From a virus: 32,791 nt of DNA. The notes under the pieces are model-generated. The model did not search any database. It was given only the letters and a program-made list of their open reading frames with translations, and had not been told where the DNA came from. Location: IMG/VR virus record IMGVR_UViG_3300043409_000518, positions 1 through 32,791 of that record; one strand, written 5' to 3'. Positions 1 to 32,791 of the stretch are shown here, piece after piece. The position numbers and the translations under genes were made by a program. How positions within the stretch are numbered: the stretch's first letter is position 1; every line of letters starts with the position of its first letter.

Positions 1-2
1 CT

Positions 3-1043
3 GATATTGCTATTATAAATGACACTCATTTCGGAATAAGAAATGATTCTATATACTTTTTAGACAAAAGTTTAGAATATTTTGAAACTGTGGTTTTCCC
101 TTATATTATTAAAAATAATATAAAAAACATAATCCATCTTGGTGATTTTTTTGACAGACGAAAGTATATAAATTTCAATACACTAAAAGAAGTAAGAAAA
201 CGATTTTTAGAAAAAATACCAGAGTCTGTAAATTTTCATATTATAATAGGAAATCATGATACGTATTATAAGAATACGAATGAAATAAATTCTTTAACTG
301 AATTATTTAGAGGTTATCCTAATATACATCTCTATGATACACCCACACAAATAAAGATCAATGATCTTAATATAGCAATGATACCGTGGATGAATGATTC
401 TAATACAACAGAATATATGGATTATATAAAGAACTGTTCTTGTCCAGTCTTAATGGGCCATTTAGAAATAATTGGATTTGAAGTAATAAACGGTGTAGTA
501 CACCACCATGGTTTAGATAGAAATCATCTAAATAAGTTTGAAATGGTATTGTCTGGTCATTTTCATATGAAACAGACTAAAAAGAACATACATTATTTGG
601 GTACACAATATCAACTAAATTTTGGAGAAACCCAGGTAGCTAAAGGATTTCATGTATTAAATACAAATACAAAAGACTTAGAATTTATAGAAAATACAAA
701 AAAAATATTTCATATTATTAAGTATGATGATTCGGTAGACTCAGTTGAATTAACAGAAGAAGCATTATCACAATACCCGAATACTTTTTTAAAAATAATA
801 GTCAAATGCAAAAACAAACCATTAGAATTTGATAAATTTTTAGATAAACTTTATGCTATAAATACACAAGAAATTACAATAATAGATGATTATGAAGAAA
901 AAATTGAAAATAAAACAATTGATATAACAGAAGATACAATATCTATTATAAATAGAGAGATAGACAGTCTACAGAATGATTTGAACAAAGATCAATTGAA
1001 ATTGATCATTAAAGATTTATATATGGAGGCACTTTTATTATGA
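3..1043 (+). CDS. 47: gp47-like recombination endonuclease subunit (Mre11 family), 5' partial
   Basis: Nuclease subunit of the gp46/gp47 complex (phage Mre11/Rad50), which resects DNA ends in recombination-dependent replication and helps degrade host DNA. The reading frame is open from base 3, so the start lies just outside the window. The 346 residues present are about the full T4 gp47 length (339), so only a few are missing. The calcineurin-type phosphoesterase motifs appear in order: NDTHFG (bases 18-35), HLGDFFDRR, IIGNHDTYY, GHLEI and SGHFHM. These supply the metal-binding Asp, His and Asn residues. The more variable C-terminal third fits the region that contacts gp46. The stop overlaps the next start as ATGA, so the following gene is probably translationally coupled. 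An ATG at 90 is internal, because motif I lies before it. Confidence 0.95.
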   Translation, partial: DIAIINDTHFGIRNDSIYFLDKSLEYFETVVFPYIIKNNIKNIIHLGDFFDRRKYINFNTLKEVRKRFLEKIPESVNFHIIIGNHDTYYKNTNEINSLTELFRGYPNIHLYDTPTQIKINDLNIAMIPWMNDSNTTEYMDYIKNCSCPVLMGHLEIIGFEVINGVVHHHGLDRNHLNKFEMVLSGHFHMKQTKKNIHYLGTQYQLNFGETQVAKGFHVLNTNTKDLEFIENTKKIFHIIKYDDSVDSVELTEEALSQYPNTFLKIIVKCKNKPLEFDKFLDKLYAINTQEITIIDDYEEKIENKTIDITEDTISIINREIDSLQNDLNKDQLKLIIKDLYMEALLL

Positions 1044-1885
1044 CAACAACCGAATTAACAACAGAAACAACCAAATCACCAACTGAAGTAGTACCAACTG
1101 AAGTAGTACCAACTGCACAACCAGTAACAACACCAAAATCATATGCATCATATTCTGGAGCTTTTTATACAGATCCAGAAACTAAAAAACAGATAAAATC
1201 TCTAACTACTACTTTCATAGAAAACAAATCCCATCCCGCAAAATCTCCAATATCTGGCTATGGTTGTTTTGCTAAGATGGAAATTAAATCAGGAGAAATG
1301 ATAGAAGAATGTTCAGCAATATTATTAGATACAACAACAAAATCTAATACAGACTGGGTAGTCACTAATTATTTATTTACATGGCCATGTGATCACGAAG
1401 ATCCAGTATGTAAAGAACACGGATCAACCTTTTTTGTTCCTACTGGAAATGCTTTATTGTATAATCATTCAGATACTCCTAATTCTTATTGGATTTATGA
1501 TCGATCAATGAAAAGAATATTTCTAGCAGCACTACGAGATATAAAAGAAAATGAAGAATTGACATGGTATTATGGTGCTGGTTACGCAAAACGTCTTCGA
1601 GACGGAACTAATGGTAATCGTGGTGGATGTAAACCGTGCATGCAAAAACAAAAAGAATTAGAAGAAAAACGAAAATTACAAGAAAATTTACAGTTAAAAT
1701 CTAACAATGAAGCTTCACTATTAGCAACACCAATTAGTATGGATAATATGGAAGATAAAAAAAAACAATTGATGGATCATTGGCTTGAAAAGAAAAATAA
1801 AGAAAACGTCACAAAAGCACCACTCGATTTTAGATCGATGGTCTTACCAGAAAAAATAATAGATGATAATATTCAAGACGGTTAA
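1040..1885 (+). CDS. SET-domain protein (putative protein lysine methyltransferase)
   Basis: SET domains transfer a methyl group from S-adenosylmethionine to protein lysines. Residues about 70-180 of 281 carry the hallmarks: SGYGCFAK (residues 72-79, the GxG cofactor strand), NHSDTPN (142-148, the pseudoknot NHS motif) and EELTWYYG (172-179, with the catalytic-type Tyr). A low-complexity Thr/Pro N-terminus holds two copies of EVVPT, matching a 15-base direct repeat near 1085-1115. A CKPC pair (197-200) follows the SET core, but a full post-SET zinc site is not visible. The C-terminus is charged and probably helical. The gene overlaps gp47 by 4 bases and gp46 by 23, so it is made together with the recombination nuclease. 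Its substrate is unknown: gp46/gp47, another phage protein or a host protein are all possible. The family call is firm, the activity inferred. Confidence 0.85.
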   Translation: MTTTELTTETTKSPTEVVPTEVVPTAQPVTTPKSYASYSGAFYTDPETKKQIKSLTTTFIENKSHPAKSPISGYGCFAKMEIKSGEMIEECSAILLDTTTKSNTDWVVTNYLFTWPCDHEDPVCKEHGSTFFVPTGNALLYNHSDTPNSYWIYDRSMKRIFLAALRDIKENEELTWYYGAGYAKRLRDGTNGNRGGCKPCMQKQKELEEKRKLQENLQLKSNNEASLLATPISMDNMEDKKKQLMDHWLEKKNKENVTKAPLDFRSMVLPEKIIDDNIQDG

Positions 1886-3584
1886 ATTTAAAAATTTTGG
1901 ATCATTTGGTAACAACTTCACACAAATAAATTTAGACAAAAACACAACAACTCTTATTTGTGGTAATAATGGTAGTGGTAAATCTTTTGCTTTTTTAGAT
2001 TCTATTACATATGCTTTATTTGGTAAACCTTTTCGTAAAATTAATATATCCCAAATAGCAAACAGTATTAATAATAAAAACTGCATTGTTGAGGTTGTAT
2101 TCTCTAAGGGGTCTGATGTATATCTTGTAAGACGGGGTATAAATCCTAAAATATTTGAAATTTATAAAAATGATGTAATTATAAATCAAAATTCAAATAG
2201 TCTGGATTATCAAACAGTTTTAGAAGACTCTATTCTAAAAATGAATTATAAAACATTCACTCAGGTTGTTATTTTGGGAAGTTCATCATTCGTTCCATTT
2301 ATGCAACTTCCTACGAATGATAGAAGATCTGTAATAGAAAATATTTTAGATATTGATATATTCACCAATATGAATATATTATTGAAAGGCAAATCCTTAC
2401 AATTAAAAGAAAATATAAAAAATATTGCCAATAAAATAGAAATACAAAACAATAAAATTGAAACCCAAGAAAGTTATGCAAATAACATTTTACTTAATAG
2501 TAAAAAATATTCGGAAGAATTAGAAACCACTGTCAACAAGTTACAAGATTCGATGGATTCTTTTATTGTAGAAAAAAATACAATAAACACAGAAATACAA
2601 GATTTATTAAAAACCGTACAGAATAAAAAATCTATAAAAGATAAAATAGATAAACTTAAAGTACTACAAACTAAAATTACCACTACAATCAAAACCTTAA
2701 CAACTGGTATTGAATTTTATTCAAATAACAGTGATTGTCCTATGTGTAATCAAAAAATAGCAGAAGATATAAAAATAATAGAAATTAATAAACAAAAAGA
2801 CAAAAAAAATAAACTAGAATGTGGATTAACTGAACTATTAGCGGAACAGAAACAGACTGAAGATATCTTTAATGTTATTAATAAAAATATAGATAAAATA
2901 ACAGAATTGCAAATAGTTTTTGGTAAAAAAGAAGCAAATTTAGAAAATATAACAATTCAATTAAACGAATCTCATAACAAAAAAATACAAAAATTAGAAA
3001 ACGACAAAGACATCAAAGTAGAAGTAGATAAACTCATTTGTTTAAAAAGTGAGTTAAAAGATATCTTAACTGAAAAGGCATCAATGCAAGAGTCTTTAAT
3101 CTATAACGAAACTATATCTGAATTATTAAAAGATACTGGTGTAAAAAGTAAAATAATTAAATATTATCTACCTCATATAAATTCTTATATTAATAAGTTT
3201 TTACGATCTATGGATTTCTTTGTACAGTTCGATCTGGATGAGAATTTTAGTGAAGAAATAAAAAGCAGAAACAGAGACCTATTTTCTTATGAAAACTTCT
3301 CAGAGGGAGAAAAGATGAGAATAGATCTTTCTTTATTATTGGCCTGGAGAGAGATAGCTCGAGCTAAAAATAGTATAAATTGTAATCTTCTAATACTAGA
3401 TGAAGTATTTGATTCTTCTTTGGATAGTATTGGTATGGAAGAATTGATGAAATTAATAAATATTATAAGTAGTAAATCTAATGTATATATTATAAGTCAT
3501 AAATCAGATCAATTGGTTGATAAATTCCAAAATACAGTATCTTTTGAGAAAAAGCATAATTTTAGTAAAATGATACAGATATAA
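1863..3584 (+). CDS. 46: gp46-like recombination endonuclease subunit (Rad50/SMC-type ATPase)
   Basis: ATPase partner of gp47, controlling DNA-end processing. The 573 residues are close to T4 gp46 (560). Walker A is GNNGSGKS (residues 34-41). A long Lys/Glu-rich coiled coil follows and is broken by a zinc hook, CPMC (about 292-295). Then come the ABC signature FSEGEKMR (about 479), Walker B plus D-loop LLILDEVFDSSLD (about 507-519) and the switch histidine in IISHK. The start at 1863 lies inside the end of the SET gene and gives the expected short run before the first strand (MIIFKTVKFKNFGSF). No good Shine-Dalgarno sequence precedes it, so translational coupling through the 23-base overlap is likely. 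A promoter facing the next gene lies just after the stop. Confidence 0.96.
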   Translation: MIIFKTVKFKNFGSFGNNFTQINLDKNTTTLICGNNGSGKSFAFLDSITYALFGKPFRKINISQIANSINNKNCIVEVVFSKGSDVYLVRRGINPKIFEIYKNDVIINQNSNSLDYQTVLEDSILKMNYKTFTQVVILGSSSFVPFMQLPTNDRRSVIENILDIDIFTNMNILLKGKSLQLKENIKNIANKIEIQNNKIETQESYANNILLNSKKYSEELETTVNKLQDSMDSFIVEKNTINTEIQDLLKTVQNKKSIKDKIDKLKVLQTKITTTIKTLTTGIEFYSNNSDCPMCNQKIAEDIKIIEINKQKDKKNKLECGLTELLAEQKQTEDIFNVINKNIDKITELQIVFGKKEANLENITIQLNESHNKKIQKLENDKDIKVEVDKLICLKSELKDILTEKASMQESLIYNETISELLKDTGVKSKIIKYYLPHINSYINKFLRSMDFFVQFDLDENFSEEIKSRNRDLFSYENFSEGEKMRIDLSLLLAWREIARAKNSINCNLLILDEVFDSSLDSIGMEELMKLINIISSKSNVYIISHKSDQLVDKFQNTVSFEKKHNFSKMIQI

Positions 3585-3596
3585 TTTAATATATAC

Positions 3597-3624
3597 TTGA
3601 AATTCCTATACTTGTTGATATCAT
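3597..3624 (+). promoter_or_regulatory. sigma70-like promoter, predicted leaderless start
   Basis: A -35 box TTGAAA (3597-3602), a 16-base spacer and a -10 box TATCAT (3619-3624). Six bases separate the -10 box from the ATG at 3631, which puts the expected transcription start on the A of the start codon. No Shine-Dalgarno sequence is present between the previous stop (3584) and 3631. The same geometry recurs upstream of 5629 and 28815. Confidence 0.6.
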
Positions 3625-3630
3625 AAAACT

Positions 3631-4719
3631 ATGCGTCACAAAAAAAATAAAGAATCTCTAGAACCCACAACCCCTATTGTCTATGGAACGAAAGAATACG
3701 ATAACTATTTCTATTCCATTTACACACAATATGTACAAAAAATATCTGATATAGACTGCAAATCTTATGTGTTGAAATACACTAAAGATATTAATCAATA
3801 TTCAGATTCCTACAAATCCATATTACCAAAAAAATTCAATCCATGTGGCATTTATATTAAAATGCAAAATGATGGTATTGTATTACCAAATACAGAAAAA
3901 AGAATAATATTAGAATTCGTTGAAGAATTAAATTCTTATAATAAAAATAGAATAGAAAAAAAACAAAATTCACTAAAACAAAAAACAACCAAGGATGTAA
4001 AAAAAATAAAAGAAATACATTCTATAATAGAATATCAAATAGATCAACAACTAGAACGCATACAACAAAACAAAAAAACAAATTTAGAAATTGCTCAGAT
4101 CCTCAAAACATATAAACTAGATGCAGGACAGTTTTCTGCACTGACTGTACAAATATCGTCAAGTATTAATAAATCTATTGTAGATTTACAATTAGCTAAA
4201 CAGAAAAAAGACGAACAATTATCAGAAGGGTATTCTTACCTTACCCCCAAACAACTTTCAGAATATATCAATTTTCTCAAAAATTTACAAATTAATATTA
4301 TGTCTTCTTATACAAAACAAGAAAGAAAAAAGAGAAAATTAAAAGTAAAAACACCAGAACAATTAGTGAAAAAATTACAAGTCATAGACAGTTTTGATGA
4401 ACTGAAACTCGTATCTTGTCCTAAATCAGAAATTATAGGATCAAAAATTATTTTTACATATAATACAAAAACTAGATCTATTATTAAATATACATCATCT
4501 AGTGGATTTAGTATAAATGGTTCAACACTAGTCAATATAGATTTAACAAAAAGTTACAAGAAAACTGTACGTAGACCTGATAAAGTTTTTTTATCTATTA
4601 ATAGAACAAATATAGAATTTATGGAAAGATTATGGAATTCTATAAAATCAAAAGAAACTACAACAAATGCAAGAATCAATAAAAATTGCATATTGATTAG
4701 TTGTCTACATATTAAGTGA
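3631..4719 (+). CDS. Hypothetical Lys-rich protein, probable coiled coil
   Basis: I do not recognise this 362-residue protein. It is basic and very rich in Lys, Gln and Ile. Residues about 105-155 look like a charged helix or coiled coil (KQKTTKDVKKIKEIHSI onward), and a second basic helical stretch follows a YLTPKQLSEYINFL segment. The last third reads more like a beta-rich domain (SEIIGSKIIFTYNTKTRSI, GFSINGSTLVNIDL) and ends in a basic KKTVRRPDK segment. No signal peptide, membrane helix or catalytic motif is visible. It has its own promoter and no Shine-Dalgarno sequence. Its stop overlaps the GTG of the next gene as GTGA. Its place between gp46 and RNase H suggests a nucleic-acid or replication-linked role, but the coupling to a virion-like gene downstream would equally allow a structural role. 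Confidence 0.75.
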   Translation: MRHKKNKESLEPTTPIVYGTKEYDNYFYSIYTQYVQKISDIDCKSYVLKYTKDINQYSDSYKSILPKKFNPCGIYIKMQNDGIVLPNTEKRIILEFVEELNSYNKNRIEKKQNSLKQKTTKDVKKIKEIHSIIEYQIDQQLERIQQNKKTNLEIAQILKTYKLDAGQFSALTVQISSSINKSIVDLQLAKQKKDEQLSEGYSYLTPKQLSEYINFLKNLQINIMSSYTKQERKKRKLKVKTPEQLVKKLQVIDSFDELKLVSCPKSEIIGSKIIFTYNTKTRSIIKYTSSSGFSINGSTLVNIDLTKSYKKTVRRPDKVFLSINRTNIEFMERLWNSIKSKETTTNARINKNCILISCLHIK

Positions 4720-5597
4720 TATCTCCGTTAACATATTCAATAGGCGGTGGTGGCGTAGTGGATCCTGTAGGACCATCCAGTAATCCCCCATCTGATACCT
4801 GCGAGTGTACAAAATATGTTACGGTATTTTTAGCAAAAGACGATCCATTACAAATTGCAGAAAATAATGCTGCTAATACTGCTACACCTCCACGACCACC
4901 TACTAGATTAACTAGAAGAATTTGTGTTAAAATAAAATGCAAACCAGGAACTATAAATCCTGGTCCAGGTTGTTGGGTTCTAGTCATGGAACAGGAACAG
5001 TCGTGGGTTCCGTGTGTTCCAGCCCCAGGAACTCCTGCGTGTGTAGCAAATCATGGTGGTCCTGGAGTTCATGAATTGATGGTAGTTATAATTGTGAGTC
5101 GGTGGAAAAGCTGCGACCTTGGTTGGACGCCTACTTTGTTATATCCAAACGGTGAACCGATGGAACCCACAACAATAGCAATAGCAGCATTAGCATCCAC
5201 ACAAACTTCTGCCTCTATTCTAGATACTCCATTTTTTCGTACATCGTTTGGTGATATTCAGATATATAAAAAATTAACAACAGAAGGTACGCTTAAAACT
5301 TATAATCTAGGGGATAAAGTTTTATATAAAGATAGAGTGTTTGTTTTAACTTCAACATTTATGGATCTAATACACTCTGATACGAATGTATATTATGCAA
5401 ATATTTTTGAAAACGGAATTCCTAGTCAAACTTCCAAATATTGGACAGAATTATCAATACCACCAAGGTTATCTTTTAGTAAAACGGAACCCGTTGGCAT
5501 AAAATTAATAGGAGATAGGTGGTTCAATCCTATAACAGAATTGATGTATGTTTATACAAAAATAAATAATACACAATATATTTGGTTATCTGATTGA
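4716..5597 (+). CDS. Cys/Pro/Gly-rich protein with fibre-like C-terminus (probable virion protein)
   Basis: 293 residues from a GTG start that overlaps the previous stop as GTGA. No Shine-Dalgarno sequence is seen, so coupling is likely. Residues 1-150 are rich in Gly, Pro and Cys (about eight Cys, e.g. TCECTKY, RICVKIKC, PGCW, VPCVP) and more GC-rich than either neighbour. The C-terminal half has two motifs typical of phage fibre and carbohydrate-binding modules: YNLGDKVLYKDRVFVLTS followed by KYWTEL (resembling CBM5/12-type GD-V-Y-W modules), then a terminal GDRWFNPITELMYVY...QYIWL repeat-like unit. I infer a virion-surface or fibre-associated protein with a disulfide- or metal-stabilised N-terminal region. 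It is out of place among replication genes. The product assignment is tentative; the gene is well supported by length and coupling. Confidence 0.7.
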   Translation: MISPLTYSIGGGGVVDPVGPSSNPPSDTCECTKYVTVFLAKDDPLQIAENNAANTATPPRPPTRLTRRICVKIKCKPGTINPGPGCWVLVMEQEQSWVPCVPAPGTPACVANHGGPGVHELMVVIIVSRWKSCDLGWTPTLLYPNGEPMEPTTIAIAALASTQTSASILDTPFFRTSFGDIQIYKKLTTEGTLKTYNLGDKVLYKDRVFVLTSTFMDLIHSDTNVYYANIFENGIPSQTSKYWTELSIPPRLSFSKTEPVGIKLIGDRWFNPITELMYVYTKINNTQYIWLSD

Positions 5598-5622
5598 CAT
5601 ATTATAATAATTATGGTATCAT
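5594..5622 (+). promoter_or_regulatory. Strong sigma70-like promoter, predicted leaderless start for RNase H
   Basis: A consensus -35 TTGACA (5594-5599), a 17-base spacer and a -10 TATCAT (5617-5622). The ATG of RNase H is at 5629, six bases after the -10 box, so the predicted +1 is the A of ATG. An in-frame TAA at 5608-5610 rules out a longer protein, and no GGAG-like sequence lies upstream. The -35 overlaps the stop codon of the previous gene. Confidence 0.7.
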
Positions 5623-5628
5623 GATTAC

Positions 5629-6471
5629 ATGATTTTAATAGACAATAGTCAAATTATACTAGCAAACATCTTTCATTCCATGAAGGACAATCCAACCATA
5701 AATGATGATTTTATTCGCCATATGGTCTTAAATTCTTATCGAATGATTCGTAGAAAATTCCATAAAGAATATGGGGAACTAGTAATATGTAACGACTCTC
5801 CTAAATGTTGGAGAAAGGCACATTTTCCTTTATATAAACAAAATCGTAAAGATAAACAAAAGTCTTCTGATATAGACTGGGCCCAAATATATTCTAGTAT
5901 GGCCACAATCAGAAATGAGATCATAGAGGTTTTTCCTTATAAGAATATACGGTTAGAAGGCGCTGAGGCCGATGATGTAATTGCTGTTTTAGCAAAGACT
6001 TTTTATAATCAAGAAAAAATATTAATTGTTTCAAACGATAAAGATTTTCAACAATTACAAATATTCCCAAACATTAAACAATATAGTACTTTTAAAAAAC
6101 AATTTCTAGTCTGTGAGAATCCAAAACTGTTCCTATATGAACATATCATTAAAGGAGATTCTTCTGATGGTATTCCTAATATAGTTTCTTGCGACTCCAG
6201 TATTGTAGACAAAGATAAAAGACAAAATAAAGTTACTAAGAAAGTCATGGAAGATGTCTTTTCTTGTCTAAATAATATAGAGTCTAGCAAGTATGCACAG
6301 AATTGGAAACGCAACCAAACTCTCATCGACTTCTCTTCTATTCCGCAGGATATTGAAGACGAGATCATAGAACTTTATAATGCACATACTCCAAATCGAG
6401 GATCTATTTTAGATTATATGATCGAACATAAACTTGTTAATTTGTTGGATAGTGTTCAGGAATTCTCATGA
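5629..6471 (+). CDS. rnh: RNase H / 5'-3' exonuclease (T4 Rnh, FEN family)
   Basis: Removes RNA primers and adjacent DNA from lagging-strand fragments. The 280 residues (T4 Rnh has 305) follow the T4 protein along their length: MILIDNSQIIL matches T4 LIDFSQIAL at the first metal Asp, and ICNDSPKCWRK matches the CIDNAKSGYWRR region. Next come the acidic cluster GAEADDVIAVLAK, the SNDKDFQQL motif and the helical-arch region ending KGDSSDGIPN. A C-terminal helical domain with LIDFSSIPQDIEDEI also resembles T4. All the expected Asp ligands seem present. The start is fixed by an in-frame stop 18 bases upstream and by the homology beginning at residue 2. It lacks a Shine-Dalgarno sequence (see promoter). 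The 59-aa gene downstream overlaps its end by 4 bases. Confidence 0.95.
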   Translation: MILIDNSQIILANIFHSMKDNPTINDDFIRHMVLNSYRMIRRKFHKEYGELVICNDSPKCWRKAHFPLYKQNRKDKQKSSDIDWAQIYSSMATIRNEIIEVFPYKNIRLEGAEADDVIAVLAKTFYNQEKILIVSNDKDFQQLQIFPNIKQYSTFKKQFLVCENPKLFLYEHIIKGDSSDGIPNIVSCDSSIVDKDKRQNKVTKKVMEDVFSCLNNIESSKYAQNWKRNQTLIDFSSIPQDIEDEIIELYNAHTPNRGSILDYMIEHKLVNLLDSVQEFS

Positions 6472-6647
6472 AACCAGATTATTATAAAAATAATGACGGA
6501 GAAATGTATCGTAAAAGAAAATCAAAGTCATCAGAGAACAAAGAAAAAAAATCTAATAAAAATAAAGGCAAAGGAACCTTTAGAAATTATGTTCAAGATT
6601 TCCTTGACAACAGACAAGATAGAGACTACAATATAAACGAGGAATAA
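6468..6647 (+). CDS. Small basic hypothetical protein (59 aa)
   Basis: An unrecognised 59-residue protein, starting MKPDYYKNNDGEMYRK and ending FRNYVQDFLDNRQ...NINEE. The middle is almost entirely Lys, Ser and Asn (residues 16-36) and the tail is acidic and probably helical. The ATG overlaps the RNase H stop (ATGA), and the stop lies 3 bases before the gp45 ATG. Coupling to both neighbours supports a real gene. In T4, the small RNA-polymerase-binding protein RpbA is encoded just upstream of gene 45, so an RNA-polymerase- or clamp-binding adaptor is conceivable. I see no sequence match to RpbA, and this protein is less than half its length. Its gene carries the GAGGA ribosome binding site of gp45 in its last codons. 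Confidence 0.75.
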   Translation: MKPDYYKNNDGEMYRKRKSKSSENKEKKSNKNKGKGTFRNYVQDFLDNRQDRDYNINEE

Positions 6648-6650
6648 ATT

Positions 6651-7352
6651 ATGAAAACAACCACACAAAAAACGTTCACGGTAAGTAAGCAAACCCTAGG
6701 AATCTTGAAGAACTTTTCTTCACTTAATTCCAATATCTTAGTTAAGGTGGGTAATGTCATTAAGACTATTACTCCTTCTAAGAATGGAATGGCAGAAGCA
6801 ATTCTACCAGAAGACTTTCCTCAAGAATTTGGAATCTGGGATTTGAATAAGTTCCTTGGAGTCATCAGTCTGTTTAATTCACCTATATTCACATTTGGTG
6901 ATAAGAATGTGAAGATCTCAGACGCAAACACCGACTCGGTAGTTCATTACTTCTATTCAGAACCAAGACTATTGACTGTTCCAACAAAGAATGTCAATAT
7001 GCCAAAGACAGACATTGTAATCAATCTATCGGATAAGTTGCTTTCTGAATTGCAAAAAGCATCTTCTGTTATGCAATTGCCGGATCTGTCGTTTCAGAAT
7101 GACAATGGAAAGATCTATGCAGTAGTCTGTGATATCTCAGATCCTACTACGAATTCGTACAAGACTATTGTTGCGGATAATTACACAGGAACTTCAAAGT
7201 TCAGGTTGAATTTCAAGATGGATAATATCCGTATCGTTTCTGGAGATTATACCGTTTCGTTCTCAAAGAATATTGTTGGTGAATTTTCAAACAACACATT
7301 GTCTTTGAAGTATTGGTTTGCAATGGAAACTACCTCTACCTACGAGGATTAA
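6651..7352 (+). CDS. 45: gp45-like DNA polymerase sliding clamp
   Basis: Trimeric processivity clamp for gp43 polymerase; in T4 it is also the mobile activator of late transcription with gp33 and gp55. The 233 residues compare with T4 gp45 (228). Supporting motifs include the central ELQKASSVMQLPDLSF stretch, matching the T4 clamp's conserved VMQLPDL, and the C-terminal GDYTVSFSKNIVGEF and LKYWFAME strands. A good ribosome binding site (GAGGA, 6639-6643) precedes the ATG. Codon use shifts toward AAG and TTC relative to the AAA/TTT-rich genes on either side, fitting high expression. The presence of a clamp fits the TATAAATA late-promoter elements seen later in the window. gp44 begins 2 bases after its stop. 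Confidence 0.95.
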   Translation: MKTTTQKTFTVSKQTLGILKNFSSLNSNILVKVGNVIKTITPSKNGMAEAILPEDFPQEFGIWDLNKFLGVISLFNSPIFTFGDKNVKISDANTDSVVHYFYSEPRLLTVPTKNVNMPKTDIVINLSDKLLSELQKASSVMQLPDLSFQNDNGKIYAVVCDISDPTTNSYKTIVADNYTGTSKFRLNFKMDNIRIVSGDYTVSFSKNIVGEFSNNTLSLKYWFAMETTSTYED

Positions 7353-7353
7353 T

Positions 7354-8298
7354 ATGAATCCATCTGATGATTTCCTCTGGGTAGAAAAATACAGACCTAG
7401 AGAGATAGAAGACTGTATTTTACCGTCCTCCTTGGATGCTACATTCAAGGATATGGTTTCCAAGAAAGAATCACAGAACTTGTTGTTCTTTGGAACAGCA
7501 GGAGTTGGTAAGACTACAGTTGCAAAGGCAATCGCTAATCAAATCGGTGCAGATTGGATAATGATCAACTGCTCGGAAGATGGTAATATTGATACCCTCC
7601 GAAACAAGATTCGACAGTTTGCAAGTACCATTAGTCTAACTGATTCCAAGAAGATCGTTATTCTAGATGAGTTCGATTATAGTAACGCATCTTCGATTCA
7701 ACCGGCACTTAGAGGTGCAATCGAGGAGTTTGCCAATAACTGTAGATTCATACTTACCTGTAATTTCAAATCTAGAATCATTGAACCAATTCATTCTAGA
7801 TGTACAGGAATAGACTTTACCATACCCAAGTCAGAAAAACCTGGGATTGCAAAGAAGATACTGGAGCGGTGTAGATTCATTCTAGACAACGAAAATATCA
7901 AATACGACAAGAATATATTAAGTCAACTTGTCCTTAAACATTTTCCTGACTTTAGACGCATTATTAATGAATTGCAACGTTATTCCGTATCTGGGAGTAT
8001 AGACGAGGGGATTCTGAAGAACCTATCGGAACTTGAATTAAAGCAAGTTATGGTATGTCTTAAGAATAAAGACTTTAGTGGGGTGAGGAAATGGGTTGCT
8101 TTAAACTCAGATTCCTCCCCCACAGAGGTCTTCAGGAAGGTCTACGATGCGTTATACGACGTTCTTGCACCCAATTCCATACCTCAGGCGGTATTGACTA
8201 TAGGTGAATATCAATATAAGTCCGCATTTGTGGCCGATCAAGAAATTAATCAAATGGCATTCTTTGTAGAATTGATGATGAATTGTGAATTTAAGTGA
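7354..8298 (+). CDS. 44: gp44-like clamp loader large subunit (AAA+ ATPase)
   Basis: ATPase subunit that opens the gp45 ring and loads it at primer ends. The start at 7354 is chosen over an in-frame ATG at 7318 because it follows the gp45 stop by one base, has the ribosome binding site ACGAGGA, and gives the expected N-terminus FLWVEKYRPREIEDCILP. The 314 residues are near T4 gp44 (319). Walker A is GTAGVGKT (47-54), Walker B is IVILDEFDY (about 104-112, with the Glu replaced as DEFD) and the SRC motif HSRC (about 150) supplies the arginine finger. The C-terminal collar domain follows. The gene overlaps gp62 by 14 bases, as expected for two subunits made in a fixed ratio. Confidence 0.96.
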   Translation: MNPSDDFLWVEKYRPREIEDCILPSSLDATFKDMVSKKESQNLLFFGTAGVGKTTVAKAIANQIGADWIMINCSEDGNIDTLRNKIRQFASTISLTDSKKIVILDEFDYSNASSIQPALRGAIEEFANNCRFILTCNFKSRIIEPIHSRCTGIDFTIPKSEKPGIAKKILERCRFILDNENIKYDKNILSQLVLKHFPDFRRIINELQRYSVSGSIDEGILKNLSELELKQVMVCLKNKDFSGVRKWVALNSDSSPTEVFRKVYDALYDVLAPNSIPQAVLTIGEYQYKSAFVADQEINQMAFFVELMMNCEFK

Positions 8299-8668
8299 TT
8301 TCCTAACCTCTATCAACAGCTCCAAAGAGAACCTTATGGAGAAAGAACCTCTCTGTGAAAAGGAATACATTCCTTTTGTGGTCAATAAATGCCTTTCTTA
8401 CTTTCCAGATACCATATTCTATGCCAATCAGATCAATGTTCGGTCTAGTCTGGATAAGAAAATGCAATACGATTATCTGAGACTATCTGTCTCTAAACGA
8501 AAACGATTCAGTAAATGGTTCAAAGAAGAAAAGAATGATAATATCAAGTTAATACAAGAGTATTATGGGTATTCCTATCGTAGAGCAAAGGAAGTTTTAG
8601 AGTGTCTTACTGATGATAACATAAGAACCATCAAAGATTCTCTCAAAACAGGGGGTGTAAAATCTTAA
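8285..8668 (+). CDS. 62: gp62-like clamp loader small subunit
   Basis: Non-ATPase partner of gp44 in the clamp loader. It is identified by position directly after gp44 and by features such as KCLSYFPDTIFYANQIN, a basic SVSKRKRFSKWFK segment and a helical end with RRAKEVLECL. At 127 residues it is clearly shorter than T4 gp62 (187) and seems to lack much of the T4 N-terminal part. My recollection is that cyanophage gp62 proteins are similarly short. The start is a GTG inside gp44 giving MNLSDFLTSIN; the next candidate is ATG at 8336. GTG is preferred because homologous N-termini of this kind keep the leading FL..IN residues. Confidence 0.88.
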   Translation: MNLSDFLTSINSSKENLMEKEPLCEKEYIPFVVNKCLSYFPDTIFYANQINVRSSLDKKMQYDYLRLSVSKRKRFSKWFKEEKNDNIKLIQEYYGYSYRRAKEVLECLTDDNIRTIKDSLKTGGVKS

Positions 8669-8671
8669 AAG

Positions 8672-8679
8672 AATAAATA
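8672..8679 (+). promoter_or_regulatory. Late-promoter-like box AATAAATA before regA
   Basis: One base off the T4 late box TATAAATA. It lies 24 bases before the regA ATG, with a TATGGAG ribosome binding site (8693-8699) between them. Chance matches are expected in AT-rich DNA, so this is weak. Confidence 0.3.
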
Positions 8680-8703
8680 CTTCATATACCCTATGGAGTA
8701 ATT

Positions 8704-9108
8704 ATGGAAAATGATGATATTTTTGACGGACTTGGAGTAGAAATAACACTAAAAACTAAGGAAGACTTTCTGAAGGTCAAAGAAACTTTGACCAGAATCG
8801 GCATATCTTCTAGAACAGATAAGAAATTATGGCAAAGTTGTCATATTCTACACAAACGAGGAAAATACGCCATAATGCACTTCAAGGAAATGTTTGTACT
8901 GGATGGATTGTCTAGTGACATATCAGACGAAGACTTAGGAAGAAGAAATGTAATAGTGAAATTGTTAGTTGAATGGGGTTTAATAGACGCAGTAGATGAA
9001 GAAGAGTATAAAGAACCAATGATACCTTTAAGTAAATTAAAAATAATTTCTCATAAAGAGAAAAACGATTGGCAACTTATACCTAAATACCATATAGGTC
9101 GCAAGTGA
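8704..9108 (+). CDS. regA: RegA translational repressor
   Basis: RNA-binding protein that represses translation of many phage early mRNAs by competing with the ribosome at start sites. The match to T4 RegA (122 aa) is strong: VEITLKTKEDFLKVKETLTR, QSCHILHKRGKYAIMHFKEM, an acidic EEDLGRR-type turn, WGLIDAV and a C-terminal W-LIPKYHIG. The 134-residue form has about ten extra N-terminal residues (MENDDIFDGLG) compared with T4, whose protein starts at MIEITLK. The ATG at 8704 has a good ribosome binding site (GGAG), and no later Met precedes the domain. In T4 the next gene is DNA polymerase; here it is a glycosyltransferase, and gp43 lies 22 kb away. Confidence 0.97.
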   Translation: MENDDIFDGLGVEITLKTKEDFLKVKETLTRIGISSRTDKKLWQSCHILHKRGKYAIMHFKEMFVLDGLSSDISDEDLGRRNVIVKLLVEWGLIDAVDEEEYKEPMIPLSKLKIISHKEKNDWQLIPKYHIGRK

Positions 9109-9132
9109 TTTAAAGAAAGTGAATTATATATT

Positions 9133-9771
9133 ATGAAAACAGAAATTATTAGTTTCTATAGTGATGTTGACGGTACATCATATTATACCGATTGTGCAAA
9201 ACGATTAATTGGGCAATTAACTGAACTTGAAGTTCCATTTGATATTCGTCCAAAGGAATCTTTAGGAACATATCAGAAAAATTGTCTGAGTAAACCTTTG
9301 TACATTTTATCCCTGTTAGAGGAAAAAAAGAAACCAGTAATCTGGTTAGATGTTGATTCCACAGTTATGGCAACACCTGAAATCTTTGATACATTTGAAG
9401 GTAATGCAGATATAGTAGTTGCGTGTGCTGGTCCTGATATCATGTCTGCAAAGGCATCTCCGATATACTTTGCATACAACGATAAGGTTAAAGAGTTTTT
9501 GGGACAATGGATTAATATTGCGCAAAGATTGGTTGAAGAAGAAAAGTGGTTTGACCACGAAGCACTGTTAGCTCTAATTAACGCACTCCGACAAGATGGT
9601 ACATATTCGATCAAGTTTGTTGGACCCGAATACTGTGTCTGGCCGGGACAAGAAAACGATTCTACTATTATTTTAATGGGACTATCGGATGCAGAATCCA
9701 AGAAGTCTAAATTACGAGAGATGGGATTTAACGAGGAACAAATACAATGGCAGAGTCCAGGCGTAAAATAA
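9133..9771 (+). CDS. GT-A fold glycosyltransferase (GT77-like)
   Basis: First gene of the glycan island. The 212 residues have the layout of small nucleotide-sugar transferases of the GT77-like group: an N-terminal beta strand (IISFYSDVDG), a Tyr-rich helix, then the metal/nucleotide motif VIWLDVDSTVM (DxD at about residues 74-76). A later acidic WFDHEALLALINAL helix is where GT77 proteins place an acceptor-side Asp, and GPEYCVWPG follows. No signal peptide or membrane segment is seen, so it acts in the cytoplasm. The gene overlaps the next one by 25 bases. Donor and acceptor cannot be deduced. The upstream ribosome binding site is weak (AAAGAAAGTG). Confidence 0.75.
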   Translation: MKTEIISFYSDVDGTSYYTDCAKRLIGQLTELEVPFDIRPKESLGTYQKNCLSKPLYILSLLEEKKKPVIWLDVDSTVMATPEIFDTFEGNADIVVACAGPDIMSAKASPIYFAYNDKVKEFLGQWINIAQRLVEEEKWFDHEALLALINALRQDGTYSIKFVGPEYCVWPGQENDSTIILMGLSDAESKKSKLREMGFNEEQIQWQSPGVK

Positions 9772-10607
9772 GAGGAATCGGACTTCCGTTCGATCCACGA
9801 TATTCTTCTTGTTCTAATATAAAACCAACTGAATTTGATTGGACTATGGATCATGGCGACTATGATGTACATATAGATCGTGGAATGATGCTCGCGCCAG
9901 ATCTAAATACACCAAAAAATAAACGATTTGGTTGGGTGTGTGAGTCCAGATTTATTGTTATGGATGTGTATGAGTTTTTAGTAAAACACCATGAAGAATT
10001 ATTTGAACACGTTTATAATAAAATATTTACTTGTGATAAGACTCTGTTAGAACTACATCCTAATTTTGTCTATTGTCCAAACGGAAGTAATGCTCCATGG
10101 ATTCCTAAAGATCAATGGGCAATATATTCTAAGACTAAACTATGTTCAATGTTCTGTTCTCCAAAACAAATGACATCTGGTCAAGAATATAGACACAGAG
10201 TTGCTAGATTGGCAATCAATATGGGGTTTGATGTTTTCGGTGGAGCACACGGAACTCCACGGACAGTAATAGATCCACAGAATCCGTGGAATACTAAGAT
10301 AGATGGCGTAAAGGATTACATGTTTAGTATTGTTATGGAAAATGGCATATATGACGATTACTACACAGAGAAGATCACGGATTGTTTTGCAACAGGAACA
10401 ATTCCAGTATATTGGGGATCTCCTAGTATAGGTAAACATTTTAATATGGGAGGTATTATTTTATTTGATGATAAATTTGACATGAATATCTTGACAAAAG
10501 AAACATATAAGAGTAAGATGGATTATGTGAAAGACAATTTTAATAGGGTACACAATACAATTCATGCAGATGATGTGTTATATTCTATTGTGAAAGAATT
10601 ATCATGA
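9747..10607 (+). CDS. GT10-like (fucosyltransferase-type) glycosyltransferase
   Basis: The C-terminal third carries the family signature of alpha-1,3/4-fucosyltransferases: YMFSIVMENGIYDDYYTEK followed by ITDCFATGTIPVYWGSPSIG, corresponding to the conserved F..EN....DYVTEK and G.VPV..G motifs that bind the GDP-sugar. The N-terminal half is poorly conserved, as usual. The product is 286 residues, soluble and without the membrane anchor of eukaryotic members. The start at 9747 lies 25 bases inside the previous gene and has a GAGGA ribosome binding site (9733-9737). GT10 enzymes use GDP-fucose; a GDP-sugar epimerase homologue occurs later in the same island, so a GDP-L-sugar donor is plausible but not shown. 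Confidence 0.8.
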   Translation: MAESRRKIRGIGLPFDPRYSSCSNIKPTEFDWTMDHGDYDVHIDRGMMLAPDLNTPKNKRFGWVCESRFIVMDVYEFLVKHHEELFEHVYNKIFTCDKTLLELHPNFVYCPNGSNAPWIPKDQWAIYSKTKLCSMFCSPKQMTSGQEYRHRVARLAINMGFDVFGGAHGTPRTVIDPQNPWNTKIDGVKDYMFSIVMENGIYDDYYTEKITDCFATGTIPVYWGSPSIGKHFNMGGIILFDDKFDMNILTKETYKSKMDYVKDNFNRVHNTIHADDVLYSIVKELS

Positions 10608-10963
10608 AAGTCGAAGTCTCAAACGGAGAATTAGTAGATAAATATACAATTTTATTAATAAAATCAGATAAAATTTCAGATGTTTTAAAACGTAAAAATA
10701 TACAAGTAGAATTGATGGAGATAACTCCACTAGTAGAATCTTTAATTTTATCGAAAAGTGTAATCGATGATTTATTACAAACAAATAAAATATTATGGAA
10801 CATTGAGGAACATATCCGTATAAAAGAAAAAAATCAAGAATTTGATCTAGAATTTATAGATCTAGCAAGAAACGTGTACAAAACAAACACAATCAGATTT
10901 AATCAAAAAACTAAAATTAATTCCTTGACCTGTTCCAAAATAATTGAAGAAAAATCACACTAA
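10604..10963 (+). CDS. DUF6165 family protein
   Basis: A 119-residue, mostly helical protein. The N-terminus VEVSNGELVDKYTILLIKSDKI, the middle ILWNIEEHIRIKE and the end FIDLARNVYKTNTIRF match the pattern I recall for DUF6165 proteins (VSIGELLDKITILEIK, LW.IED.IR, FI.LAR.VY..ND.R). Such proteins are commonly found beside glycosyltransferases in polysaccharide loci, including viral ones, and their biochemical role is unknown. The ATG overlaps the stop of the GT10-like gene (ATGA). A 48-base gap follows, containing a GATAAATA box. Confidence 0.75.
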   Translation: MKVEVSNGELVDKYTILLIKSDKISDVLKRKNIQVELMEITPLVESLILSKSVIDDLLQTNKILWNIEEHIRIKEKNQEFDLEFIDLARNVYKTNTIRFNQKTKINSLTCSKIIEEKSH

Positions 10964-10972
10964 TGGAATATT

Positions 10973-10980
10973 GATAAATA
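10973..10980 (+). promoter_or_regulatory. Late-promoter-like box GATAAATA
   Basis: One base off TATAAATA, in the short gap before the nucleotidyltransferase start at 11012. It would start RNA near 10986. Weak, because such boxes occur by chance in this AT-rich sequence. Confidence 0.3.
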
Positions 10981-11011
10981 AAACTATAATTAATCAAATG
11001 AAACGACACAT

Positions 11012-11479
11012 ATGAGTATAGAATATTACGGAATCGAAGGTGATTGGAGTCCTTTACCAAATTATTCTAATTCTATTTGGACTAATGGATGTTATGATAT
11101 CTTGCATTTAGGACATCTAGAACTATTATCTAGATGTAGAGATGAATCTAATAAATTAAATAATTCTCTGGTATTCGTTGGACTGGATTCAGACATTAGA
11201 GTCGAGAACAGTAAAGGAAAAAATCGACCAATAAACAACCAAAATAGTAGAATATCTATGCTACTATCTCTAAAGTTTATAGATGGAGTTTTTGTTTACG
11301 ATACAGACGAAGAACTTACTGAGATTATATCAGATATAAAACCTACTAAAATGATAATAGGTGATGATTATCGCGATAAACAAATTATAGGGAAAGAATA
11401 CACAAATGAATTAATATTTTTTCCGAAAGTTCAAGACTTTTCAACAAGTAGTATTATTCAAAAAATAAAAAATCAATAA
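11012..11479 (+). CDS. Cytidylyltransferase-family nucleotidyltransferase (HldE C-domain/TagD-like)
   Basis: Activates a sugar- or polyol-phosphate with a nucleotide. The 155 residues contain the complete fold: IWTNGCYDILHLGHLELL with the catalytic HLGH, FVGLDSDIRVENSKGKNRPI (the family's G.nsD..v...KG..RP pattern), RISMLLSLKFIDGVFVYD, KMIIGDDYRDKQIIGKE and a closing ISTT-like FSTSSIIQKI. This most resembles the adenylyltransferase half of HldE (heptose-1-phosphate) or TagD-like glycerol-phosphate enzymes. Two GT9-like (heptosyltransferase-family) genes follow directly, which makes an ADP-heptose-type donor a reasonable guess. No kinase domain is attached, so the phosphorylated substrate would come from the host. 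Residues 1-15 are an extra N-terminal segment. Confidence 0.85.
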   Translation: MSIEYYGIEGDWSPLPNYSNSIWTNGCYDILHLGHLELLSRCRDESNKLNNSLVFVGLDSDIRVENSKGKNRPINNQNSRISMLLSLKFIDGVFVYDTDEELTEIISDIKPTKMIIGDDYRDKQIIGKEYTNELIFFPKVQDFSTSSIIQKIKNQ

Positions 11480-11490
11480 AAAATACAAAT

Positions 11491-12201
11491 ATGAAATACG
11501 CAATAATCGAACAGGGTGGAGGACTAGGAGATATATTCTTTTTACAAAAAGCAATAGATTCTTTGTTAGCGGATGGATGGAACATTATATGGCCTGTAAG
11601 TGAGTATTTTTTATATCTTAGTGAGTATATTAAAAAAGAAAATTTAAAATTTTATTCTATGAGTGAAAAGTATCCATTTAAAGAATACTTCAATATATCT
11701 GAAAAAGAAATTAAACAAATTCAAATAAAAGAAGATATAGTATTGTATATCCCATTTGGAAGTATTCCTATGAAAGAGAAATATTTGCTTCTTAATATAC
11801 AATCTAATGGTTGGGTCGACAATTTTATATTTGACCGAAACTTAGACAGAGAAATATTATTAAAAAATAAATATAATATTAAAGATGGAGAAGAATTTAT
11901 TTATGTAAATGATTTATTTGCTTCTCCACCAAATATGATGAAACGAAATATAGTTATAAAAACAGATAAAAAAATAGTATACAACGATGGCGAATCTTGT
12001 CACATTTTCGATTATTGTTGGATATTAGAAAATGCAAAAGAATTACATCTCGTAGAATCAGCAACATGTTACCTAGTAGAAAAATTAAACACAACAGACA
12101 AACTATTCATGTATTCTAGAAAAATAAACGATAGACCCCAACATCCTGATTTTAGGTATGTGGATCATGTCTATAAAAAGAATTGGATAAGTGTATTATG
12201 A
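11491..12201 (+). CDS. GT9-like glycosyltransferase-related protein, paralogue 1
   Basis: 236 residues opening MKYAIIEQGGGLGDIFFLQK, which resembles the first strand and glycine loop of GT9 heptosyltransferases (I...GGLGD...), followed by IIWPVSEYF. It ends with a segment (FDYCWILENAKELHLVESA) where GT9 enzymes place the nucleotide-binding helix. It is short for the family (about 320-350), so it may be a reduced or non-catalytic version. It is clearly paralogous to the next gene: shared GLGDI-F, IIWP, YP-K--F, F-RNL and EKL positions. The start has no evident Shine-Dalgarno sequence. The stop overlaps the paralogue start as ATGA. Confidence 0.7.
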   Translation: MKYAIIEQGGGLGDIFFLQKAIDSLLADGWNIIWPVSEYFLYLSEYIKKENLKFYSMSEKYPFKEYFNISEKEIKQIQIKEDIVLYIPFGSIPMKEKYLLLNIQSNGWVDNFIFDRNLDREILLKNKYNIKDGEEFIYVNDLFASPPNMMKRNIVIKTDKKIVYNDGESCHIFDYCWILENAKELHLVESATCYLVEKLNTTDKLFMYSRKINDRPQHPDFRYVDHVYKKNWISVL

Positions 12202-12947
12202 GCAATTTTTGTTTAATACAACAAGAAGCAGGATTAGGGGATATTTTATTTTGTCAAAATCATGTAAAATTTTATTCGGAAAAAAATTATAAAGTTATTT
12301 GGCCAATAGTTCCTCCATTATTAAATATATGCAATCAGTTAATAACTGACGCAAAATTTTATAATGCAGAAGAAGATTATCCACTAAAATCATTTTTCGA
12401 AGAATCGTATATGCAAGGAAAAATTATAGAAAATAATAGTAATATATTTATTCCTATGAAATATGCTTCTTATATAATTCCGCCTTATATTCCAGGAAAA
12501 AAAGAAATGCAATCGAAGCATATTCTATGTGGACTAGATTATACTGTTTGGAAAACTAATTTAAATTTTCATAGAAATCTAGAAAAAGAGAATATATTAT
12601 ATTATGATATATTAAAACTAAAAGATAATGAAGATTTTATTTTAATAAATCAAACATATTCAACACAACCTACTACAATCAAAAAAGACTTGAGTCCTTT
12701 TAAATACAGATTCGGAGATTCAAAATTTATTGAAATGTCTATACTAGAAGGATTTACTATTTTCGATTGGTGTAAAGTTTTTGAAAATATGAAATCAATA
12801 ATCACAGTAGATACCTCGTTGATGTATATCATAGAAAAATTAGATCTTAAAAATAAAACAGATTTTCTGTGCATAACAAGATCACTCAACACAGAAGAAG
12901 ATATTAAAGAGTTATTTACATACCCCTGGACATATATTCATGCTTGA
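12198..12947 (+). CDS. GT9-like glycosyltransferase-related protein, paralogue 2
   Basis: 249 residues, tandem duplicate of the preceding gene. The start at 12198 (ATGA overlap) is preferred to an in-frame ATG at 12183, because it aligns the N-termini: MSNFCLIQQEAGLGDILFCQ against MKYAIIEQGGGLGDIFFLQ. Shared blocks continue through VIWPI, EDYPLKSFF, IFIPMKYAS, FHRNLEKENIL, INQTYSTQP, FDWCKVFENM and IIEKL. Whole-length similarity with only moderate identity means the duplication is old, or the copies have diverged for different donors or acceptors. No signal or membrane segment is visible. The last 8 bases overlap the next gene. Confidence 0.7.
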   Translation: MSNFCLIQQEAGLGDILFCQNHVKFYSEKNYKVIWPIVPPLLNICNQLITDAKFYNAEEDYPLKSFFEESYMQGKIIENNSNIFIPMKYASYIIPPYIPGKKEMQSKHILCGLDYTVWKTNLNFHRNLEKENILYYDILKLKDNEDFILINQTYSTQPTTIKKDLSPFKYRFGDSKFIEMSILEGFTIFDWCKVFENMKSIITVDTSLMYIIEKLDLKNKTDFLCITRSLNTEEDIKELFTYPWTYIHA

Positions 12948-13431
12948 AACACTAACATTTAATAATAAAAAATACCCAAAATTCCAAAAAGAAGGTAATG
13001 CTGCTCAATTTGCTATCCCATATGCAAAACAGGTATGTCGTGGAGAAGGAATAGACATTGGATGCAATAAAGCAGAATGGGCTTTTCCTGGAGCAAAATT
13101 AGTAGATCCTGCGATAAATGCATATGATGCTTTAAATTTTCCATACTATAATTTGGATTATATCTTTTCATCACATTGTTTAGAACACATAAATAATTGG
13201 GTTGATGTTATGGATTATTGGTATACTAAACTAAAAGTCTCTGGAGTGTTATTTTTATATTTACCAGACTATAGCCAAGAATATTGGAGACCATGGAACA
13301 ATAGAAAACATGTTAATATATTTACATCAAATATTATTGAAGATTATATGAAACACACCGGATACACTAACGTATTTGTGTCGGGAGTCGATTTAAATAA
13401 TGCCTTTATGGCTATAGGAGAAAAAAAATGA
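12940..13431 (+). CDS. SAM-dependent methyltransferase (class I, small)
   Basis: 163 residues. The cofactor loop is GIDIGCNKAEWAFPGA (motif I, E/D-x-G-x-x-x), followed by YIFSSHCLEHINNW, the usual S.H.LEH motif of Methyltransf_11-type enzymes. FLYLPDYSQEYWRPWNN corresponds to the post-V strand with the substrate-side residues. The domain is compact, with the motif I loop only about 40 residues from the start. Small methyltransferases of this kind commonly O-methylate sugars in glycan loci; the acceptor is unknown. It overlaps the previous gene by 8 bases and the next as ATGA, and carries a GGAG ribosome binding site for the next gene just before its stop. Confidence 0.8.
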   Translation: MLETLTFNNKKYPKFQKEGNAAQFAIPYAKQVCRGEGIDIGCNKAEWAFPGAKLVDPAINAYDALNFPYYNLDYIFSSHCLEHINNWVDVMDYWYTKLKVSGVLFLYLPDYSQEYWRPWNNRKHVNIFTSNIIEDYMKHTGYTNVFVSGVDLNNAFMAIGEKK

Positions 13432-14006
13432 ACGAAAATACAATACAATATTATTCACAAATAGGACAAGATAAATTTGTTTTAGATACACTAAAACATA
13501 AACGTAATGGATTTTTTGTAGATATAGGAACAGGACCACCTAGACATTTGAGTAACACTTATACACTAGAAACACAGTTTGATTGGACTGGAATTGGAAT
13601 TGATATTAAGGATGCTTCTGAGGATGAAAATATTCACAAAGATGATCCTGATTATAAAAAACTCAGGCCAAATACACATTATATAATAGAAAATGCTCTT
13701 AATATAGATTATAGTAAATTGTTTAAACAATACAATGCACCTAAAATTATAGACTATTTAACTATTGATATAGATCCTCCCGAACTTTCATTAGAATGTT
13801 TATTTTTAGTTCCAATAAATGAATATAGATTTAGTACAATAACATTCGAAACAGACGAATATAGAATGCAAGAAAATTTTGCAAACAAATCTAGAGAATA
13901 TTTGAAAAAAAATAACTACATGTTAGTCAATTCGGTCAACAGACAAGATGATTTCTATATTAGCTATGAATTATATACCGAACTAACAGGGAAATCTCCA
14001 TGTTGA
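13428..14006 (+). CDS. FkbM-like methyltransferase
   Basis: 192 residues. YYSQIGQDKFVLDTLKHKRNG then FFVDIGTGPPRHLSNT is the FkbM-type opening (SQ.GQD.F....K..G.FVDIGA..G...SNT). The middle TGIGIDIKD holds the acidic residue that contacts the ribose. Later, IDYLTIDIDPPELSLE and STITFETDEY match the family's LS.D.EG.E and .i..E motifs, and REYLKKNNYMLVN is the usual end. FkbM proteins methylate hydroxyls on sugars and related compounds. The usual small residue of the DIGA.dG loop is changed to GPP here, a variation worth noting. It starts inside the stop of the previous gene (ATGA) and overlaps the next by 7 bases. Confidence 0.82.
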   Translation: MNENTIQYYSQIGQDKFVLDTLKHKRNGFFVDIGTGPPRHLSNTYTLETQFDWTGIGIDIKDASEDENIHKDDPDYKKLRPNTHYIIENALNIDYSKLFKQYNAPKIIDYLTIDIDPPELSLECLFLVPINEYRFSTITFETDEYRMQENFANKSREYLKKNNYMLVNSVNRQDDFYISYELYTELTGKSPC

Positions 14007-14746
14007 ATTTAAAAAACATAACCCTTTTAGCTATAAATGGTCACGAAACCAATTTAAATACACCTAAAGCTTTAAAATATAGTTGTAATAATATCAAATT
14101 TGGTTCAGTTAAATATTTAACAGCAAATGATGATAAATTGAATTTTTGTGAAACCATTAAAATACCCAAAATGTCATACGAAGAATATAATGCACTTTGT
14201 TTAAGTAAATTACACGAATACGTCGAAACTGATTTTATTTTAATAATTCAAGATGATGGGTTTTTGATAAATCCAGAATCCTGGTCAGATTCATTTTTAT
14301 CCTATGATTACATAGGAGCACCGTGGGATAAAACTAGATTATATTATAATCTAGAAATAAAAGAAAAAGAATGGATGATGGGAACATCATATACTGATAT
14401 TCTAAAAAACACAAATACATCTTTTAATATAGGAAATGGTGGGTTTTCTTTACGATCAAAAAAATTATTAATAGAGACCTCTAAACTCTATATTACTAGA
14501 TATGGTAAGTGTTGCGAAGATTCGATAATATCAATCATTATGAGAGAAGATCTAGAAAAAGAAAAAATTAGATTTCCAGAAAATGATAAAATTGCGGCTT
14601 CATTTTCGTGTGAAACTAAATCAGTCAATGGTAATTTTTTTAGTTCAGACAATTCTCTAGGATTTCATTGTAGAGATACCCATAAAGATAAAATAGATTT
14701 ATTAAATTCTATCGAGTTTTCTGAGTTAATTGAAAGTAATATATGA
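14000..14746 (+). CDS. DUF5672-type glycosyltransferase-like protein
   Basis: 248 residues. Supporting motifs are an N-terminal ITLLAINGH strand, the conserved YNALCLSKLHEYVETDFILIIQDDGF (family pattern YN.f....L......tdf.L..Q.DG), SFLSYDYIGAPW, and FNIGNGGFSLRSKKLL, a hallmark of DUF5672. CCEDSIIS (an acidic residue where the acceptor-activating base would sit) follows, and ENDKIAASFSCE then GFHC close the domain. Members are predicted GT-A transferases found in polysaccharide loci and in viruses. It is probably soluble. The stop overlaps the epimerase start as ATGA. Confidence 0.8.
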   Translation: MLNLKNITLLAINGHETNLNTPKALKYSCNNIKFGSVKYLTANDDKLNFCETIKIPKMSYEEYNALCLSKLHEYVETDFILIIQDDGFLINPESWSDSFLSYDYIGAPWDKTRLYYNLEIKEKEWMMGTSYTDILKNTNTSFNIGNGGFSLRSKKLLIETSKLYITRYGKCCEDSIISIIMREDLEKEKIRFPENDKIAASFSCETKSVNGNFFSSDNSLGFHCRDTHKDKIDLLNSIEFSELIESNI

Positions 14747-15744
14747 ATATTTTAATAACAGGTGTTGCAGGTCTTATAGGTTCACATTTTGCTGATTGGA
14801 TAATAGAAAACAATAAAGCAAATGTTTATGGTATAGATAATCTTTCTGGTGGATATATAGAAAATATAAATCCTAAAGTTAACTTTTATAATTATGATCT
14901 AACAAATAGTTTACATATTGAACAATTATTTCGAGATCATCGATTTGATTATGTTTTCCATTTTGGTGCTTATGCTGCAGAGGGATTAAGTCCGTTTATT
15001 AGACAATTTAATTATGAAAATAATTTAATTGCAACAACAAGATTAATCAACCTTAGTATCAAATATAATATTAAACGATTTATATTTACCTCTACTATGG
15101 CAGTTTACGGAAAATCAAAAGTGCCATTTATAGAAAGTTATAAACCAGAACCAATCGATCCATATGGAATAGCAAAATATGCATGTGAAATGGATCTTTG
15201 TGTTGCAGGAGAACAACATGGTCTAGATTGGTGTATTTTTAGACCTCATAATGTTTATGGACCAAAACAAAACATCTGGGACAAATACAGAAACGTTTTA
15301 GGTATTTGGATGTATCAACATCTTAATGGGAAACCAATGAGTATTTTTGGTGACGGAGAACAAACTAGAGCATTTAGTTATATTACGGATTGTGTTCCTT
15401 ATTTTTGGTCAGGTGCTATAGAACAAAAGGCATCAAAAGAAATATTCAATATAGGAGGAGATGATCACATATCGATAAATGTTGCTTCAGATTTATTAAT
15501 AGATATTATAGGAAGTGGGACTAAAGAATACCACCAACAACGACACGAAGTAAAAGACGCATGGGTCTCTCATAATAAAATTAAAAATATTCTTAATTAT
15601 AAACAATGTACTCGTATGAGGGATGGACTTACCGATATGTGGAAATGGGCGAAATCTCAACCAATAAGAGAACAGAAACTTTGGGAAGAATTTGAATTAG
15701 ATAAAGGTCTTTACAATTATTGGAAAATAAAGGAAACATTATGA
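14743..15744 (+). CDS. NAD-dependent sugar epimerase/dehydratase (GalE-like)
   Basis: Extended short-chain dehydrogenase acting on nucleotide sugars. The 333 residues have the dinucleotide loop TGVAGLIGSH (about 6-15), IDNLSGG as in UDP-glucose 4-epimerases, YVFHFGAYAA, the catalytic Thr/Ser in FTSTMAVYG, and the YxxxK pair in DPYGIAKYACE. RPHNVYGPKQ and FGDGEQTRAFSYITD follow, both typical of GalE/WbpP-like enzymes. All catalytic residues seem intact. The likely reaction is 4-epimerisation of a UDP-hexose, with substrate not determinable. A second, quite different epimerase is encoded at 18214. The start overlaps the DUF5672 gene as ATGA. Confidence 0.88.
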   Translation: MNILITGVAGLIGSHFADWIIENNKANVYGIDNLSGGYIENINPKVNFYNYDLTNSLHIEQLFRDHRFDYVFHFGAYAAEGLSPFIRQFNYENNLIATTRLINLSIKYNIKRFIFTSTMAVYGKSKVPFIESYKPEPIDPYGIAKYACEMDLCVAGEQHGLDWCIFRPHNVYGPKQNIWDKYRNVLGIWMYQHLNGKPMSIFGDGEQTRAFSYITDCVPYFWSGAIEQKASKEIFNIGGDDHISINVASDLLIDIIGSGTKEYHQQRHEVKDAWVSHNKIKNILNYKQCTRMRDGLTDMWKWAKSQPIREQKLWEEFELDKGLYNYWKIKETL

Positions 15745-16400
15745 TAGAACTGAGAGATAAACTAATATCAAACAATATGACAATGGTCACAGAAGAAAGA
15801 TTTGATTTATTCATGAAATATAAAAATGATATTGACAAATTAGATGGAGATATTGTAGAATGTGGTGTTTGGCGAGGAGGTATGAGTATATTTTTGGCAA
15901 AATGTTTTAATGATAAACAGATTTGGGTGTGTGATTCTTTTGAGGGATGTCAAGATCCACAAAAAGGAAAATATGAATATTTAGCGGAAACTCATACCCA
16001 AGGATTATATGCAATAAATATACAAGAAGTTAAAACTAATTTTATAAACTATGGTTTTGTAGTAAACGATCCTAGGATTAAATTTCTAAAAGGATTTGTT
16101 AAGGATACCCTAGATCCTTCTATTTGTGAGATTTCTAAAATATCAATTCTTCGTATTGATGTTGATGCATATTCTGCAACGATGGAAGTATTGGATGCAT
16201 TATACGATAAAGTAGAACCAGGAGGATATATTATTTTTGATGATTCTTGTCTATCTACTTGTCATTCTGCGATGAAAATATTTTTCGAACGTATTGGCAA
16301 ATCTACAGTAATAGAACCAAATACATATACGACACTTAGTGTTTATTCTAATACATTACCGTGTGGATGTTTTATACAGAAAGAAGGGAATAGCATATGA
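15741..16400 (+). CDS. TylF/macrocin O-methyltransferase-like protein
   Basis: 219 residues from the ATG at 15741, chosen over an in-frame ATG at 15720 because it forms the ATGA overlap seen throughout this operon and has the ribosome binding site AAAGGAA upstream. The TylF family pattern is clear: GDIVECGVWRGGMSIFLAK (motif I E.GV.RGG.s.fmA), WVCDSFEGCQDP (family DSF.G.P), FLKGFVKDTLD, then ILRIDVDAYSATMEVLDALYDKVEPGGYIIFDDS, with the metal-binding Asp residues of the D.D.Y..t...L motif. These enzymes methylate sugar hydroxyls in a metal-dependent way. Its presence fits O-methylation of the island's glycan. Confidence 0.9.
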   Translation: MIELRDKLISNNMTMVTEERFDLFMKYKNDIDKLDGDIVECGVWRGGMSIFLAKCFNDKQIWVCDSFEGCQDPQKGKYEYLAETHTQGLYAINIQEVKTNFINYGFVVNDPRIKFLKGFVKDTLDPSICEISKISILRIDVDAYSATMEVLDALYDKVEPGGYIIFDDSCLSTCHSAMKIFFERIGKSTVIEPNTYTTLSVYSNTLPCGCFIQKEGNSI

Positions 16401-16969
16401 TGAGTATTTTTGAAAATGAATATGTAAAAATGGATATCTGTCATGCCCAAACTATTGGAGGATTGATTGTTTCACAAAAACCTACAAATATACTAGAGTT
16501 GGGTGTGGGTGGAGGAAGATCTACAGATCATATTTTAGCTAGTATTGCATTTAATGAAAATACTCCTAAATATACATTAGTAGATAATTGGTGTGATTTT
16601 GGTGGAAATATACCAAACGAAATAATTATTAAATATTCAAATATTATTAATATAATAACAGCAAACGAAAAAGATTTTATATTCTCAACTAAAGAAAAAT
16701 ATGATTTTATAGTTTCAGATGCAGACCATCACCATACAAATGAATGGTTTGAATATGTTTATGATAATTTATTATCATCAGACGGAATTTTAATATATCA
16801 TGATATTAATATACATAATATCGATGATGCCTTTCCAAATTTATTAGAAATATTAAATTTATGTAAAACGAAAAACATACATCATAAATTATTCAACAGA
16901 TCAACAAAAGAAAACGAAAGATGTCACAGAGGACTGTTAGTGATATTTAAACACAAAGAGATACTATGA
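16397..16969 (+). CDS. Class I SAM methyltransferase (Methyltransf_24-like)
   Basis: 190 residues. ILELGVGGGRSTDHILA is a textbook motif I, with an acidic TLVDNW at the end of strand 2. DFIVSDADHHHTNEWFEYVY corresponds to the family's IDg.H.ye....D motif with its metal/substrate His, and GILIYHDINIHNIDDAF to G..i.hD. It is probably an O-methyltransferase. The start could be either of two adjacent ATGs (16397 or 16400); the first overlaps the previous stop as ATGA. The closest relative in the window is the C-terminal half of the next gene, which has a similar DTDHTF and FHDTN pair, suggesting local duplication and fusion. Confidence 0.82.
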   Translation: MMSIFENEYVKMDICHAQTIGGLIVSQKPTNILELGVGGGRSTDHILASIAFNENTPKYTLVDNWCDFGGNIPNEIIIKYSNIINIITANEKDFIFSTKEKYDFIVSDADHHHTNEWFEYVYDNLLSSDGILIYHDINIHNIDDAFPNLLEILNLCKTKNIHHKLFNRSTKENERCHRGLLVIFKHKEIL

Positions 16970-18162
16970 AAACAAAAATAATAACGGCATATACTGAAAA
17001 TTTTAGTGAAATTTCTGATTTATCATATTCTGGTATAAAACAATATGGTGAAAAGCATAGCATACCGACTGAAAGATTTTTATTATCCACTACTATAGAT
17101 AGACCTCCCTCTTGGTATAAGATTGAATTGGTATTACAAGAATTTAAAAAAGGATATGATTGTGTTATGTGGGTTGATGCAGATACCATGGTTGTTAATT
17201 TCAATCATGATTTTTTTAGTATGTTAAATGACACACATAATATATTTTTATCAGAAGACACTAATGGCATCAATATGGGTGTTGTTGTTTGGAAAAATAC
17301 ACCAGAAGTTGTTGAAATTTTAAATAAAATTTGGTCCATGAAGGAATTTATAAATCATACTTGGTGGGAACAGGGGGCATTTAGAAACTTATATGACTCT
17401 AATTGGAAAGATATAAAAAATATAGTACAATTTATTCCACAAAATATATTAAACGCATATGACTATGGGTCATACGGACTTCCACCACATCCCGAAGGCG
17501 AGATAAATCCCAAATCTTTTATAGCACATTTTCCTGGATGGAATAAAGATTCTAATCATATACGTATCCGTTTGATGAAAAAGTATATCAACACAGATCA
17601 TTGCAACCAACACATAGTAGAAACACAATTTTTAAAAGAAATATCAATTCCGAGTGATATTAATGAACATATGTTAACGTTACAGAAATATGCAAAAGAG
17701 TGTGATCATATAACAGAAATGGGCGTTAGATGGGTAGTATCAACATATGCATTTTCAACAAGTAAACCAAAAACGTTAATATCTATCGATATAATTGATC
17801 CTAGAAAACCACACAATGAAATTGGAAACCAATGGAGTCAAGGAGGGAAAAGATTAGAAGATATAATAGAATACTGTAAGTTATCTAATATAGAATTTCA
17901 TTTTATAGAAGGAGATACTACTAAAATATCAATAAACGAAACAGATTTATTGTTTATAGATACTGACCACACATTTAATCAACTGCAAATGGAATTAAAA
18001 TTACACGGCAATAAAGCAAAAAAATACATAATATTTCATGATACTAACATGGAGGAGTTATGGAATGCTATAACAGAATTTTTACAAATCAATAAACATT
18101 GGAGTGTTGACACAAAATTTGATAATAATAATGGGTTAACGATTCTAAAAAGAATAATTTGA
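16966..18162 (+). CDS. Bifunctional GT34-like glycosyltransferase plus methyltransferase
   Basis: 398 residues in two parts. Residues about 1-205 look like a GT34 (GMA12/MNN10-like) transferase: KIITAYTENF strand, SYSGIKQYGEKHSI, SWYKIELVLQEFKKGYDCVMWVDADTMVV (DxD at about 70-72), INMGVVVWKNTP, WWEQGAFRNL and a FIAHFPGW end. Residues about 225-398 form a class I methyltransferase: ITEMGVRWVVST, SIDIIDPRK, FHFIEGDTTKI, LLFIDTDHTFNQLQMEL and YIIFHDTNMEELW. A fusion suggests a sugar is added and then methylated by one protein. The stop lies within the -35 region of the next promoter. This closes the run of overlapping genes that begins at 11491. Confidence 0.83.
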   Translation: MKTKIITAYTENFSEISDLSYSGIKQYGEKHSIPTERFLLSTTIDRPPSWYKIELVLQEFKKGYDCVMWVDADTMVVNFNHDFFSMLNDTHNIFLSEDTNGINMGVVVWKNTPEVVEILNKIWSMKEFINHTWWEQGAFRNLYDSNWKDIKNIVQFIPQNILNAYDYGSYGLPPHPEGEINPKSFIAHFPGWNKDSNHIRIRLMKKYINTDHCNQHIVETQFLKEISIPSDINEHMLTLQKYAKECDHITEMGVRWVVSTYAFSTSKPKTLISIDIIDPRKPHNEIGNQWSQGGKRLEDIIEYCKLSNIEFHFIEGDTTKISINETDLLFIDTDHTFNQLQMELKLHGNKAKKYIIFHDTNMEELWNAITEFLQINKHWSVDTKFDNNNGLTILKRII

Positions 18163-18187
18163 CTTTGACATCTAGTGTAGATATACT
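18159..18187 (+). promoter_or_regulatory. sigma70-like promoter before GDP-mannose epimerase homologue
   Basis: A -35 TTGACT (18159-18164), a 17-base spacer and a -10 TATACT (18182-18187). The ATG is at 18214, giving a leader of about 20 bases that contains a good ribosome binding site (GAAAGGAAA, 18200-18207). This promoter is conventional, unlike the three leaderless ones in the window. Confidence 0.6.
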
Positions 18188-18213
18188 ACGAAACTCCTGA
18201 AAGGAAATTTATT

Positions 18214-19248
18214 ATGAAAAAAACAGCATTAGTATTGGGTGGCGGCGGATTTATCGGTTCTCATTTAGTTAAACGATTAAAATTAGAAGGGTATTGGGTT
18301 CGTGTTGTTGATCTTAAACATCCTGAATTTTCACCAACACACGCTGATGATTTTATTATTGGTGATCTAAGACAACAATCTATATGTGATGATGCATTTA
18401 AATTATTTTTCGATATGCATTTTGACGAAGCATATCAATTAGCAGCAGACATGGGTGGTGCAGGATATATCTTTACTGGAGAACACGACGCAGATATAAT
18501 GCATAATTCTGCACTTATTAACTTAAATATAGCAGAACGATGCCTGAAACACAAAGTAGGTAAAGTATTCTATTCATCTTCGGCATGCATGTATCCTGCA
18601 TACAATCAAGAAGATCCAAATAATCCAAAATGTTCGGAAGATTCTGCATATCCTGCAGCACCAGATAGTGAGTATGGATGGGAAAAGTTGTTCAGTGAAA
18701 GATTATTCTTAGCATTTGCAAGAAATTATGGTATGAATGTTCGTATTGCTCGTTATCATAATATATTTGGACCAGAAGGAACATGGGAAGGTGGAAAGGA
18801 AAAGGCACCAGCTGCTATGTGTCGTAAAGTATCGCAAGCAGAAAATAACACTTCCATAGAGGTGTGGGGCGACGGACAACAAACTCGTTCTTTTCTGTAT
18901 ATCGACGAATGTATAGAAGCAACTAGACGACTTATGAATTCATATTTTACTGGTCCTGTTAATATTGGTTCTGAAGAGATGATCAAAATTAATGATCTAG
19001 CATCAATGGTTATTGATATAGCAAGGAAAGAACTAACTGTTAATAATATATCTGGACCTGTAGGAGTCCGTGGTCGTAATTCTGACAATAAACTATATCT
19101 AAAAAATATTGGATGGGAACCTTCGCAATCATTACAAGAAGGAATGGAGAAAACATATTCTTGGATCAATGGAATAATTCGTAGTAAAAATAAACAAGAA
19201 CATTTATCTGTTGCAGATTTAGATATGAGAGATAGATTTAACTCTTAA
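18214..19248 (+). CDS. GDP-mannose 3,5-epimerase-like protein
   Basis: 344 residues of extended SDR fold with the dinucleotide loop LGGGGFIGSH (8-17). It follows plant GDP-mannose 3,5-epimerase (GME) closely: LAADMGGAGYI, YSSSACMYPAYNQ (catalytic Ser and Cys), YGWEKLFSERL (YxxxK), YHNIFGPEGTWEGGKEKAPA, WGDGQQTRSFLYIDEC, NIGSEEM and GPVGVRGRNSDN. In plants GME converts GDP-D-mannose to GDP-L-galactose (with GDP-L-gulose as side product). The SACMYP Cys and the second Lys in GGKEKAPA, both used for C3/C5 epimerisation, are present. It has its own promoter and a strong ribosome binding site, unlike the coupled genes before it. It likely supplies a GDP-L-sugar for the island's transferases, such as the GT10-like enzyme. 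Confidence 0.9.
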   Translation: MKKTALVLGGGGFIGSHLVKRLKLEGYWVRVVDLKHPEFSPTHADDFIIGDLRQQSICDDAFKLFFDMHFDEAYQLAADMGGAGYIFTGEHDADIMHNSALINLNIAERCLKHKVGKVFYSSSACMYPAYNQEDPNNPKCSEDSAYPAAPDSEYGWEKLFSERLFLAFARNYGMNVRIARYHNIFGPEGTWEGGKEKAPAAMCRKVSQAENNTSIEVWGDGQQTRSFLYIDECIEATRRLMNSYFTGPVNIGSEEMIKINDLASMVIDIARKELTVNNISGPVGVRGRNSDNKLYLKNIGWEPSQSLQEGMEKTYSWINGIIRSKNKQEHLSVADLDMRDRFNS

Positions 19249-19282
19249 TTAAAAATCAAAACAACCAACATAGGTATAATAT

Positions 19283-19951
19283 ATGAAATTTAAAGTTTAT
19301 TTTAAAACCTCTAAAGGATTTGGAAAAAATAGTATTCCTGGATTTAATAATTACAAATGTTTACAGTCATTATTACAATCATTTTCTAAAGAAGAAATTT
19401 TTATAAATTTGGATAATGGAACAGAAGAGCAAAAAAACTATTTTCTAGAAAATAATTTTAATTTTGCAGAAACACAATTAGGAAACTGTTCAGTGGTTAG
19501 ACACCAATTAAATCTAGCATTAAAGAGTGATGCAGATATTTTCTATTTTGTAGAACACGACCATTTTCATTTAAATAAACAAAAAGAATATTTGTGTGAT
19601 GGTCTATCTCTTTTCGATATAATATCTCTATACGACCATCCTGATAAATATTCAATATCAGTATATCCAGATTTATGTGCAAAGTTGTATATGGGGAAAC
19701 TGTGCCACTGGAGAAATACTCCTTCTACTGTTGTAACATTTGCATGTAAAAAAGAAACACTTTACAAAATAAAAGATATTATTTTTGATGACAGATTTAC
19801 TGGTCCACATTTGAGAGCAACAGAAGATCATTCTATGTTTTTAGAAATGTGGAAAAATAATATTTCTATAGGAACTCCCATTCCAGGAAGATCGACTCAT
19901 TTAGAACTTTCTGATATTTCTCCATACGTCGATTGGATTTCACTTAAATAG
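19283..19951 (+). CDS. Putative glycosyltransferase, GT-A-like
   Basis: 222 residues. The N-terminus (KFKVYFKTSKGFGKNSIPGFNNYKC) leads to an EIFINLDNGTEE strand. The pair IFYFVEHDHFHLN is in the position of a DxD-like metal motif (ExDH here). PSTVVTFACKKETL and GPHLRATEDHSMFLEMW, with an acidic ED, resemble the acceptor-side motif of GT-A enzymes. GRSTHLELSDISPYVDW closes the protein. I cannot place it in a named family, so the call rests on this layout and the context. A weak TAGG ribosome binding site precedes the ATG. Two late-promoter-like boxes for the next gene overlap its end. Confidence 0.6.
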   Translation: MKFKVYFKTSKGFGKNSIPGFNNYKCLQSLLQSFSKEEIFINLDNGTEEQKNYFLENNFNFAETQLGNCSVVRHQLNLALKSDADIFYFVEHDHFHLNKQKEYLCDGLSLFDIISLYDHPDKYSISVYPDLCAKLYMGKLCHWRNTPSTVVTFACKKETLYKIKDIIFDDRFTGPHLRATEDHSMFLEMWKNNISIGTPIPGRSTHLELSDISPYVDWISLK

Positions 19952-19960
19952 TTATAAATA
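19943..19960 (+). promoter_or_regulatory. Tandem late-promoter-like boxes CTTAAATA and TATAAATA
   Basis: CTTAAATA (19943-19950) and the exact T4 late consensus TATAAATA (19953-19960) precede the ATG at 19965. By T4 spacing the second would start RNA at about 19966, essentially at the start codon, and the first at about 19956. No Shine-Dalgarno sequence is visible in either case. Confidence 0.5.
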
Positions 19961-19964
19961 CAAT

Positions 19965-21179
19965 ATGAAACCAACAATTACACTATGCATGATCGTGAAG
20001 AATGAATCGCATGTCATTCTTGAATGTCTAAACTCAGTCTACAAGCACCTAGATTACTGGGTAATATCTGACACGGGTTCTACAGACAACACTAAAGAAC
20101 TTATTACAAATTTCTTCAAGGAAAAGAATATTCCTGGAGAGTTCGCTGATCTTGAATGGAAGTCATTCGGACATAATAGATCTTATGTTCTTAATGCCTG
20201 TAAAGGTAAGGCAGATTATCTCTGGGTCATTGATGCAGACGATTATCTGGAAGGTGAAATTATACTTCCAGAAAATACAATTGCCGACGCATTTACTCTG
20301 AGAATTGGTAAAGGACCTGATTTCACGTGGTGGAGAAATCAGATATTTAAGGTAGATGCAGAATGGCATTATGTTGGTGTGTTGCATGAATACGCTGCAA
20401 CAAACAAACCAAATCCACAAATATATAAATTAGATGGAAATTATAAAGTAAATGCCAGAACAACTGGTGCGAGAAATGTTGGTATATCGGGTATTGAGAA
20501 ATACTCAAAGGATGCTAAAACACTTGAGCTTGCACTTATTGACGAACCAGATAATGCACGATATTGGTTTTATCTTGCACAATCATATTTTGATTCTCAA
20601 CAATTTGCAAAGTCAGAAGAAGCATATGCAAAGAGAGTTTCTTATGGTGGTTGGCCGGAAGAAGTATATTATTCTCTATATCGTATTGCTATTGCTAAAG
20701 CACTACAAGAAAAACCATGGCATGAGATTAAAGATGCATTTCTTGCCGCATATAATTTTAGACCATCAAGAGCAGAACCTTTGTTTCATATTGCACAGAT
20801 ATATCGTATGAAAATGAATATGCCGGCAATTGCATATATTTACATAAAGATGGCTGCTGATATTCCGTATCCAAAAGATGATATTTTGTTTATTCCAGAT
20901 CAATTGTATAATTTTGGTATTTTAGATGAACTGGCATCTGTTGCATTTTATGCAGGTCGTCCAGATGTTGGATATATGGCAACTAAGACTCTATTAGAAC
21001 AAAATAGAGCTCCAGAATCTGAGATTCCTAGAATACAACAAAATTTCGAAAAATATAAAGAAGTCATGCAGAATCTGCAGGCACAGACTCAACACCCCCC
21101 ACAACAAAAAAATCAAGTCAACCTAGAGAAAACTCCAGAGAAGTCTAAAACATATAAGAGACGAAAAGTGCATAGTTAA
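19965..21179 (+). CDS. GT2 glycosyltransferase with TPR-like C-terminal region
   Basis: 404 residues. The N-terminal GT2 domain (about 1-170) shows ITLCMIVKNES, WVISDTGSTDNTKELI (the nucleotide-binding Asp), FGHNRSYVLNACKGKADYLWVIDADDYLEG (DAD) and WHYVGVLHEY. The central part is a run of helical repeats resembling TPRs: DNARYWFYLAQSYFDSQQF, then PEEVYYSLYRIAIAKALQE and RAEPLFHIAQIYR. The last 40 residues are Gln/Lys/Pro-rich, basic and probably disordered. GT2 plus TPR proteins of this design occur in tailed phages and giant viruses; TPRs may dock a protein acceptor or a partner transferase. Codon use changes within the gene, with AAG/CTT-rich codons in the first 350 bases and AAA-rich after that. 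Confidence 0.85.
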   Translation: MKPTITLCMIVKNESHVILECLNSVYKHLDYWVISDTGSTDNTKELITNFFKEKNIPGEFADLEWKSFGHNRSYVLNACKGKADYLWVIDADDYLEGEIILPENTIADAFTLRIGKGPDFTWWRNQIFKVDAEWHYVGVLHEYAATNKPNPQIYKLDGNYKVNARTTGARNVGISGIEKYSKDAKTLELALIDEPDNARYWFYLAQSYFDSQQFAKSEEAYAKRVSYGGWPEEVYYSLYRIAIAKALQEKPWHEIKDAFLAAYNFRPSRAEPLFHIAQIYRMKMNMPAIAYIYIKMAADIPYPKDDILFIPDQLYNFGILDELASVAFYAGRPDVGYMATKTLLEQNRAPESEIPRIQQNFEKYKEVMQNLQAQTQHPPQQKNQVNLEKTPEKSKTYKRRKVHS

Positions 21180-21187
21180 GAAAACAG

Positions 21188-21218
21188 ACCTCTATGTTTA
21201 TTATAAATACACAGAGGT
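21188..21218 (+). promoter_or_regulatory. Hairpin enclosing a late promoter and covering the ribosome binding site
   Basis: ACCTCT (21188-21193) pairs with AGAGGT (21213-21218), and after one mismatch TGT (21195-21197) pairs with ACA (21209-21211 region, with C21210). The loop holds TATAAATA (21202-21209). The right arm AGAGG is the ribosome binding site of the gene starting at 21223. RNA read through from upstream would hide the site; RNA started at the late box (expected near 21215) could not form the hairpin. No T-run follows, so it is not a terminator. Confidence 0.55.
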
Positions 21219-21222
21219 ATAA

Positions 21223-21726
21223 ATGTCTGCACAATACGATCTTATATTAAATAGAAACGAAAATTTCACCCTATATCTAGAATATCAGGACGAGAGTGGC
21301 GCTCGTATAGATCTGGTCGGTAATACCGCATCAGATCCCCTTTATTATGCAAAGATGATGATTAAACCGTATAAGAAGGATACTCAAGCGGTAGTTCTTC
21401 TTAAATCGGATCCGTTTGAGGTTCTATGTGGAACCACACAGGCGGGTATAAGTGGTGGTATTAAATTAAATAGAAATTTTGGAAATACTGGTGGATATAC
21501 TGGTGGTATTTTTATTACAGTAAATCCATTAGTAACAATGACTATGTCTCCTGGAAAATCATTTTATGATATTTTTCTTGTAGGAAGAACTGGCGATATT
21601 AAAGGATTTTCTACTAAATTACTTGAAGGATCTGTGGATGTTGTTCAAGAGATAACCACAAACATTGAAGATCAATTTAGAGCTTTCTCGTTTGATGATG
21701 AAATTGACGGGGGAGCATTCACGTGA
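21223..21726 (+). CDS. Virion-associated protein of the fibre block
   Basis: 167 residues starting MSAQYDLILNRNENFTLYLEYQDESGARIDL, a pattern common near the start of phage tail or baseplate-associated proteins in T4-like aquatic phages. A beta-rich middle (GGIKLNRNFGNTGGYTGGIFITVNP and SFYDIFLVGRTGDIKGF) fits a small sandwich domain. The end, FDDEIDGGAFT, carries the D-G-G-x-F tail shared by other products of this block. The final codons GACGGGGGAGCA provide the ribosome binding site for the next small gene. No signal peptide is seen. The structural role is inferred from position and style rather than a named family. Confidence 0.7.
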   Translation: MSAQYDLILNRNENFTLYLEYQDESGARIDLVGNTASDPLYYAKMMIKPYKKDTQAVVLLKSDPFEVLCGTTQAGISGGIKLNRNFGNTGGYTGGIFITVNPLVTMTMSPGKSFYDIFLVGRTGDIKGFSTKLLEGSVDVVQEITTNIEDQFRAFSFDDEIDGGAFT

Positions 21727-21848
21727 AAAAAATTAAACTTATCCTTAGTAAGATTATAATTAAAAATGTCAGTATAATAAATGAATCTGGTAAAAAGATT
21801 AAAATAACTTTACAAAAAACAAACACAGAATATAAAATATATTCATAA
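21723..21848 (+). CDS. Small basic hypothetical protein (41 aa)
   Basis: A GTG start at 21723 overlaps the previous TGA (GTGA) and sits 7 bases after a very strong ribosome binding site (GGGGGAG, 21709-21715). The 41-residue product (KKIKLILSKIIIKNVSII, then a basic KKIKITLQK, ending EYKIYS) is basic and beta-prone, with no recognisable domain and no shared C-terminal tail. Its TAA overlaps an ATG (TAATG at 21846-21850). Without it, 135 bases between two fibre genes would be unexplained. Confidence 0.55.
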   Translation: MKKIKLILSKIIIKNVSIINESGKKIKITLQKTNTEYKIYS

Positions 21849-21860
21849 TGTTGAAATTCA

Positions 21861-22097
21861 ATGTGCTTTCCATTAAACCCACAACTAGGAACCACTGCAG
21901 ATTGTTTGAATTTGTCATGGACCTATGACGGATATGGTTGGGTTCGTGTTAAAAATATTATACCTGGCGGTTTTACTATATTAGGTTCATTGATTGTTGA
22001 TGGTGAAATTGTATCTAAGACTAAATTTTCTGGATTTACGGGTAATGCTATAACAGAACCAGTAGATAATATAAATCTCGATGGTGGAGAATTTTAA
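21861..22097 (+). CDS. Small fibre-block protein with D-G-G-E-F tail
   Basis: 78 residues. The second half, TILGSLIVDGEIVSKTKFSG then ITEPVDNINLDGGEF, closely parallels the C-terminus of the collagen-like fibre at 22098 ([30 protein letters not shown]), so the two share an ancestor. The N-terminal part has a phage-fibre-like LSWTYDGYGWVRVKN. An in-frame TGA at 21852-21854 limits the start to 21861. There is no good ribosome binding site; a +1-frame ATG at 21848 opens a 26-codon frame running over this start, so either coupling or an old frameshift is possible. The last codons contain GGTGGAGA, the ribosome binding site for the next gene. Confidence 0.65.
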   Translation: MCFPLNPQLGTTADCLNLSWTYDGYGWVRVKNIIPGGFTILGSLIVDGEIVSKTKFSGFTGNAITEPVDNINLDGGEF

Positions 22098-22841
22098 TTG
22101 TCTATTCTAATACGAGTTAAAAGATCTGATGTTTCTGGAATTGTGCCAAGCATTTTAATGCACGGTGAACTTGCAATAAACATTCCAGATGGTAAGCTTT
22201 GGATAGGTGGTCCGAATAATCTTCCAGTATCTATTCCAATTACAGGACCAACTGGGCCTCAAGGAATTCAGGGTATTCAAGGTAATCAGGGAATTCAAGG
22301 CGTTATTGGTCCTACTGGATCTCAAGGTGTTCAAGGAGTTCAAGGCATTCAAGGCGTTCAAGGCGTTATTGGCCCTACTGGAATCCAAGGAATTCAAGGT
22401 GTCATTGGTCTCATAGGTCCTACTGGTGCCGATAGTACTGTTCAAGGCCCTATAGGAAATACAGGACCTACTGGGCCTCAAGGCATTCAGGGTATTCAGG
22501 GTAATCAAGGAATTCAAGGTGTCGTTGGTCCTATTGGATCTCAAGGAATTCAAGGTGTCACTGGCCCCACAGGCCCTACTGGAATTCAAGGCATTATTGG
22601 ACCTACTGGCAATATTAATGTATCTGCTGGTCCAGGAATAACCATATCAAATAGTGTAATAGGTATAGATACTGTGGCTGGTGTAACTTTTACAGGTCCT
22701 ATCAGAGGATCTGATATATATTTAACTGGAGATCTTATTGTTACTGGTCGAATAGTGACTTCTACAGGTGTTTTTGGTGTAACGGCAAACGATATAACAG
22801 AACCAGTAGATAATATGAATATGGACGGTGGCGAGTTTTAA
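22098..22841 (+). CDS. Collagen-like tail fibre protein
   Basis: 247 residues. The TTG start at 22098 directly follows the previous stop and is supported by the GGAG ribosome binding site at 22086-22089. It also aligns the N-terminus with two later fibre genes: ILIRVKRSD...[20 protein letters not shown], a short head domain probably used for attachment. About 40 Gly-X-Y triplets follow ([19 protein letters not shown] and variants) with one interruption near GADSTVQGP. The tract should form a collagen-type triple helix without hydroxyproline. The C-terminal part ([35 protein letters not shown]) is a beta-rich trimerisation-like segment ending in [10 protein letters not shown]. Confidence 0.88.
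22245..22610 (+). repeat. Collagen-type Gly-X-Y tandem repeat tract
   Basis: Nine- and 18-base units built on GGNATTCAAGG repeat through this stretch. A block encoding [19 protein letters not shown] occurs twice (from 22245 and again near 22467). The repetition also keeps spurious frames open on both strands. Tract length is likely to vary between relatives by slippage or recombination. Confidence 0.9.
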
Positions 22842-22846
22842 AATCT

Positions 22847-22854
22847 TATAAATA
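22847..22854 (+). promoter_or_regulatory. Late-promoter box TATAAATA before second fibre gene
   Basis: Exact match to the T4 late consensus. The expected start near 22860 is followed by a strong AGGAG ribosome binding site (22860-22864) and the ATG at 22873. This is the cleanest late-promoter arrangement in the window. Confidence 0.65.
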
Positions 22855-22872
22855 CTAACAGGAGACCCCACC

Positions 22873-24213
22873 ATGGCATCTAAGATTACGATCAAACGTT
22901 CACTCACTGCAGCTGCACCCGCCGGCCTTTCTTTTGGAGAACTGGCATTTGTTCAAGGATCTGGACTAACTGCAAATCAGCTCTATGTTGGTATTTCTGG
23001 TGGAAGTCCAGTATGGGTTGGTGCACAAATTAGCACCACTGGAACATGGACAGATAACGCTGCAAAAACTTCTCTTGCAACACAATACGCAATCGATCAG
23101 CGTATCGCATTATTTAGTGGTCTCACATCAGGAGGACCTTTGGGAACTCCTTCTTCTGGTACGCTAACTAATTGTACAAATCTTCCTGTTAGTACTGGTA
23201 TTTCTGGTTTGGGCACAAATGTTGCTGCTTTCCTTGCTACTCCTTCTAGTGCAAATCTTGCATCAGCACTTACTGATGAAACAGGATCTAGTGTTGTTGT
23301 ATTTGGAACCAGTCCTGCCATCACTACAAGTCTGACCACCCCGAGTACTAGTTTTGATTTATTAAATACTACTGCAACCACTGTTAATTTTGCAGGTGGT
23401 GCATCAAGTGCACTTAATATAGGTAATGTCGGCGGTACTGCGACATTTGCAGGTTCTGTTATAGTAAACGGCGATTTCACAGTTCAAGGAAATACCACAA
23501 CCTTGAATACAACAACCCTTAATGTTGAAGACTTCAACATAACAATGGGTCTTACATTAACTAGTGCTTCTCAATGTACTGGTGCTGGTATTGGAATTGG
23601 TGTAGGAACTGGAATAACCTTTGCATATGATCATAGTTCACTTGGATGGTTGTCTTCAGTTAATATGGATCTTGCTAGTGGAAAAGTCTTTAAAATTGCT
23701 AATGCGTCTGTTCTTAGTGCAACCACACTTGGAAGTGCTGTTGTTACTTCTTCTCTGACAACTGTAGGTATTATTACAAGTGGTACATGGAGTGGATCAT
23801 TCGGTGCGGTGAGTGGTGCGAATCTTACTAATCTTACTGCTGGAAATCTAAGTGGAACTATTCCATCAGGAGTATTAGCAAATTCTACAGTCAATATTGG
23901 AACTACTGCTGTAGCGTTAAATCGCGCAAGTGCATCTCTTGCTTTAACAGGAATAAGTATTGATGGTAATGCAGGAACTGCTACAACAGCAACAACCGCA
24001 GGAACAGTCACAACTGCAGCGCAACCTAACATCACAAGTGTTGGAACACTTTCTGCATTGACTGTATCTGCAACTATTACAGGCAGCGTTAGTGGAAGTG
24101 CAGCCACAGTTACAGGTGCAGCGCAATCTGCGATCACAAGTGTTGGAACTTTGACTTCTCTTACTGTTTCGGGAACACTCGAAGCAGGATTAATCGACGC
24201 TGGAACTTTCTAA
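22873..24213 (+). CDS. Repetitive tail fibre protein
   Basis: 446 residues. The head SKITIKRSL...PAGLSFGELAFVQG...QLYVGISGG is the same domain as in the fibres at 22098 and 24455. The shaft is rich in Thr, Ser, Gly and Ala with repeats typical of phage long fibres: LTNCTNLPVSTGISGLG, TSSLTTVGIITSGTWSG (a unit found in many fibres), NLTNLTAGNLSGTIPSGVLANSTVNIG, and twin TSVGTLSALTVS / TSVGTLTSLTVSG motifs near the end. It closes with LIDAGTF, a version of the block's C-terminal tail. The start is supported by AGGAG and by the head-domain alignment. A probable trimer, with the C-terminus short and lacking an obvious receptor-binding knob. Confidence 0.88.
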   Translation: MASKITIKRSLTAAAPAGLSFGELAFVQGSGLTANQLYVGISGGSPVWVGAQISTTGTWTDNAAKTSLATQYAIDQRIALFSGLTSGGPLGTPSSGTLTNCTNLPVSTGISGLGTNVAAFLATPSSANLASALTDETGSSVVVFGTSPAITTSLTTPSTSFDLLNTTATTVNFAGGASSALNIGNVGGTATFAGSVIVNGDFTVQGNTTTLNTTTLNVEDFNITMGLTLTSASQCTGAGIGIGVGTGITFAYDHSSLGWLSSVNMDLASGKVFKIANASVLSATTLGSAVVTSSLTTVGIITSGTWSGSFGAVSGANLTNLTAGNLSGTIPSGVLANSTVNIGTTAVALNRASASLALTGISIDGNAGTATTATTAGTVTTAAQPNITSVGTLSALTVSATITGSVSGSAATVTGAAQSAITSVGTLTSLTVSGTLEAGLIDAGTF

Positions 24214-24229
24214 AAAAGGAATTTGATAT

Positions 24230-24436
24230 ATGAGTGAACCTAATTATAATGAGTCTATTGTTATACCTTTGCTTCAAAATAAGTTCAGAGAATTAACTAA
24301 TTCTAATCTGGTATTAGAGGCGAATTTATTAATTGAAAGAGCAAAACTTGCAGATCTGACAGAAAAATATACTACACTATTTAATAAACACGAAAAGAAG
24401 AAAAAAGGTGAAAAGTTGGACGGAGAATCCTTCTAA
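24230..24436 (+). CDS. Small coiled-coil protein of the fibre block (68 aa)
   Basis: 68 residues: MSEPNYNESIVIPLLQNKF, then a heptad-like stretch (LTNSNLVLEANLLIERAKLADLTEKY) that should form a coiled coil, a basic KHEKKKKGEK segment and the tail LDGESF. An AAAAGGAA ribosome binding site precedes the ATG. The size, coiled coil and position between two fibre genes suggest a fibre chaperone or connector. The D-G-x-x-F tail, shared with the virion-like neighbours, argues that it joins the same assembly. Confidence 0.75.
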   Translation: MSEPNYNESIVIPLLQNKFRELTNSNLVLEANLLIERAKLADLTEKYTTLFNKHEKKKKGEKLDGESF

Positions 24437-24439
24437 ATA
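24432..24439 (+). promoter_or_regulatory. Late-promoter-like box TCTAAATA before giant fibre gene
   Basis: One base off TATAAATA and overlapping the stop of the 68-aa gene. It would start RNA near 24445, followed by a weak TAGAG ribosome binding site and the ATG at 24455. Confidence 0.4.
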
Positions 24440-24454
24440 GTGTAGAGTTATATT

Positions 24455-27400
24455 ATGGCAACACAAGTAAAAATTAAACGAGGAACGACTAACGCGAACG
24501 CACCGACTGGTTTGACTGCTGGTGAAATGGCAATCAATCTAGTTGATAAAAAATTGTATGTTGGTGGAACTGCTGGCACAAATGTTATATTTTTAGATTC
24601 CACGTCTGCTGTGGGATTAGGTACTGCAAACACCTTTACGGCACTTCAATCATTCTCTGCGGGTATTTCTGCAAGTGGTGCAACATTCTCTAGTGATATT
24701 ACTGTATCTTCTATGACTGTTGGTCGTGGAAATCGAGAAAATGCAGCCCAAGGAAATATTGCCATAGGATCGAATGCACTTAAAGCTGCCGATAACGGCG
24801 GCGATAATATCGCTATAGGAGATAGTGCTCTCTTTGGAAATCTTAATGGAAACAACAATGTCGCTGTGGGAAATAATACTCTTTACTTGACTGGAGTAGA
24901 TCCGGGTGGCCACAACAATGTTGGCGTTGGATTTGGTGTTCTTTATTCAAACAATGCAGGATCTAATATAACTGCAATTGGAGCATCGGCAGGATCATAT
25001 TTGGGAACTGGAACAAGTGCTCTAACACCTGGAAATGGTGGAATTTATGTTGGATATCAAGCAAGAGGAAGTGCTAATACACAAACAAATGAAATAGTGA
25101 TAGGTGTTAATGCTCTAGGACTTGGATCAAATACTGCTGTGATTGGTGCTACACTACAAAGTGCTGCGACTATTTACGGTCTATTAAATCTACCAAGTGG
25201 ATTAAGTACAACTGGTGCAACATTTACTGGATCGATTAGTGGAGCAACAGCAACTTTCTCTAAAGATATTACGGTAAATTCTATAACGGTTGGTCGTGGT
25301 AGTGGTGGTTTTGATTCAAATGTCGCAGTGGGAAACTATGCTTTCAACTTAAATAGTAGTGGCGAAAATACTGTCGCCTTAGGATCAAATGCTCTCCAAT
25401 CAAATACCACAGGAAACGAAAATACTGCCGTGGGAGGAGCTGCTCTCCAAGCAAATACCACAGGAAATCTCAATGTTGGCGTAGGAGAATATGCTCTTAG
25501 CACAAACACTATAGGATCTAACAAAACTGCAATTGGATCCCGTGCAGGATCATACAGAGGAACAGAAACAAGTGCTCTAACAACAGGAACTGGTGGAATC
25601 TATATTGGATATCAGGCAAGAGGAAGTACACTTGCACAAACAAATGAAATAGTTATTGGTGTTGATGCACTAGGACTTGGATCAAATACTGCTGTCATTG
25701 GTGCTACCCTACAAAGTGCTGCGACTATTTACGGTGTATTGAATCTACCAAGCGGATTGAGTGCTTCGGGTGCAACCTTTAGCGGTAATATATCAGCACC
25801 AAATATTGTTACTGTGAGTACTGCAAACACCTTTACTGCACTTCAATCATTCTCTGCGGGTATTTCTGCTTCTGCTCTCACAGTTTCTGGAACTATTACA
25901 TCAACTCAAGGAATAACTTTTGGATCAGGCACTACATTCATGGCGTTTGTGCCAAAGACCGCTGCTAATGATGGTGGATTGTGGTTGCGAGATGGATTGT
26001 TTCAGGTTGGTGGAGCAGTACTTGCACAAAATAATGGTAGTTTGCAGTACAATATGAACTCGGAACGGTTTGCTGTATATGGATATCAGGTAATTGATAA
26101 CGCCGCACCGTATCAAGGTACTGCCACTCCATTAACTGTAAAAGGTGGAACAGGACAAAGTGTTCCTTTGTTTAATGTAACACGAGGAGGAACAAGTGCA
26201 GTTCAAGTGCATCAAGACGGATATCTTGCAATTCCTGTAAACACCTCTCCTGCTATAAAAATAGGAAATCATGCTAGTAGAAATCTAACACTAGGATCTA
26301 TTAATGGAGCAGCAGAAATAGTACAAACTGGTAATTCCAATTCAACATTAAATATAAGACAAGAAAATGGTGGTCCAGTATCCATCGGCGATTCTGTTGG
26401 TGCAAACAACGGCACTTATATTGATGTGACTGATGCAGACGCTGTTATTTCATTAAATGCTGGTGAAATACAAATAAATGGTCCTATTTCAACTCCTCTA
26501 ACTCTAGCAAACGCAGAAAATATTCAAAATACGGTAAATGGTCGTATTGATTTTATGCCAGGTCCAACAGCGGCGAGTGCATACGGATTGTATGCCGATT
26601 TCACAGGTTGGGGATATGGTGTGCAGATGGGAACTATTAATAGTGCAGGAACATTAGACAGTTCTCCTGGTGGAATTCTGCTTAATGATAACATAACTAT
26701 ACTGCAAGACAAATTTTTAAGTTTGGATAGTGATGGAACTCATGCACTAGTAAAGACAAGCACGGGGTTAGATACACTACAAATTGCAGTTTCTTCTGGA
26801 GTAGGAAATTCCAATGCTGTTGCAATAGTGGGAAACAGGTATGTTGCCGCAGGAACTGCCAACCGTTCTCCTGTTACATCACACACAAATCCGAACTTAT
26901 ATATTTATCGTGCAGGTATAACAAGCGCAAACGACTTTATCCGCATAGAACATGACGGCACAAACGGCAATATTGTTGCGGGTGGAACGAGTGGAATTAA
27001 AATTTCTGGACTATTAGATGTAGCAAGCGGACTGATTGCATCGGGTGCAACCTTTAGTGGAGATATTACGGTAAATTCTGTGACGGTTGGTCGTGGTGGT
27101 GGTGGGGATTATAGGAATACCGCCGTGGGAAAAGATGCTCTCTTAGAAAACACAGGAATCGGAAATGTCGGGATGGGAACATATGCTCTCGGTGCAAACA
27201 CATCAGGATCTAACAAAACTGCAATTGGATATGCTGCAGGATACTACAGAGGAAGTGGTGGAGTATCAACTCTAACAACAGGAACTGGTGGAATCTATAT
27301 TGGATATCAGGCAAGAGGAAGTGCTGATACACAAACAAATGAAATAGTGATTGGTGTTGATGCTCTAGGACTTGGATCAAATACTGCTGTGATTGGTGCT

Positions 27401-28774
27401 ACCCTACAAAGTGCTGCGACTATTTACGGTGTATTAAATCTACCAAGCGGACTGAGTGCATCGGGTGCAACATTTAGTGCAACAACAGCATCGACATCGT
27501 CAGCAACAGGTGCAGTCATCATCGCAGGTGGTGTTGGGATTGCGAAGGATTCTTACATCAACGGACATCGCATCGGACAAGGACTTTCGGCGAGTCAAAC
27601 AAATCTTGCGGTCGGAACAGATGCACTCAACTCAACAACAACGGGTAGTATTAACAATGTTGCCGTGGGATATTTTGCTGGTAAAAATATTACGAGCGGT
27701 TTAGGTAATGTCATGCTCGGCGCATATGCGGGACAATTGAACACGACTGGTCAATCAAATATGTGCATCGGCGAAGGTGCGCACTATTCAAATCAGACTG
27801 GATCTTACAATGTTGCAATTGGCGGCGGTGCAGGTCACGAACAGAATAACGGCTCAGTTTACAATGTATTTCTTGGCAGCAATGCAGGATACTTTATTGC
27901 TTCAGGCAGTCAAACAACTTGTGTTGGTGGTGATGCAGGACGAAGACAGGCTGACGGCTCGACAAATATGACCGCATCGAGTGACAGTGTCTACATTGGA
28001 TACAACGCAAAAGGCTTCAACAACTCGGACAGCAACACTATAGTAATCGGTTCAAACGCAATTGGTCTTGGTGCAAACAAGACGGCAATCGGCACAACGT
28101 TCACCACAGAGACAAAATTGTTTGGTGTATTGAATCTACCAAGCGGACTGAGTGCTGCGGGTGCAACCTTTAGCGGAACTGTGAATATTGGAACTACTGC
28201 ACTTATTTCTGCGCCATCCGCAACTGCACTTGCTATTCAATCACAAATCCCCGCAGGAACTGGTGTAACTCCAACCATTCAAGTCATCTGCCCATCGGCT
28301 GGATACACACTGACAAATCAAATTGCAACGCAGAAAGTTTTTGATCTTCCGCAGGATACAATTACTCTGCAAGCAGCAACAACATATATGTTTGAGGGTC
28401 AATATCTTTTGACAACGGGAACAACAACACACATTACATCAATGAGTTTTGTACTGACAACTGCGACGATGACGAATTGTAGTTGGACTTCAATTACAGG
28501 AATGCCAACTGCGTTGAATGCGGCTACTTCTGGTGCATTTCAAGCAATCTTTAATTCGGTTGCGGGTGGAAATGTTAACACAACATCAACATCCGCAAAC
28601 ACTATGATCACATTCAAAGGAATCATGAGAGTCAATGTGGGCGGGACAATGGTTCCAAATATTGCTTTTAGTGCTCAACCAGGTGGAACCAACACCGTTC
28701 TAGTCGGATCATACCTTAAATTTTACCCTATCGGATCAAACACGATCAACAGCGTTGGAACTGCAATAGGATAA
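24455..28774 (+). CDS. Giant tail fibre/adhesin with YadA-like head repeats
   Basis: 1,439 residues, the largest gene in the window. It opens with the shared head domain TQVKIKRGTT...PTGLTAGEMAINLVDKKLYVGG. The shaft carries many left-handed-helix repeats like the YadA head (NIAIGSNAL, NVAVGNNTL, NTAVGGAAL, NVGVGEYAL, NVAIGGGAG), grouped in four long units. Each unit ends in an ITAIG/KTAIG Ala-Gly segment, IYIGYQARG, TNEIVIGVDALGLGSNTAVIG, then LNLPSGLSASGATFSG. Residues about 490-850 are a different beta-rich region. From about base 27480 the codons become more GC-rich. The C-terminal 190 residues (from PSATALAIQSQIPAGTGV to YLKFYPIG) look like a globular jelly-roll-type tip and are a likely receptor-binding domain. 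There is no endosialidase-type chaperone and no D-G-x-x-F tail. Confidence 0.9.
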   Translation: MATQVKIKRGTTNANAPTGLTAGEMAINLVDKKLYVGGTAGTNVIFLDSTSAVGLGTANTFTALQSFSAGISASGATFSSDITVSSMTVGRGNRENAAQGNIAIGSNALKAADNGGDNIAIGDSALFGNLNGNNNVAVGNNTLYLTGVDPGGHNNVGVGFGVLYSNNAGSNITAIGASAGSYLGTGTSALTPGNGGIYVGYQARGSANTQTNEIVIGVNALGLGSNTAVIGATLQSAATIYGLLNLPSGLSTTGATFTGSISGATATFSKDITVNSITVGRGSGGFDSNVAVGNYAFNLNSSGENTVALGSNALQSNTTGNENTAVGGAALQANTTGNLNVGVGEYALSTNTIGSNKTAIGSRAGSYRGTETSALTTGTGGIYIGYQARGSTLAQTNEIVIGVDALGLGSNTAVIGATLQSAATIYGVLNLPSGLSASGATFSGNISAPNIVTVSTANTFTALQSFSAGISASALTVSGTITSTQGITFGSGTTFMAFVPKTAANDGGLWLRDGLFQVGGAVLAQNNGSLQYNMNSERFAVYGYQVIDNAAPYQGTATPLTVKGGTGQSVPLFNVTRGGTSAVQVHQDGYLAIPVNTSPAIKIGNHASRNLTLGSINGAAEIVQTGNSNSTLNIRQENGGPVSIGDSVGANNGTYIDVTDADAVISLNAGEIQINGPISTPLTLANAENIQNTVNGRIDFMPGPTAASAYGLYADFTGWGYGVQMGTINSAGTLDSSPGGILLNDNITILQDKFLSLDSDGTHALVKTSTGLDTLQIAVSSGVGNSNAVAIVGNRYVAAGTANRSPVTSHTNPNLYIYRAGITSANDFIRIEHDGTNGNIVAGGTSGIKISGLLDVASGLIASGATFSGDITVNSVTVGRGGGGDYRNTAVGKDALLENTGIGNVGMGTYALGANTSGSNKTAIGYAAGYYRGSGGVSTLTTGTGGIYIGYQARGSADTQTNEIVIGVDALGLGSNTAVIGATLQSAATIYGVLNLPSGLSASGATFSATTASTSSATGAVIIAGGVGIAKDSYINGHRIGQGLSASQTNLAVGTDALNSTTTGSINNVAVGYFAGKNITSGLGNVMLGAYAGQLNTTGQSNMCIGEGAHYSNQTGSYNVAIGGGAGHEQNNGSVYNVFLGSNAGYFIASGSQTTCVGGDAGRRQADGSTNMTASSDSVYIGYNAKGFNNSDSNTIVIGSNAIGLGANKTAIGTTFTTETKLFGVLNLPSGLSAAGATFSGTVNIGTTALISAPSATALAIQSQIPAGTGVTPTIQVICPSAGYTLTNQIATQKVFDLPQDTITLQAATTYMFEGQYLLTTGTTTHITSMSFVLTTATMTNCSWTSITGMPTALNAATSGAFQAIFNSVAGGNVNTTSTSANTMITFKGIMRVNVGGTMVPNIAFSAQPGGTNTVLVGSYLKFYPIGSNTINSVGTAIG
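24621..24672 (+). repeat. 52-base direct repeat, copy 1
   Basis: Starts GTACTGCAAACACCTTTACG and codes for TANTFTALQSFSAGISA. Copy 2 at 25818-25869 differs by one base over the 52 aligned here. Near identity at the DNA level, including synonymous sites, points to recent duplication or gene conversion. Confidence 0.85.
25037..25205 (+). repeat. 169-base fibre repeat, copy A
   Basis: Encodes GGIYVGYQARG through LNLPSG. It shares long runs of identical bases with copies B and C, with a few differences (e.g. GGTCTATTAAAT against GGTGTATTGAAT). Confidence 0.85.
25592..25760 (+). repeat. 169-base fibre repeat, copy B
   Basis: Same length and reading frame as copies A and C. It differs mainly at the ARGSTLAQTNE stretch, where A has ARGSANTQTNE and C has ARGSADTQTNE. 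Confidence 0.85.
25818..25869 (+). repeat. 52-base direct repeat, copy 2
   Basis: Second copy of the unit at 24621. It lies at the join between the second YadA-like unit and the unrelated middle region, so it may mark a module boundary. Confidence 0.85.
27287..27455 (+). repeat. 169-base fibre repeat, copy C
   Basis: Third copy, followed within about 25 bases by a sharp change in codon style. A fourth, protein-level version (YIGYNAKGFNNSDSNTIVIG) lies near 27996-28130 but has diverged too far to align well as DNA. Confidence 0.85.
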
Positions 28775-28780
28775 AAATAG

Positions 28781-28808
28781 TTGACCTTATAAATATTGGT
28801 GATATACT
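28781..28808 (+). promoter_or_regulatory. Composite promoter before dut: sigma70-like, with late box in the spacer
   Basis: A -35 TTGACC (28781-28786), a 16-base spacer and a -10 TATACT (28803-28808), again with six bases before the ATG at 28815 (leaderless prediction). The spacer contains an exact late box TATAAATA (28788-28795), which would start RNA near 28801 with a 14-base leader. The gene could thus be read both early and late. A distant GGTGA (28798-28802) is the only Shine-Dalgarno-like sequence. Confidence 0.55.
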
Positions 28809-28814
28809 TCTACC

Positions 28815-29342
28815 ATGAAATTAGGATGCTACAAGCTATATGAAGATTCAATATTACCTACTTTCGGCACTAAACAGTCGGCCTGTTTCGATATTTATTC
28901 ATATCTACCGAACAATGAGCTGCTGACTGCATATACTATTCAGAACGAAAAGATAAAGATTCCTTGTTGTTCTTACGAAGAAGACAAAGAAACAAAATAT
29001 TTTGAGATCTTTCCTGGCATAAGGGCATTGATTCCGACTGGACTTATATTTAATATTCCAAAAGGGCATTCTATTAGAATTCATGCCAGATCTGGATTAG
29101 CCTTTAAAGAAGGGCTTGTTCTTGCAAATAGCGAAGGTATAATTGATCAAGATTACATAGATCCAACTTATATTATGCTTACAAACATCTCCACAGAAAG
29201 AATAAAAATAAAACACGGACAACGAATTGCTCAAGGAGAATTAGTAAAAACACTTGACTATAGTATAGAAGTGTGTTATACTAAACCCTTTATTGAAGGA
29301 TCTACTCGCATTGGTGGTTTTGGTTCAACAGGATTAACATGA
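28815..29342 (+). CDS. dut: dUTP diphosphatase (trimeric dUTPase)
   Basis: Hydrolyses dUTP to dUMP and pyrophosphate, keeping uracil out of DNA and feeding dTMP synthesis. All five motifs of the homotrimeric family are present in 175 residues: SACFDI (22-27), RIHARSGLA (88-96, with the Ser of the ARSG loop), GIIDQDYID (108-116, catalytic Asp), GQRIAQG (135-141) and the C-terminal P-loop-like RIGGFGSTG (165-173). An insertion of about 25 residues (YTIQNEKIKIPCCSYEEDKETKYF) between motifs 1 and 2 makes it longer than the usual ~150. It first gene after the fibres and shares an ATGA overlap with the methyltransferase downstream. Confidence 0.95.
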   Translation: MKLGCYKLYEDSILPTFGTKQSACFDIYSYLPNNELLTAYTIQNEKIKIPCCSYEEDKETKYFEIFPGIRALIPTGLIFNIPKGHSIRIHARSGLAFKEGLVLANSEGIIDQDYIDPTYIMLTNISTERIKIKHGQRIAQGELVKTLDYSIEVCYTKPFIEGSTRIGGFGSTGLT

Positions 29343-30613
29343 CAATAATGACAATAGAAGATATGTTCAAACAGAATGCAAATTCTGATGGTATTCCTAT
29401 GTTTGATAAAAACGCATGGGCAGATCTTAATGCCAATTATACAAAGGCACAAATCAAAATAGGTCTTGCAGATTATATTGTGAAATATAAGCCTAAGTTT
29501 CCATACATGATCGTTACATACGATTCAATGAAAAAGAGATTTTATTCACTGAAGAATAAAAATGCAACGGATTTTCTTATTACAAATTTCAACGATGTTG
29601 TAGAAAAATATGATGATTACAAATATCCATTTTCTACTTACGGTAAATTAGTAATTGGTTTGACTAACAAATATAATCCAATAAGTAATTATTTTCAACA
29701 GCATAATCGTATGACTTGCGGGTCATATGGATTTGAAAGTCCTATTGATATCTGGAATAGTAAAACTCTATTAGAAAAAATGAACTGGACATTTTGGAGA
29801 TTAGGTAATACAAGTCTCGGTGCCTGTGAGTATAGAGGATCGTTTCGATTAGGTTCTTATGTCGCAACACAATTTAAGCCAAATGTCGCTAAATGCATTT
29901 ATCAACTAACTAAAGCGAAAGTGGTCTGTGATACCTCTTGTGGGTGGGGAGATCGCCTGGCGGGGTTCTACGCAACGCCAAACGCAGAATCTTACTATGG
30001 ATGCGATCCCAATGAAGTTGTATTTGAGACATATAAAACTCAATGCGTTGAATACGAAAAACTACTAGGACATACAGCAAAACTAGTAGAACATGATGGT
30101 TGGTTTGAATGCATCGGAAGTAAGCATGTTGTTATTTTCAGACAACCAGCAGAAGATGTTGTTTGGCCTAATGTGGAGTTTGATTGCACATTTACAAGTC
30201 CACCCTACTTTTCCACAGAACAATACAATAAAGGTGGAGAACACGAATCAGATCAGTCGTGGAGTCGATATTCAGATTACGATAAATGGAAGAATGGCTT
30301 CTATTTTCCTATGATGGATTCTGTATGGAACAAAACAAAGTCTGGTGGATTTGTTTGTATTAATATCATGGATCCGCAAGTAAAAGGAAAACGACATCGT
30401 GCGTGTGATGATCTAGTAGACCACATGATCGCAAAACCAGATTGTCATTTTCTAGGACAAATAGGAATGAGAATCAAACAACGACCAAAGAATATAGGTG
30501 CTCTTAATAACAAGAAACATCTTTCTAATATTTTTATCGAAAATATTTGGTGTTTTTCTAAAGATAGAGTATCATCATTCCATACACCAACACTAGAAAG
30601 TTTATTTATTTAA
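29339..30613 (+). CDS. SPPY-motif SAM methyltransferase (probable DNA methyltransferase)
   Basis: 424 residues. The cofactor motif is VVCDTSCGWGDRLAGFYA (about residues 198-215), preceded by a conserved-looking GACEYRGSFRLGSYVATQFKP stretch. The catalytic motif FDCTFTSPPYF (about 280-290) is of the SPPY type found in N4-cytosine and some N6-adenine DNA methyltransferases. GGFVCINIMDP follows as the next strand. Motif I before motif IV is a gamma- or zeta-like order. Residues 1-150 form an extra N-terminal domain of unknown role. No restriction partner is nearby, so protection of phage DNA or a base-modification step is more likely than a restriction-modification system. An ATGA overlap links it to dut. 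Methylation of RNA or protein is not excluded. Confidence 0.75.
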   Translation: MTIMTIEDMFKQNANSDGIPMFDKNAWADLNANYTKAQIKIGLADYIVKYKPKFPYMIVTYDSMKKRFYSLKNKNATDFLITNFNDVVEKYDDYKYPFSTYGKLVIGLTNKYNPISNYFQQHNRMTCGSYGFESPIDIWNSKTLLEKMNWTFWRLGNTSLGACEYRGSFRLGSYVATQFKPNVAKCIYQLTKAKVVCDTSCGWGDRLAGFYATPNAESYYGCDPNEVVFETYKTQCVEYEKLLGHTAKLVEHDGWFECIGSKHVVIFRQPAEDVVWPNVEFDCTFTSPPYFSTEQYNKGGEHESDQSWSRYSDYDKWKNGFYFPMMDSVWNKTKSGGFVCINIMDPQVKGKRHRACDDLVDHMIAKPDCHFLGQIGMRIKQRPKNIGALNNKKHLSNIFIENIWCFSKDRVSSFHTPTLESLFI

Positions 30614-30621
30614 GGAACATT

Positions 30622-31017
30622 ATGACTGATAAACCGTTTGGATACTCTTATTGCATTGATATGTACAACTGCCGAGTAGGAGCAGCAGATGACCTAGAAC
30701 TGCATTATAGGTTCTTGGAACGAGTTGTAGATCGGATTGGAATGACTCGTATGTCACAACCGTTTGTGATACACGGTCCAACCAGACACGGAACTGAAAT
30801 TTATCCAGACAAAGCAGGAGTAAGTGGGTGGGTGCCGTTAATTGAAAGTGGTATTCAGATTCACTCAATGGAACCAAAACGATTTATTACACTTGATGTA
30901 TATTCATGTAATAAGTTTGATAAAGATATCATCTTAAACTATGCACGAGAGTGTTTTGGATTTGAAGATGTAGAAGAACATTATTTTGTGCGTGGAACCA
31001 AATACGGAAACATTTAA
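30622..31017 (+). CDS. speD: S-adenosylmethionine decarboxylase-family pyruvoyl enzyme (SpeD-like)
   Basis: SpeD is made as a proenzyme that cleaves itself at a Glu-Ser bond to form a pyruvoyl group, and classically decarboxylates S-adenosylmethionine for spermidine synthesis. In these 131 residues the cleavage site is LIES-GIQIH (E75/S76), followed by the processing His (H81) and by TLDVYSCNKFD with the catalytic Cys (C96). An N-terminal YCIDMYNC is the usual first strand. The expected SHISIHTWPE becomes SGIQIHSMEPK here, so substrate choice may differ: some SpeD homologues, including viral ones, are reported as arginine or ornithine decarboxylases. The ribosome binding site is TAAGGAAC. SpeD homologues are common in T4-like cyanophages. 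Confidence 0.85.
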   Translation: MTDKPFGYSYCIDMYNCRVGAADDLELHYRFLERVVDRIGMTRMSQPFVIHGPTRHGTEIYPDKAGVSGWVPLIESGIQIHSMEPKRFITLDVYSCNKFDKDIILNYARECFGFEDVEEHYFVRGTKYGNI

Positions 31018-31025
31018 GGAACAAT

Positions 31026-31343
31026 ATGAACAGAGAAGAATTATTCAAACATCATAAAGAATTGACAGATCGTGCATTTGAAATCATGAAAATGAAGAAC
31101 AATGACTACGCCGGAAAGGGCGGAGATACTCCGTTTGCAAACTTTGAAAGATGCAAAGCAATGGGTATTTGTTCTACAGAAATTGGTTTTTTGGTAAGAA
31201 TTATTGATAAAATTTCACGACTCAGTACTTTTGTTGCAGACGGCAAACTGATCGTAACCAACGAGGGATATGAGGATGCAGTTCTTGACATCATCAACTA
31301 CATGGTTCTATTCTCTGCATATGTAAAATCAAATGAAAAATAA
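31026..31343 (+). CDS. DUF1599 / MazG-like nucleotide-metabolism protein
   Basis: 105 residues, mainly helical. The pattern MKNNDYAGKGGDTPFANFERC, then GFLVRIIDKISRLSTFVADG and NEGYEDAVLDIINYMVLFSAY is that of the DUF1599 group: an N-DYA-K start, a D-K--R core, then E-x2-D-x3-D. These acidic helices resemble the metal site of MazG/all-alpha NTP pyrophosphatases, so hydrolysis of a (modified) nucleotide is plausible. It sits with dUTPase, SpeD and DNA polymerase, which fits a role in nucleotide supply. The ribosome binding site TAAGGAACA equals that of the previous gene. Its end overlaps gp43 by 11 bases. Confidence 0.8.
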   Translation: MNREELFKHHKELTDRAFEIMKMKNNDYAGKGGDTPFANFERCKAMGICSTEIGFLVRIIDKISRLSTFVADGKLIVTNEGYEDAVLDIINYMVLFSAYVKSNEK

Positions 31344-32791
31344 AATATACACAAACGTATATAATGCATACGACAAAATCCTTTTAAGAGAAAAGGATAA
31401 GAATGGTAAAGAAACCAAAGTAGAACGAGCATATAATCCGTATGTTTATATTGCAACTACTGATAACTCTGAATATAAAACAATCACAGGTGAGTCTGTA
31501 AATCGACTAGATTTTTCTAGTTACGCTGAATATCGAGAGTTTATTAAAGATTACTCTCAAGTCAAGAACATGGAAATCCATGGTGTTATTGGTTTGGAAT
31601 ATCAATACATCCACGACACATATCCAGAAACAACAGACTACTCTTTTGATGTTTTAGATATTATGTATTTTGATATAGAAACCACCTGCGATGACGGGTT
31701 TCCTGTTATTGAAACAGCGAACGAGAAAATCATCTCAATTGCACTCAAACGCAAAAATGATAAACGTGTATATTGTTTGGGTAAATATGTTGCATCAGAT
31801 CCTTCTGTACAGGTATTCTGTTTTGAAGATGAGAAACTGTTACTGAAATCCTTCTTGGATTATTTTGCCGTATCTCCACCCGACATTCTGACTGGATGGA
31901 ATATTAAATTCTTCGATGTTCCATATCTAGTCAATAGAATCAAGAATGTGTTTTCTGCAAAAGAATCCAAACGATTATCTCCGTGGAAGATGGTAAAAGA
32001 AAAGACTGTCAACTTCAAAGGAAAGGATAATCAGGTATATGATATCGTTGGTATTTCTACTTTAGATTATTATGAACTATATCAGAAGTTTACTTATGTT
32101 ACCCGAGAGTCGTATTCGTTGAACAATATCTCTTATGTGGAACTTGGAGAAACCAAACTAGTATATGATGAATACGATAACATCTCTGATTTCTATAAGA
32201 ACGATTTCCAGAAATTTGTTGAGTATAATATTCACGACGTTACTCTTGTTGAAAAACTAGAAGCAAAGTTGAAACTGATTGAACTTGCAGTTGCACTTGC
32301 ATATAACGCAGGAGTGAACTTTTCTGATGTGTTTAGTCAAGTTAAGACGTGGGATGTTATCATTTATAATTATCTTCTTAAGAATAAGATTGTGGTTCCA
32401 CCAAAGAAACACAGTTCAAAGGATGAACAATTTGCAGGTGCATATGTAAAAGATCCTATTGTGGGTATGCATGACTGGGTGGTATCCTTCGATTTGAACT
32501 CACTTTATCCGCATTTAATCATGCAATATAATATCTCAACAGAGACTATTACTAAGGATGGTAAATTTAAAATAACTCCAATGGGTATATTGAATAACGA
32601 AAAAGAAACATTGGATGTTATCGCAATGCATAGGAAGAAGGATTTGAGTGTTGCTGCAAATGGTACTACCTATATTAAAACAAAACGAGGGTTTCTTCCA
32701 GACCTTATGGATAATATGTACAAAGATCGAAAGATGTTTAAAGGCAAAATGATTGATGCACAAAAAGAATTAGAATTAGTCAATGCCGAAT
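31333..32791 (+). CDS. 43: gp43-like DNA polymerase (family B), 3' partial
   Basis: Replicative polymerase. The first 486 codons are in the window and the frame is still open at the end; T4 gp43 has 898 residues. The N-terminus MKNKIYTNVYNAYDKILLRE is followed by the 3'-5' exonuclease motifs: YFDIETT (Exo I), GWNIKFFDVPYL (Exo II) and YNIHDVTLVEKL (Exo III). The start of the polymerase domain follows, with FDLNSLYPHLIMQYNIS (motif A, carrying the first catalytic Asp). The proofreading Asp and Glu residues are present. The ATG at 31333 overlaps the DUF1599 gene by 11 bases, so coupling is likely. The fingers, motif C and clamp-binding tail lie beyond the window. Confidence 0.97.
   Translation, partial: MKNKIYTNVYNAYDKILLREKDKNGKETKVERAYNPYVYIATTDNSEYKTITGESVNRLDFSSYAEYREFIKDYSQVKNMEIHGVIGLEYQYIHDTYPETTDYSFDVLDIMYFDIETTCDDGFPVIETANEKIISIALKRKNDKRVYCLGKYVASDPSVQVFCFEDEKLLLKSFLDYFAVSPPDILTGWNIKFFDVPYLVNRIKNVFSAKESKRLSPWKMVKEKTVNFKGKDNQVYDIVGISTLDYYELYQKFTYVTRESYSLNNISYVELGETKLVYDEYDNISDFYKNDFQKFVEYNIHDVTLVEKLEAKLKLIELAVALAYNAGVNFSDVFSQVKTWDVIIYNYLLKNKIVVPPKKHSSKDEQFAGAYVKDPIVGMHDWVVSFDLNSLYPHLIMQYNISTETITKDGKFKITPMGILNNEKETLDVIAMHRKKDLSVAANGTTYIKTKRGFLPDLMDNMYKDRKMFKGKMIDAQKELELVNAE

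Follow-up and report, generated by a model that had tools for sequence, protein, structure and literature searches.

The DNA analysed here (the window; 32,791 nucleotides) is a 32.8-kb fragment from an uncultivated virus of bacteria, that is, a phage; its replication genes, of the gp46, gp47, gp45 and gp44 types, place it among the T4-like phages, nearest to the Kyanoviridae. The window contains a fibre block (Table 1) in which several proteins share a short C-terminal sequence, herein the tag, and several share an N-terminal domain, herein KIKR. In P-SSM2, DSL-LC02, DSL-LC03 and Melnitz the fibre block lies just 5′ of the gp13 neck gene; P-HM2 and Synechococcus phages have it 3′ of a VrlC-like baseplate gene. 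The corresponding position in T4 is occupied by genes 11, 12 and wac.

Table 1. Features of the fibre block, in window positions
Feature	Position	Strand	Evidence
167-aa protein, predicted T5 p132/LtfC-type collar (phrog_1084), with 21-residue tagged C-terminal tail	21223..21726	+	family alignment, profile, Foldseek
Tag DGGAFT	21706..21723	+	sequence
41-aa ORF, GTG start, untagged	21723..21848	+	same C-end on 41-aa ORF of relative L124
78-aa protein, tagged, without KIKR domain, adaptor position	21861..22097	+	
37-residue C-terminal module ending in tag	21984..22094	+	BLASTP vs 22728-22838: 65% identity, E 4e-13
Tag LDGGEF	22077..22094	+	sequence
247-aa collagen-repeat fibre, TTG start, N-terminal KIKR domain and tag	22098..22841	+	collagen Pfam match; KIKR match
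KIKR (gp37-N / Mtd_N-like) N-terminal domain, proposed socket	22098..22241	+	
Tag MDGGEF	22821..22838	+	sequence
446-aa shaft fibre, N-terminal KIKR domain and tag	22873..24213	+	
KIKR N-terminal domain of shaft fibre, proposed socket	22873..23031	+	
Tag IDAGTF	24193..24210	+	sequence
68-aa coiled-coil protein, basic linker and variant tag	24230..24436	+	24 relatives
Variant tag LDGESF (no second G)	24416..24433	+	sequence
1439-aa giant fibre, N-end KIKR domain, untagged, proposed distal terminal segment	24455..28774	+	
KIKR N-terminal domain of giant fibre, proposed socket for 22873 tag	24455..24613	+	

The five C-termini read DGGAFT, DGGEF, DGGEF, DAGTF and DGESF, exactly as given in the initial annotation, which was also right that the giant fibre (24455) and the 41-aa ORF lack the tag. 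Tagged ORFs number 5 of the 237 in the window (ORFs of at least 30 aa), all within one block, compared with 0.08 expected from the internal rate of D[GA]xx[FYW] (P about 1e-8); the shared C-terminal tag is a real feature. Its consensus is [ILVM]-[DNE]-x-G-x-[FYW], followed by at most one or two further residues. The form D-x-G-x-F fits four of the window tags; in the 68-aa protein the second glycine is missing, which makes its DGESF a variant. The longer ending that had been reported for 21861 and 22098 (ITEPVDN.N.DGGEF) extends to a common C-terminal module of 37 residues (Table 1). The description of the tagged proteins as having unrelated bodies therefore holds for some of them and fails for these two, as it does for 22098 and 22873, which have their N-terminal domain in common with 24455.

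Distribution and codon usage of the tag

The 68-aa protein, used as a query, retrieved 24 viral loci in which the motif recurs on several fibre-block protein ends. No related locus was found with the 167- and 78-aa proteins as queries, isolate phages gave no tblastn match to these two or to the 68-aa protein, and a DNA pattern scan for ITEPVDN returned 20 contigs, none with a tagged ORF. S-RIM44, Melnitz and two metagenomic loci, which had been picked for their fibre-shaft or gp46 similarity, were free of tags over the stretches initially examined; the tags of Melnitz lie elsewhere in its genome. The search of C-termini in related phages that the initial annotation had advised places the tag far above background: 51 of 2549 proteins from 20 related genomes or contigs end in it, compared with 4.7 expected, and motif matches in this set reach a sharp peak at the very C-end. 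In surveys of whole contigs, nearly all motif ends fell inside the fibre block. Tagged isolates are P-SSM2, P-HM2, Melnitz, DSL-LC02, DSL-LC03, P-HM1, MED4-213, S-8S55 (VDGGTF and the variant DCGSY) and Pelagibacter phage Mosig (NAGAF and DGGSF); the tagged pair was not found in S-PM2, P-SSM7, Bellamy or HTVC008M.

For an unbiased scan, IMG/VR contigs were searched at the DNA level for [FLIMV]-DGGTF-stop. Among the 117 seeds at ORF ends, 60 were accompanied by another tagged ORF in the same orientation, which abutted the first in 52, whereas control motifs (permuted or substituted) gave a second tagged ORF in 1 to 14 cases and an abutting one in 0 to 6. An EGGTF control scan held real E-variants, and permuted motifs served as controls instead. 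The C-terminal counts and the permuted-motif controls together rule out that the motif is equally frequent at the C-termini of unrelated phage proteins. A typical abutting pair consists of an adaptor of 50-140 aa followed by a fibre of 300-800 aa, and homology between partners was detected in only 1 of the 52 pairs. A search for the motif as text in open-licence literature found nothing, which is not proof that it is undescribed.

A cause at the DNA or RNA level, such as an embedded ribosome binding site or a recombination sequence, could in principle produce such recurrence, and a preference for GGA at the second glycine points that way. The 131 DGGTF tags, however, are encoded by 87 distinct 15-mers with mixed codons at each tag position, the five window tags differ in their codons, and the GGA share is similar whether the next start is near (28/54) or far (61/106). 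Because the codons vary freely, it is the protein that is conserved, rather than DNA or ribosome sites. Codon variety and the independence of GGA use from the distance to the next start refute a nucleotide-level cause as the full explanation, including the embedded ribosome binding sites named in the initial annotation, and we give such a cause virtually no credence.

The KIKR domain and its tagged neighbours

KIKR is an N-terminal domain of ∼50 residues. A profile that includes the window domains matches the N terminus of T4 gp37 (E 3.3e-11). Each of nine tag-bearing isolate genomes yields exactly two matches to it, T4 yields one (the gp37 N terminus), P-SSM7 one weak match, and S-RIM44, S-PM2, Bellamy and HTVC008M none. 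The Pfam family Mtd_N matches 5 of 26 KIKR domains at E up to 0.1 (best 3.5e-9), although the match to a window member (18.2 bits) falls under the curated cut-off of 26.3; we know of no tag partner described for Mtd.

In T4, gene 36 lies directly 5′ of gene 37 and its product ends in VQDFGYY, the only T4 gene end of this form. The gp36 proteins of six other Straboviridae end in IDFGEF, LDYGSF, LDYGTY, IDFGSY, IDFGTY and QDFGTY, so that D-[FY]-G-x-[FY] closes gp36 in 7/7 Straboviridae checked. PHROG and Pfam scans assigned no gp36 family to any tagged window protein. As a trimer, gp36 binds to gp37 in the N-terminal region of the latter (PMC3004832). Given this binding, the homology of KIKR to the gp37 N terminus and the tag-like end of gp36, the tag and KIKR match the two partners of a joint already known.

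Gene order was compared in loci chosen independently of the tag. Among loci picked by the giant-fibre KIKR sequence alone, a tagged gene precedes the KIKR gene (the coiled-coil gene being skipped) in 22 of 25 cases, and among those picked by shaft similarity in 4 of 4, giving 26/29 for the two sets combined. One of the three exceptions among the 25 is preceded by a gene ending in IDGGIY plus a short extension, and another is separated from a tagged collar by a 41-aa ORF. In the tag-selected set, a KIKR gene comes next after 177 of 269 tagged genes vs 31 of 4280 untagged ones. Many of these sequences are kin, and P values overstate their independence. Leaving out collar and coiled-coil tags, the numbers of tags and N-terminal KIKR domains are equal in the window (3/3), in G001, G003, G004 and G009 (2/2 each), in G005 and G007 (3/3 each), in G008 (4/4) and in P-HM2, P-SSM2 and Melnitz (2/2 each); they are unequal in G002 (3/2) and in G006 and G010 (3/4 each). 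The collar and coiled-coil tags exceed the KIKR domains by one or two, the collar tag being one surplus in the window and G007. No covariation of F, Y and W was seen between the two tags of one genome (P 0.28).

In DSL-LC03 the adaptor and fibre are fused in one protein, in which ..NEIDGQVN stands directly before PTIKIKR; EIDGQVN is a tag remnant at the adaptor-KIKR join. In P-SSM2 and DSL-LC03, distal KIKR proteins are encoded elsewhere in the genome and have no tagged neighbour. Adjacency of tag and KIKR genes could, by itself, reflect operon history.

A proposed serial fibre joint

We think it quite probable that fibre segments are linked in series by a joint in which the tag acts as plug and KIKR as socket, the T4 gp36-gp37 joint in multiplied form. 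The tag peptide would fit one segment to the KIKR domain at the N terminus of the following one, with plugs on 21861, 22098 and 22873 and sockets on 22098, 22873 and 24455; the likely serial order would run from the 78-aa protein to the collagen fibre, the shaft fibre and the giant distal fibre. The giant fibre would have a socket and no plug because it is, as proposed, the receptor end. A T5 p132-type collar at the start of the block would anchor the chain to the tail, having here gained its own plug. We infer that tag and KIKR are in physical contact, and likewise the trimer state, the order of the segments and what the collar and coiled-coil tags do. In AlphaFold monomers the tag is poorly ordered, which is expected with the partner absent yet lends no support to the joint. 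The suggestion in the initial annotation of a docking tag for a common assembly partner survives as far as the docking peptide is concerned; the likely partner is a domain of the T4 gp37 N-terminal type repeated on successive fibres, rather than one assembly protein.

The 167-aa protein carries both sequence and Ig-like-fold signatures of the T5 p132/LtfC family: its family profile matches T5 p132 (E 4.6e-9) and DT57C LtfC (3.2e-8), and Foldseek on the predicted structure gives T5 p132 and DT57C as best matches. Members of its family end at a conserved ..VTR, beyond which those of the window and L124 carry 21 extra residues with the tag, a tail that T5 p132 lacks; profile and predicted structure thus identify it as a putative p132-type collar that gained a tag. 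In T5 and DT57C, p132/LtfC forms a dodecameric collar anchoring the lateral fibres (PMC10038345; PMC10713586). It holds fibre strands by sheet augmentation (PMC10713586), and the tag might dock on the collar as the N-terminal strands of T5/DT57C lateral fibres do; the collar-like gene is indeed directly 5′ of the first tagged gene in 50 of the 58 loci containing it (and in 50 of all 113 tagged loci, many contigs being incomplete). We nevertheless regard docking of this kind as improbable, since the DT57C fibre binds by its N-terminal end and the tag is a C-terminal one, p132-like proteins are present in the untagged phages Bellamy and HTVC008M, and the window collar bears a tag itself. An AlphaFold model of a natural in-frame collar-adaptor read-through (L277) also speaks against it, the collar being confident (pLDDT 97) and the tag unordered.

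The 68-aa coiled-coil family occurs in 55 of the 113 tagged loci, mostly straight after a tagged fibre, and its tag is the variant DG[DEQNS][TSV][FY], although the coiled coil of many isolates has no tag. A capping or chaperone role is possible for it, and to this extent the assembly-chaperone signal of the initial annotation may stand. That the coiled coil recognises the tag to aid fibre trimerisation, with no relation to a joint, would suit its gene position, its frequent variant tag and its likeness to T4 gp57A (79 aa, PMC3004832), which is one of size and coiled-coil character only. We consider this unlikely: the tag is kept in P-SSM2 and DSL-LC02, whose coiled coil is untagged, the untagged giant fibre would escape such a chaperone, and neither the tag-to-KIKR adjacency nor the gp36/gp37 match would be explained. 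A trimer clasp, also put forward in the initial annotation, would have the tag merely close the C-terminal end of each trimer; the tagged adaptor and fibre ends do come after short beta-rich modules. The tag also sits on the basic, probably flexible tail of the coiled coil and on the added collar tail, the terminal fibre has none, and its presence is predicted by the neighbouring genes, all of which make an intramolecular clasp very improbable.

The plug-and-socket joint may extend to a general code, a speculative reading that we hold as possible and short of probable: any tagged protein would join any protein that starts with KIKR, the coiled coil would carry a decoy tag capping sockets until assembly, and segments could be inserted, lost or swapped without remodelling the joint. 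Fibres decide the host bacteria of a phage, yet those of most environmental phages carry hypothetical-protein annotations that reveal neither their parts nor their order. If the joint rule holds, sequence would show how many fibre segments there are and how they follow one another, in T4 as well as in T4-like phages of marine and fresh waters, and the rule would offer a testable explanation of fibre module exchange. For T4 itself, the tag would supply a candidate, at the sequence level, for the gp36-gp37 contact, which is poorly resolved.

The tip of bacterial SSB is likewise a short, acidic C-end with a terminal aromatic residue that docks in partners; the likeness is one of form, in a different system with no sequence relation to the tag. 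The T4 gp36-gp37 joint shares its layout with the joint proposed here, in that the genes adjoin, the upstream partner ends in [ILVQ]-D-[FY]-G-x-[FY] and the downstream partner starts with KIKR. It differs at the second tag residue, which is G or A here and F or Y in T4 gp36, and in number, as T4 has one such joint, with the binding order known, whereas two to four tagged proteins and sockets occur per phage here. In these phages, moreover, the tag is borne by bodies of very different kinds, a collar and a coiled coil sometimes among them.

A probable small gene in the fibre block

A 41-aa ORF, lying between the genes for the collar (the 167-aa T5 p132/LtfC-type protein) and the adaptor (the 78-aa tagged protein), probably represents a real small gene, because the related viral locus L124 holds a 41-aa ORF with the identical C-terminal end KTNTEYKIYS in the same position.

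Coordinates of the features
Feature	Location	Position	Remark
41-aa ORF	window	21723-21848	GTG start
Sugar-epimerase, glycosyltransferase and methyltransferase-like genes	window	11491-21179	long series, immediately upstream of fibre block
Giant fibre	window	24455-28774	untagged, 1439 aa
Tagged fibre blocks	contig G006	11654-13336; 22286-26712	
Tagged ORFs	loci L123, L125	4698-5126; 8183-8590	tandem double tag

Between its long shaft segments, the giant fibre carries a head-repeat-like motif of the N.AIG..AL / AVG..AL type in several copies.

Variation in tags and coils among relatives

Two phage contigs, G006 and G010, each carry two separate tagged fibre blocks, every block with its own coil (the 68-aa coiled-coil family). 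In L123 and L125 the C terminus of a single protein bears the tag twice in tandem (..IDGGEFSLDGGTF). One clade (L379, L383, L420, L435, L437, L452 and L462) has the adaptor tag VVEGGTF, with E replacing D, and the fibre tag LDGG[SNH]Y. Untagged coils (L331, L283, L383 and the isolate phage DSL-LC02) often have a short acidic C-terminal string that contains a single F (QEDFT, GDFE, DFKEE, PEDFS) and may be an eroded or alternative tag.
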